A program made the translations under genes and the position numbers. Of a stretch of 64,000 nt of DNA, positions 1 to 64,000 are shown one piece after another. The notes beneath the pieces are model-generated. The model saw nothing but the letters and a program-made list of their open reading frames with translations, made no database searches and was not told where the DNA came from. This DNA comes from a virus. Every line of letters begins with the position of its first letter. Position 1 is the stretch's first letter. The stretch covers positions 51,865 to 115,864 of the IMG/VR virus record IMGVR_UViG_3300021963_000050. The stretch is one strand, 5' to 3'.

Positions 1-2
1 GG

Positions 3-410
3 TATTGGTACTATGATACCACATCTCTTGACACTTGTTTAGATAAGAATAGTGGTATTGTTAAACTACCATCAGATGTTGAAACTGAAGAGTTAACATG
101 GGATATGTTAAATAAACCCGCACAAAACTGGGTTAGAAAATATCTTATCGCGTATTCAAAAGAAGGTTTAGGTAGAATATGGGGTAAGTTCTCAGGAGAC
201 TTACAAGTACCTGATAGTCCAATAAAACTTGATTATTCATCTTTACTACAAGAAGGAAAAGATGAGAAATTAAAACTTGTTGAGGAGTTAATGAATAGAT
301 TAGAAAGATTAAGACCTGACAAATTATTGGAAAGAAAAGGAATGGAAGCTGAAAACCTAAATAAGGCTTTAAAGTACAGACCATTCCAATCCCCATTCAA
401 CGTAATTTAA
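3..410 (+). CDS. 3' end of a virion-type protein, 5' end outside the window
   Basis: The reading frame is open from the left edge, so the first in-frame ATG at 105 is probably internal and the gene starts upstream of the window. The visible 135 or so residues contain a run with PAQNWVRKYLIAYSKE and then a glycine/serine-poor helical tail rich in Leu, Glu and Lys. This resembles small structural proteins of T4-type phages, but I cannot name the family. Its stop overlaps the stop of the convergent DNA polymerase gene by 4 nt. Confidence 0.6.
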   Translation, partial: YWYYDTTSLDTCLDKNSGIVKLPSDVETEELTWDMLNKPAQNWVRKYLIAYSKEGLGRIWGKFSGDLQVPDSPIKLDYSSLLQEGKDEKLKLVEELMNRLERLRPDKLLERKGMEAENLNKALKYRPFQSPFNVI

Positions 411-3304
411 ATGTTTGTTGCGTGGTACGCAAAATCATTTCCATTTGTTTGAATTATTTCATCCTCATTACTTTTAATACTTTCGGCTTGAAGAGCGACA
501 ACTTTTCTATTTAAATCAACCCAATAAGGGTCTGCTAATTTTAAACTGTCTTCAACGTACATATAGAACGGGTCTCTGTTCACTCTATTCCAAAACAAGA
601 CCTCACTATCTGATAAGGTCATAACCTCATCGTATTTGTCTTGACCATCTTCTTTGAGTGGAAACCCACTTACTAACTCACATTGAGTCCTTGTAAAGTA
701 TTGTCTGTCTTCAGGTTTTTCAACCAAAATATCGTGACGTATTTCAGGACTAAACACCACCAAAAGAGGTTCAATTCTTTTATTGAAATTTGTTAGATAT
801 CTCGCAACATTATAGTCACCCGTCATATCAGGATTATTACTCAATTCTTTTTCGGATATCATGTAACAATTAATTTCAATATAATCAGGCGGTACTGGTT
901 TATTGTATTTTAATAAAAATTCTTCTTGGTATTTTTTAGTCGGTTTACTTATCTTTTGAACATCACCATCTGATTTTTTTGTACCATTATTGATGTAATA
1001 AATTGTCTCACCTAAAGTTGCGGGATAGTTATTTTGTATAACCAGCTCCATGTGAGCTTGTCGAGACATTAAAGAACCTGCTTTTGTGGTCTTTTTGATG
1101 TGTTTTTTATAGTCTTCTACAGATTGTTTTACACGAGACTTATTCGCCATCTTAGACAATGGTATTTGTTTATTATAAATTTGTTGGACGTATCTATAAT
1201 AAAGTTCAACGAAAGATAAACCATCACCATTTAATAAATGTTTCAAACCCTCATCCAAAAATTCAACAACATATTGTTGTAGTTTTTTAGATTTGATAGT
1301 ATTACCGGTTAGTTTAATCTTTTCTTTTCCCTTCTTCAGAAGTTTAATGATGTAGTTCTTTCTTGATACGTTAATACACGCGGGTGCGGTATAGTCAATA
1401 TCAAGACCCATTTCATTTCTCATAAAGGTATCATTGAATTCTGCAGTGTCCGCTTCGATTCCAATGTACTCTTTACCTTCTTCAACCAATTCGTTTAAAC
1501 CTTTACCGATGTAAACATGAGTATCAATATCATCGGGGGTTGAAAAGTTCACACCGTCAGTATCCATAACCAAAGGTACATACCCCTTTTTCTCAAAGAA
1601 CATAATCATCATACGAAGACATTGTCTTCCGGTACAAGTGATTGTCTCACCCATATTCATATCTCCCCACGGAAATACTTGAGGGGCGGAAAGTGAACCA
1701 AAATACGCGTTGATAAAAATCTTAATTGGTAATTGTTTTCTATCATACATCTCCGCTTCAATAGGATTTGTTTTAGACAATTCACCCGCAAGTCTTTTAT
1801 ATTTGATACGAATGTTTCGGAAATACTTTAACATCGATTTCTGAACACCCATAACATCACATTCAGGGAAAACATCGTACACCAATTGAATTGATGGATA
1901 AAGAGACGCGTAGTCAAATTTTACAATGTTTTTTGAATAACCAACGTTTAACAATCTTGATAAACCACCAGTAATTGCTCTCTTCTCATCTTTTGTTGGT
2001 ATCGCCAATCCATTTTCATAGGACCAAGCCAACATGATAATTTTCCAAAGAGTCGCAGTACCCATAGTTGCAATCCTTTCATAGGTTGTTGGTACCAATT
2101 TAGAAAGTAAAAAAGTTGATTGAGAGAAGGAATCATCCACAATCATTGTTTCGTACAAGTCATCGTCAAGATATTGTTCTACAATTCTTTCACCTGGCCA
2201 AATTTCATACTTACCGGGATACTTGTCTAAAAGATTTTCCGTTCCCGGCTCACCTATCTTTTTATATTTACCTGTTTTAGGGTTGATGTAGTAACTATCA
2301 TTTTCCAAATAAATTTTAGAAATGAATGCACCATCAACATATACACGATTTGGTTTTTCTTTTTCCAAATACTGTGTAATATACTTCAAACCCCACGATT
2401 TAATTTCAGAGTTAATTGCTTGGGCTCTTCTTACAGCGTGTGCAATATCAACAATATTGTGTCCCCATATTATATGTTGGGTATAAGGTTCGACCTCATT
2501 TGCTAATTTAAGAACCCCTTCTTTTTGTTTAATACCATCAGAGGTTAGAATCGCGGTACACTCTTCAATATCAACACCAAGAATTTCTGCTCTTTTAAGA
2601 ATAAAAGGAAAGTCAAATGACGCTGAATTATAACCACCAATAATTGTTGGTTTTAAATCCTTTATGATTTCAAAAAATTGTTCAATACATTTTTTTTCAC
2701 CATCAGGACCAAAAGCTGGAATTGTTTTTTGTAAACCACGATTGTCTTTTACTCCAATAAGAATTATCTCATTGGTTTCGGGTTCAAGACCCGTGGTCTC
2801 AATATCGAATACAAAACGATGAACACCCGAATAATCGTCAATACCCTTGAATAATCTTTTTTTCTTTTGAATCAGATATTGTTCAACAGGTGACAGTATC
2901 GTAAACAAATGTCTAAATTTTTCACCCCAAGGGTCTATTCCACCTTGTTTAAAAAAGTTAATCAATTCTCGATAACCCTTTAGACTTTTAACCAAATAAC
3001 ACTGACCATTTTCAAGTCTTTCGTTACCATGGGTTTCAAGTTTATCGATTATGATACCATACTCCCCCATTTTTTTCTTTTGTAAGGACTTACTTCCTTG
3101 ATAAAAATTGCAAGAACTTAAGTCACCCACCCAAAGAAATGGAGTTAATGAATCAGGTTTAACAACCTTACCCCTTACAGGGTCTTGAATAATTTTGTAG
3201 ATTTTGTTGTGTTGATAATCGTATTCCACCCCAACAATGAATTCTTCGGGGTCCCAACCATTTAAAAAGTTCTCGATTACCTCTTGAGAAATTACTTCTG
3301 ACAT
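407..3304 (-). CDS. 43: DNA polymerase, family B (T4 gp43-like)
   Basis: Replicative DNA polymerase with 3'-5' proofreading exonuclease. Exo I is FDIETTG (D167, E169), Exo II is YNSASFDFP (D231) and the YLDDDLYET stretch near 378-387 is the likely Exo III region. Polymerase motif A is DYASLYPS (D464), motif B contains NAYFGS (532-537) and motif C is DTDG (D581, D583). The length (965 aa) is close to T4 gp43 (about 900), and all catalytic residues are present. The start ATG lies 41 nt from a perfect dyad that could be an operator. It is transcribed toward and slightly into the convergent partial gene at the left edge. Confidence 0.97.
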   Translation of the reverse strand: MSEVISQEVIENFLNGWDPEEFIVGVEYDYQHNKIYKIIQDPVRGKVVKPDSLTPFLWVGDLSSCNFYQGSKSLQKKKMGEYGIIIDKLETHGNERLENGQCYLVKSLKGYRELINFFKQGGIDPWGEKFRHLFTILSPVEQYLIQKKKRLFKGIDDYSGVHRFVFDIETTGLEPETNEIILIGVKDNRGLQKTIPAFGPDGEKKCIEQFFEIIKDLKPTIIGGYNSASFDFPFILKRAEILGVDIEECTAILTSDGIKQKEGVLKLANEVEPYTQHIIWGHNIVDIAHAVRRAQAINSEIKSWGLKYITQYLEKEKPNRVYVDGAFISKIYLENDSYYINPKTGKYKKIGEPGTENLLDKYPGKYEIWPGERIVEQYLDDDLYETMIVDDSFSQSTFLLSKLVPTTYERIATMGTATLWKIIMLAWSYENGLAIPTKDEKRAITGGLSRLLNVGYSKNIVKFDYASLYPSIQLVYDVFPECDVMGVQKSMLKYFRNIRIKYKRLAGELSKTNPIEAEMYDRKQLPIKIFINAYFGSLSAPQVFPWGDMNMGETITCTGRQCLRMMIMFFEKKGYVPLVMDTDGVNFSTPDDIDTHVYIGKGLNELVEEGKEYIGIEADTAEFNDTFMRNEMGLDIDYTAPACINVSRKNYIIKLLKKGKEKIKLTGNTIKSKKLQQYVVEFLDEGLKHLLNGDGLSFVELYYRYVQQIYNKQIPLSKMANKSRVKQSVEDYKKHIKKTTKAGSLMSRQAHMELVIQNNYPATLGETIYYINNGTKKSDGDVQKISKPTKKYQEEFLLKYNKPVPPDYIEINCYMISEKELSNNPDMTGDYNVARYLTNFNKRIEPLLVVFSPEIRHDILVEKPEDRQYFTRTQCELVSGFPLKEDGQDKYDEVMTLSDSEVLFWNRVNRDPFYMYVEDSLKLADPYWVDLNRKVVALQAESIKSNEDEIIQTNGNDFAYHATNI

Positions 3305-3334
3305 ATCGTATATTTTTGTTTTGACATATTTGCT

Positions 3335-3351
3335 TACAACACCGTGTTGTA
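3335..3351. promoter_or_regulatory. Perfect 8-bp dyad upstream of DNA polymerase
   Basis: TACAACAC-C-GTGTTGTA is a perfect 8+1+8 inverted repeat 31 nt upstream of the polymerase start codon. It has no T-run, so it looks more like a repressor operator or mRNA hairpin than a terminator. The function is inferred from position only. Confidence 0.4.
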
Positions 3352-3390
3352 GTTTGCCTTATAACAAGTATACGAAATTACTACCAAATA

Positions 3391-3759
3391 TCAAAATATG
3401 GTAATAAATAATTTTTCCTTTATCGGAAGTATCAGTTTTGTTGTTGGATTTAAATTGGTATCTAAAAATTGTACGGTAATCTTACCCTCGTATTTACCAA
3501 TTTTTGATGTTTGAGATTCTGTAAATCTGTGAGTTATATAATACTCGTCAGTGGTTTGATTGTATTTTTTATCTCTAGTTGTTATTAAACAATCTGAATT
3601 TAATATTTCAGGTTCACCCGTTTTTGCATCGTACATATCAAATGTGATGTCACAACTTTCTAACAAATCATTAAATCCGGATTTGTCATTTTTACCATCA
3701 TCAATTAACCTCATTTTAAGTATTGGGTCAGATGCTCCTTGTCGTATAAAAAATTCCAT
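3391..3759 (-). CDS. Small beta-rich protein, possible baseplate/BppU-N-like domain
   Basis: 122 aa with no signal peptide. The pattern of an N-terminal hydrophobic strand, ILKMRLIDDG, then alternating beta strands with CDITFDMYDAKTG and KYEGKITVQF is reminiscent of the N-terminal domain of upper-baseplate/receptor-binding proteins. That resemblance is weak and by eye only. It sits directly downstream of two larger surface proteins read in the same direction, which fits a tail or fibre role. An AATAAATA (TATTTATT on the coding strand) lies just upstream of the start. Confidence 0.55.
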   Translation of the reverse strand: MEFFIRQGASDPILKMRLIDDGKNDKSGFNDLLESCDITFDMYDAKTGEPEILNSDCLITTRDKKYNQTTDEYYITHRFTESQTSKIGKYEGKITVQFLDTNLNPTTKLILPIKEKLFITIF

Positions 3760-3792
3760 ATTGATTAATAAATATTATTCTTTTTATTTTAA

Positions 3793-4827
3793 TTAAAATC
3801 CATTTGTTGAAGGATTATAAAAAACTAAACCTGTCACATTTGTTGTTTTTGTTATGGTCGGCGATGAGTAACTAAATGTCATAACATCACCACCACCAAT
3901 TTCACCAAATTGTATTCTTATTGGATAGTAATTTCCAGCAACTAATGAAAACGTAGCCGATACTTCCTGAACCCCATGAGCACCACCATTGTTTATATTT
4001 GAATTAGCGGTGGTAAAACCTGATAATGCATTTGCACCAATCCAAAGATAAGAACCATCATCACTTGATAAGAAGAATGTATATGTTTCTGTTGTTGTTG
4101 CCTTAAAATACCCCAACCATTGACAACTAAAATCAGACCCGTCATTACTTGATGGTTCAGTTATTGAAGTTGTTTGAACCGAGGTGGCAGGATTTGTACC
4201 AAAGGTCGTTGGGGTTGCAGTTGCGAAAAACGCCGGATTTTCGCTATGATAACCAGAATATGTTGTTTTATATAAACCAGCACTAAACGCACTTGTTGGA
4301 GTTGGAGTTGGTGTTAATGTTGGGGTGATAGTTGGTGTTAATGTCGGTGTTATTGATGATGTTGGAGTGATAGTTGGTGTTATAGAAGGTGTTCTACTTG
4401 GTGTTAATGAAGGTGTGACAGTTGGTGTTGGTGTAACTGTAGGTGTTAGTGAGGGAGTAACGGAACTTGTCGGTGTAATTGATGATGTCAACGACGGTGT
4501 GACCGACGAGGTAAGAGAAGGTGTTACCGAAGGTGTTCTACTTGGTGTTAATGAAGGTGTTATACTTGGTGTTGGTGAAGATAATACGGTAGACGGGGTT
4601 GTGGAACTTGTTGGTGTCGGTGAAGGTCCCGTTTCAATAACATATAAAGTACATGTACTACCAAAAGCCGGAAAAAACAATGAATATGTCCCATAAAAAT
4701 AAGGTGCAACATAATCGTATGGTAAAACTTGTGTACCCAAATTAATAGTCCCACCCGTATCGGGATAGTATGTAATAACCGCCGATTGACCAGTATAATT
4801 TGTTGAGACTATTTTTAAAGTATCCAT
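3793..4827 (-). CDS. Ser/Thr/Pro-repeat protein with C-terminal PA14/GLEYA-like domain
   Basis: 344 aa. Residues 1-66 form a short beta-rich head. About residues 67-178 are an almost pure S/T/P tract built from short units such as SVTPSLTP and TPTPT. Residues from about 183 form a PA14/GLEYA-like carbohydrate-binding domain with the hallmark FFLSSDDGSYLWIG and YYPIRIQFGE segments. The layout, a stalk plus a sugar-binding head, suggests a fibre tip or adhesin that recognises surface glycans. It lies between two other probable surface proteins. The repeat tract is likely variable in length. Confidence 0.75.
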   Translation of the reverse strand: MDTLKIVSTNYTGQSAVITYYPDTGGTINLGTQVLPYDYVAPYFYGTYSLFFPAFGSTCTLYVIETGPSPTPTSSTTPSTVLSSPTPSITPSLTPSRTPSVTPSLTSSVTPSLTSSITPTSSVTPSLTPTVTPTPTVTPSLTPSRTPSITPTITPTSSITPTLTPTITPTLTPTPTPTSAFSAGLYKTTYSGYHSENPAFFATATPTTFGTNPATSVQTTSITEPSSNDGSDFSCQWLGYFKATTTETYTFFLSSDDGSYLWIGANALSGFTTANSNINNGGAHGVQEVSATFSLVAGNYYPIRIQFGEIGGGDVMTFSYSSPTITKTTNVTGLVFYNPSTNGF

Positions 4828-4859
4828 TTATTTAAAATATAATATTTTGTTTAGTATTT

Positions 4860-6230
4860 TTAAAGTCCTACCATGCTATCCACACAATCTTCAACACATT
4901 CAATTATATCGTAATTTGGTTTAATATCAACCAAATAATGATGTCTTACCCTTACGTAGTTTAATGGTTCTTGATAATATTGGACTCTTTTAAAATTAAA
5001 ACAAGAGGTACCCATATTATGAATTCCACCTGAATATTGAGTACCACCAGCCCATGATTGTATAAATGGTTGGTCACCTCTAGTTGATGGTATAACTTCT
5101 TCCCATCCTTTTAATTTATAGATTGTTCTGCCGTTTAAATAAATTTTTAAAGTACCCAATCTTCTATTTCTTTCTAACGCCCATTTCTTATTTAATTCTT
5201 CCGCAGTTGTATAAATAGTTGTTTGTGTTGATGTTACTGCGGTGATAACAGTATCGGTATATGGAATAGTTTTTATTCCCGGTATTAAATCATTCCACCC
5301 ACCATCATTTTCTAAATTACAATCCGTATAATACTTATCTCGTTCAAAAGTAATTGTAACATTAAAATCTTTTGACGTACCACTAACACATAATACGGGT
5401 GTTTGACCCGATGAAGTATAATATGATTCTGTATAACCACTATCGGTCACACAAACACCTGAATATCTAATTGCTCTCCATTGTATTCTACCATCATTTG
5501 TGAATGAAAATGATAGATTATTATCTGCGTAATTTGATATTGAACTCTCATTTCTAACACCTAAATAATAAATCGTCCTTCCACTTGTCCAATTAGAACC
5601 ATCTTTATTAAGTACCAAATCAATTGTCCAACCTTTTTCATTTCTTCTCTGTACTTTGTAAGAACAATTATCAGTTCCAGCACCATGATTTATTTGATAT
5701 GCCCATGGTTTTGCGGTTGGAATTGGGTCTTGAGGACAACAATTATCACTGATAATTTCTGTGACACAAGGATATTTGGCACCAATCCCATTAAAATTTG
5801 CAACATTTAGAGAATTTGGATTGGATGCGGGGTCATTATAAATGTTCGCATTATGAACAAAATAATGTTTATAACCACTTCCATCGATGTATTCATAAAC
5901 ATCATTCTCTAAAATTAAATCTGAATTTTGTAGTTGGGTTGTAAATCCACTATAAGGTAAAACCCAAGACCAACCTGAAAATAATGAACCTGTTATATAA
6001 GAGGTTAAATTCACTTCAAGTAGGGATATAGTATCCCTTACACAATCAGTTCCGGTCATACCTGTTGTGTTAATAGTCAATCCTGTATATGATATACTAT
6101 TATCCAAATCCAAAACCAAACTATCATAATCTAATTCAGTTTTAGAAATTTCGTAATCGTAATATTCCGAAGAATCGAGTTGTAAATCTAATTTACTCCC
6201 CCAAAATTTAAGTATGTTTTGACTATTCAT
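4860..6230 (-). CDS. Large beta-rich, probable tail-fibre or virion surface protein
   Basis: 456 aa, unrecognised family. It is rich in Tyr, Thr, Asn and Gly, with a central laminin-G/concanavalin-like feel: KDFNVTITFERDKYYTDC, and LGTLKIYLNGRTIYKLKGWEE at about 355-375, where a small 'grip' hairpin is typical of beta-sandwich lectin-like domains. It has no signal peptide. It is the first gene of the 6230-3391 minus-strand group and has a TATTTATA motif 7 nt upstream of its start (6238-6245), suggesting late expression. Confidence 0.6.
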   Translation of the reverse strand: MNSQNILKFWGSKLDLQLDSSEYYDYEISKTELDYDSLVLDLDNSISYTGLTINTTGMTGTDCVRDTISLLEVNLTSYITGSLFSGWSWVLPYSGFTTQLQNSDLILENDVYEYIDGSGYKHYFVHNANIYNDPASNPNSLNVANFNGIGAKYPCVTEIISDNCCPQDPIPTAKPWAYQINHGAGTDNCSYKVQRRNEKGWTIDLVLNKDGSNWTSGRTIYYLGVRNESSISNYADNNLSFSFTNDGRIQWRAIRYSGVCVTDSGYTESYYTSSGQTPVLCVSGTSKDFNVTITFERDKYYTDCNLENDGGWNDLIPGIKTIPYTDTVITAVTSTQTTIYTTAEELNKKWALERNRRLGTLKIYLNGRTIYKLKGWEEVIPSTRGDQPFIQSWAGGTQYSGGIHNMGTSCFNFKRVQYYQEPLNYVRVRHHYLVDIKPNYDIIECVEDCVDSMVGL

Positions 6231-6237
6231 GCTATTC

Positions 6238-6245
6238 TATAAATA
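6238..6245 (-). promoter_or_regulatory. TATTTATA motif (candidate late promoter)
   Basis: Exact TATTTATA on the minus strand, 7 nt upstream of the 6230 start. It is one of a set of motifs always oriented toward the following gene. Confidence 0.5.
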
Positions 6246-6262
6246 TCTTTCCTTTCTTTTGA

Positions 6263-6270
6263 TATTTATA
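6263..6270 (+). promoter_or_regulatory. TATTTATA motif (candidate late promoter)
   Basis: Exact TATTTATA 17 nt upstream of the 6288 start, divergent from the copy at 6238-6245. Confidence 0.5.
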
Positions 6271-6287
6271 TTAAAAAAGATATTTGC

Positions 6288-7046
6288 ATGGATAAATACA
6301 TTAAAAATATTATTGAGGAAACTTTTGCGTCCAAAAAACAACAAAGATTCTTTTATGCCAAGGCGAACGACAAATCAACATCAAAGAAAGAAAGAAACAA
6401 ATGGTCCAAATGGGCTAAAGAATATTCTGACGATACCGACTTTGAAAAAATACCAGAAAAGGTTGAAACTGAGGTAGATGAAATAGTTGACGAAAAAGGT
6501 AATATCGCTAGAAGAAAAACACCAAATACAAAATCAAGTAAAGGTGGTTCAAAATCAACGACTGACAAAGTGGTATACACTGGAGCTGGGTCAATGGGTA
6601 TTCACGGTGTTCATGGTACTCACACATCTTTAAGATATTGGGCGGAATCTGATTTAAGTAAAGCTTTAGGTTATAAAAATACTTTGGGTCAAGATGAGGA
6701 CATTGAAGATGCATATGAATATTTTGAAGATGACCTTGGTATGGGTGATGATGAAAGTAAAGAAAGATTATCATCATATGGTTACGATGAAAATTTAAAA
6801 GGTGATAAAGTAAGATTAATAGAAAACCCAAAAAAATTTGTAAAAGATTACGTTGAAAGTGTCATAAGAAAAAAATCATCCTCAGAGGATTTGGTTAAAA
6901 AAGACCAAACCGAAGACATTAAGGGTGAATTAAATCCAATTATCAAAAGACAAATCACTTCTTTAAAAAATACTTTAGTTAAAAATAATTTGTCAGTTGA
7001 GGATGTAATTGACATTCTTAAATCAGAAGACGAAACCGATGAATAA
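6288..7046 (+). CDS. Charged virion/head-associated protein, unknown function
   Basis: 252 aa, very rich in Lys, Asp and Glu. The N-terminus (MDKYIKNIIEETF, then KKQQRFFYAKAND) resembles the amphipathic leader of T4-type proteins packaged into proheads. A Gly/His-rich patch (GAGSMGIHGVHGTH) follows near residue 100. It has no transmembrane segment. It overlaps the next gene by 8 nt (start 7039), implying translational coupling in an operon with 7039, 7538 and 8203. Confidence 0.65.
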   Translation: MDKYIKNIIEETFASKKQQRFFYAKANDKSTSKKERNKWSKWAKEYSDDTDFEKIPEKVETEVDEIVDEKGNIARRKTPNTKSSKGGSKSTTDKVVYTGAGSMGIHGVHGTHTSLRYWAESDLSKALGYKNTLGQDEDIEDAYEYFEDDLGMGDDESKERLSSYGYDENLKGDKVRLIENPKKFVKDYVESVIRKKSSSEDLVKKDQTEDIKGELNPIIKRQITSLKNTLVKNNLSVEDVIDILKSEDETDE

Positions 7047-7536
7047 AGAATTAAAAGGAAGGATTTTTGATATTCCTCAGGACATTTTAGATAAGATAAA
7101 CCATACAGTAGTTGGTTTAAATAGTGAAAATGTGCGTGGTATTCAAAGAGCTAAAAAACTTTTAATCGATAAAAAAGTAAAATACGGTCAACTCAAGAGG
7201 ATAATTCATGATATTCAAAACATGGATAAAATGAATGAAAAAGTTAAATATGACTTATGCGGTGGAGATTTGATGGAAAAATGGGCTAAACAATTTTTAC
7301 AAGGAGAAAGAGATTTAATAAGTAATAGGAAAGACTCCAAAAAAAGGGCGGATGATATAACATCAATGACTGGTGAGAGAAAAAACAGTCACTTGAAATC
7401 ACACACAAAAAGATTTAGTTTCAAAGTCCCAATAAATTTGGTTAAAAGTAATTCCCACAAAACCAGTGTTTCACCTTTAACATCTATGAAACTATTCGAA
7501 GAGATTGATAAAATAAAAAAATTAATTAGTTATTAA
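7039..7536 (+). CDS. Basic helical protein, unknown, probable virion component
   Basis: 165 aa. I prefer the start at 7039 because the longer ORF from 7009 would overlap the upstream gene by 38 nt, whereas 7039 gives an 8-nt overlap. The protein is basic and helical and ends with MKLFEEIDKIKKLISY. This resembles the amphipathic C-terminal tail of the 8203 product (LQEQLNRIKTLIFF), so the two may carry a shared docking peptide. No enzyme motif is visible. Confidence 0.6.
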   Translation: MNKELKGRIFDIPQDILDKINHTVVGLNSENVRGIQRAKKLLIDKKVKYGQLKRIIHDIQNMDKMNEKVKYDLCGGDLMEKWAKQFLQGERDLISNRKDSKKRADDITSMTGERKNSHLKSHTKRFSFKVPINLVKSNSHKTSVSPLTSMKLFEEIDKIKKLISY

Positions 7537-7537
7537 T

Positions 7538-8203
7538 ATGCCAACACAATTAGAAATAATCGGAGACAGAGAAAGAAACCTTCTTGTATCAAGAAATGAA
7601 TACAACTACGGGGATTTATATAGTTCAAGCAATACAGGTGCATTATCAGACGGTGACGAAAGAGGTAAGGGTGAATTAAGTGGTAGTATTGGTTCAAAAA
7701 CCGATATCGGTGAAAGAACCTCATTACAATCCAAAAACATTTATGGACCAACCAATCAGTACGGAAGTGGAAATGCTAACGCACTTTCGGATGGTGATGA
7801 AAAAGGTAAAGGAGAGTTAAGTGGTAATATAGGTTCTAAGACTGATATCACAGAAAGAAACACTCTTGTTGCTAAAAACGTCTACAATAATTCATTTCAA
7901 TACTCATCAGGTAATCCTAACGCATTATCAGATGGTGACGAAAGAGGAAGAGGTGAAAACAATTCAGGTGGTGTTGGTACCTTAACCGATATCAATGAAA
8001 GAACCACTCTTATTGCTAAAAATATTTATAACAACAATTTTGGTTACTCTTCTGGTAATCCCAATGCATTGTCAGATGGTGATGAAAAAGGACGAGGTGA
8101 AAACAATACAGGAGGTGTTGGTACTGTAACCGATATTAACGAAAGAACTGTTTTAAAAGCAAAAAATAAATACGGTAGCACAAAAACATATCCCGATTTT
8201 TAA
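7538..8203 (+). CDS. Four-fold tandem-repeat virion-type protein
   Basis: 221 aa made almost entirely of four imperfect repeats of about 46-47 residues. Each carries ALSDGDE-(R/K)-G-(K/R)-GE, then a glycine stretch, TDI-x-ERT and an (A/S)KN-x-Y unit. Such ordered repeats suit a fibrous or decorating structural protein. It starts 1 nt after the previous stop and its TAATG junction overlaps the next start. No known domain is recognised. Confidence 0.65.
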   Translation: MPTQLEIIGDRERNLLVSRNEYNYGDLYSSSNTGALSDGDERGKGELSGSIGSKTDIGERTSLQSKNIYGPTNQYGSGNANALSDGDEKGKGELSGNIGSKTDITERNTLVAKNVYNNSFQYSSGNPNALSDGDERGRGENNSGGVGTLTDINERTTLIAKNIYNNNFGYSSGNPNALSDGDEKGRGENNTGGVGTVTDINERTVLKAKNKYGSTKTYPDF

Positions 8204-9054
8204 TGATAAATTTCGAGTCAATATTAACAAACATTTTATCTGAAGCACCTTCGAGAGGAACACAAAAAACTCTTGAATATGCTATTAAGAATAGAATGCC
8301 CGTTTCTTTTGACTATAGAGGTCCAAGAGGTGAAGTATTACCAGGAAGAAGAATTAAAACAGAATTAGTTGCGTCAGGCCTAACAAAAAAAGGAAACTTA
8401 TCATTTAGAGGATGGGTTCAACCACCGTCGGTGTCTAAAAAGGGATTTAAAGAACATGGTTGGAGAACTTTTATACTGGATAGAATATCTGCAGGTTCAA
8501 TACAAGTTTATGAAGATGAACAGTTTGATAATAAAAGACCGGGTTACAAAGAAGGTGATGATAGTAGTTTTTCCACTACATACGTAACAAGTGATTGGGG
8601 AACTACACCACCAGCACCACAAGAGAGAAAACCAAGTAAAACACCCGTACCTAAACAAGAACCCGAAAAACAAAAATTACCCGAACCAAAACCAAAAGAA
8701 AAACCATCAGCGTCACCCATTGAAGTACCAAAGAGAGAAATTGAAGTGTTTAACGATTTAAAAACCAAAATCAAAGTTGTTGACAATATTAAACAAATTA
8801 GTCCTGACGATTTTAAAAATGCAATTGACGATTTGTACAAAAAGAAAATGGATGATTGGAAAAAATCACAAATCGATTTAGGTGGTAACACTAATGCCGG
8901 TGAGGGAACAAGAAGAAGAATTGAAAAGGATTCTGAATCTGATTTGGACAGATTATTAAAACAAGATAATATCAAAATAGTCGAACCATCATCAGAAGAA
9001 ACAGTGGAATTACAAGAACAATTAAATAGAATCAAGACTTTAATTTTCTTTTAA
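8203..9054 (+). CDS. WYL-like domain protein with Pro/Lys linker and coiled C-terminus
   Basis: 283 aa. Residues about 20-105 (TLEYAIKNRMPVSFDYRG, then GRRIKTELVASGLTKKGN, WRTFILDRIS) look like a WYL domain: a helix followed by an SH3-like beta barrel with the conserved 'Y-G…R-I-P' style strand order. WYL domains are ligand-sensing modules, normally attached to helix-turn-helix regulators. Here there is no HTH. A Pro/Lys/Glu linker (about 140-185) leads to a helical tail. LSEA at residues 12-15 fits the (L/I)-x-E pattern of T4 prohead protease sites, so it may be a processed virion protein. Confidence 0.6.
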   Translation: MINFESILTNILSEAPSRGTQKTLEYAIKNRMPVSFDYRGPRGEVLPGRRIKTELVASGLTKKGNLSFRGWVQPPSVSKKGFKEHGWRTFILDRISAGSIQVYEDEQFDNKRPGYKEGDDSSFSTTYVTSDWGTTPPAPQERKPSKTPVPKQEPEKQKLPEPKPKEKPSASPIEVPKREIEVFNDLKTKIKVVDNIKQISPDDFKNAIDDLYKKKMDDWKKSQIDLGGNTNAGEGTRRRIEKDSESDLDRLLKQDNIKIVEPSSEETVELQEQLNRIKTLIFF

Positions 9055-9081
9055 AAATACTTATTTTATAAAAAAATCAAT

Positions 9082-9660
9082 ATGGAAAAAACAGGAACAG
9101 GGGTACTATCACAAAACGATTTGATGCAAAGATTAGTACAAGCGAAAAAAATTTTAAATAAAGTAGAAAATGGTGATTACGAAAGAGGTAATGTAAATGA
9201 AGATATATTAAGGACTAACCCTGAAGACCTCATGTCGACCGAAAATTCCGCACCAATAAGACAACCACAACAACCCAATTTTCAAAAAATACAAGAGTCT
9301 AAATTACCTGAAGCAATTAAAAGAGCAATGATTGAAAATCCCATACCTCAAATTAGTTTATCGGATTCATTGGATTTAAATTTTGTTGAAAAAACAAAAA
9401 AATTAATGGAGAACGAAGGTGTGTCAACTAAAAAATCGTCACCACAAAAAGGTTCTTCAGTTGATAGTTCAGATTTAGTAAAACAATTAACCCCCATAAT
9501 TGAAAACATTGTAAGAAAGACTGTTGTTGAAATTTTGGACAAGAAGTTAAATCAAATATTAACCGCACAACAAACCATGTCCATCAACGAGAACTTGGTT
9601 TTAAAAGTGGGTGACTCCGTTTTTAAAGGAAAAATTACGGGTGTAAATAAATCAAAGTAA
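9082..9660 (+). CDS. Unknown helical protein, probably virion-associated
   Basis: 192 aa. The N-terminal 35 residues are amphipathic (MQRLVQAKKILNKVEN), the middle is a disordered Gln/Pro/Ser region, and a predicted coiled segment follows (VKQLTPIIENIVRKTVVEIL). The last 30 residues form a small beta motif (LVLKVGDSVFKGKITGV). It ends the 6288-9660 operon. No enzymatic signature is visible. Confidence 0.6.
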   Translation: MEKTGTGVLSQNDLMQRLVQAKKILNKVENGDYERGNVNEDILRTNPEDLMSTENSAPIRQPQQPNFQKIQESKLPEAIKRAMIENPIPQISLSDSLDLNFVEKTKKLMENEGVSTKKSSPQKGSSVDSSDLVKQLTPIIENIVRKTVVEILDKKLNQILTAQQTMSINENLVLKVGDSVFKGKITGVNKSK

Positions 9661-9713
9661 GTTTGACTTTTCGAATTTTTTTCTTATACTTTATAAAAAA
9701 GGAAAGAATTTGA

Positions 9714-10934
9714 ATGTCAAAGATTAGAATTTTAGCAATACCACCCGATACCCATGGTGTAGGTAAATATAGAATATTAGACCCATATAAATTTATTGGA
9801 GACCATTACTCAGATGAGTTCCATATTGATATCGCACTATCAGTTGAGAACAATGATAATTTCTTTAAGAACTATGACATCGTTGTTTTCCATAGTTTTA
9901 TCCATCAAACAAGCCACGAAGAAAATATTTCAAGAATTAAATGGTTAAAATCCCAAGGGATTAAGACCGTTATGGATATTGATGACCACTGGTCTCCTGA
10001 CCATAGACACCCAATGTATTTTCATATCAAAGAAAATGAATTGCCAAAAAAGAAGGTGGACATGATGAAGGAATCAGACTATGTTACATGTACCACTGAA
10101 CATTTTGCGAACGGACTTAGAAAAAAACTTAATTTAAAAAATGTTTTGGTATTTCCAAACGCAATTGACCCAAATGAAAGTCAATTCCAACCAAAACCAA
10201 CACAATCTGATAGACTTAGATTCGGATGGTTAGGTGGTTCAACACACTTACATGATTTAGAACAAATTAGAGGTGGTATCTCAATGATTGCAAATCAATA
10301 TGATAACGTACAATTCGTTCTTTGTGGTTATGATTTAAGAGGTTCAATCACTGAAGTAAATCCACAAACCAACGAAAGAAAAACAAGACCAATCCAACCA
10401 ATGGAAACGGTTTGGTACAAATACGAACAAATTTTCACTGATAACTATAAAACTGTTGATGGAGACTATAAATCATATTTAATGAATTTCTCACCAACAC
10501 CTGAAATTGACGTTAGTGATAAAAAATATAGAAGGGTATGGACTCAACCAATTGGTAGATATGGTGCAAATTATAATTTATTTGACGTATCTTTAGCACC
10601 CGTGATACCTTCAGAATTCAATTCATATAAATCACAATTGAAAATAATCGAATCTGGTTTTCACAAAAAACCAATCATTGCTAGTGAAACGATGCCATAT
10701 ACCATTGATTTAAAAAACGCTTATAAAGAGGGTAAATTACTGGATGATGGTAATGCTTTATTAGTACATGAAAATAAAAATCATAAACTTTGGGCAAAAT
10801 ACATGAAATTACTTATTGAAAACCCAAATATGGTTGAAGATTTAGGTAATAAACTCTATGAAACCGTAAAAGACAAATATTCTTTAGTTACGGTATCTAA
10901 AAACAGAACAGAATTTTTCAAATCAATAATTTAA
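9714..10934 (+). CDS. Glycosyltransferase, GT-B fold (GT4-like)
   Basis: 406 aa. The N-terminal Rossmann half holds GVGKYRI and a DIDDHW segment. The C-terminal half opens with LRFGWLGGSTH and contains the donor-site region (SLAPVIPSEFNSYKSQLKIIESGFHKKPIIAS), typical of GT4 nucleotide-sugar enzymes. It probably modifies phage DNA, virion glycoproteins or the host surface; substrate unknown. Two other glycosyltransferases (13965, 15035) lie within 4 kb, forming a sugar-modification group. AAAGGAAAG before the start is one of the few SD-like stretches in the window. Confidence 0.85.
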   Translation: MSKIRILAIPPDTHGVGKYRILDPYKFIGDHYSDEFHIDIALSVENNDNFFKNYDIVVFHSFIHQTSHEENISRIKWLKSQGIKTVMDIDDHWSPDHRHPMYFHIKENELPKKKVDMMKESDYVTCTTEHFANGLRKKLNLKNVLVFPNAIDPNESQFQPKPTQSDRLRFGWLGGSTHLHDLEQIRGGISMIANQYDNVQFVLCGYDLRGSITEVNPQTNERKTRPIQPMETVWYKYEQIFTDNYKTVDGDYKSYLMNFSPTPEIDVSDKKYRRVWTQPIGRYGANYNLFDVSLAPVIPSEFNSYKSQLKIIESGFHKKPIIASETMPYTIDLKNAYKEGKLLDDGNALLVHENKNHKLWAKYMKLLIENPNMVEDLGNKLYETVKDKYSLVTVSKNRTEFFKSII

Positions 10935-10947
10935 AAACAAAAAAAAC

Positions 10948-11184
10948 ATGCATTACTTAGTTACAGTAGGTTACGAAACCGAAAATTTAGACAGAAATGG
11001 TAATCCAAGATTACAAAAAGTTAAGTACATCGTAGAAGCCGAGTCGGTTGAAGAGGCAACATTAGTTGTTTCAAAATACAGAGCGGGTGACATGCGTTCA
11101 TCAGAAAGTTTGGCCATTGTTAAAATGCCAATCGAATGTATTATTGACCCACAAAACACTCCTGAGTACTTTAAAAACAAATAA
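10948..11184 (+). CDS. Small conserved-type protein of unknown function
   Basis: 78 aa, one alpha/beta unit: MHYLVTVGYETE, RLQKVKYIVEAESVEEATLVVSKY, then a strand. The alternation matches the small ferredoxin-like fold proteins common in T4-type genomes. It lies 13 nt after the glycosyltransferase and 2 nt before the next start, so it is co-transcribed. Function unknown. Confidence 0.65.
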   Translation: MHYLVTVGYETENLDRNGNPRLQKVKYIVEAESVEEATLVVSKYRAGDMRSSESLAIVKMPIECIIDPQNTPEYFKNK

Positions 11185-11186
11185 TT

Positions 11187-11753
11187 ATGATAACCGCAGA
11201 ACAAATAGAATCTAACAAAAAAAAGTTTCTTGAGACAAACTCAAAATACAAAATCTTTACAGATGAATTGTTAGATTTTTTGGGTGATGATTTCTTCATC
11301 GCACCTGCATCCACATCCCTAGACATGTACGGATGTTATCCCGGTGGATTACTTAGTCACTGCTTTAAGGCGGCCAAGTATTCTGTTAAAACAAATGAAT
11401 TGTTACCCGAACCCATGAGAGTTCAGACATCATCAATTCTCAAATGTATCTTTCTTTCACAAATTGGTAAAACATTTATGTTTAAACCAAATCCAAGTGA
11501 ATGGCACAGAAAAAATTTGGGTAAGTTGTACGAATTCACGGAACAAGAAGTTTCAATGAAAGCCGGTGAAAGAGCGGTCTACTACGCAACCACAAATGGT
11601 GTTAAACTTTCTGAAGATGAATTCCAATCAATAATGAATTCAGATAAAGAATCGGATGACAAAATGGCTAAGTATCGTTCAGGAACATTGTCTAATGTAA
11701 TAAGAGTCGGTTTTGAACTATCAATATTAGAAGAAAAAAATGGACAAAAATGA
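11187..11753 (+). CDS. HD/YhaM-like fold protein with degenerate metal site
   Basis: 188 aa. YPGGLLSH (51-58) followed by a helix matches the first histidine element of HD-domain phosphohydrolases such as YhaM-type exonucleases. Where the family normally has H-D-I-G-K, this protein has S91-Q-I-G-K, so two metal ligands are missing. It is therefore probably not an active phosphohydrolase and may act as a binding or structural derivative. It overlaps the dUTPase start by 14 nt. Confidence 0.6.
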   Translation: MITAEQIESNKKKFLETNSKYKIFTDELLDFLGDDFFIAPASTSLDMYGCYPGGLLSHCFKAAKYSVKTNELLPEPMRVQTSSILKCIFLSQIGKTFMFKPNPSEWHRKNLGKLYEFTEQEVSMKAGERAVYYATTNGVKLSEDEFQSIMNSDKESDDKMAKYRSGTLSNVIRVGFELSILEEKNGQK

Positions 11754-12336
11754 AATTGAGTCGTACATTAAACGACTTCAAGAATTAGAAAAAGAAATCC
11801 TAAATGAGGATTCTAACGACGAATCAATCATGGGGGACTTAAATAAATTGTTATTTAGTCTCGGGGATGATATTAAAAATCAAGTCGAAGAACAAGTTAA
11901 TCGATTTGAGGTAAAAATAAAAAAATTAAACCCAAATGCGGTCATCCCCTCATACTCAAAAGAGGGTGATGCTGCCATGGATTTAACCGCGGTAGATGTT
12001 GAGTTTACCGACGATTATATTTCATATAAGACAGGTATTGCAATTGAAATACCCAAAGGTTATGTTGGTTTAGTTTTCCCGAGAAGTAGTAATTCTAAAA
12101 AAGATTTACTATTAACAAATAGCGTTGGGGTTATTGATAGTGGGTACAGGGGAGAAATTGAAATTAGATATAAAACAATTTTAAATAATAAAAGAGAAAA
12201 TATTTCAATTTACAATACCTTAGACAGAGTGGGTCAGATTATGATTATCCCATACCCTTCAATTACATTCGTTGAAGTAGATGAGTTATCACAAACAGAA
12301 AGAGGTGATGGTGGATTTGGTTCTACCGGAAAATAA
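11740..12336 (+). CDS. dut: dUTP diphosphatase (trimeric dUTPase)
   Basis: 198 aa. All five motifs are present: DAAMDL (77-82), PRSS (114-117), NSVGVIDSGYRGEI (127-140), RVGQIMI (163-169) and RGDGGFGSTG (188-197). It hydrolyses dUTP to dUMP and pyrophosphate, limiting uracil in phage DNA and feeding dTMP synthesis together with the dCMP deaminase at 23828. The 55-residue N-terminal coiled extension is longer than in typical dUTPases (about 140-150 aa) and may mediate oligomerisation or partner binding. Confidence 0.95.
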   Translation: MDKNEIESYIKRLQELEKEILNEDSNDESIMGDLNKLLFSLGDDIKNQVEEQVNRFEVKIKKLNPNAVIPSYSKEGDAAMDLTAVDVEFTDDYISYKTGIAIEIPKGYVGLVFPRSSNSKKDLLLTNSVGVIDSGYRGEIEIRYKTILNNKRENISIYNTLDRVGQIMIIPYPSITFVEVDELSQTERGDGGFGSTGK

Positions 12337-13078
12337 TAATTATATTAATAAAAATACATACTTGAGAAAGTCAACAACAAAAACCGCCAATCTTATAGAA
12401 GATAAGAAAATCGCTAAAAAACAAAGAATTAGAGAAATTATAAAACAACCAAAAGAAAAATTTCTCACCAAAAATCAAGAAGAGTATTGGAGAATATTGG
12501 GTGATAATGAAATAACACTTTGTTTTGGTCCAGCTGGTGTTGGTAAATCGTATATTGCAATGAAAAGGGCGGTTGATTTACTATGGGATGATAACAACAA
12601 ATATGAAAAAATTATTATTGTTAGACCCGCGGTTGAAGCAGAAGAAAAGTTGGGTTCATTACCTGGCGGTTTGGAAGAAAAACTTGACCCATACATCTAC
12701 CCATCGTATTATCTTTTAAATAAGATAATTGGTAAAGATGCTAGAGAAAAATTAAAAGACGAAGGATTTATTGAAATCGCCGCATTAGCGTACATGAGAG
12801 GGTGGAATGTTGATAATACAATATTGGTGTTTGAAGAAGCTCAGAATACAACACCGTCTCAAATGAAACTACTATTAACACGTATTGGATTCAATTCTAA
12901 ATTCTTCATTTCAGGAGACTTAGAACAATCAGATAAATTCAAAGACAAAACAAAAACAGGTTTATATGATGCAAAAGTTAGACTTGGAGATTTAAAAAAT
13001 GTTGGAGTTTTTGAATTTGGTAGTGAGGACATTGTAAGAAATCCTATAATCACTCAAATCTTAAAAAGATACGATTAA
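12281..13078 (+). CDS. phoH: PhoH-family P-loop ATPase
   Basis: 265 aa from the ATG at 12281; a start at 12308 is equally possible, and both overlap dut. Walker A is GPAGVGKS (83-90), followed by IIIVRPAVEAEEKLGSLPGG and Walker B-like VFEEAQNT, then the sensor LLTRIGFNSKFFISGDLEQ. These are the standard PhoH blocks, related to the ATPase core of RNA-processing PhoH2. PhoH is common in marine T4-type phages; its physiological role is unsettled. The first 60 residues are basic and look unstructured. Confidence 0.9.
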   Translation: MSYHKQKEVMVDLVLPENNNYINKNTYLRKSTTKTANLIEDKKIAKKQRIREIIKQPKEKFLTKNQEEYWRILGDNEITLCFGPAGVGKSYIAMKRAVDLLWDDNNKYEKIIIVRPAVEAEEKLGSLPGGLEEKLDPYIYPSYYLLNKIIGKDAREKLKDEGFIEIAALAYMRGWNVDNTILVFEEAQNTTPSQMKLLLTRIGFNSKFFISGDLEQSDKFKDKTKTGLYDAKVRLGDLKNVGVFEFGSEDIVRNPIITQILKRYD

Positions 13079-13115
13079 ACTTTACTTATAAAGTATTATA
13101 AGTTATATTTCCTTT

Positions 13116-13796
13116 ATGGAAATATTTGTAAGTATAGACGGTGTTTTAAGAAACACCATACAAAAATTTGATTATCATTATAAAGATTATTTCTTAAACA
13201 CCGAATCAGACGAAGAGGAAAAATTCGAATATGGTGTTAATGGTACCCCTATATCTATTGAGAATTTATTAAGTACATATAAATTTCAATCAATCGACGA
13301 GTTTAACAAATTTTTATATTTTGATTTTCCAATCGAAATATATGGTCACGCGGGTTTAAGTTACAGTCACGCGGCAACCGAATTGAACAGTTTTATTTTT
13401 GAGAATAAGGATGTGAAAATTACCTTGGTTGGTCTTAGTGAAAAAGGTAAAGCGAAACCCGCAACACTTTTCTTCTTATCAAAAAACGGTATTATGGCAG
13501 ATAATGTAATTTTTTCATCACCAGAAAAGATAAAAAAATTATGGAAAAAATGTGATGTGTGGATTACAGACGATATTAATGTTGTTTCTCAATGTCCCAT
13601 CCACAAGAGGGTTATAAAATTTAATACGTTTTACAATAATAACTTTACAAATAAACTACAAATAAATAAATTATCAGAAATAAATAAAACATGGTTGAAA
13701 TTTTCGGTAAAAACTATTATATCGATGTTGATGGAATCAGTCAAAAATGTCAAACGGGTAATCAAATCCAAAACGAAGACGGAACCACAACGCTAG
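13116..13796 (+). CDS. HAD-like protein with altered motif I
   Basis: 226 aa. It begins FVSIDGVLRNTI, the place where HAD phosphatases and 5'(3')-nucleotidases have D-x-D-G-V-L. The first, nucleophilic Asp is replaced by Ser14-equivalent, so classical phosphatase chemistry is unlikely. VWITDDINVV near 150 corresponds to the later Asp-containing motif. The last 35 residues overlap the next gene by 106 nt in another frame and look low-complexity and basic, so the true C-terminus may have been changed by a frameshift. Confidence 0.6.
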   Translation: MEIFVSIDGVLRNTIQKFDYHYKDYFLNTESDEEEKFEYGVNGTPISIENLLSTYKFQSIDEFNKFLYFDFPIEIYGHAGLSYSHAATELNSFIFENKDVKITLVGLSEKGKAKPATLFFLSKNGIMADNVIFSSPEKIKKLWKKCDVWITDDINVVSQCPIHKRVIKFNTFYNNNFTNKLQINKLSEINKTWLKFSVKTIISMLMESVKNVKRVIKSKTKTEPQR

Positions 13797-13972
13797 AGAT
13801 AAACATATTCAAATATGAAATAATAAAAACTTGCATTGAAAGAGTGTTAAATGAATTTGAAGAATCAGATGAAACGTTAGGTGAATTTGGTGAATCAAAC
13901 TTATCAATATCATTTAAAATTGCATATAACACATTAATAAAATACGAAATATTAATATCAGAAGATGAATAA
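13691..13972 (+). CDS. Small acidic protein of unknown function
   Basis: 93 aa. It starts MVEIFGKNYYIDVDGISQKC, a beta hairpin, followed by an acidic helix-rich half (INIFKYEIIKTCIERVLNEFEESDE). It shares 106 nt with the upstream HAD-like gene and 8 nt with the next glycosyltransferase. The composition is protein-like, so I regard this as the real gene and the overlapped end of 13116 as suspect. Confidence 0.55.
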   Translation: MVEIFGKNYYIDVDGISQKCQTGNQIQNEDGTTTLEINIFKYEIIKTCIERVLNEFEESDETLGEFGESNLSISFKIAYNTLIKYEILISEDE

Positions 13973-15038
13973 CAAAGAAAACATAGAAAAACTGTCGGTG
14001 GCTTTAGAAAACCTAACCACCAAGACTAATAACATATACTTTTTGGTATATGACACAAAAAACAATCCAAGAGCTTCAGTTAAACATATCTACGATATGG
14101 CACTGACACTAAAACAAAATGGATATAACGCTAAATTACTTGTTGAAGATAAAACATACACAGGTGTTAATTCTTGGTTAGGTGACACATATAATGAATT
14201 AGATGTTGTGACCATTAAGGATGACCGAGTTGAAATTAAAATTGAAGATGTAATTGTTGTACCTGAATATTATTCAAATGTTTTGGAATCCATGGCAAAC
14301 ATCAGATGTGTAAAGGTTATGTTAGTTCAACAAAAAGAATACATATTTGAGACATTACCAATTGGAAGCAGATGGTCTGATTATGGATTTGACAGAGTGA
14401 TTACAACCACCGAGTTTTCTAAGAAATATATTGGTGAGATTTTTAACGAGTCTTTAGTACACATAATTCCACCAATCATTAGTGATGAATTTAAAGTTAG
14501 TGAAAAGAACACAAAACCTATCATCGCGATTATGTGTAAAGACAGGTCAACAAATAAAAGAATTATCTCAGAATTTTATATTAGATACCCTCATTTAAGA
14601 TGGTTGACGTTTAGAGATATGGTTAACATGTCCTATCAAGAATTTGCTGATAATTTGAGAGAATGTGTTGTTTCGGTATGGGTTGACGAAGATTCAACTT
14701 TCGGGACTTTCCCATTAGAATCAATGAAATCAGGTATACCAATTATTGGTAAAATTCCTAAAAATGAACCTGATTGGTTAAGTGAGAACGGGATGTGGAC
14801 ATACGATGAATCAAAAATTGTGGAGATTCTTGGTACGTATATAAACGCTTGGTTAGAGGGTGTTGAAATTAACGATGATGTTAAACAGAAAATGAAAGAT
14901 ACTCTTTTACCATACGAAACTGAAATTACAAAAAATAATATTTTGAATATTTTTGATTCATTCATCAATAAAAGAATTGATGCGATAGAAAAGGCATTAA
15001 ATAAAATAAAAGAAGAAAACAAAGAAGAAATAGCATGA
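13965..15038 (+). CDS. Glycosyltransferase, GT-B fold (GT4-like)
   Basis: 357 aa. IYFLVYDTKNNPRASVKHIYDMALTL opens a Rossmann-like N-domain. The C-domain holds the acceptor/donor signature SVWVDEDSTFGTFPLESMKSGIPIIGK, where the E-x7-E style motif of GT4 retaining enzymes is replaced by FPLESMKSG. It overlaps the GT2-type enzyme downstream by 4 nt, so the two are translationally coupled and may act in sequence on one acceptor. Confidence 0.8.
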   Translation: MNNKENIEKLSVALENLTTKTNNIYFLVYDTKNNPRASVKHIYDMALTLKQNGYNAKLLVEDKTYTGVNSWLGDTYNELDVVTIKDDRVEIKIEDVIVVPEYYSNVLESMANIRCVKVMLVQQKEYIFETLPIGSRWSDYGFDRVITTTEFSKKYIGEIFNESLVHIIPPIISDEFKVSEKNTKPIIAIMCKDRSTNKRIISEFYIRYPHLRWLTFRDMVNMSYQEFADNLRECVVSVWVDEDSTFGTFPLESMKSGIPIIGKIPKNEPDWLSENGMWTYDESKIVEILGTYINAWLEGVEINDDVKQKMKDTLLPYETEITKNNILNIFDSFINKRIDAIEKALNKIKEENKEEIA

Positions 15039-15814
15039 AAGACATATCAATAATTTTACCAATCCACAAATGGGATGAGGAATATGAAATAATGTTTAAA
15101 AACGCGTTTAGTTCGGTAGAACAATTCTATAATGATGTTAAATTATTTATTGTTGGTCCATCTAATGTCGTTTCTAAAATAAAAATTGACGAGACAAATT
15201 TAGAATATCATATTATCGAAAACACCGGTAATCATGATTTTTGTTCTCAAGTAAACTTAGGAATTGAGAAGTGTGAAACCGAATGGTTTTCAATTTTAGA
15301 AGTCGATGATGAATATCATAAAAATTGGTTGACTTTAGTAAATTCTTATAGAAGAGAAAATCCTGAAGTCAGTGCATTTTTAAGTTTAGTTAAAGACATC
15401 AATGTTGAAGGTAACTTTTTAAGTTATACAAACGAATCAACTTGGGCTTATGGTTTTACAGACAAACAAGGGTTTTTAGATAATGAAGCACTTTTAGAAT
15501 ATCAAAATTTCCAAATCAATGGTGGTTTGTACAAAACATCAGTTATTACTGAGTATGGTAAATTAAAATCAAACATTAAATTAACTTTTGGGTATGAATT
15601 CTTATTGAGATTAACCCATAATAATGTTATTGTAATGACCATTCCAAGATTAGGATATCAACACGTCAATTTTAGAGAAGACTCATTATTTTGGAACTAT
15701 AAAAATTCCGATGACATGAGACTATCTCCCGAAGAAGTTAAATTTTGGTTGGATACTGCGAAAAAAGAATTTTTCTTTAAAAATAATAGAGACATAAACT
15801 ATGTAGAAAATTAA
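15035..15814 (+). CDS. Glycosyltransferase, GT-A fold (GT2-like)
   Basis: 259 aa. It starts with the GT2 strand ISIILPIHKWDEE. The D-x-D equivalent is EVDDEY (89-94), followed by helical acceptor-side segments. It lacks membrane spans, so it is cytosolic. It is the third glycosyltransferase in the operon and is followed 2 nt later by the sigma factor gene. Likely targets are modified DNA bases, glycosylated capsid proteins or host glycans; the sequence does not decide. Confidence 0.8.
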   Translation: MKDISIILPIHKWDEEYEIMFKNAFSSVEQFYNDVKLFIVGPSNVVSKIKIDETNLEYHIIENTGNHDFCSQVNLGIEKCETEWFSILEVDDEYHKNWLTLVNSYRRENPEVSAFLSLVKDINVEGNFLSYTNESTWAYGFTDKQGFLDNEALLEYQNFQINGGLYKTSVITEYGKLKSNIKLTFGYEFLLRLTHNNVIVMTIPRLGYQHVNFREDSLFWNYKNSDDMRLSPEEVKFWLDTAKKEFFFKNNRDINYVEN

Positions 15815-15816
15815 AT

Positions 15817-16515
15817 ATGCCGCGTAAACGAACCCAAAAAATTTATTTTGGGGAGGAACAAGAACAAGCGGTTGTAAGATACTTAGAATCCGACTCCGAT
15901 ACTGACAAGAATAAGATATTCAATGAATATTTAAGAGAACCTCTCACAATAATGGTCGAAAGTATAATTCGACGTTATAAATTGTATAGAAAAGACTTTG
16001 AATTCGTAGACATACATGCGGATACAATGTCATTTCTTATGACTAAGATTAACAAATTCGACCATACAAAAAATCACAAAGCTTATTCTTATTTCGGAAC
16101 CATCTGTAAAAATTACTTGATGGGGGCAATTCAGAAGGATGCTAAAGAAATGAATAGGAATGTGTCGTATGATGACATTTCATCCGATTTAGAGGAGAGT
16201 ACAGAACACTCCTATTCCATAGACGAATATCATATTGATTATAAAGATGTAATCATAAAATTCATAATTGAATTAGAAACGTTTATGGAAGATGAGGATT
16301 TAAATGAAAACGAACAAAAATTAGGATACGCATTAATTGAAATCTTTAGCAACTTTGAAAAAATCTTCCAAGTTGGTGAGGGTAATAAATTCAATAAGAA
16401 CTTGATTTTATTATCGTTACGTGAGATGACCTCATTATCAACTAAGGAAATACGAATATCTTTAAAAAGATATAAAAAAGTTTATGAAGGTATCATGATT
16501 GGATTCATAAATTAA
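15817..16515 (+). CDS. 55: Late-transcription sigma factor, T4 gp55-like
   Basis: 232 aa. Residues about 65-120 (VDIHADTMSFLMTKINKFDHTK, AYSYFGTICKNYLMGAIQKDAK, NRNVSYDD) resemble sigma region 2, including the linker seen in gp55-type phage sigma factors. The C-terminus is a helical ISLKRYKKVYEG unit that could contact DNA or RNA polymerase. It would direct host RNA polymerase to late promoters; the TATTTATA motif set in this window is the obvious candidate target. Its gene is followed by one of these motifs (16525). Confidence 0.8.
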   Translation: MPRKRTQKIYFGEEQEQAVVRYLESDSDTDKNKIFNEYLREPLTIMVESIIRRYKLYRKDFEFVDIHADTMSFLMTKINKFDHTKNHKAYSYFGTICKNYLMGAIQKDAKEMNRNVSYDDISSDLEESTEHSYSIDEYHIDYKDVIIKFIIELETFMEDEDLNENEQKLGYALIEIFSNFEKIFQVGEGNKFNKNLILLSLREMTSLSTKEIRISLKRYKKVYEGIMIGFIN

Positions 16516-16524
16516 TAATTTCTC

Positions 16525-16532
16525 TATTTATA
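16525..16532 (+). promoter_or_regulatory. TATTTATA motif (candidate late promoter)
   Basis: Exact TATTTATA ending 4 nt before the ATG at 16537. If it is a -10 element, the transcript would be nearly leaderless. Confidence 0.45.
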
Positions 16533-16536
16533 TGTT

Positions 16537-16911
16537 ATGAGGGAAAAGAAAAACATTATATCGTTAGATACCGACTCAGCATTATCATTGATGCAGGAGA
16601 TTTATAATGATATCGTTGAGCAGAAAAACACCGCGTCCATGATAACAAAAAAAATGTTAACATTCATGAAGGATGCTGAAGATATGAGTGTGATTGGTCC
16701 CGTAATTAAAGAACAACAAAAAATACTAAACGATTGTACTGAAAAAAAGATTTCGTTAGTTAAGTTACAAAGTGCTCTATTAAAACAAACTCAAGGAAGT
16801 GGTCCTAACTCAACTGGTGGTAAACTACAACTTACAGATGAAGATAGAGTCTTGTTAGAAAAACTGATGAATGATTCAGAAGGTGAATCGTCAGGAATAT
16901 ATAGAGACTAA
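16537..16911 (+). CDS. Small helical protein, unknown, in baseplate operon
   Basis: 124 aa, helical. It starts MREKKNIISLDTDSALSLM, has a hydrophilic middle and an acidic tail ending ESSGIYRD. Its stop overlaps the next start (ATGA-type junction), so it is coupled to the 652-aa protein. It may be a chaperone or small baseplate factor, by position only. Confidence 0.6.
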   Translation: MREKKNIISLDTDSALSLMQEIYNDIVEQKNTASMITKKMLTFMKDAEDMSVIGPVIKEQQKILNDCTEKKISLVKLQSALLKQTQGSGPNSTGGKLQLTDEDRVLLEKLMNDSEGESSGIYRD

Positions 16912-18869
16912 TGAGCAATTCAAAAGAAACGAAAAAAAAACTTCAGTCACAGATTGAAGCAATCAAAAAAATTAACGACGACCCAAAGGGGGCTTCGAAT
17001 TCCATTGCTGACGCATATCAAAAAAATATACCTGACCCAAATGAATTATTTTCTAAAAAAAGTGATGATTTAAAAAATAAATTAAAATCTAAAGTAGAAA
17101 ATAATAAAGACATCTTCAAAGATTTATTGGACGTTGCTGAACAATTCATTACCAGCAATAAAAAAACAAAAAAAGATACAACCGCAACACAAAAAGACAG
17201 TGTTCCCGTAAACGTAGATAAAAATCTTGTGAAGGGAAAAATAAAAAGGTATGCGGTGTCTTCTGCAAAAACCACTTTAAAATCCGCAAAACAAATTGCA
17301 GTAAAACATTTTTCCGAAGCTCTTTTTATGGGTGATGGTATTTGTGGTAGTCAATCAGTATTCAATATCGATTCTATCACTTTAAAACCAGACGAATTTG
17401 ATTTTTTAGACATATTCACCATTGACCCCGATTCTGATTGTGGTAATTTAATCTATGAAAAGAAATCACCCAATAAGAATAAACAAAAGGCCAATAGAAA
17501 ATTATATGATTTAATGTCATCAGGTGGATTATACACCTATTCATCTAATAATGGTAAAAACCTGTTTACGTCTCAATGGAGTGCATCGACACAACAATTC
17601 TTAATTACTGGTTTAACTCAAGGAACTACAGGTGCAACTAAAGTTCAAAATTTTATTCAAGATTATTATGAATCTTTAGAATTTCCTGATATCGAGGAAA
17701 TTATGAAAACATCTATGATGTTAACAATACAAGGTGGTTCAAGTTGTAGTGAATCGAGTAAGTTTACGGTGTCATTAAACAAATCACTGAGACTTATAGA
17801 TAAGTTATTTAAAGTTTGTGGTTCAAGTACCCAGAAAGATGAGTTGAAGAATCAAACTCCTGTTGATATGTTTAGTGAAAACGACCAAGACATTGAGTTT
17901 TACTTTGATTTTGACGATGTAGAAGGTATTGATTTAGATGACGAACAAAATAGATTTAGAAGAGTATTGAGATTTAAAGATTGTTACAATTTTGAAGTTC
18001 CTGTGGACGATATGCACATCGAAGATTTCATCTATTTAACAAACAATAAAAATATTGAACAGGCGGTTGATGATGTTTTAGAAAGTGTATCTAAAGATGC
18101 ATTATCAAAATCAGATTCATCATTTGACCTTAGCGCATTCTTGAATAATTTAATAAACAACTTTATTATAAACTTACCAAAAGCTTTGGTGATGTCTATA
18201 TTGTCCGCCAAAATATTTTTACCAATAATAATTCTGTATAAAATATTTAAAACGGGATTAACCAATATCTACTTGAACAGTAAAGAATTGGCTAAGAAAT
18301 TTTATAAGGCGTTAGGTAATATTATAAAAGATTTATTTTGGTTATTCATAAGAGAGTTTTGGAAATTAATTAAAACTGACCTCTTATCATTTATACAAAC
18401 GATTGTACAAAGAATTATTAAAAACAAATATAAAAGATATCTATTAATTATTACTTCATTGATAGTTTTATTAAAGAAATTATTACAAAATGAAATAAAT
18501 AATTGTTACGATTTATTTCAAACAATTTTGTCAACAATTAATGCAGCACTTTCCCAAAAAGCACCAATAACAGTCCCCTCAATATTGTTACTATTTTCCG
18601 AGTCTCTTCCGGGATTTAGTCAAGACAGGGCGTTTATGAACATAATGAATAAATTAGAAGCATCAGGTGTACCAACAGGACCCTTGTATGGTGAAAGTAA
18701 TAAAATAGGTGATTTAGTTAAATCCATTATAGATGGACATACTGAAGAAAAAGATGCAAACTCTTTTGTAAAAATTGTTCTAAAAGGTGGTGTTTTACCA
18801 GGTCCACCACTCGCGGGTGGTGCGGTTATTCCACCGGGTTTAATTTCTGGTGTAGGAAAAGAATTTTAA
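16911..18869 (+). CDS. Large virion protein with hydrophobic segments, probable baseplate/tail component
   Basis: 652 aa. The first 120 residues are Lys/Asn-rich and probably disordered. Residues about 125-380 are globular with several Cys. Residues about 410-560 form a string of strongly hydrophobic helices (LPKALVMSILSAKIFLPIIILY, YLLIITSLIVLLKKLL), and the C-terminus is Gly/Pro-rich (GGVLPGPPLAGGAVIPPG). Hydrophobic segments in a baseplate-region protein suggest a role in crossing the inner membrane during DNA delivery. No family recognised. Confidence 0.6.
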   Translation: MSNSKETKKKLQSQIEAIKKINDDPKGASNSIADAYQKNIPDPNELFSKKSDDLKNKLKSKVENNKDIFKDLLDVAEQFITSNKKTKKDTTATQKDSVPVNVDKNLVKGKIKRYAVSSAKTTLKSAKQIAVKHFSEALFMGDGICGSQSVFNIDSITLKPDEFDFLDIFTIDPDSDCGNLIYEKKSPNKNKQKANRKLYDLMSSGGLYTYSSNNGKNLFTSQWSASTQQFLITGLTQGTTGATKVQNFIQDYYESLEFPDIEEIMKTSMMLTIQGGSSCSESSKFTVSLNKSLRLIDKLFKVCGSSTQKDELKNQTPVDMFSENDQDIEFYFDFDDVEGIDLDDEQNRFRRVLRFKDCYNFEVPVDDMHIEDFIYLTNNKNIEQAVDDVLESVSKDALSKSDSSFDLSAFLNNLINNFIINLPKALVMSILSAKIFLPIIILYKIFKTGLTNIYLNSKELAKKFYKALGNIIKDLFWLFIREFWKLIKTDLLSFIQTIVQRIIKNKYKRYLLIITSLIVLLKKLLQNEINNCYDLFQTILSTINAALSQKAPITVPSILLLFSESLPGFSQDRAFMNIMNKLEASGVPTGPLYGESNKIGDLVKSIIDGHTEEKDANSFVKIVLKGGVLPGPPLAGGAVIPPGLISGVGKEF

Positions 18870-18870
18870 A

Positions 18871-19068
18871 ATGGAAATAGAAAAACTTAAAAACATTGTA
18901 GAAAACGCTAAGGACAAATCAAATAAAGATTTATTTGATGCTGAGAATTTTTTGTTTAAACAACACGAAGAACTTAAGTTACACATAATTGAATTGACAC
19001 GTAAATTAGAGTCAATTGAAAATTTACATCAAGTAATAATCACTGAAATTGAAAATAGAAAAATGTAA
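18871..19068 (+). CDS. Small coiled-coil protein
   Basis: 65 aa, entirely helical with heptad spacing (FKQHEELKLHIIELTRKLESIENL). It is packed between two baseplate genes, 1 nt after one and overlapping the next start by 1 nt. It probably acts as a small assembly factor or structural coil. Confidence 0.6.
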   Translation: MEIEKLKNIVENAKDKSNKDLFDAENFLFKQHEELKLHIIELTRKLESIENLHQVIITEIENRKM

Positions 19069-20624
19069 TGAAAATAGTTGATATTGGTGTATGTACCGAA
19101 AACAATGACCCTAAAGGATTAGGAAGAATTAGAGTAATAGATTACGATGATTATGTTGGTGGTAAGTCGAATATAAAAGAAGGTATAGAAAAGTGGAGTA
19201 AAGACGACCCATTTATCGCATCACCATTTTTACCAAACAATATAAATTTTATTCCTGAAGAAAAACAGGCGGTAAAAATAATACGTTATGACACTAAAAA
19301 AACAACCGTTAACCAAGAATATATTGCGGGCCCGTTTTCAACTAGATACGATTTTAATTCACAAGTATTTAACACACAAATATCTCAAACATCTTACGGT
19401 GTGTCGGTTGAAGATAAAGCCGATATCATAAAAAATGAACAAGGGACTTTACCTGAAAATTGTAAGGACACACTATCTAAATACAAAGATTATTCTATTA
19501 ATGGTAAGTATGGTTCTGATGCCATCTTTACACAAGATGGTTTAGTATTAAGAGGTGGTAAACTCGTACAAAAAGACATTACAAGTAATCAAAATAAAGA
19601 ACTTCTAATCAAAGGTTTCCCAATTGCATCAAATAAAGTTGCAAAACTACATTTAAAGAAATTCGGACCAAAACAATTCATCGTTGATGAAACAAAAATA
19701 GAAGAGATTACAGAAAACTCAAATCTTAAATTCATAATTGAATATGATGTTAATGACTTATCCAACCCAAATTATGTTAATTTTTATGTTTACCAAATAA
19801 AACCAAACGTATCAAAAAAATATAATTCAAGTAATTTTACTGAATCAACTCAAACCATATCAGGTGAAACAGTTTTTTTGACCGAATCAGGCAATACGTA
19901 CACTTTTAGAAGTGAGTTAAATTCAATCACAGATTATAGTGGTGCAACATTAACAAAAAAGATTCAATTAATTTATCAAGAAATTAGAAATAAATTAAGT
20001 ACAATACAGAGTAATGGATTTAGTGGTACGGTATCTTTTAAAATTTTGACGGATTTAATTGTCACTCAAAGTGATTCAAATATCTATCCATTTTTCTTTA
20101 GACCAACAGATGAATTTCAAAATAGAACTGTAACCACAACCGAAGCTGAAAATAGATTAAAAATATTCAACAATGTGAAATTACCGGGTTCAACATCCAA
20201 ATCTAGTTTAGTGTACAGTAAAGATAAAGTGAACCCAAATACGAGACAAGTAGAAAAAACGGTAAAGGTATTAAAAACCGATACCTCATCTGTTGAACAA
20301 ACTTTTGGAAACGTCACCGCGGATAAAATCTACTTATTATCAACTGAAACCAATTTTACCGATAAAAAAATTGATTTCCCTACACTTAACACATACGAAT
20401 ATGAACAGTCTGATTATATTGAAAAAATCGACCCCAACACTTATTCGTTAGTTAGGGGGGAAATTCTATTGGATTTTATTGACGCTTTGTACAATACATT
20501 TTTTGGTCACGTACATAATATCAACGAGCCATATGTAAAATCGGACCCAAATCACACTAAACTAGAATTACTTTATAATAAATTAAGGGAAGAATTGATA
20601 AACAAGTCCATTAAAATCAACTAA
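19068..20624 (+). CDS. 5: Baseplate hub/spike protein with gp5-type OB-fold
   Basis: 518 aa. The first 60 residues (VDIGVCTENNDPKGLGRIRV, then a D-Y-D strand) match the OB-fold N-domain shared by T4 gp5 and VgrG proteins, where N-D-P-x-x-x-G-R-(I/V)-(K/R)-V is diagnostic. The rest is beta-rich, and FFGHVHNINEPY near the C-terminus resembles the end of gp5-like hubs. No lysozyme domain is visible, so a separate wall hydrolase would be needed. It sits in the middle of the baseplate operon. Confidence 0.75.
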   Translation: MKIVDIGVCTENNDPKGLGRIRVIDYDDYVGGKSNIKEGIEKWSKDDPFIASPFLPNNINFIPEEKQAVKIIRYDTKKTTVNQEYIAGPFSTRYDFNSQVFNTQISQTSYGVSVEDKADIIKNEQGTLPENCKDTLSKYKDYSINGKYGSDAIFTQDGLVLRGGKLVQKDITSNQNKELLIKGFPIASNKVAKLHLKKFGPKQFIVDETKIEEITENSNLKFIIEYDVNDLSNPNYVNFYVYQIKPNVSKKYNSSNFTESTQTISGETVFLTESGNTYTFRSELNSITDYSGATLTKKIQLIYQEIRNKLSTIQSNGFSGTVSFKILTDLIVTQSDSNIYPFFFRPTDEFQNRTVTTTEAENRLKIFNNVKLPGSTSKSSLVYSKDKVNPNTRQVEKTVKVLKTDTSSVEQTFGNVTADKIYLLSTETNFTDKKIDFPTLNTYEYEQSDYIEKIDPNTYSLVRGEILLDFIDALYNTFFGHVHNINEPYVKSDPNHTKLELLYNKLREELINKSIKIN

Positions 20625-20629
20625 AATGA

Positions 20630-20637
20630 TATTTATA
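20630..20637 (+). promoter_or_regulatory. TATTTATA motif (candidate late promoter)
   Basis: Exact TATTTATA 12 nt upstream of the 20650 start. Confidence 0.5.
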
Positions 20638-20649
20638 TTATAAAAGGTA

Positions 20650-22023
20650 ATGTCATACTATCGCTCATATTTCTCTAAAAATAACACTATCATTGAAAAT
20701 AGTAGGGTTAACACTGCAAAAAACCCAACAACAGAAATCTTTTATGGTGATGGATATTCAAGATTTATCTTTAAAGTTGATTTTAGTGATTTACAAAGTA
20801 AGGTAAATAATGGTGATTTGGTAATTACATCAGGTGCAACACATCATTTAAAAATGACCAATACGGTAATCGGGGACCCTAAATTGATAGGAGACAGTAA
20901 ATCTAACGGAAAATACCGTGCGACATCATTCGATTTAATTCTTTTTACCGTACCACAATCATGGGATGAGGGTGTAGGTTATGATTACGAGTTCACCTCT
21001 TACGATGATAATTTGGGTAATAAAATTTATGACACTCGAGCATCAAACTGGTACGATAGAACAACAACCACAGGTTGGACATATCCAGGAATTTACACAG
21101 GTGCAACAATACTACAAACAATACATTTTGACAATGGTAATGAAGACATCAATGTAAACATCACTAACTACGTTAATGGTATTATTCTTTCAGGTAACAC
21201 CAACCATGGATTAGGTTTGGCATTCACATCTGCATTCGAGTCGATAACCACCGGAGAGACACAACAATCAGTTGCGTTCTTCTCAAAATACACACAAACT
21301 TTTTTTGAACCATTTGTTGAATCGGTATTTGATGATAGAATAGATGACAATAGACATAATTTCATTGAAGAAAGATATAATAATCTATACCTATACGTTA
21401 CTAAAGGTTCCAATTTTTATAATTTAAATAGTAACCCTACGGTTGATATTTTAAACTCAAGTAGTGTTGCAATTTCGGGATTGACAGGTCTAACTACCAC
21501 AAGAATTAAAAAAGGTGTCTATAAAGTTAGATTTGGTCTAACGGGTCAATTATGTGACGGTAAGAGATTCTTCTATGATAGATGGAAAGGTTTATCCTTG
21601 GATGGAATATCAATAAGTAATGTGACTCAGAAATTTGTACCTAAACCATTCACATCGGGTTATAGTATTGGTACAAACCCAACAGAAACACAAAACTATA
21701 AGATTCAATTCTCCGGTATAAAACAAAATGAAAAAATTATCAGAGGTGAATTGAAAAAGATTGTACTTTATTTAAAATCAATCGAACAATCAAGAACTAT
21801 ATTATTCGACGATGTCTATTATAGAATTTTCGTAAAAGAAGGTAAAACAAATGTAATAGTCTATGATTGGACTAAAACCGATGTAACCAATGAAAATTCA
21901 TTCTACTTAGACACTTCTTATTTAATACCAAGAGAGTACTTTATTGAATTTAAGGCCAAAACGTACACTGAAGAGATATTTTATAATGATTACATCAAAT
22001 TTGAAATATTATCAGAAAAATAA
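20650..22023 (+). CDS. Tail/baseplate structural protein, beta-rich
   Basis: 457 aa, beta-rich and aromatic (YGDGYSRFIFKVDFSDL, WDEGVGYDYEF, DRTTTTGWTYPG). The DNRRASNWYDR-like motif and two lectin-like beta sandwich segments point to a virion surface component. The last 100 residues (KIQFSGIKQNEKIIRGELKKIVLYLKS) form a second domain. No known family assigned by eye. It is preceded by a TATTTATA motif and followed by two small head-type genes. Confidence 0.65.
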   Translation: MSYYRSYFSKNNTIIENSRVNTAKNPTTEIFYGDGYSRFIFKVDFSDLQSKVNNGDLVITSGATHHLKMTNTVIGDPKLIGDSKSNGKYRATSFDLILFTVPQSWDEGVGYDYEFTSYDDNLGNKIYDTRASNWYDRTTTTGWTYPGIYTGATILQTIHFDNGNEDINVNITNYVNGIILSGNTNHGLGLAFTSAFESITTGETQQSVAFFSKYTQTFFEPFVESVFDDRIDDNRHNFIEERYNNLYLYVTKGSNFYNLNSNPTVDILNSSSVAISGLTGLTTTRIKKGVYKVRFGLTGQLCDGKRFFYDRWKGLSLDGISISNVTQKFVPKPFTSGYSIGTNPTETQNYKIQFSGIKQNEKIIRGELKKIVLYLKSIEQSRTILFDDVYYRIFVKEGKTNVIVYDWTKTDVTNENSFYLDTSYLIPREYFIEFKAKTYTEEIFYNDYIKFEILSEK

Positions 22024-22037
22024 AAATATTTAATATT

Positions 22038-22469
22038 ATGGACAACTTAGACGGAATTATCAAAATGCAATTAAGTAACTACAAAGATGAAAAAGTTACT
22101 GAAAATTATATGTTCTTTAGTAACTTAAAACAGTTACATAGACAATGTCAAATGTTATTGGAATTAGACCCCTCAGTCGTTGAATCTATTATACAAAATG
22201 GACACGATTGGGCTGATGACCACATAGCAGTGGCTAAAGAAAATGTCGACCAAGTTTTTGATTTTATGATGAACACCACAAAAGAATCAATAAACGAGGC
22301 CAAATCTAATAAATTGTGTGCTAGAGGTGTCTCTGCTGCTAAATCAAAATTCAAAGTTTACCCAAGTGCTTATGCCAATGGATATGCTGTACAAGTCTGT
22401 AAAGGTAAAATAAAAGGTCTTGATGGAACAAAAAAATGTTCGGGTTCATATTGTAGTGGTAAAAAATAA
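22038..22469 (+). CDS. Phage structural-type protein with C-terminal FKVYPSAYAN motif
   Basis: 143 aa. The N-terminal 95 residues are helical (LKQLHRQCQMLLELDPSVVE). The C-terminal 45 residues carry LCARGVSAAKSKFKVYPSAYAN, then CKGKIKG and a Cys pair. This small domain recurs in marine T4-type phage proteins of unknown function, where it is fused to different N-termini. The stop overlaps the start of the next gene by 1 nt. Confidence 0.65.
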   Translation: MDNLDGIIKMQLSNYKDEKVTENYMFFSNLKQLHRQCQMLLELDPSVVESIIQNGHDWADDHIAVAKENVDQVFDFMMNTTKESINEAKSNKLCARGVSAAKSKFKVYPSAYANGYAVQVCKGKIKGLDGTKKCSGSYCSGKK

Positions 22470-23566
22470 TGGATAAGAAAATAATTTGTGAAAATTGTGA
22501 GTGGGGATGGTTACTATCTGATGGTGGTGATGACCCATACTCATGTCACAAATGTGGTCATGATAATTCTGAAATTTACCTTACAAAAATTCACATAAGT
22601 GAAGAAGACTTAATGTATGTTACGGAGTGTATTGAATCAGGTGAAGTCTTGAAAGAAGACCTCGCTAGATGGTTCAAAGAAAAATGGGTTGATGTTTCTC
22701 GTAAAATAGATGGTAAACATCCTCCATGTGGCAGAAAATCCGCGGACGGTGATAAGAGTAGAAAAGGTTATCCAAAATGTAGACCACTAAAAAAGGTTTC
22801 CAAAGACACACCCAAAATTGCATCTTCATATAGTAAAAAAGAAAAGAAATCTATGGTTTCTCAAAAAAGAAGGGCAGAGAAAAAAGACCCAAAACCCGGT
22901 ACAGGAAATAAACCAACATTTACAAGATTTGATGAGAATATGATTAACAATATAACAATAAATGTAGATGAAATAATCGATACCTATAATCCACCTAAAT
23001 TATGGATAGTATCGGAATCAAAAAATTTACTAAGTGAGGGATTACAGTATCATATTGAAAAAGAAAAACCATTAATTGAAAACATATATCGAGTTTATTC
23101 TGAAAACTTTTTTAATCTATTCAACGAGTCAAGAGATTTATACAACAAAGGAGTTCTTATACTTGACGGTGAAGACTTAGATTTAATTAAAACAGACATT
23201 GGGTTAACAGGTATCTATGAAGGTGAAGAAGTTTACTTAGACATTCCATTCATATTAAATGAAGAAGAGTATCTTGTTGAAGCTAAACACAGAGGTAAAA
23301 ATGTAAAATTAAATAAACCATTTAGAACATCAGGTGGTCCTAAAAAATTCGCGGTTTATGTTAAAAATAGTAGTGGAAATGTTGTTAAAGTAACTTTCGG
23401 TGACCCAAATCTTAGAGTTAGGAACAATAATAGGGCGGCAGCGAAGTCATTTAGAGCTCGTCACAAATGTGACCAAAAGAAAGACAGAACAACTGCTGGA
23501 TATTGGAGTTGTAACATCTCAAGATATAGAAAAGCTCTTGGTATCAAATCATCAAACCCTTGGTAA
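22469..23566 (+). CDS. Multi-domain protein: zinc ribbon plus phage structural C-terminal domain
   Basis: 365 aa. Residues 7-31 hold a zinc-ribbon-like C-x2-C … C-x2-C (ICENCEWGW, YSCHKCGHD). Residues about 65-120 carry a basic, Cys-containing region (HPPCGRKSADGDKSRKGYPKCR). The last 90 residues (GGPKKFAVYVKN, VTFGDPNLRVR, FRARHKC, GYWSCNI) form a domain recurring in marine T4-type phages. The middle (about 160-260) is acidic and helical. Function unknown; metal binding is likely in at least two regions. Confidence 0.65.
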   Translation: MDKKIICENCEWGWLLSDGGDDPYSCHKCGHDNSEIYLTKIHISEEDLMYVTECIESGEVLKEDLARWFKEKWVDVSRKIDGKHPPCGRKSADGDKSRKGYPKCRPLKKVSKDTPKIASSYSKKEKKSMVSQKRRAEKKDPKPGTGNKPTFTRFDENMINNITINVDEIIDTYNPPKLWIVSESKNLLSEGLQYHIEKEKPLIENIYRVYSENFFNLFNESRDLYNKGVLILDGEDLDLIKTDIGLTGIYEGEEVYLDIPFILNEEEYLVEAKHRGKNVKLNKPFRTSGGPKKFAVYVKNSSGNVVKVTFGDPNLRVRNNNRAAAKSFRARHKCDQKKDRTTAGYWSCNISRYRKALGIKSSNPW

Positions 23567-23862
23567 TGGATTTCCCATTCAAAGAAGAATTAAAAGAAGG
23601 ATTTCATGTTAGAACATTCACCTCAGATTTAACTGAGATGGAATTGAAGTGGCATTTTGACAAAGAAGATAGGATTGTTATTTGTGAACATGACACTGAT
23701 TGGATGTTTCAAATGGATAATGAATTACCCATACAAATTAAAAAAAATACCCCCATTTTCATACATGAGGGTACTTATCACAGAATTATTAAAGGAACAG
23801 GTGACTTAATTGTTAAAGTTAAAAAACTTAATAATAATACACCTGAACACCACACTCATTGA
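23566..23862 (+). CDS. Small cupin-like protein
   Basis: 98 aa using the ATG at 23566, which overlaps the upstream stop by 1 nt (TAATG). LKWHFDKEDRIVICEHD and IFIHEGTYHRIIKGTGDLIVKVK follow the cupin pattern of a double-stranded beta helix with a late His, but the usual H-x-H metal pair is only partly present. Its 3' end overlaps the convergent dCMP deaminase by 35 nt. Possible sugar or small-molecule binding; function uncertain. Confidence 0.6.
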   Translation: MDFPFKEELKEGFHVRTFTSDLTEMELKWHFDKEDRIVICEHDTDWMFQMDNELPIQIKKNTPIFIHEGTYHRIIKGTGDLIVKVKKLNNNTPEHHTH

Positions 23863-24268
23863 GAAGTTGTTGACTTTTCATCTGTGATTCCACCCATTTC
23901 TCTTTGTTTTTAGTGGTACACTCGGTTTTACACCAAACCACTTTAATCCCCGAATTAACAATACCTCTTGCACAATCCATACAAGGTAATCCCGAAGTTA
24001 GATATATTGTGGAATTTTTAAGAGACACACCAATACGTGCTGCGTTGTAGATTGCATTACGTTCAGCGTGTTCAAACCAAAAGTATTTCTCAGGTCTTTC
24101 CTGACGTTCTTCTATGGTATCATCCAATCCTCTCGGAAATGAATTATAACCCGTAGAAAGTACCTCATTATCAACACCAACAATTACGGCACCAATCTGT
24201 GTAGATTTATCTTTTGATTTTAGTTTTACTTGTTCGGCGATGTTTAAGAAATATTCGGTCCAATTCAT
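23828..24268 (-). CDS. dcd: dCMP deaminase (zinc-dependent)
   Basis: 146 aa. The zinc and catalytic motif is HAE (67-69) with PCMDC (95-99), as in dCMP/CMP deaminases. It converts dCMP to dUMP, supplying dTMP synthesis together with dUTPase. The LKSKDKSTQIGAVIVG start is typical of the T4 cd/ComEB family. It is co-transcribed with the upstream SAP-domain gene (4-nt overlap). Confidence 0.93.
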   Translation of the reverse strand: MNWTEYFLNIAEQVKLKSKDKSTQIGAVIVGVDNEVLSTGYNSFPRGLDDTIEERQERPEKYFWFEHAERNAIYNAARIGVSLKNSTIYLTSGLPCMDCARGIVNSGIKVVWCKTECTTKNKEKWVESQMKSQQLLNECGVQVYYY

Positions 24269-24615
24269 AATAGTTTTTGTTTAGAAATATAGTGTATTCT
24301 GTCATTAGAATAAAGGTTCATTCGATATGCGATATTTTTTTCAACCAATTTACCCATTTCGATTAAATTGTTGGAGTCTCTTAAATCTATTCCAACCATA
24401 TAACCATCTGCGTGTTTTGTGTAGATTATAGGTCTAATATACTTGTCATTGTCGTCCATAACAAGATACTTTACCATTTCTTCTTTGGTTTGTTTACATT
24501 CGATGTTTCGGGACTCAACTAAATTCTTTAAAACATCTAATCGTAATTTATTATAATCAATTGGTTCGTCTGATTTTAAACTATTAGCAATTTGTTTTTT
24601 AGTCATTTTACCCAT
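24265..24615 (-). CDS. SAP-domain-like small protein
   Basis: 116 aa. Residues about 19-54 (YNKLRLDVLKNLVESRNIE, TKEEMVKYLV) match a SAP helix-turn-helix motif (a DNA/RNA-binding fold), followed by a small alpha/beta region. It may guide DNA or RNA metabolism enzymes. TATTTATA lies 4 nt upstream of its start. Confidence 0.6.
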   Translation of the reverse strand: MGKMTKKQIANSLKSDEPIDYNKLRLDVLKNLVESRNIECKQTKEEMVKYLVMDDNDKYIRPIIYTKHADGYMVGIDLRDSNNLIEMGKLVEKNIAYRMNLYSNDRIHYISKQKLL

Positions 24616-24619
24616 AGAA

Positions 24620-24627
24620 TATAAATA
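24620..24627 (-). promoter_or_regulatory. TATTTATA motif (candidate late promoter)
   Basis: Exact TATTTATA on the minus strand, 4 nt upstream of the 24615 start. Confidence 0.45.
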
Positions 24628-24647
24628 TAGTTAAAATATTTGGCAAT

Positions 24648-24674
24648 AAAAAAGGGGGACTAATGTCCCCCTTT
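24648..24674 (-). terminator. Intrinsic terminator of the capsid gene
   Basis: Perfect 10-bp stem AAAGGGGGAC / GTCCCCCTTT with an ATTA loop on the minus strand, followed by TTTTTTATTG. It lies 21 nt downstream of the capsid stop. Confidence 0.9.
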
Positions 24675-24694
24675 CTATTATGAGATTGAAATGA

Positions 24695-26452
24695 TTATCT
24701 CAAGGTGTCAAGACTGAATGTAGTCAAACCACCAACGTTAATCACACCAAAGTAACGGTTGTTAACCATTTTCTTAGCGTATCTTGTCATGATACCTTTG
24801 ATTGGTGTAAAGTTGAATGGATTGTACATTGTAGGTGTCAATTGTAATGGAACGTATGGTGCGTAAATGTAACCAGCGTCCAACAATGATTTACCTTTGT
24901 GACCGATGATAACTTTACCAGCTGGTAAGTAAGGGTCACGGTAAACTTGATAACGACCTGCTAATGAACCGATTTTCTCGATACCCATGTTGTATTGGTC
25001 TTGCTCAGGGTTAGCGTTTGAAACGTGGAAGTATTCCAAGTCATCAAATACTGCAGATACCTCAGAAGATACAACAATCCAGTTAGCTCCACCTCTTAAG
25101 GTAGTTTTGTGGATTTGAGCTGAGATTTGGTTAATCTTGGTAACCAAAGTTTGGTTCCAATCTTTTTGAGTATAACCAGCGAATGATGAACCACCATTAC
25201 CGTATCTCCACTCATTGTAGTCCCATTTAGCGGACCAAGCGGCACCTTTACGGATGTCACGAAGGATTTCACGGTCGATTTCTGCTGCGATTTGCTCAGA
25301 CAATAAAGCTGTCAATTCTGCTTCAGCATCGATGTTGTGGAATGCACTTACGTCTTGAGCCAATTCAGGAGACCAGCTAGCTCTTAACTTTCTTTCAGTT
25401 ACAGAAACTGTTACTGATTGAAGGTCGAAAGATACTTCACCGATTTCTTCTTCGAATTCAAGTGAACTGTATTCTCTCCAAGAAACTTTAAGGTCAGAAG
25501 CAGCCAATGTAGAACCTGCAACTGTGTAGTCAGTGTATCCAGTTGTTACACCGTTATACTTTTGTAAGTCAACTTGAAGGTAGATAACACCTTCAGCGTC
25601 ACAAATGTTGTCATATTTACCAGTTCTACCAGTACCTTTACTTCCGTATTCTACAATACCTTTACCGTATTTTTGTGTTACTACGTTAAAAGGAATGTTA
25701 GCAGCCGCAGTTGCACCTAAGTGAGTATACAAACTACTATCTACACCTGTTAGAGTAAATACAGTTAATGAAGCCAAGAACTCTTCAGTGTCCATAACTT
25801 GACCGTTAGGACCAGCAAGTTTAGCGGCACCGTCGTAAGTAGTGAAACCAGAAAGTTTCAAGATTACACTTGATACAGTGTTACCAGTTGCGATTGCTGA
25901 TTGAGTTGATGCAGTACCGTTACTGAATGTTACGAATTCAATAGAAGTACCTGTAACACTTGTGTAAGTACCTTTTGAATAATCGAACAAACCTGAATCT
26001 ACTGAATCACTTGACTCATAGAAACGGTCGTACAAGTTATTACCTGTGTAACCTGCTGCTGGGTCAGTCTCATCACTTGGGAATCCGTAAGGTTTACGGT
26101 GGTCGCCGGCGTTTCTGTCTTGGATTTTAGGTACGAAGTAGAACAATTTACCGATAGGTAAGTTCATTGCTTGTACTGAAACGATGTCATTCGCTAATAA
26201 TTTAGAGAATACACGACGGATGATAGGGAATACTACAGTTTCGAAAGAACCTGAAGCATCGGCTACAGCCGCTTCGTTGATTAGGTATGAAGCTTGGTTT
26301 TCATACAATTGTGCGATGTTGTCTTTTTGGTGACCGTTAAGACCCTCAAGGAATCCTAAGTCGTCCCATTTTTTGATGGTATCTTCTTTGATAACACGAA
26401 GGTGCTTAAGACCGATGTTACCAACCATACCTGATTCTAATAATGCTCCCAT
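24695..26452 (-). CDS. 23: Major capsid protein, T4 gp23-like
   Basis: 585 aa. The 'VVFPIIRRVFSKLLANDIVSVQAM' region (about 74-96) is the classic gp23 N-arm signature, given here only in part. A likely prohead protease site is LINE|AAVAD after E60, matching the (L/I)-x-E rule and the T4 gp23 cleavage near residue 65; the mature protein would start at about residue 61. HK97-type fold expected. It ends in a strong terminator, so it is made in quantity. The upstream gene is the scaffold. Confidence 0.95.
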   Translation of the reverse strand: MGALLESGMVGNIGLKHLRVIKEDTIKKWDDLGFLEGLNGHQKDNIAQLYENQASYLINEAAVADASGSFETVVFPIIRRVFSKLLANDIVSVQAMNLPIGKLFYFVPKIQDRNAGDHRKPYGFPSDETDPAAGYTGNNLYDRFYESSDSVDSGLFDYSKGTYTSVTGTSIEFVTFSNGTASTQSAIATGNTVSSVILKLSGFTTYDGAAKLAGPNGQVMDTEEFLASLTVFTLTGVDSSLYTHLGATAAANIPFNVVTQKYGKGIVEYGSKGTGRTGKYDNICDAEGVIYLQVDLQKYNGVTTGYTDYTVAGSTLAASDLKVSWREYSSLEFEEEIGEVSFDLQSVTVSVTERKLRASWSPELAQDVSAFHNIDAEAELTALLSEQIAAEIDREILRDIRKGAAWSAKWDYNEWRYGNGGSSFAGYTQKDWNQTLVTKINQISAQIHKTTLRGGANWIVVSSEVSAVFDDLEYFHVSNANPEQDQYNMGIEKIGSLAGRYQVYRDPYLPAGKVIIGHKGKSLLDAGYIYAPYVPLQLTPTMYNPFNFTPIKGIMTRYAKKMVNNRYFGVINVGGLTTFSLDTLR

Positions 26453-26486
26453 TTTAGTATTGATTTTTAATTTTTAAGTTTATTGT

Positions 26487-27767
26487 TTATTTTAATTTCG
26501 ACATCAAATCTTTCATTCTCTTGAATTGTGGATTCTCGTATGCTTTAGATTCCGACAATACTTTTTGAGATGAAGAAGAAGTTGGTGCCGTAGTTATTTT
26601 ATCAACCACTGATTCGGTCACAGGTTTTTTAGTGTCCAATTCAGTTTTTATAGAACTATATAAGTTCTTAGACTCTTTCAAGGTTGAAATTGAATCGAAT
26701 CTTTTTAGGATGTTTAACTTTTCTTGTTTGGTGGTTGAGTGTTCTGTAAACAAACGAGTAGCGTAAGCTAAGTTGGCGTTAAAGACAGCAACTTCGTTCA
26801 ACTTTTCTTTGAATAATACAAGAGATTTCTTGTACTCATCATTTTGTTTTCTAAGTTTGCTAACTTCTTCGTTGATTTCTTCTCTCTTATTACCAGCGTA
26901 GAATTTCTTTTTGGATTTAATTCCTCCATGATATCCATTACCCATAGTACGAGCAGATTCTTCAACATCACCTTCCATAGGTTCGTAACCTTCTTCGTAA
27001 GTTTCGTCAACATATTCTTCTAATGATTCACCACCTAAGGTTTCATCATCATCTTCATATGACATGTCTTCGTTTGTATCATCAAGTTCGATTTCGTAAA
27101 CAGTTTCTTCAGAGTCATCCATCATTTCTTCCAAAGACTCATCCGAATATTCTGATTCATCACCTTCTCCCAAATTTTCATCGGAATATTCTGATTCATC
27201 ACCTTCTTCTAAATCTTCTTCAGACATCATAGTTTCATCTAAGTCTTCTTCACCTAACTTAATGATATACTCATCATCACCATCAGACAATTCAATGTGG
27301 TCATCATCTTTTTTCACGATTACACCATCTTCAGGACTCATTGCTTTGAATACTTTTAAAATTTCGTCTTCATCAGCTCCTGTCATATCAACAACGTCAT
27401 TATCATCTTCGTCATCTCCGAATCCGCCCATGTTAAACATATTACCCATGTCGTCATCGTCATCTTCAGATGAATCTTTATCGTCGATACCTTTAGTTGG
27501 TTCATCAGATGATTCGTCATCATCCTCGTCCGATTTATCGTCCCCTGTTTCATCATCAGCTTTTGCTGACACATCATCTGTGGGGTCTTCTTCAGGAGTA
27601 GGTTGTTCTTTAACTTCCTTCTCCTCATCTTCCATTGATTCTTTCAACAAATCACCTAGTTCTTGCTTCATAGTAGATGCAAGTATACCTTTTGCGTTTG
27701 CTTTTACTGCCTCTTCAAGAGTCTGTACTTGAAGTAATGCTTGTTCTAGAATGGATTTTTCGCTCAT
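26487..27767 (-). CDS. 22: Prohead scaffolding/core protein, gp22-like
   Basis: 426 aa. Residues about 45-265 are an extreme Asp/Glu/Ser-rich tract (EEDPTDD, DDDDMGNMF, EYSDENLGEGDE). The C-terminal third is helical and basic. The final residues NPQFKRMKDLMSKLK are nearly repeated at the C-terminus of the gp21-like protease, suggesting a shared docking or targeting peptide. Position between capsid and protease matches T4 gene order 21-22-23. Confidence 0.85.
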   Translation of the reverse strand: MSEKSILEQALLQVQTLEEAVKANAKGILASTMKQELGDLLKESMEDEEKEVKEQPTPEEDPTDDVSAKADDETGDDKSDEDDDESSDEPTKGIDDKDSSEDDDDDMGNMFNMGGFGDDEDDNDVVDMTGADEDEILKVFKAMSPEDGVIVKKDDDHIELSDGDDEYIIKLGEEDLDETMMSEEDLEEGDESEYSDENLGEGDESEYSDESLEEMMDDSEETVYEIELDDTNEDMSYEDDDETLGGESLEEYVDETYEEGYEPMEGDVEESARTMGNGYHGGIKSKKKFYAGNKREEINEEVSKLRKQNDEYKKSLVLFKEKLNEVAVFNANLAYATRLFTEHSTTKQEKLNILKRFDSISTLKESKNLYSSIKTELDTKKPVTESVVDKITTAPTSSSSQKVLSESKAYENPQFKRMKDLMSKLK

Positions 27768-27786
27768 TTTATTAAATATATTTACC

Positions 27787-27794
27787 TATAAATA
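27787..27794 (-). promoter_or_regulatory. TATTTATA motif (candidate late promoter)
   Basis: Exact TATTTATA on the minus strand, 19 nt upstream of the scaffold start. Confidence 0.55.
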
Positions 27795-27847
27795 TGTCGA
27801 TAATGTAAAAAAATACGGATTATAGTATGATAAACTATATTAAATAC

Positions 27848-28531
27848 TTATTTACCCAAATAAGTATCCAACTTAGACATCAAATTTTTCATTCTGTCAG
27901 AGTCGGCAGGTTTATCTTGAATTGATTCTTGGTATTGGTCTCTGTCTTTTAAATCAGAGAATACATATGCACCTGGTGTGCTTGGAGATGATACTAAATC
28001 AAAACAAACTAATTCAAAATCTTCTTGAACTATGTTTTGTCCTTTAATATTTTTTAATGACCCAACACCTCTTGAAGAAATACCAAGTGTTGCTCCATTC
28101 ATAAGTAACATTGCTGCTTGGTCACCTTTGGTACTAACGATACCCATTTTTTTCCAAGCGGGAGATGTAAACAATTTAATCTTACCCATTAAGATTTTCC
28201 CATCCCACCATGTTTCCAATATGGAATGAGAAACTCTATCTAAATCGATAAGAGAAGATGTTGGGTGATTTAACTCATTAAGAGCACTTCCTTTTTTTAT
28301 TAAGGTTTGATATTTTTCGTTTTCTCTTTTTAATATGTTTTCAGGATATATTCTACCATTTTTATTTGGTGTGTCATATTTCTGCAAAACAGCATAAAGG
28401 ACTACATCTTGCGAGTAATCCACGTCTTTCATCTCAGAAATTATTTTCTGATTTTCTAATGGTGAGATATATCCGGCATCGTATTCAATTAGTATACCTT
28501 TACCGGTTTCATTTGGCCCGAGTATTTTCAT
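27848..28531 (-). CDS. 21: Prohead maturation protease, T4 gp21-like
   Basis: 227 aa. The catalytic pair can be placed at H89 (ELNHP) and S152/S153 (GISSRGVG), with the hydrophobic AAMLLMNGATLG strand before the serine, as in the herpesvirus-type/gp21 proteases. It would cleave scaffold and capsid at (L/I)-x-E sites. The C-terminal RMKNLMSKLDTYLGK mirrors the scaffold tail. A TATTTATT variant lies upstream. Confidence 0.85.
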   Translation of the reverse strand: MKILGPNETGKGILIEYDAGYISPLENQKIISEMKDVDYSQDVVLYAVLQKYDTPNKNGRIYPENILKRENEKYQTLIKKGSALNELNHPTSSLIDLDRVSHSILETWWDGKILMGKIKLFTSPAWKKMGIVSTKGDQAAMLLMNGATLGISSRGVGSLKNIKGQNIVQEDFELVCFDLVSSPSTPGAYVFSDLKDRDQYQESIQDKPADSDRMKNLMSKLDTYLGK

Positions 28532-28566
28532 CCAACTTTTTTATAATAAATACCCCGAATACTGAA

Positions 28567-28992
28567 TTAATTCTTTTTTTCAAAGAAATTAAATAAAGTT
28601 TCGTCCGTTAAAACGGTATCTACTATAGATTCTGATAAGTTGGATATAATATTTTTAACCTCTTTTGACCTTACATCAAAAAACTTCTCTACATATAAAG
28701 TAATTTCAAGGTCCATGAATGACCTTTTATTTTCTTTTATGCCATTAGTTTTAATATCTAAATCGACTATTGATTCTTTTTTGAATAAATCAGAATTCAA
28801 AGAATAAATTTTTTCTTTGATTTGTCTTCTGGTTTTCGAAATTAACTTATCAAAGTCGTGGTCGATTATTGTGGGTTGGGTCCATGAGTTTAGTTGAATG
28901 TAGACCGTTTTTAAGTTCTTATAATCAACAGTACCATACCCAATCTTTACATTATTGTGTACACCTATTGAAATAAACTTTCCTTTTTTCAT
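28567..28992 (-). CDS. Unknown small protein in the head operon
   Basis: 141 aa. An N-terminal beta-strand region (GKFISIGVHNNVKIGYGTVDY) is followed by a helical middle with an Arg/Lys-rich segment and an acidic C-terminus. It lies between the protease and the bS21/portal region. T4 has small core genes at the equivalent place, but I see no matching sequence. Confidence 0.55.
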   Translation of the reverse strand: MKKGKFISIGVHNNVKIGYGTVDYKNLKTVYIQLNSWTQPTIIDHDFDKLISKTRRQIKEKIYSLNSDLFKKESIVDLDIKTNGIKENKRSFMDLEITLYVEKFFDVRSKEVKNIISNLSESIVDTVLTDETLFNFFEKKN

Positions 28993-29088
28993 TTAAATTT
29001 ATCATACTTATATATTTTATGGTGTATTTAAAATATACAGAATAAACTTAACAAATCAAAACTTTTCAATTATATTTAAAAAAAACAT

Positions 29089-29289
29089 ATGATAATCGTA
29101 AACGTCAATAAAGAGAAGAACCTTGAATCTGCATTAAAGAAATACAAATACAAGGTTCAAAAGACTAAACAAAACGATAAATTGAGGGAAAAACAACAAT
29201 ATACTAAACCCTCAGTTGCTAAAAGAAGTAAAAAGTTAAAAGCTATCTACAAACAACAATTGTTTACGAATCAAGAAAAATCAAATTAA
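29089..29289 (+). CDS. rpsU: Ribosomal protein bS21
   Basis: 66 aa. It matches bS21 along its whole length: IIVNVNKEKNLESALKKYK (N-strand and first helix), QYTKPSVAKRSKKLKAIYKQ (second basic helix with TKPS). The size equals bacterial bS21 (about 58-70 aa). Tyr54, reported from memory in Bacteroidetes bS21 as contacting the anti-Shine-Dalgarno tail, is present. It is on the plus strand, alone, within a minus-strand block, with a convergent 9-nt overlap with 29281. The upstream sequence has no Shine-Dalgarno. It would be incorporated in the host 30S subunit. Confidence 0.85.
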   Translation: MIIVNVNKEKNLESALKKYKYKVQKTKQNDKLREKQQYTKPSVAKRSKKLKAIYKQQLFTNQEKSN

Positions 29290-30021
29290 ACCGTTTTTCA
29301 ATTCAATCAACTTGTAGTAATTGTATTTTGTAACCTCTGACTTATCTACCTCTGATTTCACATTATTAAGTTTACTTACAACAGAATCTTCAGTTGATTC
29401 TTTCAAAAGAGAATCGAGTTTATTATTCAACTCTTTTTTAATTGTATTCATTTCCAAAACCAAATCATCGTTTGTCATGGAAACAATCTTATTAAACGTC
29501 CCTTTTTGTTCTTCATTTAAGAAATCTGCGTATTTTATATTAAAGTTATTTACCAACACCGCATTTAACAATGAATGGTTTTCAATTTGAATTGGTGAAG
29601 GTTCAACAACTTCTTTTTTCTTTTCAGAAATTAAATGATTTATTAAATTTTCTCTGGCGTCAATTTTAGATGCGATATTGTGCATATTAGACTCTTCAGA
29701 TAAGATATCTAAGTCATTGTATACTGAAGTATTTTCCACAACAACATCTTTGAGAGATTTACCGAATTCTTTCATCTCTTTTTTCAAAGATTTCATTTTA
29801 TCAATCAAAATCGGTTCAATAGATTCTACATACAATTTAGCTTTATCTCTACTTGTAATATTAAGATTTTCTATGTTTTCATAAAACATATACATCTCAA
29901 CCAAAGATTTATTTGATTTTAGTTTTTTTACCAAATCTTTAATTTCACTCTTTTTATTAGAGGTGTACGATTCGGTTAATTTTGTCAATAGTTTTGTTTT
30001 TAATTCACCAAAGTTTGTCAT
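29281..30021 (-). CDS. Coiled-coil protein in the head operon
   Basis: 246 aa, helical throughout with Lys/Glu/Ser/Asn-rich coils (IEPILIDKMKSLKKEMKEFGKSLKD). It has no membrane or enzyme motif. It overlaps neither neighbour strongly, lies 5 nt from the portal gene, and may be a prohead core component. Function not recognised. Confidence 0.6.
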   Translation of the reverse strand: MTNFGELKTKLLTKLTESYTSNKKSEIKDLVKKLKSNKSLVEMYMFYENIENLNITSRDKAKLYVESIEPILIDKMKSLKKEMKEFGKSLKDVVVENTSVYNDLDILSEESNMHNIASKIDARENLINHLISEKKKEVVEPSPIQIENHSLLNAVLVNNFNIKYADFLNEEQKGTFNKIVSMTNDDLVLEMNTIKKELNNKLDSLLKESTEDSVVSKLNNVKSEVDKSEVTKYNYYKLIELKNGLI

Positions 30022-30026
30022 TTCAG

Positions 30027-31835
30027 TTATTCGTTTAAAAAGTCTTTTAGTTTATTTTCTATTTCATAAATATTCTGTTGAGCTTTATCCATGTTAAATA
30101 AATCTTTTAAATTTTCATTTTCACCTAACATGCTCAATATATTATGTTTTTTAGTTTCATTTTCACTCAATGGAGCTTCACCACCGGCTGGCGGTGGAGG
30201 TGGAGGTGCTCCTCCTCCCATATCTGAACCCATTCCTCCTCCTCCTTCAGGTGCTTCACCACCTTCTTGTCTTTCTTCTTCAGGTACACCATACTTAGAA
30301 TCCACATCATCAAATACTCCTGAACGTTTAATTACATTTTGTGTATTTGTTAATTCAAATCCTATTGCTCTTTCAAGTCTTTGTTGTTGTAAATCCAACA
30401 CTACTTCACTATCACTCATACCAAGAATATTCTTCTTAGCCCATGTATGTGAAACAGGAAGAATACCTATTTGAGATTGGTCTGATGTTGCATCTTTATA
30501 CAAGGTTATTTTTTCTTTCCATTGTTCAATTCTTAATAAATCAGACTGAGCAGATGGATTGGTTAATGATAATGTAAAGTTGTCTAATTCGTCCTCTAAA
30601 CCAAGTAAATAAAGATGGATTAATGCAATCTTATTTAATTCTTGAATTATTGATTTTTGAATTCTATTAATTGTTCTTGCAAAACGTATATCCATTAACG
30701 CAAGAGTCTTACCATCGCCCACAACTTCTTCAAAACCTAAGAATGCTTTAGGAATACGAAGAGCTGCCAACATTTTCTTTTGGATGTATTCAATATCCGC
30801 AATCTCACCTAAATTTTGAGCTCCCGCCAAAGTTTCAATTGGATTTGTTTGAGCGGGGTCACGAACAGGTATGAAATAATCTTGGTCTACTGCCATTTGA
30901 TTATATCTCATATCCACCTGACCGTTTCTTGAGTCTACTATTTGGTCTCTTTTAAATTTGTTTGCAACACGTTGTACATATGCTTCAATATCTTTGTCAT
31001 CCATGTTACCAACAAAGATTTTGAAAACTCTTCTTTCAGGTGCTCTAGTTGTTCTATAAATCAACATGGCATCTTCAGCCAAAAGTAATTGTTTCCAAAT
31101 CCTCCTTATTTTGTCTAACATAGAAGTACCATAAGGAAGTTTTCTATCATCACCTAACAATCTAAAATGTGCAATTTCCCAAGCTTGGAATTCCAAATCT
31201 TTATTTTTCCATTGGAATCTTAATTCCCTTGTGGGCATCTGCATTGCATTTTGTTGGTTCGGTGTTTTACTTTCTTTACCCTCGTGTCTTTCTATTTCAA
31301 TATTTGGTAGTTGTTGGCAACCTATGATACCCTTTTCAGGGTCAATTTTCAGGTAAACGAAATTGTCTCCATACTTACACACACCTCTTGTCCACATTTG
31401 TAGATTAGTGTTTAAATCTAATCTATTCATGAATAAATCTTCAAGAATACTTTTAATTCTTGTTGATTCTGAAAATATGGTTAAAATTTCACCCTTTTCG
31501 GATAAAGTTGTTGATTCTTCAGCGTAGATGTCTAATGCCGCAGAAATTTCAGGAGTAAACTCCATTGATTCATAATCGTAATATGCTGATAACCTGTTAG
31601 GTTCATAGTATACCGATTGGTTGTAAAGAGATTGGTCGAGTTTTGTCCATTTATCCGCGATGTATTGACTTTGTTGTGCTTGCAACATCGCTTTCTCATA
31701 CTCTTCTCGACTATTTGTTTTTAATATTTGCTCTTTGTCAAAATTGAAAGACGGAGCTTCTTCAGGAGTTACCTTATTAGGAAACCCAAACACCTTTGTT
31801 AATCTCTGAAAAACCGTCAAATTACTTTCTGCCAT
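30027..31835 (-). CDS. 20: Portal protein, T4 gp20-like
   Basis: 602 aa. The region from QFQKIRIL-like start to 'NRLSAYYDYESMEFTPEIS' and 'MWTRGVCKYGDNFVYLKID' and 'LEDALMIYR' style helices fits gp20; the LAEDAMLIYRTTRAPERRVFKIFVGN stretch is diagnostic. The C-terminus is Gly/Pro-rich (GGGMGSDMGGGAPPPPPPAGG) and unusual for portals. It forms the dodecameric head-tail vertex and the channel for packaging. TATTTATA lies 3 nt upstream of the ATG. Confidence 0.92.
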   Translation of the reverse strand: MAESNLTVFQRLTKVFGFPNKVTPEEAPSFNFDKEQILKTNSREEYEKAMLQAQQSQYIADKWTKLDQSLYNQSVYYEPNRLSAYYDYESMEFTPEISAALDIYAEESTTLSEKGEILTIFSESTRIKSILEDLFMNRLDLNTNLQMWTRGVCKYGDNFVYLKIDPEKGIIGCQQLPNIEIERHEGKESKTPNQQNAMQMPTRELRFQWKNKDLEFQAWEIAHFRLLGDDRKLPYGTSMLDKIRRIWKQLLLAEDAMLIYRTTRAPERRVFKIFVGNMDDKDIEAYVQRVANKFKRDQIVDSRNGQVDMRYNQMAVDQDYFIPVRDPAQTNPIETLAGAQNLGEIADIEYIQKKMLAALRIPKAFLGFEEVVGDGKTLALMDIRFARTINRIQKSIIQELNKIALIHLYLLGLEDELDNFTLSLTNPSAQSDLLRIEQWKEKITLYKDATSDQSQIGILPVSHTWAKKNILGMSDSEVVLDLQQQRLERAIGFELTNTQNVIKRSGVFDDVDSKYGVPEEERQEGGEAPEGGGGMGSDMGGGAPPPPPPAGGEAPLSENETKKHNILSMLGENENLKDLFNMDKAQQNIYEIENKLKDFLNE

Positions 31836-31838
31836 GTA

Positions 31839-31846
31839 TATAAATA
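31839..31846 (-). promoter_or_regulatory. TATTTATA motif (candidate late promoter)
   Basis: Exact TATTTATA on the minus strand, 3 nt upstream of the portal start. Confidence 0.5.
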
Positions 31847-31887
31847 GTTTATGAGAATATAATTAATTCTGTTATGATAATAAAGGA

Positions 31888-33663
31888 TTATCTTTTTTTA
31901 CCAAACAACCATGCGTACTGTTGGTAATTTTCTTTTGTTGCGTTATTGGTATGTCTTGGGATACTCGGGTCATTATCCATGGACATTGAACCTATTTGGT
32001 CAAAAGCGGTACCGTAAGAATAAAATGATTTGTTTGGTTCATATGTTCTTTCAGACAAAGTCCATGATTCCAACATTGCTTTATTCGCGTTTTCATTTTT
32101 AGTTAATTGACTAAAAGATATGTCACCAACATATAAAGCCATAGACATACTCATAATTGCGTCGTCATGTGCTCCTTTCATGTGGTCAGGTCTACCATTT
32201 ATATAAACAAACGTGTTTAATTCATTCATTAATCTTGTTGACCTTACTTGAAATCCCTTTCTTAATTGTTCCTCAAATGCCGCGACAATTTGTGTTCTTT
32301 TATTGTTAAAGTTTAATCCAGGAATTTTCTCCATCGCTTTTGAATTATACTCCCAAATATTCTTGGTATTAATACCATCTATGTAAAGATTTTTGTAGTT
32401 TAATTCTTGTAACTTTCTTGATGTTGCAACACCCATACCTCCTGTAATATCGACAACAATGAATGCCTCATATAAAATACCCCACTTGTATGCGATGGAT
32501 GCTAAATCATCTGGTGGTATTTTTCCAATATATTCTGCAACTTGTTCCCTCTCATCAAAATCAATAATATTAATTGATGAAAAGTCTTCACTATCTCCAC
32601 GGGATACGTCTACACCCATAATATACTTGTGACCTTGTATTGGTTCTTTCCATTGCCAAAAGGTACCCTGTATATATTTTTCTTTTGGGTCCCTTATCAT
32701 GTTTTTAACAATGTTATCTTGAACCTCACTAGGAATTACACCATCACCCGAACCTAAAAAATCACACTCTAATTCCTGTGCAATTTTACGTCTATCAAAT
32801 TTGAATTTTTTAGACATGGATTCAAACCATGAAGAAAGTGGTTTATACCCATCCTCTTCATATTGTTTATAATTGGTGATGTCAAAATCGTACATTACAA
32901 CTTCGTTATCGTCGTATTGTTCTCTGTTTAACATATAGTGAACAATATCCGAACACTTAACCCATCTTAAATCTTTTGTGTATCGTGGGTCTTTAAACCA
33001 TCTTAAATCCGTAATGTGAAAATCATTAACACCTCTGATTGCTTGGTCATATACACCGTAATAAATCGGGTCAAATCCATTAGGGGTAGAAATTAGAATA
33101 ATTTTACCGCCCGTTGATAATGACGCCATTGATGCCGCCCAAAAATCTTCACCAGCTTCAATATATGCAGCTTCGTCAAATACAAGTATGGTTGGGGTAT
33201 ATCCACGTAACGCGTCCGCGGATGTTGCCACCGCTTTGACCTCACATCCATTGTTTAATCTAAATCTACTTTCAGAATTCTTATCGGGTGAGAACCCAAC
33301 ATTTAACCAATCAGGCCATTGGTCTAAGAAATGTCTAACTTTATTAGCCATTTCGACCGCGGTATCCTTTTTGTTGGCGATAACAAGAACCCTTTCAGGG
33401 TTTTCAGGTTTTGCTAATTGTAACTTTTTAGAAATCCAAGCAGCGGTTACTGTAGTTACACCCGCCTGTCTATACTTTCTAGTTATATTTTCGTTGTATT
33501 GTTCGTAATCTTTGAGTAACTGAATTTGGTCAGGGAACAACTCTAACGGTACATATTTTTTTTGGGTATTATCATATGTTTGAAGATACGTTTTCAACGC
33601 ATAGGTTGTATCTTTCATTATACGAGCATACTCTTTTAATTGTTCAATTTTTTGATTACTCAT
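31888..33663 (-). CDS. 17: Terminase large subunit, T4 gp17-like
   Basis: 591 aa. Walker A is RQAGVTT (65-71), a non-canonical form like T4 gp17; Walker B is VFDEA (161-165); and the nuclease acidic cluster is GVDVSRGDSEDFS (D352, D357, D360). It packages concatemeric DNA into the prohead through the portal, powered by ATP. The small subunit (gp16) is not recognised here. TATTTATA lies 3 nt upstream of the ATG. Confidence 0.95.
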   Translation of the reverse strand: MSNQKIEQLKEYARIMKDTTYALKTYLQTYDNTQKKYVPLELFPDQIQLLKDYEQYNENITRKYRQAGVTTVTAAWISKKLQLAKPENPERVLVIANKKDTAVEMANKVRHFLDQWPDWLNVGFSPDKNSESRFRLNNGCEVKAVATSADALRGYTPTILVFDEAAYIEAGEDFWAASMASLSTGGKIILISTPNGFDPIYYGVYDQAIRGVNDFHITDLRWFKDPRYTKDLRWVKCSDIVHYMLNREQYDDNEVVMYDFDITNYKQYEEDGYKPLSSWFESMSKKFKFDRRKIAQELECDFLGSGDGVIPSEVQDNIVKNMIRDPKEKYIQGTFWQWKEPIQGHKYIMGVDVSRGDSEDFSSINIIDFDEREQVAEYIGKIPPDDLASIAYKWGILYEAFIVVDITGGMGVATSRKLQELNYKNLYIDGINTKNIWEYNSKAMEKIPGLNFNNKRTQIVAAFEEQLRKGFQVRSTRLMNELNTFVYINGRPDHMKGAHDDAIMSMSMALYVGDISFSQLTKNENANKAMLESWTLSERTYEPNKSFYSYGTAFDQIGSMSMDNDPSIPRHTNNATKENYQQYAWLFGKKR

Positions 33664-33666
33664 ATA

Positions 33667-33674
33667 TATAAATA
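33667..33674 (-). promoter_or_regulatory. TATTTATA motif (candidate late promoter)
   Basis: Exact TATTTATA on the minus strand, 3 nt upstream of the terminase start. Confidence 0.5.
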
Positions 33675-33678
33675 TGAA

Positions 33679-33702
33679 AAAGGGTGGTTAAAACCACCCT
33701 TT
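33679..33702 (-). terminator. Intrinsic terminator
   Basis: 10-bp stem AAAGGGTGGT / ACCACCCTTT with TTTA loop on the minus strand and a short T-run. It lies just after the 33712 stop, so it ends the 35061 transcript before the terminase promoter. Confidence 0.8.
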
Positions 33703-33711
33703 AGTATTATT

Positions 33712-35061
33712 TTAAGATGTTGGACCCTCAGGGTCTTCATCATCATCTGAGAATCTAATACCTATATCTCCTAAGAAACCTCTTAAATCATCATCACTTA
33801 TATCGTCACTCACTTGTTCTAAGTCTTCATTAAACCTTGACATTGCGTCTTGGTAATCTTGATTTTTTAACATTTGGTCAATTCCTTGTAACAATTCTCC
33901 CATAAATCTTTTTCCGTTTTCGGAACCCGATAATACTTCTTTGGTGAAAACCAAAAATTCTTTAGCCGGTAATTTGAAAATACTAACTAAAAGGTAGTTT
34001 TGTAATTCAAATTTAGTTTCATCAACTAAAATTTCTTCAGGGAATTGTCTTCTCATTCTTTCCCAAATTGCTGGACCTAATCTCAAATCCCATATTTCTT
34101 TTTCTAAAGTATCTTCAGATTGTTCAACTTCAGACCATCTTGGGTCTTCATTACCTTGTTCATCCTTAGGTCTACCTTGAATGGCGAATAATTCTAAAAC
34201 TCCTTTAATTAATTCGTGAACTAATATTGGGAAGTTAATACCCCGAGCAACAATGGTTGGTGGTGTAGTATTTCTTCTAACTTCTTGTTTACCACCTACA
34301 CTTCCGCCACCACCAGCTCCACCCATCATCATTTTCATGGTGTCATCACTTAATTGCCAATATAATGTGTCATTTACTGACATTAATATCCCATATTGAT
34401 TAAGTAGAGTTTCTGAACCGGTGATTTCTCTAATTTTATCTGCAACAAAATGATACATGTAGTGACCTTTTTTAGATGCCCCTTGTATCATACTATTGAT
34501 TAATCTTCTTTTTGCCTTTTCTAAATTTAAAACACTTAAATCATCAGATAAATCTTGTTCAATGTCAACAGGTTCCATGTTAGGTTCTTCTTGCATTTCT
34601 CTGTTGAAATTCGAAGTATCTATTTGACCAACACCAACAATTTTAGCATCGAATTGTAATCTACCTTCAGGTATAGACATTTCTCTTTTTACCAATTCTA
34701 TTGCCAATTGTTCAAGCGCTTCTTTATGTGCCGCTTCTGTTTGAATAATCTCATTGTGAGCTCCCATCATCATTTGTGCAAGTGGCATTACACCACGTTC
34801 ACCTGACATAGGAGTTTGAACACCTGTGTATTCTCTTACTTTAGCAACAACTTGTCTATATCTTTCTGAAGCCAATAATTCTTGGAAATTCTTATTAGGT
34901 TCATCCCCTGTTTGTGGTAGTGGTACCTTTTTTAAAGGTGTGTCACCTTGAGCTAATTTATCTTGTAACCCTTGGAAAGGTCTATCCTCTGTATCAAAAT
35001 CCATTGGCATTTCATTAATATCTTCCATTAAAGATATTAAATCTTTTTTTGTAAATCTCAT
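33712..35061 (-). CDS. Large acidic virion-type protein, unknown function
   Basis: 449 aa. It starts RFTKKDLISLMEDI, then acidic/hydrophilic regions. Helical segments between 95 and 330 include MPLAQMMMGAHNEIIQTEAAHKEALEQ and LVHELIKGVLELFAIQG. The C-terminus is acidic (SDDDLRGFL, SDDDEDPEG). It lies in the head operon, upstream of terminase, and is the last gene before a terminator. A virion or packaging role is probable from position only. Confidence 0.6.
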   Translation of the reverse strand: MRFTKKDLISLMEDINEMPMDFDTEDRPFQGLQDKLAQGDTPLKKVPLPQTGDEPNKNFQELLASERYRQVVAKVREYTGVQTPMSGERGVMPLAQMMMGAHNEIIQTEAAHKEALEQLAIELVKREMSIPEGRLQFDAKIVGVGQIDTSNFNREMQEEPNMEPVDIEQDLSDDLSVLNLEKAKRRLINSMIQGASKKGHYMYHFVADKIREITGSETLLNQYGILMSVNDTLYWQLSDDTMKMMMGGAGGGGSVGGKQEVRRNTTPPTIVARGINFPILVHELIKGVLELFAIQGRPKDEQGNEDPRWSEVEQSEDTLEKEIWDLRLGPAIWERMRRQFPEEILVDETKFELQNYLLVSIFKLPAKEFLVFTKEVLSGSENGKRFMGELLQGIDQMLKNQDYQDAMSRFNEDLEQVSDDISDDDLRGFLGDIGIRFSDDDEDPEGPTS

Positions 35062-35678
35062 TTTGATATTTTTTTCTTTTCTGCTAATGCCTTTGGTTTT
35101 GGGTCAGTACCCGGACCTGGCTCATACGGGTCTATAGTTGGTTTTTCAGGTGTCTTTGGTTTGGTTGGGGTATCTACATCAGGTTTAGTTTCAGCGGGTG
35201 TTGGTTGTGACGCCACGATTGCATCATATGACATAAACTCAGGAACACCATTGTGACCTTTACGTGCTTTACTTTTTGGCATTGGTTGGAACGTTTCCCC
35301 AACTTTTTCATTTATAACACCCATGATGTCTTTTTTTGATGTAAAGTGAGAATACTTTGATTCTGCTAAATCTAGAACCCATTCTTCAATTTCTTGAGAT
35401 TTGTTTTCTTTGTGTTTTTTATCTTTACACTTACAATCTTTCATTCCACAAACGGAACAAACTTTTGTTTTATTTTTTTCTGTTAATTGGACATTGAATC
35501 CAGCATCTGTATATTTTTTAACTTCAGCAGGAGACGTTGTTTTTTTCATCATAACAGAACCCACCTCTTTTAAAACGGTATTTGAAAGTGTTATGAGTTC
35601 GTTATCACTTAAACGAGAAAGAGTCTTATCTGAAAACCCTTCCATAACTAATTTTTCGATGATTAATTTTCTATTCAT
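35058..35678 (-). CDS. Zinc-knuckle protein of unknown function
   Basis: 206 aa. The N-terminal 60 residues are helical. CSVCGMKDCKCKDKK (about 77-91) is a Cys-rich zinc-binding knuckle. The last 50 residues are Pro/Lys-rich linker (TPTKPKTPEKPTIDP). It overlaps the start of 33712 by 4 nt and that of 35675 by 4 nt. Function unknown. Confidence 0.6.
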   Translation of the reverse strand: MNRKLIIEKLVMEGFSDKTLSRLSDNELITLSNTVLKEVGSVMMKKTTSPAEVKKYTDAGFNVQLTEKNKTKVCSVCGMKDCKCKDKKHKENKSQEIEEWVLDLAESKYSHFTSKKDIMGVINEKVGETFQPMPKSKARKGHNGVPEFMSYDAIVASQPTPAETKPDVDTPTKPKTPEKPTIDPYEPGPGTDPKPKALAEKKKISK

Positions 35679-36076
35679 GATTCTTTGAATTTTATTGATT
35701 TTTTCTCAAGAGTAAAATTCCTCTCTTTTAATTTTTTTGAAACATTTTCATATGATTCACCAAAACGGAAAAACAATCTATCTTCTTCTAAATCAAAATT
35801 TGATTTTTCCCAAGCCATAGCGATTATTCCGTCCACAGCATCAATAACACCGAAATAGTCAGAATTTTGTATCAATTCAAAAACTATGTCGGTGTCTTTT
35901 AAGAGACCTACTTGGTCAATATATTCTATGTTTGGTGATTTTGGTGTAGATGTAGAAGATGCTGGTACGTCAAACCATTCGTCCATGTCTATCTCAGTAG
36001 ATTCACTAAAAATGAATTCATACTGTTTTTGACCCTTATAATCGGTTCCGATTTCGTTGACATATATCAGTCTCAT
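35675..36076 (-). CDS. Small virion-region protein, unknown
   Basis: 133 aa, mixed alpha/beta (MRLIYVNEIGTDYKGQKQYEFIF, VELIQNSDYFG, RLFFRFGESYENVSKKLKER). It is immediately downstream of the acidic 342-aa protein with a 0-nt gap. Looks like a conserved small T4-type neck or head protein; I cannot name it. Confidence 0.6.
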   Translation of the reverse strand: MRLIYVNEIGTDYKGQKQYEFIFSESTEIDMDEWFDVPASSTSTPKSPNIEYIDQVGLLKDTDIVFELIQNSDYFGVIDAVDGIIAMAWEKSNFDLEEDRLFFRFGESYENVSKKLKERNFTLEKKSIKFKES

Positions 36077-37105
36077 TTACTTAAAGTATTTACCCAGTGT
36101 TTCAGATATACTTTTGTTGATTTCTTTCTTTATTTCGTCTAAATCAATCTCTTTAACATCATCATTACCTAAATCAGCGTATTTTGATAAATCGATTTCT
36201 TCTTCGGTTGACATTGGTGTATTAATAAATGTTTCCAATTTATCCATTACATCCATTTCACCTAAATCTCCCTCATCTCCTGTTGGTTCTGCGGGTGTAG
36301 TATCATCATCAGCGGGTACATCTGGCATATCATCAGACATATCTGCGTCGTCTTCGATTTCTCTATCGAATTTTTTACCAATTTCTTCAATATCTTCATC
36401 ATCAAGTTTATCCAAGTCAACAGCGGAAATAATCATATTCAAAACGTATTTGATATCATCACTTTCCATTTTTTCTTTTTGGTCTCTTAATTCTTGGCCA
36501 AGTTTACCTGAATATTTTTGAATTTCGGACATGTAATCAGATGGTTTAGCACCGCCCATATCTCCTTCGTCACCCATATCTGTTTCATCTGATGGTGGAA
36601 CATCCCCACCCATTTCAGGTGCAGGAGGAACATCACCACCCATGTCAGGTGCGGGTGCTGGTGGAACATCCCCACCCATTTCAGGTGCAGGAGGAACATC
36701 ACCACCCATGTCAGGTGCGGGTACAGGAGCTTCATTTGCTTGTCCTGAATTTTGTTTTAAAACATATTTTGTTGCTTCATTAAGTTCACCACCAGATAAT
36801 AGTTGTAATCTTTTTAATGCCTCAGCGTATGAATTAAATCTATTTTTATTTTTCATGAAAAGACCACCAATGTAGTCTAATGAACTTTCATTTAACCCTT
36901 TTTTTACGTAATATCCATCTTTCTCCTTAACAATACCAAATTTAGACCCATTCACTGATTCTGATAGATATTCGGTTTTTGATGTTAATGTTTGATTTGA
37001 TGTAGTTGATTTTTTATCACTACCGTAATAGGTTAACTCAAGGATACGCTTCAATTTGTCGTCTCCGTTAAGTTTTTCGCTTCCTAGTGGTTTTAAATCT
37101 GCCAT
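36077..37105 (-). CDS. Acidic protein with proline-alanine-methionine tandem repeats
   Basis: 342 aa. Residues about 128-190 hold four PAP-(D/E)-MGGD-V-PP units; the DNA repeat period is about 66 nt (36600-36735, two almost identical copies). Both ends are charged; the C-terminal third is very acidic (DADMSDDMPDVPADDDTTPAEP). A Leu/Lys helix closes the protein. It resembles a scaffold-like or decorating virion protein. TATTTATA lies 37 nt upstream. Confidence 0.65.
   Translation of the reverse strand: MADLKPLGSEKLNGDDKLKRILELTYYGSDKKSTTSNQTLTSKTEYLSESVNGSKFGIVKEKDGYYVKKGLNESSLDYIGGLFMKNKNRFNSYAEALKRLQLLSGGELNEATKYVLKQNSGQANEAPVPAPDMGGDVPPAPEMGGDVPPAPAPDMGGDVPPAPEMGGDVPPSDETDMGDEGDMGGAKPSDYMSEIQKYSGKLGQELRDQKEKMESDDIKYVLNMIISAVDLDKLDDEDIEEIGKKFDREIEDDADMSDDMPDVPADDDTTPAEPTGDEGDLGEMDVMDKLETFINTPMSTEEEIDLSKYADLGNDDVKEIDLDEIKKEINKSISETLGKYFK
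36600..36731. repeat. 66-bp tandem DNA repeat (two near-identical copies)
   Basis: Two almost identical 66-nt copies within the 36077 gene encode the PAP-MGGD repeat. Likely to vary in copy number by slippage. Confidence 0.8.
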
Positions 37106-37142
37106 TTGTTTAAATGTTGATAATTATATTATTCTTGTATCC

Positions 37143-37150
37143 TATAAATA
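37143..37150 (-). promoter_or_regulatory. TATTTATA motif (candidate late promoter)
   Basis: Exact TATTTATA on the minus strand, 37 nt upstream of the 37105 start. Confidence 0.5.
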
Positions 37151-37179
37151 CATGCATATAGTAAAAAAAATTATTCTAT

Positions 37180-37965
37180 TTACTGTGGTAGGGACAATTT
37201 TTTATTTCTGACCTTTGTTTTTATATCAAATAACTTTTCGATGTAACCATTTCTTCGTAATAACTTGAAAGTTAAATTTTCATACGAATATTCACCACCC
37301 ACTTCTAATCCAGTTTGTCTGAACTTCTTTAACTTACTTTTTAGTTCATCTACTTGTTTTATAACGTCATTACCTTCTTCAGCACTTTTTTCCAAACTGT
37401 CGATTAGTTTACCATATTCTTCACTCTTCTCAAGGATTTTCTTATCGTCTAAGTCAAATGCAGATTCTATTTGTTTAGGTTCAACAACCCAATCATTATT
37501 TAAAATAGAATAAACACCCGTTGATACACCAGGAGAATCGATGTCTTGAACATAAAACTCCACTTCAAAACCTTTTACAGTGATATCATTTGATGCTGCC
37601 CATGATTTTTTCTTAAGTTCAAAAAACTCTTTTATTATTTCGTGAAAAACAATAGAATTTGATTTTGCAGAATCAAACTCATCTATATCAACTAATATGT
37701 GGATATCTAAATCAGAATAATTAGACCAATTATAGTTCGCTAATGAACCTGTAAAATGGATATCGTAAATAAAAAAATCAATACCGATAAAATCAAGAAA
37801 TGAGTTGGTGATTTCTAAAAGTTTCTCTCTTATTTCTTCTTTTATAACATAAGAATTTTTTGTCTTATTAAAAATTTCCAATGATAGTGAATCCTTAGGT
37901 ATAAAGGATTTCATTATTTCTTTATCTTTTTCAATATCTTCAATAAATTCTCTATAATTTTTCAT
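37180..37965 (-). CDS. Nucleotidyltransferase-fold protein (MNT-like)
   Basis: 261 aa. IHFTGSLANYNWSNYSDLDIHILVDID has the Pol-beta-fold signature G-S (73-74) … D-x-D (SDLD, 84-87), as in minimal nucleotidyltransferases and ANT-like enzymes. It could transfer a nucleotide to protein, RNA or a small molecule. The C-terminal half is coiled-coil-like (LKSKLKKFRQTG). It overlaps the downstream KTSC gene by 4 nt and forms a small operon with it. Confidence 0.75.
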   Translation of the reverse strand: MKNYREFIEDIEKDKEIMKSFIPKDSLSLEIFNKTKNSYVIKEEIREKLLEITNSFLDFIGIDFFIYDIHFTGSLANYNWSNYSDLDIHILVDIDEFDSAKSNSIVFHEIIKEFFELKKKSWAASNDITVKGFEVEFYVQDIDSPGVSTGVYSILNNDWVVEPKQIESAFDLDDKKILEKSEEYGKLIDSLEKSAEEGNDVIKQVDELKSKLKKFRQTGLEVGGEYSYENLTFKLLRRNGYIEKLFDIKTKVRNKKLSLPQ

Positions 37966-38207
37966 TTTATCTTTTTGTATTTAAAACTTCTTGAAATGTT
38001 TGCGTTAAAATGTTTACCCTGTGATTCCGCTTTCTTAAAATCTGTAAACACCTCTAACGGCACTTTTTCATATTCATAAATAGAGCCGTTGTTAAATTCA
38101 ATCATAAGATTGTTGTCTTCGGTATTGAAAACCGCTCTACCGATATTTGAAGATGTTACTACCACCTCAATTAAGTTACCTTCCGTTTTTTCTAAAATAA
38201 TCGCCAT
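37962..38207 (-). CDS. KTSC-domain protein
   Basis: 81 aa. VTSSNIGRAVFNTEDNNLMIEFNNGSIYEYEKVP … FKKAESQGKHFNANISRSFKYKK follows the KTSC pattern (S-S-N-I … F-N-G-x-x-Y-x-Y … A-x-S-x-G-x-x-F-N). KTSC is a small beta domain of unknown function, common near lysyl-tRNA synthetase and in phage genomes. It is translationally coupled to the nucleotidyltransferase gene. A TATTTATT variant lies upstream. Confidence 0.8.
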   Translation of the reverse strand: MAIILEKTEGNLIEVVVTSSNIGRAVFNTEDNNLMIEFNNGSIYEYEKVPLEVFTDFKKAESQGKHFNANISRSFKYKKIK

Positions 38208-38412
38208 AATTTTTTTAGATATTATTATACATAATAAATATCAAATAAAAAACCCCGAGCAACACATCTTCTATTTTTTGAGTATGTTTGTAAAGAACAT
38301 ATTCTGTTGAGACGTTTTAGACAATATGTCATTTTTATTTTTATACAATTGAAAAAATGTCATTGTTTGTTTTTACGGGATATATTTTGTATACTTAAAG
38401 AAAATAATTCAG

Positions 38413-40431
38413 ATGTCAGTAGATTTTTTCGAAGAAGGAAATGTTTCCAACCCTAAAAAGACAAGAAAGGGTTCTACCACCCCTATCCTTGATAATTTTT
38501 CAAGGGATTTAAACAAAATGGTTGAAGAAGGTAAAATTGACCCCGTCATTGGTAGAGATAGTGAGGTTAAGAGAATTGCTCAGATTTTATCTCGTAAAAA
38601 GAAAAACAATGTTGTAATAGTTGGTGATGCTGGTGTGGGTAAATCCGCTTTAGTTGAAAAGTTGGCACAACTAATCATTAAAGGTGATTGTCCGTCGAAT
38701 CTTTTAGATAAAAGAATCGTATCACTTGATTTAACATCATTAGTTGCGGGTACCAAGTATAGAGGTCAATTTGAAGAAAGAATCAAAGCGATATTGAATG
38801 AATTACAAAATGAACCCAATGTCATTGTCTTCATTGATGAAATACATACAATGGTTGGTGCGGGTAATGCCAGTGGTTCAATGGATGCTGCGAATATCAT
38901 GAAACCCGCGTTAGCAAGAGGTGAAATTCAATGTATTGGGGCAACCACTTTTGATGAATTTAAAAAACACATTGAAAAAGATGGTGCGTTAGTTAGAAGG
39001 TTTCAAAAAATAATTTTAAAAGAACCAACTAAAGAAGAAACGGTACAAATTTTAAATAATTTGAAAGACTCGTACCAAAGTTTCCACAAGGTATTTTATG
39101 AACCGAATGTATTTGAAACAATCGTTAACCTCTCATCAAGATTTATTACGGATAGACAATTCCCTGATAAGGCGATTGACGTAATGGACGAACTTGGTTC
39201 AGATAAAAAAATTAACACTAAAATTCCTGAAGTTTTAGAAAAACTTAAAAAAGATTCCGATGAATTAAAGGAAAGAAAAATACAAGTTGTTAAAAGTCAA
39301 AACTACGAACAGGCGGCAAAATTGAGAGATGAGGAAAGAAAGATATTGAGTAGGTTGGATGAAGAGAAGAAAAAATGGTTGGAAAAACAAAAGGATAACA
39401 AGACGCCAGTAACAGTAGATGATGTTTATGATATTATCTCACAAATGACAGGTGTCCCACTTTCTAAGATTGATGAAAGAGAAACATCAAACTTACTAAG
39501 TTTAGAAGAGAAGTTAAAATCAAAGGTAATTGGACAAGATGACGCCATTTCAATCATTTCAAAAGCGATTAGAAGAAATAGAGTTGGAATCAAAGACACA
39601 AATAAACCTATTGGTTCATTTATCTTCTTAGGGTCAACAGGTGTTGGTAAAACATATTTAGCAAAATCAATCGCTGAAATTTTATTTGGAGACCCCGACA
39701 AAGTTGTGCGTGTAGATATGAGTGAGTACATGGAAAAACACAATGTTGCAAAATTAATCGGTTCTCCTCCGGGATATGTTGGTTATGATGAGGGTGGACA
39801 ATTAACCGAAAAAATAAAGAACAATCCATTCTCAGTTGTTTTGTTTGATGAGGTTGAGAAGGCACACAAAGATGTGTTTAACATTTTACTTCAAATCTTG
39901 GATGAGGGTCACTTAACCGATTCATTTGGTAGAAAGGTTAACTTTACAAATACAATTGTGATTATGACATCAAACATCGGTGCAAAAAAAGTGTCCGAGT
40001 TTGGTAAAGGTGTTGGATTTGATTCCTCATCGTCTAACAGTCAAAATTTTGAAGTTAAAAAATCCATTGTACAAAAATCTTTGAAGCAACATTTTAATCC
40101 TGAGTTTTTAAATAGGGTTGACGATATTATCAGTTTCAATTCATTGGACAAAGACGTTATCAAAAAAATCATTGGAATTGAATTGAATAAATTAGTTGTG
40201 AGATTGAAGGATAAGAATTTCAAGATTTCATTTGATAAAACAATCATTGAAAGGATTTCAGAACTCAACACTCAAGAAGATTATGGAGCAAGACCAATTA
40301 AAAGAATCATTCAAAATCTCTGTGAGGACTTTTTGAGTGATTCAATTTTAAAGGGTGACATCAAAGAAAATGAAACCATAACTTTAAAATTTAAAGATGG
40401 TGAAATAAAAATTTTTAAAAAAAAGGTCTAA
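38413..40431 (+). CDS. Clp ATPase, ClpC/ClpA-like unfoldase lacking N-domain
   Basis: 672 aa, an HSP100 unfoldase with two AAA+ modules: Walker A1 GDAGVGKS (71-78), Walker B1 VFIDEIHTM (139-147), Walker A2 GSTGVGKT (407-414), Walker B2 VVLFDEVEKAH (475-485). Between the modules QNYEQAAKLRDEERK (297-310) is the UVR-type linker of ClpC. GVGF (533-536) sits at the site of the ClpP-docking loop, so it is ClpC/ClpA-like, not ClpB-like. The about 150-residue adaptor-binding N-domain is absent, and no clpP is in this window. It may therefore use host ClpP. Confidence 0.9.
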   Translation: MSVDFFEEGNVSNPKKTRKGSTTPILDNFSRDLNKMVEEGKIDPVIGRDSEVKRIAQILSRKKKNNVVIVGDAGVGKSALVEKLAQLIIKGDCPSNLLDKRIVSLDLTSLVAGTKYRGQFEERIKAILNELQNEPNVIVFIDEIHTMVGAGNASGSMDAANIMKPALARGEIQCIGATTFDEFKKHIEKDGALVRRFQKIILKEPTKEETVQILNNLKDSYQSFHKVFYEPNVFETIVNLSSRFITDRQFPDKAIDVMDELGSDKKINTKIPEVLEKLKKDSDELKERKIQVVKSQNYEQAAKLRDEERKILSRLDEEKKKWLEKQKDNKTPVTVDDVYDIISQMTGVPLSKIDERETSNLLSLEEKLKSKVIGQDDAISIISKAIRRNRVGIKDTNKPIGSFIFLGSTGVGKTYLAKSIAEILFGDPDKVVRVDMSEYMEKHNVAKLIGSPPGYVGYDEGGQLTEKIKNNPFSVVLFDEVEKAHKDVFNILLQILDEGHLTDSFGRKVNFTNTIVIMTSNIGAKKVSEFGKGVGFDSSSSNSQNFEVKKSIVQKSLKQHFNPEFLNRVDDIISFNSLDKDVIKKIIGIELNKLVVRLKDKNFKISFDKTIIERISELNTQEDYGARPIKRIIQNLCEDFLSDSILKGDIKENETITLKFKDGEIKIFKKKV

Positions 40432-40459
40432 ATATTCATACTTTTTAAAAAAACATATA

Positions 40460-40467
40460 TATTTATA
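40460..40467 (+). promoter_or_regulatory. TATTTATA motif (candidate late promoter)
   Basis: Exact TATTTATA on the plus strand, 29 nt after the clp stop and upstream of a non-coding stretch ending in a terminator. Confidence 0.4.
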
Positions 40468-40474
40468 TTCACAC

Positions 40475-40568
40475 AGGACATCTTTGCCGATTTCCTCTCG
40501 TTTTATAGTCTGTGGTGTTGAAACCACAAAATGACCACAAACCCCCGACTCACCGTTGGGGGTTTTTT
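40475..40568 (+). ncRNA. Candidate small RNA between clp and pnk
   Basis: The stretch after the TATTTATA motif has no ORF, contains a GTGGT-GTTGAA-ACCAC hairpin (40512-40527) and ends in an intrinsic terminator. It may be a small late RNA of about 90 nt, or simply the clp 3' UTR. Confidence 0.35.
40540..40568 (+). terminator. Intrinsic terminator of clp (plus strand)
   Basis: Stem AACCCCCGAC / GTTGGGGGTT with TCACC loop and TTTTTT tail. Confidence 0.85.
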
Positions 40569-40571
40569 ATT

Positions 40572-40603
40572 TTTGGTATTCTAAAAATAATTGTATATAT
40601 TTG
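40572..40603 (+). promoter_or_regulatory. Bacteroidetes-type promoter for pnk-rnl operon
   Basis: TTTG (40572-75), 20-nt spacer, TATATTTG (40596-603): a match to the host TTTG-N19-21-TANNTTTG consensus. The start codon at 40622 is 18 nt downstream. Confidence 0.75.
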
Positions 40604-40621
40604 TGATAAAATAATCTTAAA

Positions 40622-41035
40622 ATGGAATATACAAAAGATTTGATACTTGTTCGTGGTATCCCTGGCTCGGGTAAATCAACTTTGGGTGAGGTAATCCTAT
40701 ACATCCCAAACAACCCGTTGAAACCTTTATCTGCGGATGATTACTTTATGGATAAAGAGGGTAACTACAATTTCGACCCAACAAAAATTAGGGAAGCTCA
40801 CAACGACTGCCAACAAAGATGTGCAAACCTGATGATGAATTCAGTTGTTAGGGTTGTAGTTTCAAATACATTTACACAAGAATGGGAAATGGAACCATAT
40901 TTTGAAATGGCTCGTAGATATGGTTATAGAGTCCACACTGTTATTGTTGAAAATAGACATGGTGGGTCTAACGTTCATGGTGTTCCTGAGGACAAATTAG
41001 AAATAATGAAAAATCGATTTGAGGTCAAGTTGTGA
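40622..41035 (+). CDS. P-loop kinase-like ATPase (Pnk-type)
   Basis: 137 aa. GIPGSGKST (12-20) is a P-loop, and LSADDYF and REAHNDCQQRC fit the polynucleotide kinase-like P-loop family (T4 Pnk N-domain, NEDD4BP2-like). It lacks the Pnk phosphatase domain. It overlaps the RNA ligase gene by 4 nt. Predicted to phosphorylate 5'-OH RNA ends for ligation. Confidence 0.8.
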   Translation: MEYTKDLILVRGIPGSGKSTLGEVILYIPNNPLKPLSADDYFMDKEGNYNFDPTKIREAHNDCQQRCANLMMNSVVRVVVSNTFTQEWEMEPYFEMARRYGYRVHTVIVENRHGGSNVHGVPEDKLEIMKNRFEVKL

Positions 41036-42102
41036 TAGATAGACTCGAAAAATATCATGAAGATGGGTTGTTAGTAAAACAAACCCACCCAACTAAAGAT
41101 TTGTACATTTGGAATTACACACCAAGAGTACAATATGAATCTTTATGGGATGATATTACTATGCAATGTCGTGGACTTATTACAACTCATTCGGGAGAAG
41201 TTATATCAAGACCATTCGGTAAGTTTTTTAATTATGAAGAGGTTATTGATAAGGATATGATTCCATGGGACAGTGAGTATGCTCATGTGCAAACAAAAAT
41301 GGATGGTTCTCTCGGTATACTATTTTTCTATGATGGTGAATGGATTATGTCGACAAGGGGTTCATTCACATCTGAACAATCAATTCGAGGATTAGAGATT
41401 CTAAAATCAAAATACGATTTGGGGAGGTTTTCTAAAGAATTTACTTATCTATGTGAAATAATTTATCCTGAGAATAGAATCGTAGTAAATTACGGTGAGG
41501 ATAAAATCACATTTTTGTCTATAACCACTCCTGAAGGAGAATTGAATTGGGCTACATCAAATTTGATATTTCACTCATCAAATATCAAGGAAGAAGATAT
41601 TGTCAATAGTACTATGGTCACTTTTAATAAAGAAACTTTCGATACTTACAAAAAACTAAACTTACCAAATGAGGAGGGATTTGTCATTAGATTTTATCCA
41701 TCTAATTTTAGGATGAAGATAAAATTTGAGGAGTATGTTCGTTTACATAGAATTTTAACCAACGTATCAAATAGAGATATTTGGGAAGTACTTCGTACCA
41801 ATGGTGACATGAAAGAAATACTTGATGGTGTACCAGATGAATTTTATGATTGGGTCCGTAAAACAAAAGAGGATTTATTATTCCAATACAAACACTTGGA
41901 ACGTGAATACCAATGGATTTTTAAAATCATAAATCGAGCCCCGAACATAGAAAATCGAGCTGTTTTCGCTGAGTACGCAAAGAGATATAAACACCCCTCA
42001 ATATTGTTTAATATGTTAGATAATAAGGATTACTCCCAACAAATTTGGAAGTTGATTTATCCATCATATTCGAAACCATTTAAAACAAATGAAGAGAATT
42101 AG
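41032..42102 (+). CDS. rnlA: RNA ligase, T4 Rnl1-like
   Basis: 356 aa. The nucleotidyl-lysine motif is KMDGSLG (K89 as the adenylated lysine), with RGLI upstream (motif Ia-like) and the S-R-P-F-x-K-F-F-N-Y segment (59-69) typical of T4 Rnl1. It seals broken RNA, in T4 the anticodon of tRNA cleaved by the host PrrC nuclease. Together with Pnk and a cyclic-phosphate domain it forms a three-gene repair cassette. Confidence 0.88.
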   Translation: MIDRLEKYHEDGLLVKQTHPTKDLYIWNYTPRVQYESLWDDITMQCRGLITTHSGEVISRPFGKFFNYEEVIDKDMIPWDSEYAHVQTKMDGSLGILFFYDGEWIMSTRGSFTSEQSIRGLEILKSKYDLGRFSKEFTYLCEIIYPENRIVVNYGEDKITFLSITTPEGELNWATSNLIFHSSNIKEEDIVNSTMVTFNKETFDTYKKLNLPNEEGFVIRFYPSNFRMKIKFEEYVRLHRILTNVSNRDIWEVLRTNGDMKEILDGVPDEFYDWVRKTKEDLLFQYKHLEREYQWIFKIINRAPNIENRAVFAEYAKRYKHPSILFNMLDNKDYSQQIWKLIYPSYSKPFKTNEEN

Positions 42103-42118
42103 TAAGAAGAATTATACA

Positions 42119-42529
42119 ATGAAAACGAGAATTTATTTAGACGATGTAAGAACCCCCATCGAAAAAGACCAATGGGTTGTTGTTAGAAATTACGAAGAGT
42201 TTGTAAATAAAGTTAGTGAAATTGGTTTGGAGAACATATCTCTAATATCATTGGACCACGATTTAGGTGAAACAGCAATGGCCGAATGGCATCGTAATGT
42301 TTATCACCACTATGAGTTAGATTATGACAACATCTTGGAAAAAACCGGAATGGATTGTACCAAATGGTTGGTTGAACAATGGATGAATGGTAAACCCGTG
42401 GTTGACGTTGTTGTTCATTCCGCAAACGCTATTGGTAGCGGTAATATGATGGGTTACATAAACAACTACAGACACATTAATCGACTACCTCAGAACTGTA
42501 TTAGAGTTCAAATTGAACATACTGTGTAA
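42119..42529 (+). CDS. Cyclic-phosphate processing receiver-like (cREC) protein
   Basis: 136 aa from the ATG at 42119; the longer frame starts 14 nt inside rnlA. IYLDDVRTP, LISLDHDLGE and VVHSANAIGSGNM form a receiver-like fold family that I know as 'cyclic-phosphate processing receiver domain'. That family is predicted to act on 2',3'-cyclic phosphate RNA ends and is found next to RNA ligases. The two Asp in DD and DHD are putative active-site residues. It completes a Pnk-ligase-cyclic-end repair operon. Confidence 0.7.
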   Translation: MKTRIYLDDVRTPIEKDQWVVVRNYEEFVNKVSEIGLENISLISLDHDLGETAMAEWHRNVYHHYELDYDNILEKTGMDCTKWLVEQWMNGKPVVDVVVHSANAIGSGNMMGYINNYRHINRLPQNCIRVQIEHTV

Positions 42530-42539
42530 AGGTTTTTCT

Positions 42540-42560
42540 AAACTTTTTGGTTAAAAGTTT
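42540..42560 (+). promoter_or_regulatory. AAACTTTT hairpin upstream of 42615
   Basis: AAACTTTT-TGGTT-AAAAGTTT is a perfect 8-bp inverted repeat overlapping the upstream part of the promoter. It could be an operator or a weak terminator of the repair operon. Confidence 0.4.
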
Positions 42561-42589
42561 GTTTGTGTCGGTTTTTATAGTCATATTTG
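42558..42589 (+). promoter_or_regulatory. Bacteroidetes-type promoter
   Basis: TTTG, 20-nt spacer, CATATTTG (one mismatch to TANNTTTG), 25 nt upstream of the 42615 gene. Confidence 0.6.
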
Positions 42590-42614
42590 TGATAAACCAA
42601 AAATTAAATCGACA

Positions 42615-42956
42615 ATGTCAACAAAAGAACCGAACAAACCAAAAGATACGGTAATTAAAAAACTCATACTAAAACAAGATTATAAAAACTTCAGTGATTT
42701 TTATAACATCAACAAAGAATCCATTTACAGAACCTTAGCAAATCTTTTTAAAAGTTTGAAGAGAAGGGATAAACAAGTGGTTATTTTAGTTTTGGGTGCT
42801 AAGATTAATGGACTACAATGGGAAACCGAGCTAAAGTTTAAAAGACAAGAATCAGTTGTTTTAGTCAGGGATATTTTACCTTTCTTTGAACAAAATGAAG
42901 ATTACGAAACTTGTGGAGAAATAACGGAAACCTACAATAAGATTTTAGAGATTTAA
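42615..42956 (+). CDS. Small unknown protein
   Basis: 113 aa. KKLILKQDYKNFSDFYNINKESIYRTLANLFKSL is a helix-turn-helix-like opening, followed by a strand-rich half (VVILVLGAKINGLQWETELKFKR). It may bind DNA or RNA. It has its own promoter and its 3' end overlaps the convergent 764-aa gene by 4 nt. Confidence 0.55.
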   Translation: MSTKEPNKPKDTVIKKLILKQDYKNFSDFYNINKESIYRTLANLFKSLKRRDKQVVILVLGAKINGLQWETELKFKRQESVVLVRDILPFFEQNEDYETCGEITETYNKILEI

Positions 42957-45247
42957 TAAGACGAAGAGGATAAATTAGCATCACCTTTTACTATGTACTT
43001 AATATTGAAAATTAATGAAGTATTGGTAAAATTAATTGTGAAATTTGTCACTGGTTGTACGTTGTTAAAATTCGACAAAGTTAGGGAGTTGAAATCTGAT
43101 GATGTGTACCAATACACTTCGTTAAATGGTATCATTCCACTAATGTTTGCACCCAACAGATAAGCGTCTGAAATATTAATTTTACCGTCTTTATTTATGT
43201 CCCCTGCTTTCATTTTAGGACCGTTGTTAAGTACTAAACCCGGTTGAAGTTGGGTTGGGGTATTTTCATTTTGTGACTCATTAAAAACTTCATTAAAGTC
43301 ATTTGATGTCAAAGATGGTGTGTACGTTGGTACAATCTTATACGTTGAATTATATTTGGTTGGGTTAAATGTGAATGAACCTGTTGCACCAACTATTGCG
43401 GTTTGCAGTAAAGTCTCGACCCCATTTTCAACCAAATAAAATTTTAATTCGGGTCTTACAGATAAACCTGAAGGGATAGTAACTGTTCCTGATATTGTTT
43501 CTGTTATTATCGTAACCGAACCTGAAGAACTAAATGCAAATCCACATGTCCCACTCTGTAATTGTGCTCTGAATAGAGTTTTTACGGATATGTTTGAATA
43601 AGACTGTGATGCGGTTGTATTCACAATATCGGTCCACGTAACACCGTCATTTGTTGACCTCTGCCATTTAACAATACTACCACTATACCCACTTAAAGTT
43701 AATGTTCCTGAGTTTGTTGTTGTGGTATGAATCGACGATGATACCGAACCACCAACAGGAGGTGTACCTGATGTCACGGTAATTGTTTTTGAGTCCGAAT
43801 TAACTGCACTACCACAATTTGGTGTTTGTACCTGAACTCGGTAATAATATGTTCCGGCTGAACTTAACGTTTGTGTTAAACTTGTAGTTGTGTTAGAAAT
43901 ATCTACCCAATTTATATTGTCTGTTGAACGTTGCCATTTATTTACATTACCCTGTTGACCTGATAATGTTAGTTCTACTTGACCACCGGCACATATTGAA
44001 TTATTAACAGCAAATATGGTACCCGATTTTGTTGGTTTAACTGACAAGAATACACTTGACGTTGGTAAACTTGAGCAAGTTGTTGGACTAGTTGAATTCA
44101 CAATCGCCCTATAGTATGTTGTTTTAGTTAGATTAGTTACGGTAATAGTTGATGATGTACTTGATATTGTCGTACCAGCGGTAAAAAAGTTATCAAATGA
44201 AGATTCCCATCTCGCGATACTACCTGTATATCCATTAAGTGTTAGTGTTGTACTATTACTACCTGAACAGACATTAATATCACCACCACTAATATACCCA
44301 CTTGATGCCCCACTAATTTCTAAATTTCTTGTTAATATGGTTGTACTTGTGGTGATGTCACCTGGCATGTCACCATATTCACAAATATATCCGGGTAGAG
44401 ATGTGTTTGGTAAATCATTCCATTGACCCGCATTACCTGAATAAAATTGACCGTAATGTTCTGCACCGGCATTATTAGGTTCCCCACCCGCCCATTTTGC
44501 ATATTGACCTGTAACAGCGGTACTACCGTTAGAAAATTGAGTTCCCTTTTCAGGTCCTGTAACCCAATGCCACTTTTGTTCAACGGCAGCTTGTGATGCG
44601 AACGCGGTGGTACCTTTAGCGGTATTGACCACACCCATTTCATCTGAAGCACCAAACCAACCATCTGACGACATTAATTTCCAAATAAAATTATTTTCCG
44701 CCTCAGATGACATTGTTGCCAAATAACCCGCTCTACCAAAATATGAACGATTTTCTGCGGATGTTTTTGAATTTGTCCACGTTGTTGAACCGGAAACATA
44801 TTCATAAAAATGTTCAGTTAATGGGTTGTAAAATACAATTCCCGCAACGAATGTTACTCTTCTTTGTAATGCGTAACAGGTAGAGGTTGTTGACCTAAAT
44901 TCAACTCCTCTTAAAACCGTTTCCCAATTTGAGGCGGTTGTTGTTCCATTAAAAACTAATACACCTGTGGTTGTATTGAATGCGGAAACAGTAATACCCG
45001 ACGGTAAAGTCGCTGTTGACCTTAATTGGTCACCACTTGTACCACTTATGTAACTTTGAGATATTTGAACTCTAAACCCATTAATTGTACCATTTGCGGT
45101 CAAAGTAAGATTCGGGTCAACCGTTGTCCAAGTATTAAAACTTGCGGAAAGTGTGCCCGTACTCGATGTGCCTAAAGAAACTGATGTTGCTTGTGAGTAA
45201 CCGAGAATCGGTAAAATTAAAAGTAATATAATAATTAAATTTCTCAT
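42953..45247 (-). CDS. Secreted C-type-lectin and dockerin-like protein
   Basis: 764 aa. N-terminal signal peptide MRNLIIILLLILPILGYSQA. A C-type lectin-like domain occupies about 137-292 (WAGGEPNN at 252-259, WND at 276-278, C124 and C289). Several Ig-like/Big-type beta repeats follow (TYYYRVQVQTPNCGSAVNSDSK type). The C-terminus has a carboxypeptidase-like beta domain and a dockerin-like calcium motif (GDINKDGKINISDAYLL). It ends where the 637-aa paralogue continues into its T9SS sorting domain. A cell-surface adhesin-type protein encoded by a phage. Confidence 0.8.
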   Translation of the reverse strand: MRNLIIILLLILPILGYSQATSVSLGTSSTGTLSASFNTWTTVDPNLTLTANGTINGFRVQISQSYISGTSGDQLRSTATLPSGITVSAFNTTTGVLVFNGTTTASNWETVLRGVEFRSTTSTCYALQRRVTFVAGIVFYNPLTEHFYEYVSGSTTWTNSKTSAENRSYFGRAGYLATMSSEAENNFIWKLMSSDGWFGASDEMGVVNTAKGTTAFASQAAVEQKWHWVTGPEKGTQFSNGSTAVTGQYAKWAGGEPNNAGAEHYGQFYSGNAGQWNDLPNTSLPGYICEYGDMPGDITTSTTILTRNLEISGASSGYISGGDINVCSGSNSTTLTLNGYTGSIARWESSFDNFFTAGTTISSTSSTITVTNLTKTTYYRAIVNSTSPTTCSSLPTSSVFLSVKPTKSGTIFAVNNSICAGGQVELTLSGQQGNVNKWQRSTDNINWVDISNTTTSLTQTLSSAGTYYYRVQVQTPNCGSAVNSDSKTITVTSGTPPVGGSVSSSIHTTTTNSGTLTLSGYSGSIVKWQRSTNDGVTWTDIVNTTASQSYSNISVKTLFRAQLQSGTCGFAFSSSGSVTIITETISGTVTIPSGLSVRPELKFYLVENGVETLLQTAIVGATGSFTFNPTKYNSTYKIVPTYTPSLTSNDFNEVFNESQNENTPTQLQPGLVLNNGPKMKAGDINKDGKINISDAYLLGANISGMIPFNEVYWYTSSDFNSLTLSNFNNVQPVTNFTINFTNTSLIFNIKYIVKGDANLSSSSY

Positions 45248-47004
45248 AAATTTATCTTACTACCAACTAAGAAAAATGATAGAATTGGAAATTCAGGGTT
45301 TGTACTCATGTTCGCCTTATAGTTAACATTTAACTTAAAACGTTTTGAGATTTGATAGTCAAAACCACTACCAATAAAACCACTCACATATCTATCAGTT
45401 ATTGATACGTTGTCTTTGGATGAATAAACTAAAGGTGTTGAAATAACATACAATTCGGGTGACACAATTAATTTTTTACCGACTTTAAATGGTCTTGTGT
45501 AAAAAGCGGTGATAGATGGTGAATAATAACCATTCTTTTCTTCCGATATAATTGTCGCAGCAGCACTTACGTTAAAACCCGTAATACCATATTTTCCACC
45601 ATTTAAAATACCACTATAACCAATAAAACCTAAATAATTACCATAAGTGTAAACCCCTGTCAGGTTTATGTTATGAATGAACTTCAACTTTTTTGTTTTA
45701 TTATAATGTATTTTAGTATATTTTGTTGACACAGCAAACTGTTTGAAATTTAACCAAACCATACCAGTTACCCCATAACTTGATAAACCTGTCATTGATG
45801 ATTTACTTGTCCCAATGTTTACTATTGGGGTAAACGTTCTATTCAAATTTTGAGCGGAGGTAACATCAGAAGAAACAATGATAGGGTTAGACCTCGCACC
45901 ACCATTACTACCCGATTTACCTTTTCCACCACCACTTGAACCACCGGAACCACCCGCGTTATTATCGTTGTGGGCATCATTGTTCATTTGTGTTGTTGCA
46001 CCAACTTCTTCACCTTGTTTTTGGGTGTTGTTTTGATTATTGTTCCCATTGGATGTACCTGTTCCACCATTATTTGAGTTTCCCGAACTACCGCTATTTC
46101 CTGTGGTGGTAGAACCACCGGAACCTCCGTTATTACCTGAAGTTCCCGAACTTCCTGAACCATTATTTCCTGTGTTTGTTCCGTTGGTTGTTCCCGAACC
46201 ACCTGTGGTGCTCGAACCATTTGAACCTCCGTTATTTGATGAGGACCCATTTCCGTTATTAGAACCACCTGTAGACCCTGAACCACCGTTGTTCGAACCC
46301 GAATTGTTTGATGGGGATGTCCCATTAGAGTTACCCGAACCTACAGACGGTTGAGTCGTTGAATTTCCCCCCTGAGTTGAGTTACCTGTACTTGATGACG
46401 TTCCTCCATTTGTTGAATTTCCACTTCCTTGAGTCGAGTTACCTCCTCCATTTGTTGTATTAGTTCCTGAATTCGATTGGGATTGTCCTCCATTTTGAGT
46501 TGTACTATTATTCGTAGTATTTGATTGAGATGAATTACTTCCATTACCTTGGTTATTATTGTTTTTCTTCTTATCAGAACTTTTATTATCCTTACCACCA
46601 GCATCACTACTACCCGACGAACCAGTTTCTAAACTAGATGATTGTGCTTGACTACTTGACAAAATCGAACTCACAACTGACTGAACCGTACTACCAATAA
46701 TTTGGGCGGTTATTTGGTTTTGAGTTACCTGACCCTGTTGTTGTGAACATGGGTTTGTTTGTCTGTATGTGGTATAAACCTGATTTACCCAATTGGAAAA
46801 TGTACCATTGGATAAATCGTTCGCGTCAAAACTACCAACATTATTTAAAAAAATAATCATCGTTTTACCCCCCTGTATTGGTACACTAAATATTGTGACT
46901 TCTTTTGTACAGGGGTCTATAAAAGTATACGTTGATACTTGTGCTTTCGATACATTACATACGAAAGTAAGAAAAAATGTTAATATTAATGTCTTAATGT
47001 TCAT
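45244..47004 (-). CDS. Secreted low-complexity protein with beta-barrel-like C-terminus
   Basis: 586 aa. Signal peptide about residues 1-21 (MNIKTLILTFFLTFVCNVSKA). Residues about 120-390 are Asn/Gly/Ser/Thr-only sequence (GSNNGGSGST type). The C-terminal 190 residues alternate Tyr/Gly/hydrophobic strands (LTGVYTYGNYLGFIGYSG, SPSITAFYTRPFKVGK) and end in a hydrophobic strand typical of outer-membrane beta-barrels. It overlaps the lectin gene by 4 nt. It may anchor or export surface material. Confidence 0.65.
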   Translation of the reverse strand: MNIKTLILTFFLTFVCNVSKAQVSTYTFIDPCTKEVTIFSVPIQGGKTMIIFLNNVGSFDANDLSNGTFSNWVNQVYTTYRQTNPCSQQQGQVTQNQITAQIIGSTVQSVVSSILSSSQAQSSSLETGSSGSSDAGGKDNKSSDKKKNNNNQGNGSNSSQSNTTNNSTTQNGGQSQSNSGTNTTNGGGNSTQGSGNSTNGGTSSSTGNSTQGGNSTTQPSVGSGNSNGTSPSNNSGSNNGGSGSTGGSNNGNGSSSNNGGSNGSSTTGGSGTTNGTNTGNNGSGSSGTSGNNGGSGGSTTTGNSGSSGNSNNGGTGTSNGNNNQNNTQKQGEEVGATTQMNNDAHNDNNAGGSGGSSGGGKGKSGSNGGARSNPIIVSSDVTSAQNLNRTFTPIVNIGTSKSSMTGLSSYGVTGMVWLNFKQFAVSTKYTKIHYNKTKKLKFIHNINLTGVYTYGNYLGFIGYSGILNGGKYGITGFNVSAAATIISEEKNGYYSPSITAFYTRPFKVGKKLIVSPELYVISTPLVYSSKDNVSITDRYVSGFIGSGFDYQISKRFKLNVNYKANMSTNPEFPILSFFLVGSKINL

Positions 47005-47013
47005 AGTGTATAT

Positions 47014-47042
47014 TAAAAAAGGGGTTTTACCCCCTTTTTATT
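47014..47042 (-). terminator. Intrinsic terminator after the CsgG-like gene
   Basis: Stem AAAAAGGGG / CCCCTTTTT with GTAAAA loop and T-run on the minus strand, 21 nt downstream of the 47064 stop. Genes 45244 and 42953 must have their own promoter or read through. Confidence 0.75.
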
Positions 47043-47063
47043 AGTATTATCAAACATTATTAA

Positions 47064-47822
47064 TTATTTAGGGAATACACCCTTTTTTATCATTCTTAAT
47101 AGAATTCTAGAACATGCAATATCTAATGCTTTTTTGGTACTAATTCCTATTGTCGATTGATTAAATTTAACTTCACTTAAATTATCGTCATTTAGTAAAC
47201 TTAATTCTCTAACGGTAACCGATTCACCCAATCCACTAGCCGCAATTATTTGACCCGTTTCTGCATCGGTGAATCTAACTTGTAACCCTAATCTTGTAAC
47301 AACAGTGTTTTTAACACCATTACTAAGATTAACTGTCTCATCCTCACTCACTGAAAATTCATAAACTTCAATTGTAACAAAATAGTGTGCTAAACGTATT
47401 TTTCCTCTACCATTTAAAGTATCATAACTGATACCCGCTTGAGAAGCTTGGTATTGTTTCACCATTCTATTTTTGATTTCGGTTTTATCCTCAGTAAATG
47501 TGAATCTATTTAAATTCTCCAAATATTCTAATGTTATATTTGCCACACCTAAACCTACTTTCTTTTCTTTTAATTCAGGATATTGTTCATATACTTCATC
47601 ACTGATTCCAATTTTTAGAATTTGTATTGGAATTTGTGGTCCGTCATAATCCATTAGTGAATCAATGCTCACATTAGTTTCAAACGATGCTTTATATTGT
47701 TCTGTTTGTGTTTTACCAACAACCTGTGCACTTACAGTATTGGCGAAGACAAACATCAATACAAACCATAGTATTATCAGAATTACTGGTGATAATAGTT
47801 TTTCTATGACAAATTTTTTCAT
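47064..47822 (-). CDS. CsgG/HfaB-like outer-membrane secretion protein
   Basis: 252 aa from the ATG at 47822, which lies just after the upstream stop; the longer frame is less likely. Signal peptide with a hydrophobic core (VILIILWFVLMFVFANTVSA). The mature part matches the CsgG pattern: a VANITLEYLENLNRFTFTED opening, I-K-N-x-M, an AHYFVTIEVYEF strand, RFTDAETGQIIAASG, and helices with A-x-x-x-A-C-S-R. CsgG forms the nonameric curli-export pore. No lipobox cysteine is seen after the signal, unlike E. coli CsgG. Confidence 0.65.
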   Translation of the reverse strand: MKKFVIEKLLSPVILIILWFVLMFVFANTVSAQVVGKTQTEQYKASFETNVSIDSLMDYDGPQIPIQILKIGISDEVYEQYPELKEKKVGLGVANITLEYLENLNRFTFTEDKTEIKNRMVKQYQASQAGISYDTLNGRGKIRLAHYFVTIEVYEFSVSEDETVNLSNGVKNTVVTRLGLQVRFTDAETGQIIAASGLGESVTVRELSLLNDDNLSEVKFNQSTIGISTKKALDIACSRILLRMIKKGVFPK

Positions 47823-47823
47823 T

Positions 47824-48360
47824 TTATTCGGGGTCTTGTATTTTACCACATTTCAAACATTCCAACTCACCGTCATTGTCTTGGTCACCCCAAACATGTT
47901 CGCATTGGCGATGTTCAAAATACTCATCAATTATACCATCGTTGTCATAATCTAAACCGTCCATAACACCATCACCATCTTCATCAATTTCAACACCAAC
48001 TTTTGATGTTGACTCGGTGATTGGTTCGTTTTTGGTTTCATTATTTGATGATTTCATATCTGCGGTGTTTGAAAAAGAAACACCATCTTCCTCATCCATT
48101 TTTTGTACTAACATCTTATCCTTATCGGTATCACTAAACCAATAGTCAATAATTTTACCATAAGAACCTATGAAAGCACCTAATAGTAGGAGAAGTAATT
48201 CTTTCCATTCACCACCGATTTCATTTTTACCTATAATAGCCGCGAAAATTCCAGCCATGATAAACATAAAACCACCTAACACAATCGCGGTAATAAACCA
48301 CCTTCTTTTCATCATTGCGTTAAGAAGGTCTCTAAATCCGGTTGGTTGATTGTTTACCAT
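47824..48360 (-). CDS. Two-TM membrane protein with calcium-type repeats and zinc ribbon
   Basis: 178 aa. Two hydrophobic helices (about 20-41 and 51-68, LLLLLLGAFIGSYGKIID) resemble small 3-TM phage holins. After a charged linker, DEDGDGVMDGLDYDNDGIIDEYF is a thrombospondin-3/EF-hand-like Ca motif. The C-terminus (CEHVW … ECLKCGK) is a zinc ribbon. It is a composite protein with holin-like N-part and an unusual soluble tail. It overlaps its upstream neighbour by 7 nt. Confidence 0.55.
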   Translation of the reverse strand: MVNNQPTGFRDLLNAMMKRRWFITAIVLGGFMFIMAGIFAAIIGKNEIGGEWKELLLLLLGAFIGSYGKIIDYWFSDTDKDKMLVQKMDEEDGVSFSNTADMKSSNNETKNEPITESTSKVGVEIDEDGDGVMDGLDYDNDGIIDEYFEHRQCEHVWGDQDNDGELECLKCGKIQDPE

Positions 48361-48695
48361 TGTGGCTCCTTTTCTTTGAATTCATCACCCTCTTTTTTAG
48401 GTTTTGCGGGTTCTGACTTAACCGGTTTTTCAACCACTCTTTCTTTTATTATAGTTGTGTTACCACCACCACTTGATGACGTATTCTTAGAAGAATTGTC
48501 AACATTTAAATTAATTACAGGTGCTGCTTGTTGTGTTTGGGTTGGTTCCTTTTCTTTGTCATCACCACCACCAAATAAGGTAGTTGTAAAGTAAGTTCCG
48601 CCAGCCATAACTGCCGTGGTAATAACCCCAATAATTGTTTTCTTCAGTCCTGACCATGTTCCGTCAGATTCTGGTACGTTTGTTTCTTCGCTCAT
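48354..48695 (-). CDS. Single-TM membrane protein
   Basis: 113 aa. It starts MSEETNVPESDGTWSGLK, followed by a hydrophobic segment (TIIGVITTAVMAGGTYFTTTLF). The rest is an Asn/Ser/Gly linker and a Lys/Glu/Pro-rich tail. It could be an anchor or lysis-accessory protein. Overlaps 47824 and lies in the same operon. Confidence 0.55.
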   Translation of the reverse strand: MSEETNVPESDGTWSGLKKTIIGVITTAVMAGGTYFTTTLFGGGDDKEKEPTQTQQAAPVINLNVDNSSKNTSSSGGGNTTIIKERVVEKPVKSEPAKPKKEGDEFKEKEPQW

Positions 48696-48699
48696 TGTT

Positions 48700-50613
48700 T
48701 TAAACTTTAATGAATTGTTTAGTTAATTGTTTATTATAATTATTTAATACTAAATAATAATTACCTGCTGCGGATGATGTCATATCAATTTGCTTATATG
48801 CAATTTTTTCTGATGAATTGGTTGAAACAGAACCGATGTTTTTAACCAATTGACCTCTCACGTCATAAATTGAACCAATCATCTCCATATTTGGATTTGG
48901 GAACCTAATTTCAATTTCAAACCAACCACTTGTCGGGTTTGGTCTAATTGATGCTGTGATTTCATCAATTGATTGGTCTGTAGGTGGGGCCATTTTGTAC
49001 ATAATAACCGCAATACTACTAACCAAATCAATGTTTAAATGGTCTCCTCTTTCATCTGACGCATCCATCAACTCTCTGACATAGATATTACTTACGATGT
49101 CATTATTACCAATTGGTGAGAATTTTAATTTAAATGGGGTTGCTTGACCAATCAAACCATTTTTGAATTGGTTATTCATACCACCAAATCTAATTGTACC
49201 ATTGGTTGCGTCGTGAGTTACATATTGTAACCATGGACCCCCATTAAAATTTGATACAATCTCTTCAAATTTAACTTTAGTTTTATCGTACTTCATTTCA
49301 AATTGTAATCCATAATTGTTATCACCATTTGTGTTAACATTAAATGGTACATATATTGGTTGACTTCCTGTTGCAGAAGTGTTAGGTATCTCAACATCTA
49401 ATTTACCTTTGAATACCGCTTTAGCAACTAATACACCTGATGAGTTCCATACTCTTGATGAATATGTTCTATCTACGTCACCCTGAATAAAGTATTTAAT
49501 GTTTACCGTTTTATTCACTAAACCAACACTATCCGTGATAAAATTGGTTGCGGTTAAATGGTTTGGCCAATCGTTCCATTGGGTTGAACCTAAAACTAAA
49601 GAGTCGTAAACACTCGCGTGGAAAGTTCTAATCATTGTTGTAGTATCTATTTTTTTCATACCACTTACGTTAGCGTAAATTAGATATGGGTCACCACCGT
49701 CTAATTTTCCGTTTTGGTTCATATCACCAATAAGGTACGCTAAACCATTTTTTAAATATTGTTGACCAAATCCTTGGTTAACATCTGTAATAGTATATTC
49801 ATCGTAAGTCTTAACCGCGTCTGATATTGTAACAGCATAATCCCTAAAGACTTCCATACTGTCAGCGGGGAATCTCACCAATAATTTATATTTGGTGTTT
49901 TTGTCTACGTTGTTTAGTGAATAGTTACCCGCGGTATCACATAAAGACGATGAAACAAAAGTACCTGTATTAAACTTTGTACATATAACTGTTGGTCTTC
50001 TACCAGCCAATTTCATTGTTGGTGGTAATTCAACAACGCCACTAATCACCAAGTTACCTAAAAGTTCAAGGTGCATATCTTGTACATTCAAGATTGCGAT
50101 GTTATCACCAATTGTAGAACCGTCATATTTGAACATTCTAGCCCAGTTAATTTCAACGCTATCGGCGTCAAAGTTTGATTCGACATCATTAATAATAAAT
50201 TTGTTATGTATTAAAAATGTGTCTTGTGTTATTTGAGAACCACTTGAAAGAACCAAGAAATTTCTCGCTACGGTGTAGTTAGTATCACTCGTATATGAAT
50301 ACAAACCTGTACCCGAACTATAACTTGAGTATTTGTAATTGCTAAAGAATTTTATCGAAAGAGCCGGAGTCATAGTACTCACAGTTGGGTCAACAGTAGT
50401 TGATACGTGAGTGAAAAGTTGTTTTCTATACTGAAAATCAACTTGGAATGTTCTTACGTCAACCGCAGATGCTGGTGTGTATTTAAACACAACATCTAAA
50501 GTGTCACCTCTTTTGATAGTTTTATACGCAACGGGATTACCTATTTGAGGTGTTTGTGAAAACGCCATTGTCGTGAGAAATAATGTAATTAGGAAAAGTG
50601 TTATTTTTTTCAT
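48700..50613 (-). CDS. Secreted protein with T9SS C-terminal sorting domain
   Basis: 637 aa. Signal peptide (MKKITLFLITLFLTTMAFSQ). Cohesin/Ig-like N-domain (residues about 30-170), a carboxypeptidase-regulatory-like beta domain, and a dockerin-like GDMNQNGKLDGGDPYLI motif. The last 84 residues (554-637) are a T9SS type A sorting domain: ASIRPNPTSGWFEIEI, GSIYDVRGQLVKN, GNYYLVLNN … FIKV. The signal would direct export through the host type IX system to the cell surface. Its central part is paralogous to the C-terminus of the 764-aa lectin protein. Confidence 0.85.
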   Translation of the reverse strand: MKKITLFLITLFLTTMAFSQTPQIGNPVAYKTIKRGDTLDVVFKYTPASAVDVRTFQVDFQYRKQLFTHVSTTVDPTVSTMTPALSIKFFSNYKYSSYSSGTGLYSYTSDTNYTVARNFLVLSSGSQITQDTFLIHNKFIINDVESNFDADSVEINWARMFKYDGSTIGDNIAILNVQDMHLELLGNLVISGVVELPPTMKLAGRRPTVICTKFNTGTFVSSSLCDTAGNYSLNNVDKNTKYKLLVRFPADSMEVFRDYAVTISDAVKTYDEYTITDVNQGFGQQYLKNGLAYLIGDMNQNGKLDGGDPYLIYANVSGMKKIDTTTMIRTFHASVYDSLVLGSTQWNDWPNHLTATNFITDSVGLVNKTVNIKYFIQGDVDRTYSSRVWNSSGVLVAKAVFKGKLDVEIPNTSATGSQPIYVPFNVNTNGDNNYGLQFEMKYDKTKVKFEEIVSNFNGGPWLQYVTHDATNGTIRFGGMNNQFKNGLIGQATPFKLKFSPIGNNDIVSNIYVRELMDASDERGDHLNIDLVSSIAVIMYKMAPPTDQSIDEITASIRPNPTSGWFEIEIRFPNPNMEMIGSIYDVRGQLVKNIGSVSTNSSEKIAYKQIDMTSSAAGNYYLVLNNYNKQLTKQFIKV

Positions 50614-51107
50614 AGTATTAATTTGTTTATTAGGGTTTGAGTTGTTTTCTTTAATGCCGAACTAGCAGATTGTTGATTGAATTTACCACCCTCATCAATC
50701 ATAATAGTTGAGGTTGAAATTTCGGTAGATTTACCTTCCGAGAATTCCTGTTTAATTTTTTTATCACCTTTGTATAAAACACCTTTCATTCTTATCACAG
50801 TCGTTGTTTTATCTTCGTGAAAAATACTAACCCCCGAGTTAGTTGTTACAATGTCAAAAAATATAAGTTCAACTTTAATTTTGTAGTCGGCTTTATTTTT
50901 ATCTGTAATCAGAATTAAACTATCCTGTTCGTTTATGATTTCTTCAATGATGTTTTTTACACCAAAAGCTAAATTTTTGTTTTCAGTAAACGGACCAATT
51001 TTAATGTTATTGATAACAGTATCAACAACAATAGTTTGAGCATTTAGATTAGAAAATCCAAATGATATTAAAAATAATAGTAATATGATGGGTAATCTTT
51101 TCATCAC
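50610..51107 (-). CDS. Secreted CsgG-type small-domain protein
   Basis: 165 aa. Signal peptide (KRLPIILLLFLISFGFSNLNA). The mature part (IGPFTENKNLAFGVKNIIEEIINEQD, LITDKNKADYKIKVELIFFDIV) resembles CsgG/FlgO-type outer-membrane accessory proteins: a 'find and measure' alpha/beta unit, with A-D-Y-x-(I/V) strand. It is 4 nt coupled to the T9SS gene. Possibly an assembly factor of the surface system. Confidence 0.5.
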   Translation of the reverse strand: MMKRLPIILLLFLISFGFSNLNAQTIVVDTVINNIKIGPFTENKNLAFGVKNIIEEIINEQDSLILITDKNKADYKIKVELIFFDIVTTNSGVSIFHEDKTTTVIRMKGVLYKGDKKIKQEFSEGKSTEISTSTIMIDEGGKFNQQSASSALKKTTQTLINKLIL

Positions 51108-51121
51108 AAAAAAGAAAAAAA

Positions 51122-51148
51122 GGAAAAAACGGGGTTATTAGACCCCGT
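51122..51148 (-). terminator. Intrinsic terminator after the 84-aa gene
   Basis: Stem ACGGGGT / ACCCCGT with TATTAG-type loop, followed by TTTTTT on the minus strand. Confidence 0.85.
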
Positions 51149-51153
51149 AATTC

Positions 51154-51408
51154 TTATTCAGAAACTTCGTCTTCTGATTTTTTCTTATGTGAGAACTTGT
51201 CTAAAGTATCTGCACCCATTCCAATTGCAGTAATTACCATTACCGCATTTACCAATTCTTCTGATGGTTTAATGTCACCATGTGTAAAAGAGTTTGCCAT
51301 CATGGTTCCGCAAAGGAATAACGCACCTAAGAGCGCGATTACCGGTTTGATTGAAGTTGACCCTCTTTCGTCTTTGAATAGGTCAATAATCCATTTTTTA
51401 AAGTTCAT
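51154..51408 (-). CDS. Small two-TM protein, holin candidate
   Basis: 84 aa. KDERGSTSIKPVIALLGALFLCGTMM and VNAVMVITAIGMGADTLDKFS give two TM helices with charged ends; phage holins with the K-x-x-x-S-x-K-x-V style N-helix are common. A TATTTATA motif (51445) upstream and a strong terminator downstream make it a single-gene late unit, as expected for a lysis gene. Confidence 0.6.
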   Translation of the reverse strand: MNFKKWIIDLFKDERGSTSIKPVIALLGALFLCGTMMANSFTHGDIKPSEELVNAVMVITAIGMGADTLDKFSHKKKSEDEVSE

Positions 51409-51444
51409 AGTTGTAATTTAGTTTAGTTTTATTATTTGGTTTAC

Positions 51445-51452
51445 TATAAATA
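51445..51452 (-). promoter_or_regulatory. TATTTATA motif (candidate late promoter)
   Basis: Exact TATTTATA on the minus strand, 36 nt upstream of the holin-like 84-aa gene. Confidence 0.55.
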
Positions 51453-51505
51453 CCACGGCAATTCAGATTTTCATATATATTATTTTAAAAAAATTTTAAA
51501 CTTTT

Positions 51506-51537
51506 CTTGTTTTTCCGAATACTTATTGTTATCTTTG
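51506..51537 (+). promoter_or_regulatory. Bacteroidetes-type promoter of the tRNA operon
   Basis: CTTG (51506-09), 20-nt spacer, perfect TATCTTTG (51530-37). It precedes the leader ORF and tRNA genes. Confidence 0.8.
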
Positions 51538-51568
51538 TAAAAGATTTTAAAAATTAAATAAACTTTCG

Positions 51569-51658
51569 ATGATACGCTCAACACATACAATGTCGTTTAC
51601 AATCTGTTCAAAATGGGCAGAGGTGGCTGATATTTGCATGTCCCGAGGTGTCTTGTGA
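51569..51658 (+). CDS. Leader peptide candidate of the first tRNA array (29 aa)
   Basis: ATG at 51569 to TGA at 51656-58, about 30 nt downstream of the predicted transcription start. It begins MIRSTHTM and ends SRGVL; the codons for the end (TCC CGA GGT) form one strand of a possible antiterminator. The following intrinsic terminator (51687-51715) stands between this ORF and the tRNA genes. The design resembles an attenuator leader; expression is not proven. Confidence 0.5.
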   Translation: MIRSTHTMSFTICSKWAEVADICMSRGVL

Positions 51659-51696
51659 GTTGTTTAGTTTAAAACGATACTTTAAGAACCTCGGGA
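51641..51696 (+). promoter_or_regulatory. Predicted antiterminator pairing
   Basis: TCCCGAGGT (51641-49), inside the leader ORF, is exactly complementary to ACCTCGGGA (51688-96), the 5' arm of the terminator. The two pairings exclude each other. Confidence 0.55.
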
Positions 51697-51715
51697 GAAA
51701 TCTCGAGGTTTTTTT
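51687..51715 (+). terminator. Intrinsic terminator/attenuator before the tRNA genes
   Basis: Stem AACCTCGGGA / TCTCGAGGTT (one G-U), GAAA loop, followed by TTTTT. Confidence 0.8.
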
Positions 51716-51721
51716 GTTTTA

Positions 51722-51793
51722 TGGGCCTGATGTCAACGGCAGACCGTCTGATTTGCAATCAGAACGATTGGGTTCGATTCCCACAGTGTCCAC
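51722..51793 (+). tRNA. tRNA-like, anticodon TGC (probably Ala), degenerate arms
   Basis: A regular T arm (TTGGG-TTCGATT-CCCAC), anticodon stem TCTGA/TCAGA with loop TTTGCAA, and an AACGGCA D-loop. The acceptor stem pairs poorly in either register. If charged with Ala, the array covers all 20 amino acids. Could be a decayed or atypical tRNA. Confidence 0.55.
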
Positions 51794-51798
51794 AAAGA

Positions 51799-51821
51799 TG
51801 TTCTTTGACATATTGGTTTAA
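51799..51821 (+). promoter_or_regulatory. boxA-like element, copy 1
   Basis: TGTTCTTTGACATATTGG plus TTTAA, identical over 23 nt to the copy at 54898-54920 and just upstream of tRNA-Phe. Confidence 0.6.
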
Positions 51822-51824
51822 TTT

Positions 51825-51897
51825 GGTACCGTAGCTCAGTAGGTAGAGCACCAGACTGAAAATCTGGGTGTCACTGGTTCAAATCCAGTCGGTACCA
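51825..51897 (+). tRNA. tRNA-Phe (GAA)
   Basis: GGTACCG/CGGTACC acceptor, anticodon arm CCAGA-CTGAAAA-TCTGG, T loop TTCAAAT. No CCA encoded. Confidence 0.95.
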
Positions 51898-51902
51898 CAC
51901 TT

Positions 51903-51976
51903 GTCTTCGTAGCTCAGTTGGTTAGAGCACCTCACTTTTAATGAGGGAGTCACGCGTTCGAGTCGCGTCGGGGACA
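51903..51976 (+). tRNA. tRNA-Lys (TTT)
   Basis: GTCTTCG/CGGGGAC acceptor; anticodon arm CCTCA-CTTTTAA-TGAGG; T loop TTCGAGT. Confidence 0.95.
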
Positions 51977-51984
51977 CAAAGGTT

Positions 51985-52110
51985 GATTGGGGAATGGTTA
52001 TGTCTATAGTTCGAGAGTGAATACTGACTGATATAATCGGAGTTTGGAGGTATTCACCTAAGTAACGCCAATCGTAAAAGGAGATGTCCACTGAACCATC
52101 TTCTCCTTTC
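51985..52110 (+). ncRNA. Structured spacer RNA between tRNA-Lys and tRNA-Val
   Basis: GATTGG (51985) pairs with CCAATC (52068); GTGAATAC (52017) with GTATTCAC (52050); CTGAT-ATA-ATCGG hairpin inside; then AAAGGAGA … TCTCCTTT (52077/52102). No ORF longer than 14 codons lies within it. Function unknown. Confidence 0.45.
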
Positions 52111-52118
52111 CTTGACTT

Positions 52119-52191
52119 AGTTCCTTAGCTCAGTTGGTAGAGCATCTGCCTTACATGCAGAGGGTCGTTGGTTCGAATCCGACAGGAACTA
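52119..52191 (+). tRNA. tRNA-Val (TAC)
   Basis: AGTTCCT/AGGAACT acceptor; TCTGC-CTTACAT-GCAGA anticodon arm; T loop TTCGAAT. Confidence 0.95.
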
Positions 52192-52199
52192 CATTATAC

Positions 52200-52270
52200 A
52201 CAGGTGTGGTGAAAGGGTATCATACCGGTCTCCAAAACCGTTGTTGGGAGTTCGAATCTCTCCACCTGTG
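52200..52270 (+). tRNA. tRNA-Trp (CCA)
   Basis: ACAGGTG/CACCTGT acceptor, anticodon loop CTCCAAA, discriminator G. Confidence 0.93.
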
Positions 52271-52345
52271 CAAATTATATGTAAAGACATATAAAATAAC
52301 GGTACATAATAAAATTATATCTAAAAACATATAAAACTAAAAACT

Positions 52346-52777
52346 ATGAATAATCAAATGGGAATCGAAGCAGCAAAAATTAAATTTGAGGCTGAGAAAA
52401 TGAAACTAAAGGAGGAAAGAGAACAAAGGATTAAAGATTTTTGGGAAAACGGAATACCCAAATTAAATAATCCTGAAGACGTACCAACCCTTCCAAGAGT
52501 GAATGAAAAAGAATGGAAAGAGTATTATGTACCAAGATTGATTGATGCGGGTGCAATCCCCAAAAAAGATTTAATCCACGGACAAGTTTATATTGGTGAC
52601 CATCGAAACACAGATGTTGCAAGATGGAATCAAGAAACAAATAAATTTGACCATATGAGATATAAATTTGGTTGGAGGAAAGATGACTGTAACCATTTTG
52701 AAGATGATGATGGGTTTGCGTTATTTGTTCCGATTAGATTAGGTACTGAAGATGATTGGAATGAAAGAATTAAATAA
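52346..52777 (+). CDS. Unknown soluble protein within the tRNA array
   Basis: 143 aa. N-terminal Lys/Glu coil (AAKIKFEAEKMKLKEERE), then a compact domain (NEKEWKEYYVPRLIDAGAIPKKDLIHGQVYIGDHRN, KFGWRKDDCNHFEDDDGFALFVPIR). Tyr/Trp/His spacing suggests a small enzyme-like or nucleotide-related fold, but I do not recognise it. Confidence 0.6.
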   Translation: MNNQMGIEAAKIKFEAEKMKLKEEREQRIKDFWENGIPKLNNPEDVPTLPRVNEKEWKEYYVPRLIDAGAIPKKDLIHGQVYIGDHRNTDVARWNQETNKFDHMRYKFGWRKDDCNHFEDDDGFALFVPIRLGTEDDWNERIK

Positions 52778-52782
52778 ATGAT

Positions 52783-52856
52783 ACTCTCGTAGTTCAATGG
52801 ATTAGAACATTTCACTACGGATGAAAGGGTTGGGAGTTCGAGTCTCTCCGAGAGTA
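52783..52856 (+). tRNA. tRNA-Arg (ACG)
   Basis: ACTCTCG/CGAGAGT acceptor; TTTCA-CTACGGA-TGAAA; needs A-to-I editing of A34 for full decoding. Confidence 0.95.
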
Positions 52857-52862
52857 CAATAA

Positions 52863-52932
52863 GGTCAGTTTGGTCATGGAGGCCGGTTAGTCTGCAAAAC
52901 TAACGGAGTTGGTTCGATTCCAACATTGACCT
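52863..52932 (+). tRNA. tRNA-Cys (GCA)
   Basis: GGTCAGT/ATTGACC acceptor; anticodon loop CTGCAAA; discriminator T as usual for Cys. Confidence 0.95.
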
Positions 52933-52947
52933 CAATATAAGGTCTGA

Positions 52948-52972
52948 ACCTAATAGTGGGGGATTATTAGGT
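52948..52972 (+). other. Hairpin between tRNA-Cys and tRNA-His
   Basis: ACCTAATA-GTGGGGGAT-TATTAGGT, perfect 8-bp stem. No T-run; possibly a processing or folding element. Confidence 0.5.
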
Positions 52973-52988
52973 CTAGAACTTATAATAT

Positions 52989-53063
52989 GGTAGATATAGT
53001 TCAGTTGGTTAGAACGTCTGATTGTGGTTCAGAAGGTCGTCGGTTCGAATCCGATTATTTACC
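52989..53063 (+). tRNA. tRNA-His (GTG)
   Basis: GTAGATA/TATTTAC acceptor with G at -1 opposite C73 (His identity); TCTGA-TTGTGGT-TCAGA. Confidence 0.95.
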
Positions 53064-53069
53064 CTTTAT

Positions 53070-53146
53070 TGGAATATAGCTCAATTGGTTAGAGCATTCG
53101 TCTGATACGCGAAAGGTTATAGGTTCGATTCCTATTATTCCAACCA
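53070..53146 (+). tRNA. tRNA-Ile (GAT)
   Basis: TGGAATA/TATTCCA acceptor; TTCGT-CTGATAC-GCGAA; CCA encoded (53144-46). Confidence 0.95.
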
Positions 53147-53151
53147 AACAT

Positions 53152-53225
53152 TGCGGGGTGGACTGGAGAGGTTCCAGCTCAGTCTCATAAGCTGAATGAC
53201 GTGGGTTCGATTCCCACCCCCGCAA
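53152..53225 (+). tRNA. tRNA-Met (CAT), first copy
   Basis: TGCGGGG/CCCCGCA acceptor; TCAGT-CTCATAA-GCTGA. The acceptor resembles initiator tRNA, but the GGG/CCC anticodon stem is absent; could also be Ile-CAT. Confidence 0.85.
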
Positions 53226-53283
53226 CTTTTTCATTGAATATTTTGAAATATGAAATTTCATGTTTATATTTTAATTGTTCGTT

Positions 53284-53297
53284 TGTTCTTTGAAATA
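53284..53297 (+). promoter_or_regulatory. boxA-like element, copy 3
   Basis: TGTTCTTTGAAATA, related to the copies at 51799 and 54898. Confidence 0.45.
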
Positions 53298-53302
53298 AAA
53301 AT

Positions 53303-53404
53303 ATGGGTATAACTAGGGTCGAGCCAGATTTTGCCACGGTTATATCAAGGGTTGGAAGGACCAGAGCTGGCCGTGACTACTCCAACCCACTATCGCCTCC
53401 TTAG
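53303..53404 (+). CDS. Small ORF (33 aa) ending inside tRNA-Thr
   Basis: ATG 53303 to TAG 53402-04; basic/proline-rich (MGITRVEPDFA … RVGRTRAGRD … NPLSPP). It overlaps the start of tRNA-Thr by 10 nt. The underlying RNA also forms a pseudoknot-like fold (CACGG 53335 with CCGTG 53371; GGGTTGG 53349 with CCAACCC 53382), so coding status is uncertain. Confidence 0.25.
   Translation: MGITRVEPDFATVISRVGRTRAGRDYSNPLSPP
53316..53394 (+). ncRNA. Pseudoknot-like structured spacer
   Basis: CACGG (53335)/CCGTG (53371) and GGGTTGG (53349)/CCAACCC (53382) cross, giving a pseudoknot. Function unknown. Confidence 0.4.
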
Positions 53405-53468
53405 CTCAGTTGGCCAGAGCGCCTCACTTGTAATGAGGATGTCGTTGGTTCGAATCCGACAGGAGGCT
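53395..53468 (+). tRNA. tRNA-Thr (TGT)
   Basis: GCCTCCT/AGGAGGC acceptor; CCTCA-CTTGTAA-TGAGG. Confidence 0.95.
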
Positions 53469-53477
53469 CTGCAGGGT

Positions 53478-53563
53478 TTTCGGTGTAAAGGGTGTCACAA
53501 CCTACCTGAGCAAAACCTAACACATGTCCACTATGTGTTAGGGTAATGTGGATAAAACCGAAA
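53478..53563 (+). ncRNA. Structured spacer before tRNA-Asp
   Basis: TTTCGGT (53478)/ACCGAAA (53557) closing stem and a perfect 10-bp hairpin CCTAACACAT-GTCCACT-ATGTGTTAGG (53516-53542). Confidence 0.45.
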
Positions 53564-53565
53564 TT

Positions 53566-53637
53566 GGTCTCATAGTTAAACGGCTATAATGCAGCCCTGT
53601 CACGGCTGAGTTCGGGGTTCGATTCCCCGTGGGACCG
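53566..53637 (+). tRNA. tRNA-Asp (GTC)
   Basis: GGTCTCA/TGGGACC acceptor; CAGCC-CTGTCAC-GGCTG; discriminator G. Confidence 0.95.
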
Positions 53638-53639
53638 CA

Positions 53640-53735
53640 ATGGGTAAGAGATACTCAGGAAGATTGGCTACATTCTTTAAAAAAGTAGTGGTGGTAAAAA
53701 AATCCTCGACCTTAATGAGGTATCGATTCGGATAA
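53640..53735 (+). CDS. Small basic ORF (31 aa) after tRNA-Asp
   Basis: ATG 53640 to TAA 53733-35, starting 2 nt after tRNA-Asp. Sequence is strongly basic (KRYSGRLATFFKK, VVKKSST). Coding status is uncertain; no ribosome binding site beyond A-rich context. Confidence 0.25.
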   Translation: MGKRYSGRLATFFKKVVVVKKSSTLMRYRFG

Positions 53736-53814
53736 AACGGTAGCAAGACTCTGCACCGCCGACGTATAGAGTTGACAGGTTTTTATGTGGTAAGACACTA
53801 ATGAGAAAGGCCCA

Positions 53815-53895
53815 ATGATGGAGGACACTTTTAAGCAATATGTTCAGAGAGCGTTGGGGGATATGGTTCTCGAAACAGTGAGAGAAACCCGTTAA
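53815..53895 (+). CDS. Small ORF (26 aa)
   Basis: ATGATG at 53815 to TAA 53893-95, amphipathic helix-like (DTFKQYVQRALGDMVLETVRE). Coding status is uncertain. Confidence 0.25.
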   Translation: MMEDTFKQYVQRALGDMVLETVRETR

Positions 53896-53928
53896 AATCT
53901 ACTTATTGTAATCTCAGATAAGGAAATT

Positions 53929-54014
53929 GGAGAGTTGGCAGAGCTGGTTGAACGCGGCGGTCTTGAAAACCGTTTTATCGAAAGGTAACGGGGGTTCGAA
54001 TCCCTCACTCTCCG
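53929..54014 (+). tRNA. tRNA-Ser (TGA)
   Basis: GGAGAGT/ACTCTCC acceptor; long variable arm; loop CTTGAAA; discriminator G. Confidence 0.95.
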
Positions 54015-54022
54015 CAAATTAT

Positions 54023-54097
54023 GGCCCTTTCGTCTATCGGTTAGGACAGGTCCCTTTCACGGACCAGAGACGGGTTCGATTCCCGTAGGGGCTACCA
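54023..54097 (+). tRNA. tRNA-Glu (TTC)
   Basis: GGCCCTT/AGGGGCT acceptor; GGTCC-CTTTCAC-GGACC; CCA encoded (54095-97). Confidence 0.95.
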
Positions 54098-54111
54098 AAC
54101 AAAAAACCAAT

Positions 54112-54354
54112 ATGTTAGAGAAAATTTTAGAACAATACGAAGGTGAAGAAATCTTAATCGCGGATGGATTTGATAATGCTGTTATAGGTATTGACGAATC
54201 TTCAATGAGATTAATTTATTCTGTTGAAAAGTGTATAGAAATCCTTATGAAACAAGGAATGGATATGACTGAAGCCGTTGAATACTTTGATTTTAATGTG
54301 TCAGGTTCATATGTTGGGGAGAAGACACCAATATGGTGTGACGATTTATTTTAA
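54112..54354 (+). CDS. Conserved phage-type protein (VIGIDESSMRLIYSVEK family)
   Basis: 80 aa. IADGFDNAVIGIDESSMRLIYSVEKC … FDFNVSGSYVGEKTPIWCDD is a recurring phage protein pattern that I recognise as a family, but its function is not known to me. Starts 15 nt after tRNA-Glu. Confidence 0.65.
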   Translation: MLEKILEQYEGEEILIADGFDNAVIGIDESSMRLIYSVEKCIEILMKQGMDMTEAVEYFDFNVSGSYVGEKTPIWCDDLF

Positions 54355-54467
54355 AAAATAACACCCTATGTTACCCTATTGTTAAAGGAATTTATTAATA
54401 TGTTTTTTTTATTATATTACAATATCTATAAGTAATAATAAAAAATAAAAACAAACAAAAGAAAATT

Positions 54468-54632
54468 ATGCAAAAAGAACAAATACTAGGAATCGTAAGA
54501 CACACATTAACATTTATTGGTGGTGCATTAGTAGCAAAAGGATTAACAACAGACGTTTTATCTAATGAATTAATTGGTGCTGCAATGACATTAATTGGTG
54601 GTGTGTGGTCAATCATATCAAAAAATAAATAA
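54468..54632 (+). CDS. Small phage holin (Pam3-gp28-like)
   Basis: 54 aa. MQKEQILGIVRHTLTFIGGALVAKG, then ELIGAAMTLIGGVWSII, ending SKNK: two short hydrophobic helices, a pattern typical of small holins. It was not picked up as a long ORF because it is short. It would permeabilise the inner membrane, together with or as alternative to the 51154 protein. Confidence 0.8.
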   Translation: MQKEQILGIVRHTLTFIGGALVAKGLTTDVLSNELIGAAMTLIGGVWSIISKNK

Positions 54633-54648
54633 AAAAATTTTAAAATTA

Positions 54649-54679
54649 CTTGTAAATAAAAAAACTTTTCGTATCTTTG
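54649..54679 (+). promoter_or_regulatory. Bacteroidetes-type promoter of the second tRNA array
   Basis: CTTG (54649-52), 19-nt spacer, perfect TATCTTTG (54672-79). Confidence 0.8.
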
Positions 54680-54696
54680 TAATAGTTATTTAAGAA

Positions 54697-54801
54697 ATGA
54701 TGAACTTGGTATACATACAACAACCGTCAAACAATCCACTTAGTGGTAATGGGAGAGGTATATATTTATGTGGCCCAAGTTCGGAGTTAAACAAGTTGTA
54801 A
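54697..54801 (+). CDS. Leader peptide candidate of the second tRNA array (34 aa)
   Basis: ATGATG at 54697 to TAA 54799-801, 18 nt after the promoter -7 element. It begins MMNLVYIQQPSNN and ends SSELNKL. The stretch AGTTCGG near its end is one arm of a possible antiterminator. Same promoter-ORF-terminator-boxA-tRNA order as at 51506-51897. Confidence 0.5.
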   Translation: MMNLVYIQQPSNNPLSGNGRGIYLCGPSSELNKL

Positions 54802-54838
54802 GAAAGTAAAAAACTTATAGACAGGTGAAACCCGAACT
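54778..54838 (+). promoter_or_regulatory. Predicted antiterminator pairing
   Basis: AGTTCGG-A-GTT (54778-88) pairs with AACCCGAACT (54829-38) with a one-nt bulge, competing with the terminator. Confidence 0.55.
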
Positions 54839-54860
54839 CAAAAAAAGTTCGGGTTTTTTG
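54829..54860 (+). terminator. Intrinsic terminator/attenuator
   Basis: Perfect 10-bp stem AACCCGAACT / AGTTCGGGTT with a CAAAAAA loop and TTTTTG tail. Confidence 0.8.
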
Positions 54861-54891
54861 TTTTTTAAGATTTTCGCTCTTATATTTTGAT

Positions 54892-54899
54892 TATATTTG
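54892..54899 (+). promoter_or_regulatory. TANNTTTG-type -7 element without clear -33
   Basis: TATATTTG fits the Bacteroidetes -7 element and overlaps the boxA-like copy by 2 nt; no TTG at the right distance. Confidence 0.35.
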
Positions 54900-54920
54900 T
54901 TCTTTGACATATTGGTTTAA
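54898..54920 (+). promoter_or_regulatory. boxA-like element, copy 2
   Basis: TGTTCTTTGACATATTGG, identical over 23 nt to copy 1 and just before tRNA-Leu. Confidence 0.6.
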
Positions 54921-54926
54921 GTAGAT

Positions 54927-55011
54927 GCCGAGGTGATGGAATGGTAGACATGAGGGACTTAAAATCCCTTGGACAGTAATGTTCGTGTGGGTTCGACTCC
55001 CATCCTCGGTA
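54927..55011 (+). tRNA. tRNA-Leu (TAA)
   Basis: GCCGAGG/CCTCGGT acceptor; loop CTTAAAA; long variable arm. Confidence 0.93.
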
Positions 55012-55223
55012 CAAAAGAAACATCCTTACAGAAGGTGATAATGCTTCACTGAAAGGACTACTGACTTCCAAGTGGGTCGCAACCACAATCGGAAGGTACG
55101 ACACGGCTCAGTAGACTCTGTAATGGACCCTGCTCTATGGTGCACACATAACAGGTGATGGGGAACAAACCATCGGTAAAATCTAAACCTACGGTGAGCG
55201 TAGAAGGATTGTTTCTTTTTTTT
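55012..55223 (+). other. 212-nt spacer, no gene seen
   Basis: Between tRNA-Leu and tRNA-Arg. Only ORFs of 34 or fewer codons, one of them running into tRNA-Arg. No clear terminator. Function unseen. Confidence 0.4.
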
Positions 55224-55297
55224 GTCTCCGTAGCTCAGTTGGATAGAGCAACAGCCTTCTAAGCTGTGGGTCATTGGTTCGAATCCAATCGGGGATA
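55224..55297 (+). tRNA. tRNA-Arg (TCT)
   Basis: GTCTCCG/CGGGGAT acceptor; ACAGC-CTTCTAA-GCTGT. Confidence 0.95.
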
Positions 55298-55299
55298 CT

Positions 55300-55442
55300 A
55301 AGATAGTGGTCACTCTTACAATGAAAGTCGACAAAGTAGTTGTAAGGTTCATAGTGTTCAGCACCCTCGGCCAGTGCACTGATAAAACTCAGAAGAAGCC
55401 GTTAAGATTGGAGCGAGATGGGTACTCCATCACTATCTTTTT
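55300..55442 (+). ncRNA. Structured spacer with 9-bp closing helix and T-run
   Basis: AAGATAGTG (55300-308) pairs with CACTATCTT (55431-39), followed by TTTTT. Inner hairpins include CTTACAA/TTGTAAG. It resembles a terminator-closed small RNA. Confidence 0.45.
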
Positions 55443-55444
55443 AT

Positions 55445-55446
<2 letters not shown>
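55321..55446 (+). CDS. Small ORF (41 aa) before tRNA-Pro
   Basis: ATG 55321 to TAG 55444-46, ending inside the acceptor of tRNA-Pro. Sequence looks protein-like (MKVDKVVVRFIVFSTL, then a basic tail). It coincides with the structured RNA above, so either or both may be real. Confidence 0.35.
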
Positions 55447-55517
<71 letters not shown>

Positions 55518-55522
55518 CACAA

Positions 55523-55594
55523 TCCTCGATAGCTCAGCGGTAGAGCACACGGCTGTTAACCGTGTGGTCGTTGGTTCGAATCCATCTCGGGGAG
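55523..55594 (+). tRNA. tRNA-Asn (GTT)
   Basis: TCCTCGA/TCGGGGA acceptor; CACGG-CTGTTAA-CCGTG; one mismatch in the T stem. Confidence 0.93.
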
Positions 55595-55601
55595 CAAAAA
55601 A

Positions 55602-55665
55602 ATCGCTGATAGAAACATCGAAGGTGTACAATGCTAGCAACACCGTAGGTTAAGCGATATCCTAC
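55602..55665 (+). ncRNA. Structured spacer before tRNA-Leu(TAG)
   Basis: ATCGCT (55602)/AGCGAT (55653) with GGTGT (55623)/ACACC (55640) inside; GTAGG (55645)/CCTAC (55661) is an alternative, mutually exclusive or pseudoknotted helix. Confidence 0.4.
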
Positions 55666-55670
55666 AATAG

Positions 55671-55751
55671 GCCTTGGTGGTGGAATGGTAGACACGCTAG
55701 TCTTAGGAACTAGTGGCGAAAGTCGTGTCGGTTCGAGTCCGACCTGAGGTA
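55671..55751 (+). tRNA. tRNA-Leu (TAG)
   Basis: GCCTTGG/CTGAGGT acceptor; CTAGT-CTTAGGA-ACTAG; long variable arm. Confidence 0.93.
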
Positions 55752-55757
55752 CAAAAT

Positions 55758-55840
55758 TGAAAGGTGGGTGAGTGGTTAAAACCGACAGACTGTAAATCTG
55801 TTCTCTTTGGAGTACGGCGGTTCGAATCCGTCCCTTTCAA
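55758..55840 (+). tRNA. tRNA-Tyr (GTA)
   Basis: TGAAAGG/CCTTTCA acceptor; ACAGA-CTGTAAA-TCTGT; long variable arm. Confidence 0.93.
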
Positions 55841-55853
55841 CAAAAATATTAAT

Positions 55854-56408
55854 ATGGGAACTAGAAGTAAAAAAATTTCAGAGATGTTATCAAACATAAC
55901 ACCTGAAATGAAAGAGAAATGGAAACAAGAAAGAGTTGAGAGTAAAAAGAAATTAACTCTTGAATATCAACTTGGTTACTATGTTGGTTTGGAGATTGTT
56001 CACAGATATCTACCAACACTTTCCACAGATATGTTACAATCTCGTACCGTGATTGAAGTTTCTGAAGAAGATACTTTAGAAAATGAAAGATTGGATACCG
56101 AATGGTATTCAACAACAACACACGGTGGAGAATGGAATGGTGTTGATGAAAATGGTAATAAAGAAAAATGGGAGTTGTACCATCAACACAATAAGATGTT
56201 AGAGAGGAAATACCTACCAAATCCATTAGAGTGTTACATGAGTTTATTAAATGTTCAAAACATGGATGAATTTAAAAAAGGTTTAAGGTTCGCTTTGTGG
56301 GATTGTGATATGTGTTCATACAATATTGAACCTGAAAACATAAAAATTTACGATGATGAACAATCAATGTTTACAATCATCGAATTACAATTAGATTCAG
56401 TGGTGTAG
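55854..56408 (+). CDS. Unknown protein between tRNA genes; 3' end overlaps a tRNA
   Basis: 184 aa from ATG 55854, 13 nt after tRNA-Tyr; the longer frame is just read-through of the tRNA. It is helical and Glu/Lys-rich with a Cys/Trp patch (LRFALWDCDMCSYNIEPE). Its stop TAG (56406-08) is the first 10 nt of tRNA-Ile(TAT), so the gene and tRNA overlap. Function unknown. Confidence 0.6.
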   Translation: MGTRSKKISEMLSNITPEMKEKWKQERVESKKKLTLEYQLGYYVGLEIVHRYLPTLSTDMLQSRTVIEVSEEDTLENERLDTEWYSTTTHGGEWNGVDENGNKEKWELYHQHNKMLERKYLPNPLECYMSLLNVQNMDEFKKGLRFALWDCDMCSYNIEPENIKIYDDEQSMFTIIELQLDSVV

Positions 56409-56475
56409 CTCAATTGGTGAGAGCAGGACTCTTATACAGTCAAGGTTATGGGTTCAAATCCCGTCATCACTACCA
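56399..56475 (+). tRNA. tRNA-Ile (TAT)
   Basis: AGTGGTG/CATCACT acceptor; loop CTTATAC; CCA encoded (56473-75). Decodes the rare ATA codon, common in AT-rich phage genomes. Confidence 0.9.
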
Positions 56476-56498
56476 ATTATCGTCGATTTGAACGATAC

Positions 56499-56572
56499 GG
56501 TCCCTTAGCTCAGTTGGTTAGAGCAACTGACTCATAATCAGTAGGTCCACGGTTCAAGCCCGTGAGGGACCA
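56499..56572 (+). tRNA. tRNA-Met (CAT), second copy
   Basis: GGTCCCT/AGGGACC acceptor; ACTGA-CTCATAA-TCAGT; elongator type. Confidence 0.95.
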
Positions 56573-56578
56573 CGGAGA

Positions 56579-56586
56579 TATTTATA
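56579..56586 (+). promoter_or_regulatory. TATTTATA motif (candidate late promoter)
   Basis: Exact TATTTATA 13 nt upstream of the 56600 start. Confidence 0.5.
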
Positions 56587-56599
56587 TAATAAAAAAACT

Positions 56600-56971
56600 A
56601 TGGGAATTGAATTAAAAAAGAAAAAACAACTTATTGAAAGATTAAATAAAAGATTATTATCTGAAGCTGAGATGGAATGCCCCAAATCAACAAAAGATAC
56701 TGAACTTAACGACACCAATAAGAAAAAAATCGAAAAGACACATCAGTACGGATTACCAACTGAAGAAGCAAAAGAAAAAAATCAAAATTGTGGAAATTGT
56801 GTTGCGTTTGATATTTCATCAAGAATGAAAGATTGTATGAGTGATAATAGTGGTGAAATTGGTTATTGTTGGATGCACCACTTTATGTGTTCAGGAAAAA
56901 AATGGTGTGACACATGGGTTGAAGGTGGTCCAATCACAAAAGATTCTGTTTCATACGAAAAACAACAATAA
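56600..56971 (+). CDS. Cys-rich metal-binding protein (HiPIP-like)
   Basis: 123 aa. The N-half is helical and charged. The C-half carries NCGNCVAFD, DCMSDN, GYCWMHHFMCSGKKWCDTW: six or more Cys with the spacing of the small Fe-S/Cys-rich domain recurring in marine phages. Binding of iron-sulfur or zinc is likely; role unknown. It has a TATTTATA motif upstream and lies between tRNA-Met and tRNA-Gly. Confidence 0.65.
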   Translation: MGIELKKKKQLIERLNKRLLSEAEMECPKSTKDTELNDTNKKKIEKTHQYGLPTEEAKEKNQNCGNCVAFDISSRMKDCMSDNSGEIGYCWMHHFMCSGKKWCDTWVEGGPITKDSVSYEKQQ

Positions 56972-57034
56972 ATGTAGTCGTACCCTTAACTCCAAAACTC
57001 ACCTATGAGTCTCCGTTATGGGAAGGCTACTCCC

Positions 57035-57107
57035 GCGGAAATAGCTCAGTTGGTAGAGCATCACCTTGCCAAGGTGAGGGTCGCGAGTTCGAGTCTCGTT
57101 TTCCGCT
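57035..57107 (+). tRNA. tRNA-Gly (GCC)
   Basis: GCGGAAA/TTTCCGC acceptor; TCACC-TTGCCAA-GGTGA. Confidence 0.95.
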
Positions 57108-57109
57108 CT

Positions 57110-57176
57110 AAGTAAACCTTAAAAAGGGCCCTTCCGTTGGTACGACAACGGCTTGTTGGGCCCGGGTTTACTTTTT
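57110..57176 (+). ncRNA. Structured terminator-like spacer between the two tRNA-Gly genes
   Basis: AAGTAAACC (57110)/GGTTTACTT (57165) closing stem, a GGGCCC/GGGCCC helix and CCGTTG-GTACGA-CAACGG inner hairpin; T-run 57172-76. Either a terminator or a small RNA. Confidence 0.55.
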
Positions 57177-57248
57177 GCGAATATCGTATAATGGTCATTA
57201 CTCCTTCCTTCCAAGTAGGAGATGTCGGTTCGATTCCGGCTATTCGCT
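57177..57248 (+). tRNA. tRNA-Gly (TCC)
   Basis: GCGAATA/TATTCGC acceptor; loop CTTCCAA; one T-T mismatch in the anticodon stem. Confidence 0.88.
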
Positions 57249-57301
57249 CAATCATTATAGAGACTACTAAATCGGGTTAGTGAGAATCTATTTGTTATTA
57301 T

Positions 57302-57372
57302 TGTCCTGTGGTGTAACGGCAGCACATCTGGTTTTGGTCCAGAGAATTGAGGTTCGAATCCTTGCGGGACAA
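57302..57372 (+). tRNA. tRNA-Gln (TTG)
   Basis: TGTCCTG/CGGGACA acceptor; TCTGG-TTTTGGT-CCAGA. Confidence 0.93.
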
Positions 57373-57410
57373 CAAAATTTTTAAATCATAAAAAAACCAA
57401 TATGTCGAGA

Positions 57411-57498
57411 GGAAAGTTACCCAAGTTGGTGAAGGGGACGGTTTGCTAAACCGTTAGGTCGAGTAATCGGCGCGAGGGTTCGAGCCCCTCACTTTCCG
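57411..57498 (+). tRNA. tRNA-Ser (GCT)
   Basis: GGAAAGT/ACTTTCC acceptor; ACGGT-TTGCTAA-ACCGT; long variable arm; last tRNA of the array. Confidence 0.95.
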
Positions 57499-57529
57499 CA
57501 AAATACTTATAACTAGAATAATATGTAAT

Positions 57530-57991
57530 ATGACAAAATTTAGAACATTGTACGGAACACCCATAACTGACGTTATTGGTTACATCAAAGATTATTTGGT
57601 GGATAAAACTGATGTTGAGATATTAATTGGTTCGGATTCACAATCATTTAGTAATTCAAAAACGGTTTATGGAGTGGTTATTGCACTTTACACAACAGGT
57701 AAGGGTGCACACGTATTATGTACTAAAGACGTTACACCATTTGAAAAAGATACATCAAGTAGATTAATGACCGAAGTTTGGAAAGCTGTTGAAGTTGCTG
57801 AACATTTGAGAAATAATGGTTTACCAAAAGCCACATGGATTGATATAGACTTAAATCCTGACCCAAGATATAAATCAAACAAAGTTTTAAGACAAGCGGT
57901 TGGTTTGGTTGAGGGTATGGGATACAAGGTAAGATACAAACACGCAGGTGCTATGGTGACTTACAGTGCAAACCATTTGGTAAGAATTTAA
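57530..57991 (+). CDS. RNase H-like protein, YkuK/DUF458 family
   Basis: 153 aa. LIGSDSQSF (33-40), the acidic strand of an RNase H-like fold, and WIDIDLNPDP (103-112) with SNKVLRQAVGLVEGMGY match the YkuK/DUF458 family. A nuclease activity is likely but unproven; it may process RNA. It follows the tRNA array by 32 nt, consistent with a role in tRNA or phage RNA turnover. Confidence 0.75.
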   Translation: MTKFRTLYGTPITDVIGYIKDYLVDKTDVEILIGSDSQSFSNSKTVYGVVIALYTTGKGAHVLCTKDVTPFEKDTSSRLMTEVWKAVEVAEHLRNNGLPKATWIDIDLNPDPRYKSNKVLRQAVGLVEGMGYKVRYKHAGAMVTYSANHLVRI

Positions 57992-58019
57992 ATTTTTTTT
58001 ATTTTTTTTTTTGAAAGGG

Positions 58020-58050
58020 CTTGTTTTTTAAAAAAAGTTTCTTACCTTTG
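58020..58050 (+). promoter_or_regulatory. Bacteroidetes-type promoter
   Basis: CTTG, 19-nt spacer, perfect TACCTTTG (58043-50), 38 nt upstream of the 58089 start. Confidence 0.8.
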
Positions 58051-58088
58051 TACCACTACAATAAATTACAACATTTAATACGACATAT

Positions 58089-60161
58089 ATGACAACAAGA
58101 AATTTAGTTGCATTTCAAAAGAATTTGGTGTGTTCACCAAACGACGGTCAAGATAACAGAATCGCCGTAGCAACCGTACAATCCCACCTAATGCAATGGG
58201 GTTACATGTTAGACGAAGACGCTTTCTTCGCATTATCCAAATCAGATTTATCGTTTATTCAAAACTTCAATGACGAAGTGTTGAATCATTTGAAAAATGT
58301 AATGGGGGGTAATCGTAATTACCAACCTTTATATAAAAATTTCCCACAAGAAGTAATGGTTATGTCCGACTTCGAATTGTACATGAACGCAATCATGCAC
58401 TATTGGAGTAACGGTCAATGGGAACCATCCACCCATACTTATGAGAAAGAAATCAAGTTTGAAAAAATCAAATACAACTTGATTAAGTATGGTACTTCGG
58501 AAAGATTCTCAAAAATTTTCACTGATTTAGTGTCAATAAACACATCATTAACTCCTCAAGACCTTGAGATTGTTAAATGGTTTGTTGAGAGTGGTGAAAC
58601 ATTGGTCTTCCCTGACACAATTCCCTTTAAAGAGAACTTGTGTACATTGGCGGCCATGGGAATCGCGGGATTACCAGTTAAGACTTCAACCGATGTGTTA
58701 AGAATCGCCGTTCATCTTTCAGGTGGTGATATCAGTTTACCAAAAGTTCCTGAAAAGGAAATTAGAGCAAACAGATGGACTACTCAAAGGATTACAAATC
58801 CCGAAAGAGAAAAGTTTAAATTCAAGAAATTCTCTCGTAAAGAAAGAAAATACATCTTGGGTTTACTTGAGAACACAAACTGCGACCCACGTGAAATGGT
58901 TTTAAGAGACCAACGTTGGGTTCGTTTAGGTGAAATATTACACCCCGGTGAATATAAAAACCAATTCCCTAAGTCTTTCGAGGCCTTCAACAAAATCCGA
59001 AACGAGAAAGTAAAATCTTGGTTCGCACTTGTTAATGAAGGTTTCAATAAAGGGTTAGAGAATGGTTTGAGAGTATTGTCTCAAAGACCCGGTGAATTCT
59101 CTCGTAGAATGGATTGGTTGGTTCGTACATATCCAAAAGATATCGAACTAATTATGAAGTTCTTCGGGGAAGTGGTAAAAGGTACATCAAACAAAGTATT
59201 GTTTGAGGTTTACACTCACTTTGAAAATCGTACTGAACCTGTAGATAATAGGTCTATTATGATTAAAGGAGCGAGAAAACGTACCACGTTACCATCACTA
59301 CCAGCAATCCCTAAAGAAATTGTGGAAACCATCCACTCTAAATTATTTGAAACACTTAGAGATAAGTTTTCGGTAATGGAATCTTTAGGTAACTGTTGGA
59401 TTGATGAGGAATTGAAAAAAATTCCTTTACCAACCAACATGAGAAGTATGAACTTCTCAACTAAACCAACAATCAGAGGTCAAAGAGTTCCACTTGAAAA
59501 CCCTGATGCAAAAGTTATCAGACCGTTTGTTCATTGGATGGATAAACGTGGTAGCGAAGACTTGGATTTAAGTGTTACGTTTGTTGGTGAAAAAGTGTCA
59601 GAAGTATTATCTTTCAGTAACTTGAGAGTTGGTAAATCTTGTCACTCAGGGGACGTGAGACATAGACAGGGTCCTTGTGCCGAGTACATCGACATCGATA
59701 TCCAAGATGCGTTAAAACAAGGATTCAAATACGCCGTTATTGACGTGAGAAACTTCAATGGTGGTACTTTGAGTTCACTTGAAACATCTTTTGGTATCAT
59801 GGAACGAGAACATCCTGAATCAAACAAAACATGGTTACCTGAAACAATTTCAAATTGTCAATCATTGGAATCGGCGTCGTCAAACACATTGATTTCTATT
59901 ATTGACCTTGAAACTAAGGAGTACATCATGTTGGATGTTGATTCATCAGGTTTCGTTACCGCGAGAGGTGACTTCAAAAACACACTGAAAGTAATTCAAC
60001 AATACGCGGAATTACCAAAAGTAAGTGTTTATGACCTTATTCTTCTACACGTAGAAGGTCGAGGAAAACAAGTTACTCTTGATGAAAATGTCGACGTACA
60101 TTTTAAGTACGAGGACTTCTGTTACTCTTATGAAGAGACAGGTAAATTGATGGGTGTCTAA
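58089..60161 (+). CDS. Large protein with C-terminal TerD-like domain
   Basis: 690 aa. The first 460 residues are helical, with segments such as VLRIAVHLSGGD and RPGEFSRRMDWL resembling a family found in bacteria next to tellurite-resistance-type genes. The last 220 residues (FVHWMDKRGSEDLDLSVTF, SGDVRHRQGP, AEYIDIDIQ) match a TerD-like beta-sandwich domain with acidic calcium-binding loops. Such Ter proteins are linked to stress and phage-response systems in bacteria. It has a host-type promoter, suggesting early or constitutive expression. Confidence 0.65.
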   Translation: MTTRNLVAFQKNLVCSPNDGQDNRIAVATVQSHLMQWGYMLDEDAFFALSKSDLSFIQNFNDEVLNHLKNVMGGNRNYQPLYKNFPQEVMVMSDFELYMNAIMHYWSNGQWEPSTHTYEKEIKFEKIKYNLIKYGTSERFSKIFTDLVSINTSLTPQDLEIVKWFVESGETLVFPDTIPFKENLCTLAAMGIAGLPVKTSTDVLRIAVHLSGGDISLPKVPEKEIRANRWTTQRITNPEREKFKFKKFSRKERKYILGLLENTNCDPREMVLRDQRWVRLGEILHPGEYKNQFPKSFEAFNKIRNEKVKSWFALVNEGFNKGLENGLRVLSQRPGEFSRRMDWLVRTYPKDIELIMKFFGEVVKGTSNKVLFEVYTHFENRTEPVDNRSIMIKGARKRTTLPSLPAIPKEIVETIHSKLFETLRDKFSVMESLGNCWIDEELKKIPLPTNMRSMNFSTKPTIRGQRVPLENPDAKVIRPFVHWMDKRGSEDLDLSVTFVGEKVSEVLSFSNLRVGKSCHSGDVRHRQGPCAEYIDIDIQDALKQGFKYAVIDVRNFNGGTLSSLETSFGIMEREHPESNKTWLPETISNCQSLESASSNTLISIIDLETKEYIMLDVDSSGFVTARGDFKNTLKVIQQYAELPKVSVYDLILLHVEGRGKQVTLDENVDVHFKYEDFCYSYEETGKLMGV

Positions 60162-60173
60162 ACCCACCCATCA
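60148..60173 (+). terminator. Hairpin at the end of 58089
   Basis: TGATGGGT / ACCCATCA stem spanning the stop codon; no T-run, so only a weak terminator or stabilising hairpin. Confidence 0.35.
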
Positions 60174-60186
60174 GTTCTTTGAAATA
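60173..60186 (+). promoter_or_regulatory. boxA-like element, copy 4
   Basis: AGTTCTTTGAAATA, directly after the 58089 gene and before a 430-nt non-coding region. Confidence 0.4.
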
Positions 60187-60189
60187 CTA

Positions 60190-60560
60190 TATGTGGCTAT
60201 GTGAGCCATTGAGAGGATAGTCAACTGCCCATCACACCAAACCACGAGGTGGTTCTGTTTTGGGCCTTAGCGGTGACAAAAGTATCAATGCAAACGTCTT
60301 ACTTCTAACATACAACTATCAGATACATCGTTAGACACACAATCTCCACATAAACTTCTTTGACGGCTATGTACTAAGTTACTTCTAGCTAAACAATTGG
60401 ATGTTATCACACTTGTACCCTTTCCGTCTACCATCTTAAGTGGCTATCTACCAACTTACTTCTATATTATATCAGATAAAATAAAAATTAGTTGTAGTCT
60501 TTCCACTTTAAAAATCTTAATGGCTATGTGATTAGTTACTTCTAACTTTGACTGATTATC
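60190..60560 (+). repeat. Non-coding array of degenerate 77-80 nt repeats
   Basis: GGCTAT(G/C)T-N5-A(G/C)TTACTTCTA is found at 60365-60387, 60442-60464 and 60522-60544, spaced 77 and 80 nt, with partial copies at 60194 (GGCTATGTGA) and 60296 (CTTACTTCTAAC). A CTTAA-type stretch precedes two copies. No ORF. This 450-nt gap before gene 60618 is otherwise empty. Confidence 0.65.
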
Positions 60561-60617
60561 AAACCAACGATACTAACACAATTCCCATTTTTAAAAACAA
60601 CATTTAAAACAACAATT

Positions 60618-61067
60618 ATGGCAACAAAAACAACAACCGACGAAAAAGTTAAACAACTGTTTGACCTCGTACAAGAAAAAAAATTAGCAATTGAAAAGGC
60701 GGAAAGACCTTGTTGGAAAACAAGTTGTAATTTCGGATTTTCAGCAAATTCTGCACACGACAGAACATCAATTCCATTAGTAACTGATGTTCGTAAACTT
60801 GTAGAAATGTACGCTTTCTTGATGGAAAGACGTGATAAATCTGAAAGTGCAGCAAAAGAGCTTGGAGTTGATTACAACTTCACTTGGTTAGGATTTACCG
60901 TAGAAGAATGGAAAGATGATTTCCAAACTCGAGTAAATCAAATTTCAATTCAAGAAAAACGTAAAGAACTCGCCGAATTAGAATCTCGTTTGAATGCAAT
61001 TATTTCACCCGAATTAAAAGCACAAATGGAATTAGAGGCAATTGAAAAATTATTGAGTTCTAAGTAA
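60618..61067 (+). CDS. Coiled-coil protein of unknown function
   Basis: 149 aa. A helical N-part, a short Cys/Trp motif (RPCWKTSCNFGFS), then helices and a coiled tail (EKRKELAELESRLNAIISPEL). It is followed by a strong terminator and lies downstream of the repeat array that may form its 5' UTR. Function unknown. Confidence 0.6.
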   Translation: MATKTTTDEKVKQLFDLVQEKKLAIEKAERPCWKTSCNFGFSANSAHDRTSIPLVTDVRKLVEMYAFLMERRDKSESAAKELGVDYNFTWLGFTVEEWKDDFQTRVNQISIQEKRKELAELESRLNAIISPELKAQMELEAIEKLLSSK

Positions 61068-61130
61068 AAACTTTTCTTGGTTTAGTAAAATCAAGTGGTG
61101 GAGTCGTACCGAAAAACCGGTCGTCCTGTT

Positions 61131-61158
61131 AAGGGGTTGGGCAACTAACCCCTTTTTT
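61131..61158 (+). terminator. Intrinsic terminator of 60618
   Basis: AAGGGGTT-GGGCAACT-AACCCCTT followed by TTTT. Confidence 0.88.
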
Positions 61159-61189
61159 AAATAAAATAATTTATATATATTTACAATAT

Positions 61190-61909
61190 ATGAGAATAGT
61201 TTGTATATCCGATACCCACTCTTTGCATCCGTATATGTCACATGACATACCGAATGGTGATATATTAATACATTCTGGTGATTGTACAAATATTGGTGAA
61301 GAAAATGATGTTCGTGAGTTTATTACTTGGTTCCAAAATATTCAGGGATTTAGTTATAAAATTTTTATTGCGGGAAATCATGATTTTGCATTTGAAAGAG
61401 AACCTTCATGGTTAAATCTCTACATTGACCCAAATATTTTAACAGAACACAATGTAACATATTTGGAAGACGGTGAATTAGAGATTGTAAGTTCCGAATT
61501 TTCGAGACCGATAAAAATATACGGTAGTCCATGGCAACCTGAATTTTATGATTGGGCATTTAACTTACCGAGAAATGGTGAGGTTTTAGCATCAAGATGG
61601 GCGGACATACCTGATAATACAGATATCTTAATCACCCATGGACCTCCACACGGTATTAGAGACTTTACTCCCACAAATTTACAAGTGGGATGTGAGTTAC
61701 TGAGAAGTAGGGTTTTTGAAATAAGACCGTTATTACATGTTTTTGGACATATACACGGTGCTTATGGTGGTGTTGAGGTAGACGGTATCACTTTCGCAAA
61801 CGCATCAATTTGTACTGAAAGATATAAACCAACTAATAAACCATTAGTTTTTGATTTAACAGAAAATAATGGTAATTTTACAATTACATACGTAGACGAA
61901 GAAAATTAA
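61190..61909 (+). CDS. Calcineurin-like metallophosphoesterase
   Basis: 239 aa with all motifs: SDTH (7-10), SGD (29-31), GNHD (62-65), THGPP and GHIHG. It probably hydrolyses phosphoesters with two metal ions; the substrate is unknown. Cytosolic, no signal. It precedes the tmRNA gene by 27 nt. Confidence 0.88.
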   Translation: MRIVCISDTHSLHPYMSHDIPNGDILIHSGDCTNIGEENDVREFITWFQNIQGFSYKIFIAGNHDFAFEREPSWLNLYIDPNILTEHNVTYLEDGELEIVSSEFSRPIKIYGSPWQPEFYDWAFNLPRNGEVLASRWADIPDNTDILITHGPPHGIRDFTPTNLQVGCELLRSRVFEIRPLLHVFGHIHGAYGGVEVDGITFANASICTERYKPTNKPLVFDLTENNGNFTITYVDEEN

Positions 61910-61910
61910 T

Positions 61911-61918
61911 TATCTTTG
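61911..61918 (+). promoter_or_regulatory. Probable tmRNA promoter -7 element
   Basis: Perfect TATCTTTG, but no clear TTG 19-20 nt upstream. The tmRNA 5' end follows 18 nt later. Confidence 0.45.
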
Positions 61919-61921
61919 TTT

Positions 61922-61935
61922 CGTTCTTTGATTTA
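61922..61935 (+). promoter_or_regulatory. boxA-like element, copy 5
   Basis: CGTTCTTTGATTTA immediately before the tmRNA 5' end. Confidence 0.45.
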
Positions 61936-61936
61936 T

Positions 61937-62333
61937 GGGGGTGTATGGAATTGATTGGCATTGATATTCTAAATGGGCACGTAGTCGGACTTCATCTACG
62001 ACTTAAATCTACGGTGGAAAAATTCAAACGGCAACGTTTACAACAACATGGAAGTAGCAGGTCTTCTTGCAACTTCTAAAGTTGCTGCCTAATCGGTAGT
62101 AACTAACGGGTCGATGGACACATAACCTTGGAACAGAAGTCCTTACAGTGTAATACCACTTAGAGTGTTAGGAGAATGGCCTGATTGTCTCTTTAAATTA
62201 TAGTCAGGAACAGGTTTGTTGTTTTTCTGTATATGAAATCAAATATTTGTTGGTTGTGAATAACCAAATAAACGTGTAGTCCATTTATGGTATGATGAGC
62301 AAGACGCGGGTTCGAAACCCGCCACCTCCACCA
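61937..62333 (+). ncRNA. ssrA: tmRNA (ssrA)
   Basis: A 397-nt tmRNA. 5' GGGGGTG pairs with 3' CACCTCC, including the G3-U70 alanine identity pair, followed by ACCA; T arm GCGGG-TTCGAAA-CCCGC. The tag reading frame (62030-62089, stop TAA at 62090) reads GNVYNNMEVAGLLATSKVAA: 20 residues, longer than the usual 8-11 of Bacteroidetes tags and ending VAA. It rescues stalled ribosomes and marks the products for proteolysis. The phage Clp unfoldase at 38413 is a possible partner. Confidence 0.93.
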
Positions 62334-62339
62334 AATAAG

Positions 62340-62370
62340 AAGGGGACCCTTAAAAGGTCCCCTTTTTTAT
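62340..62370 (+). terminator. Bidirectional intrinsic terminator after ssrA
   Basis: AAGGGGACC / GGTCCCCTT stem with CTTAAAA loop and TTTTTT; serves ssrA and probably also the convergent 62367 gene. Confidence 0.9.
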
Positions 62371-62855
62371 TGTTTTGTTGGATTTATGTTTGGTTCAGAC
62401 ATATTTTGAATGTAACCATCTATAATTCTACTGACCGCTTCAGGTTTGTCATCTGATTTAAATTTAACTTTAATCTTAGCCATTCCATAGTCGTCAATAT
62501 TTTTACCCGAATCAACTTTTATTCCTCTGATATTGTGTTTATAATCTTTTTTCTTAAAAATCCCTAAAAGTGATTTTTTTAAATTAGATACGTCACATGA
62601 ATCATCATCAAAAAGAAGTCTGGCGTCAAATTCAACATCCAATTCATTTAATCCAATTGAAGAGTGGTCCGCTAAAATATAATAAGGAACCACTATTTCT
62701 TTTTCCCCAACTTTAAAAGTTGTTGTTATTGGTGTACCATCCTCATTGAAATAATTTTTTAAATTATCAATGTGTTGTCTTTCACTAATACTTTGAGCAA
62801 CCATAGCCGCTTCTAAAAGACCACCAATAAGTTCTTCAATATTTAATTTTGACAT
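62367..62855 (-). CDS. DUF2589-type protein
   Basis: 162 aa. It starts with the MSKLNIEELIGGLLEAAMVAQS motif typical of DUF2589 (helix with I-G-x-x-L-x-A), followed by an acidic beta-rich body. Its neighbour 62911 is a second member. Role unknown. A TATTTAAT-like stretch lies upstream. Confidence 0.65.
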   Translation of the reverse strand: MSKLNIEELIGGLLEAAMVAQSISERQHIDNLKNYFNEDGTPITTTFKVGEKEIVVPYYILADHSSIGLNELDVEFDARLLFDDDSCDVSNLKKSLLGIFKKKDYKHNIRGIKVDSGKNIDDYGMAKIKVKFKSDDKPEAVSRIIDGYIQNMSEPNINPTKQ

Positions 62856-62910
62856 TCTTAAAAATTATGTTAATTAAATATAACACAATTTTTTGACAAA
62901 ATCAAATATC

Positions 62911-63507
62911 TTATTTACTTGGGTCTGCGGTCAAAGGAATCAAAGATGGTTCTAACATCTGAGTAAGATAATCAGACAACTTTAACATACCTTCAGTTGG
63001 TGGTAATTGTTCAGCATGAACTTTAACTTCATATTTAGCTGAGTTATCCGTACTTCTTGTATTTTCCTTATGTGTAGCGACTTTACCTGCAACAGTTGCT
63101 GAGAATTTCATACCCCACCAACTAGCTGATGCTGTTGCTGAATATGATGATTCACTATCAGAACTCTCTTGAGATGTTTCTGAAGTTTTAACTTCCATTG
63201 TAAACCCAATATCAGCAGAAGTAATCGCTAAAGCTGGAAGTGGCACCAATGGTAACATTGGAACTTTATTGTATAATTTTTGAATTTCTTGTTGACCTGT
63301 TTCACCGTTTGTTACAACTCTATTCATTTCAACGTCTAATGAACGAGCAGTAGTGTTACCGTCCTTATCTTTTTCAAATGCAACTTCAGAGATGTATCTC
63401 CAAGTAACTTCATTTAATTTCGCTTGTCCTTTAGCCATACCGACAATTGGGGACACGATTAAGTCTTCAATAGGAAGACCTACAAATTGGTCTGCAATTC
63501 CTGCCAT
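62911..63507 (-). CDS. DUF2589-family protein
   Basis: 198 aa. FVGLPIEDLIVSPIVGMAKGQ and KVPMLPLVPLPALAITSADIGFTMEV are the two DUF2589 hallmarks; the middle is Ser-rich. Paired with the smaller relative 62367. The function of the family is unknown to me. A TATTTATT variant lies upstream. Confidence 0.75.
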   Translation of the reverse strand: MAGIADQFVGLPIEDLIVSPIVGMAKGQAKLNEVTWRYISEVAFEKDKDGNTTARSLDVEMNRVVTNGETGQQEIQKLYNKVPMLPLVPLPALAITSADIGFTMEVKTSETSQESSDSESSYSATASASWWGMKFSATVAGKVATHKENTRSTDNSAKYEVKVHAEQLPPTEGMLKLSDYLTQMLEPSLIPLTADPSK

Positions 63508-63568
63508 AATTTTGTTTTTTTAGTTAATTTATATAACAATAAATATCACGAGTAATGGTAAAGTCGTT

Positions 63569-63772
63569 TTACCCAAATTTGACCAAACCTTTATATTGTT
63601 TTTTGATTTTATCAATTTCATTCATCGCTTCGGTATATGTTTTTTTAATCTCTTCATTTACCGTAAAATCCAAAATTGTTTTACAATGTGGACAAGCAGA
63701 AACAGGATGTTTGATAATAAACTCTAAAGTTAATCCGAGCGGATTTTTACACATTGGACAAGGAAGTGCCAT
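63569..63772 (-). CDS. Small zinc-ribbon protein
   Basis: 67 aa. CPMC (5-8) and CPHC (27-30) form a treble-clef/zinc ribbon; the rest is a Lys/Glu helix. May bind nucleic acid or protein. Confidence 0.75.
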   Translation of the reverse strand: MALPCPMCKNPLGLTLEFIIKHPVSACPHCKTILDFTVNEEIKKTYTEAMNEIDKIKKQYKGLVKFG

Positions 63773-63821
63773 GATATAATATAAGAATTGAGATTTTGAT
63801 TATCAAGGATAAATAAATGGG

Positions 63822-63895
63822 AGGTATATAACGAACAAAGGAGTCGATTAAGACTCCCTTGCCGAGATGTGGATACCTCCTTTCGTTTTTTAGTC
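63822..63895 (+). ncRNA. Structured RNA with closing helix and T-run
   Basis: GGAGGTAT (63822) pairs with ATACCTCC (63873), with GGAGTC-GATTAA-GACTCC inside and TTTCGTTTTTT after. Resembles the spacers at 55300 and 57110. Strand is uncertain: a TATTTATA motif (63936) faces the opposite way. Confidence 0.5.
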
Positions 63896-63935
63896 TAATT
63901 ATCGTCTCATGGCGACCAAACCATTTGACTCTAAT

Positions 63936-63943
63936 TATAAATA
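63936..63943 (-). promoter_or_regulatory. TATTTATA motif (candidate late promoter)
   Basis: Exact TATTTATA on the minus strand, upstream (in that direction) of the structured RNA and the 63772 gene. Confidence 0.45.
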
Positions 63944-63958
63944 TCTTGTAATCTTAAA

Positions 63959-64000
63959 TTATACGTATTTTTTTGCTAAAGTTTTTAATAAACCTATACC
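63959..64000 (-). CDS. Possible 3' end of a gene entering from the right
   Basis: One minus-strand frame ends GIGLLKTLAKKYV-stop at 63959-63961. Another frame is also open, so this is only a hint. Confidence 0.2.
   Translation of the reverse strand, partial: GIGLLKTLAKKYV

Follow-up and report, generated by a model that had tools for sequence, protein, structure and literature searches.

Several described systems share features with the phage operon analyzed here, which lies in a 64,000-nucleotide stretch of viral DNA (the window). The cellulosome resembles it in having a surface-anchored cohesin protein, an adaptor with cohesin-like and dockerin-like domains (represented by gp14 of phage immuto) and diverse effectors carrying one dockerin-like module. 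Unlike the cellulosome, the module is encoded by a phage and is predicted to be anchored by T9SS rather than by SLH or sortase. Moreover, its heads would bind glycans rather than being enzymes, one of its two dockerin repeats is degenerate, and the cohesin–dockerin binding is a prediction.

A second group of related systems is formed by the CsgG–CsgF operons of pelagimyophages and methylophages, in which a phage operon encodes a CsgG-fold exported protein together with small hypothetical proteins (PMC7029224, PMC9004378). ‘Sibling capture’ has been proposed as the role of the CsgG/CsgF operons in pelagimyophages (PMC7029224), and a lysis-type role was proposed for CsgGF of methylophage Melnitz (PMC9004378). 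In contrast to these operons, the window module has no CsgF, its CsgG-like protein appears not to be lipidated and is not recognizable as CsgG by sequence, and it combines this protein with T9SS, cohesin, dockerin and lectin proteins.

There is one earlier report of a phage with T9SS cargo, Cryophage, presented as a unique case (PMC7468147). As in the module described here, some Cryophage genes encode T9SS type A sorting domains, one of them in a PA14 protein, and its cargo is highly variable; its enzymes and PA14 protein, however, carry their own tails, and the accessible part of that report mentions no cohesin, dockerin or CsgG-like partner (PMC7468147). No other relevant paper on T9SS in phages was found in the open literature. 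The same module is nevertheless present in a cultured phage, immuto (Immutovirus), as gp13-gp19, with the differences that the cargo is split into two genes and that a 178-aa protein is missing; openly searchable texts do not describe it. The parts are therefore known separately in phages (T9SS cargo; CsgG/CsgF), as the preliminary description of the locus had partly anticipated, and neither cohesin/dockerin coupling nor this combination in phages is reported in the open literature, subscription papers lying outside the search. As far as that literature goes, the conserved gene set, shared by this phage and hundreds of relatives, has no described precedent in a virus; it probably leads the infected bacterium to display exchangeable sugar-binding proteins on its surface through a cellulosome-like cohesin/dockerin coupling.

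Organization of the Operon

The window derives from IMG/VR virus record G000 (115,864 bp) and contains T4-type head genes for the terminase, portal and major head proteins. Relatives of its terminase include T4-like phages and phage immuto (28%), and the phage is a T4-like phage of Bacteroidota. Five genes for exported proteins, all named in the preliminary description and all found where it had placed them, form one compact minus-strand operon (42953-51107) together with two membrane-protein genes. Intergenic gaps range from -26 to 59 bp, and some genes overlap. A terminator-like hairpin (51129-51148) sits between the operon and an upstream gene for an 84-aa protein, which is probably a separate unit; no Bacteroidetes-type promoter was found at the operon start. 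About 5 kb separate the module from a cluster of head genes. From the upstream gene onward, the genes are as follows.

51154-51408, minus strand: two-TM protein, 84 aa, upstream of the operon (from the sequence)
50610-51107, minus strand: small exported CsgG-type protein, csg165, 165 aa (sequence; profile match to the CsgG-like family)
48700-50613, minus strand: T9SS cargo, scaffoldin-like protein, 637 aa (signal peptide, cohesin-like domain 1, CnaB-like plus dockerin-like module, cohesin 2, T9SS sorting domain)
48354-48695, minus strand: single-TM inner-membrane protein with a Pro/Lys-rich tail, 113 aa (from the sequence)
47824-48360, minus strand: two-TM membrane protein, 178 aa, with the strongly conserved motif WKELLLLLLGAFIGSYGKIIDYWFSDTDKDKMLVQKMDEEDG
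47064-47849, minus strand: CsgG-fold exported protein, 261 aa (fold match)
45244-47004, minus strand: low-complexity linker-barrel exported protein, 586 aa (domain layout in relatives)
42953-45247, minus strand: C-type lectin protein, 764 aa, with a dockerin-like module at its end (profiles of relatives)

Conserved Export Signals

Each of the five exported proteins, for which signal peptides had been proposed, begins with a hydrophobic region followed by small-x-small|Q, the pattern of a signal peptide. Gln at position +1 fits Bacteroidota signal peptides. By a pattern test (not SignalP), counted over unique relatives, the signal is conserved in the lectin (77/79), cargo (119/121), barrel (96/96) and CsgG-like (99/101) families, as well as in 53 of the 81 relatives of the small CsgG-type protein, against a background of 128 among 1330 other ORFs. 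Elsewhere in the window, the pattern is absent from all plausible genes.

These signals bear on the possibility that the lectin and the cargo are parts of the phage particle, serving in receptor binding or adhesion. Phage tails often bear C-type lectin and Ig-like domains, and the distance of about 5 kb to a head-gene cluster would agree with such a role. The conserved signal peptides and the T9SS tail point elsewhere, and virion decoration is also argued against by the location of the immuto module beside replication genes, over 80 kb away from the genes for capsid and tail; openly searchable texts yielded no virion proteomics of immuto. Particle parts are thus a very unlikely identity for these proteins. 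The preliminary description had named virion components without signal cleavage as the outcome that would count against it; judged from sequence, the signal peptides are instead conserved in these families.

The T9SS Cargo as a Predicted Small Scaffoldin

The 637-aa protein consists of four consecutive regions.

50014-50553, minus strand: N-terminal cohesin-like domain, aa 21-200 (weak Pfam and PDB profile matches, Foldseek)
49423-50028, minus strand: CnaB-like plus dockerin-like module, aa 196-397 (paralogous to the lectin C-terminus)
48979-49416, minus strand: cohesin domain 2, aa 400-545 (Pfam Cohesin in relatives, PDB profile)
48703-48978, minus strand: T9SS type A C-terminal sorting domain, aa 546-637 (PF18962, TIGR04183)

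The tail scores above the cut-offs of both sorting-domain models, PF18962 (E=3.5e-7; 30.9 bits, cut-off 27) and TIGR04183 (E=1.1e-5; 25.3, cut-off 23). With this domain and a Sec signal peptide, the protein has the sequence features of a T9SS type A cargo, and its secretion is predicted to depend on the T9SS of the host. Exactly one above-cut-off tail per genome occurs in 8/10 module genomes. In G000, a second candidate tail (G000:C1:35728-35844, 19 bits) was rejected as it falls below the cut-off and lies inside a baseplate-like protein. With exported proteins, a real sorting tail and a conserved operon, the earlier terms ‘cell-surface operon’ and ‘T9SS-like’ are well founded. T9SS anchoring is not universal, however, because in the subtype L054-L083 the cohesin protein carries no tail. 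The operon of this subtype encodes two small lipoproteins that weakly resemble sorting domains, a hint at a different mode of anchoring.

The cohesins were overlooked in the preliminary description. Pfam Cohesin matches 18/34 cargo relatives (best 5.9e-9); the window cargo itself scores 16.8 bits, under the Pfam cut-off of 24.1. When the profile of cohesin 2 was compared with the PDB, 15 of the 17 matches were cohesins or cellulosome scaffoldin chains (best 5.5e-4). Additionally, a Foldseek search with the AlphaFold model of the cargo (pLDDT 86.9) returned a type II cohesin dyad and cellulosome scaffoldins as first matches, and single cohesins align to the model at TM 0.7-0.8. Cohesin 2 is securely a cohesin by sequence and fold. 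A cohesin is also the probable identity of the N-terminal domain: PF00963 matches it in G007 (E=9.4e-4) and in immuto gp14 (0.005), both below the cut-off, and its best PDB profile match is a cohesin (E=0.15).

The Lectin, Its Dockerin-like Module and Exchangeable Heads

Two regions of the 764-aa protein could be assigned.

44348-44830, minus strand: C-type lectin domain with EPN and WND motifs, aa 140-300 (Lectin_C, PDB, motif)
42956-43525, minus strand: CnaB-like plus dockerin-like C-terminal module, aa 575-764 (profile matches)

Lectin_C is found in all 27 aligned lectin relatives (27/27, best 3e-15), and a PDB comparison matches the CEL-I lectin (E=8.7e-14). The EPN and WND residues are invariant in the alignment, and EPN together with W(N/S/T)D occurs in 75/75 proteins with the motif. 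A CTLD with an EPN/WND calcium–sugar site marks the protein, on its sequence, as a C-type lectin; from the EPN site, a specificity of the mannose/GlcNAc type is predicted.

The end of the lectin is paralogous to the middle of the cargo, as had been noted before; BLAST gives E=8e-11 and profile–profile comparison 99.7% (E=1.9e-25). The common segment has the sequence signature of a CnaB-like plus dockerin-like module. Among its profile matches in the PDB, 14 of 17 are dockerins or dockerin-bearing chains; two repeats are aligned with the best dockerin (6.1e-4), but an EF-hand protein ranks first among all matches. Type I dockerins have a duplicated 12-residue calcium loop with an F helix; here, one loop is canonical (DINKDGKINISD in the lectin), the first repeat is degenerate, and the Pfam dockerin match is below the cut-off. 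The names ‘dockerin’ and ‘lectin’ used in the preliminary description fall below Pfam cut-offs in the window protein and were secured through its relatives.

In these relatives, the same dockerin-like C-terminal module carries different heads: a C-type lectin, PA14, GEVED (above the cut-off) or an unassigned head. Within the immuto group, pairs of proteins with different heads are 36-56% identical over their last 130 residues, and the CsgG-like proteins are 80-96% identical. In other words, heads are swapped on a common module, a feature that the preliminary description had not recognized.

A glycan-binding head could also belong to a secreted nutrient- or polymer-binding complex, that is, an auxiliary metabolic module combining glycan capture with outer-membrane transport. 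Cohesin–dockerin systems are mostly known from polysaccharide use, and relative L055 has a TonB-dependent receptor inside the module. This receptor was present in only one of the fully inspected loci, however, and the modules inspected encode no glycan-degrading enzyme, which makes nutrient capture an improbable function.

CsgG-Fold Proteins

For the 261-aa protein, a Foldseek search with the predicted model gave CsgG of E. coli (4uv2/6l7c) as top matches (E=7e-8, prob 1.0), followed by the CsgG-related folds PelC and FlgT; the model is a monomer of moderate confidence (pLDDT 75.9). Pfam, the PDB and a comparison with CsgG of E. coli K-12 yielded no match to CsgG by sequence, and PF03783 matched 0/23 family members and nothing in G000; therefore, only the fold is claimed. 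The residue at +1 of the signal peptide is Q, not the lipid-anchor C, in 99/101 proteins, and the protein is predicted not to be lipidated. The label ‘CsgG-like’ consequently stands for the fold, and fails for the sequence and for the lipid-anchor cysteine. The gene, which is the most conserved of the module, probably starts at an internal ATG at residue 10. The small 165-aa protein matches the CsgG-like family by profile (90%, E=1.5e-6) and is a distant relative of the 261-aa protein.

It had been suggested that the genes resemble a curli-like assembly module, in which the CsgG-like protein would be the pore for a phage or host fiber, as in ‘sibling capture’. The CsgG fold, the second small CsgG relative, the S/G/N-rich segment of the 586-aa protein and the CsgG/CsgF operons of pelagimyophages (PMC7029224) speak for this idea. 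On the other side, the CsgG-like protein has neither a lipobox nor a sequence match to CsgG, and CsgF (PF10614) and the curlin repeat (PF07012) are absent from 10 module-bearing genomes, the E. coli control being positive. The absence of both from these genomes means that this is not a curli operon, and the curli reading was dropped. A fiber-secreting function in the wider sense is quite improbable, and the main interest of the operon lies in the proposed cohesin–dockerin display rather than in curli.

Linker-Barrel Protein and Membrane Proteins

The 586-aa protein is composed of an N-terminal domain with two conserved Cys, a 257-aa linker rich in S/G/N/T and a 214-aa C-terminal domain. In relatives that could be parsed, the linker varies between 88 and 269 aa, and the C-terminal part remains constant at 211-216 aa. 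From this constant length and the pattern at its end, the C-terminal domain is probably an outer-membrane barrel; a PDB profile search with the protein gave no meaningful match. Of the low-complexity, barrel-like protein described earlier, the linker is evident, and the barrel found no PDB counterpart. The 113-aa membrane protein has a homologue in immuto gp16 (49% over 51 aa).

Small membrane proteins, two or three of which lie in or beside the operon, raise the question of lysis: together with an outer-membrane pore and barrel, they could disrupt the envelope late in infection, in agreement with the proposal made for Melnitz (PMC9004378). The 178-aa protein was considered as a holin and rejected, and searches with the membrane proteins turned up none of the known holin families. 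A lysis role is also argued against by the placement of the immuto module in the replication region, with the lysozyme gene elsewhere and distant. A lectin, cohesins and a T9SS tail, moreover, are not needed for lysis. An envelope-opening module is therefore unlikely.

Distribution and Conservation

The genes of the module are conserved together in some 160 viral contigs, and the commonness of the module had not been appreciated in the preliminary description, although the operon itself was correctly recognized there. Scans of viral contigs found 523 encoding stretches with the CsgG-like protein and 113 with its immuto homologue, two sets that may overlap. Over 163 loci, which are not independent events because many are near-identical copies, the CsgG-like protein occurs in 163 (true by construction, because it was the query), the linker-barrel protein in 157, the 113-aa protein in 154, the cargo in 153, the small CsgG-type protein in 144, the lectin in 125 and the 178-aa protein in 109. 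The module genes share one strand in 162/162 loci, and 46 loci have the exact gene order of the window.

The synteny in other phages extends to a cultured one. All five exported proteins and the 113-aa protein have homologues among gp13-gp19 of Flavobacterium phage immuto, most of them annotated as hypothetical. In immuto, the cargo is divided between gp14 (cohesin-like plus dockerin-like) and gp15 (cohesin plus T9SS tail), and the 178-aa protein is missing.

A plasmid or bacterial origin was considered and set aside: a plasmid search returned no homologue, and 84,980 species genomes yielded one distant homologue only, in an Ignavibacteriales genome. This distant bacterial homologue of the CsgG-like protein (L084) carries a site resembling a lipobox. 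Between the window and L006, dN/dS is 0.006-0.135 for all seven genes, with dS near saturation for some; the module is therefore under purifying selection. The operon is thus real and conserved, and selection marks it as functional.

Proposed Surface-Display Mechanism

It is fairly likely that the operon is a phage-encoded surface-display system, built from a cohesin scaffold and dockerin-tagged exchangeable heads. During infection, host Sec would export five of the proteins, and the host T9SS would move the 637-aa protein over the outer membrane by means of its C-terminal sorting domain and anchor it there. We infer that this protein acts as a small scaffoldin, whose cohesin domain or domains would bind the dockerin-like module of the lectin or of its PA14/GEVED replacements. 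Interchangeable glycan-binding heads would then coat the infected cell.

The lectin carries no T9SS sorting tail, and for this reason the CsgG-fold and barrel proteins are natural candidates for its route. Together with the small CsgG relative, they would probably form its outer-membrane route or base, and the two membrane proteins probably act on the inner-membrane side of the apparatus. Most likely, the coat alters what the infected cell binds or what binds it. Among several conceivable benefits to the phage, a guess would be receptor masking with exclusion of competing phages, or adhesion to neighboring cells or particles.

More tentatively, and at somewhat less than an even chance, widespread phages of Bacteroidota may build a T9SS-anchored, cellulosome-like scaffold with glycan-binding heads, exported through a dedicated CsgG-fold/barrel apparatus, which would represent a new kind of host-surface re-programming. 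Since immuto, growing on Flavobacterium sp. LMO8, is cultured and has the whole core module, the module is testable now. If the proposed reading is right, it would place the CsgG genes of other marine phages, so far puzzling, in a new context. Phages would then be giving infected cells a coat of interchangeable sugar-binding proteins by means of the host T9SS and a plug-in coupling akin to that of the cellulosome, and one could test directly what aquatic Bacteroidota attach to, or hide from, during infection.

Module variants in viral relatives

Within the module of one viral relative (L055, 12684-16360), a TonB-dependent receptor gene, with PF14905, plug and CarbopepD_reg above cut-off, is adjoined by a lipoprotein-like gene. 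The two make up an outer-membrane transporter pair encoded by the phage. In another relative (L075, 10740-12251), genes read as glycosyltransferase-like and metallophosphoesterase-like lie between the CsgG-like and linker-barrel genes. In one subtype the cohesin protein is without the T9SS sorting tail; its module contains two small lipoproteins (L055, 8190-8902; L075, 7824-8545) that weakly resemble the T9SS sorting domain. A fourth type of head on the dockerin-like module was found in three loci (L099, 1167-2441; L104, 4501-5775; L108, 3494-4762); a Pfam search of the L099 copy gave no match for it.

Other genes of the window

An array of 25 tRNA genes (51825-57499) adjoins the operon. Other genes are:

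9714-10934, glycosyltransferase (PHROG, E=7e-41)
13965-15038 and 15035-15814, two further glycosyltransferase-like genes (by reading)
38413-40431, a ClpA/ClpB-like ATPase of 672 aa that matches the PHROG family for ATP-dependent protease (E=6.5e-244)

The glycosyltransferase group (9714-15814) lies near structural genes.

Bacterial homologue and possible surface or virion modification

On an Ignavibacteriales chromosome (L084, 7986-11856), a lipobox-carrying homologue of the module's CsgG-like protein is adjoined by a second CsgG-type gene, with a large gene downstream. This locus is a possible bacterial source of the CsgG-type gene pair. The glycosyltransferases of 9714-15814 may offer the phage a second route to modifying the surface or the virion.
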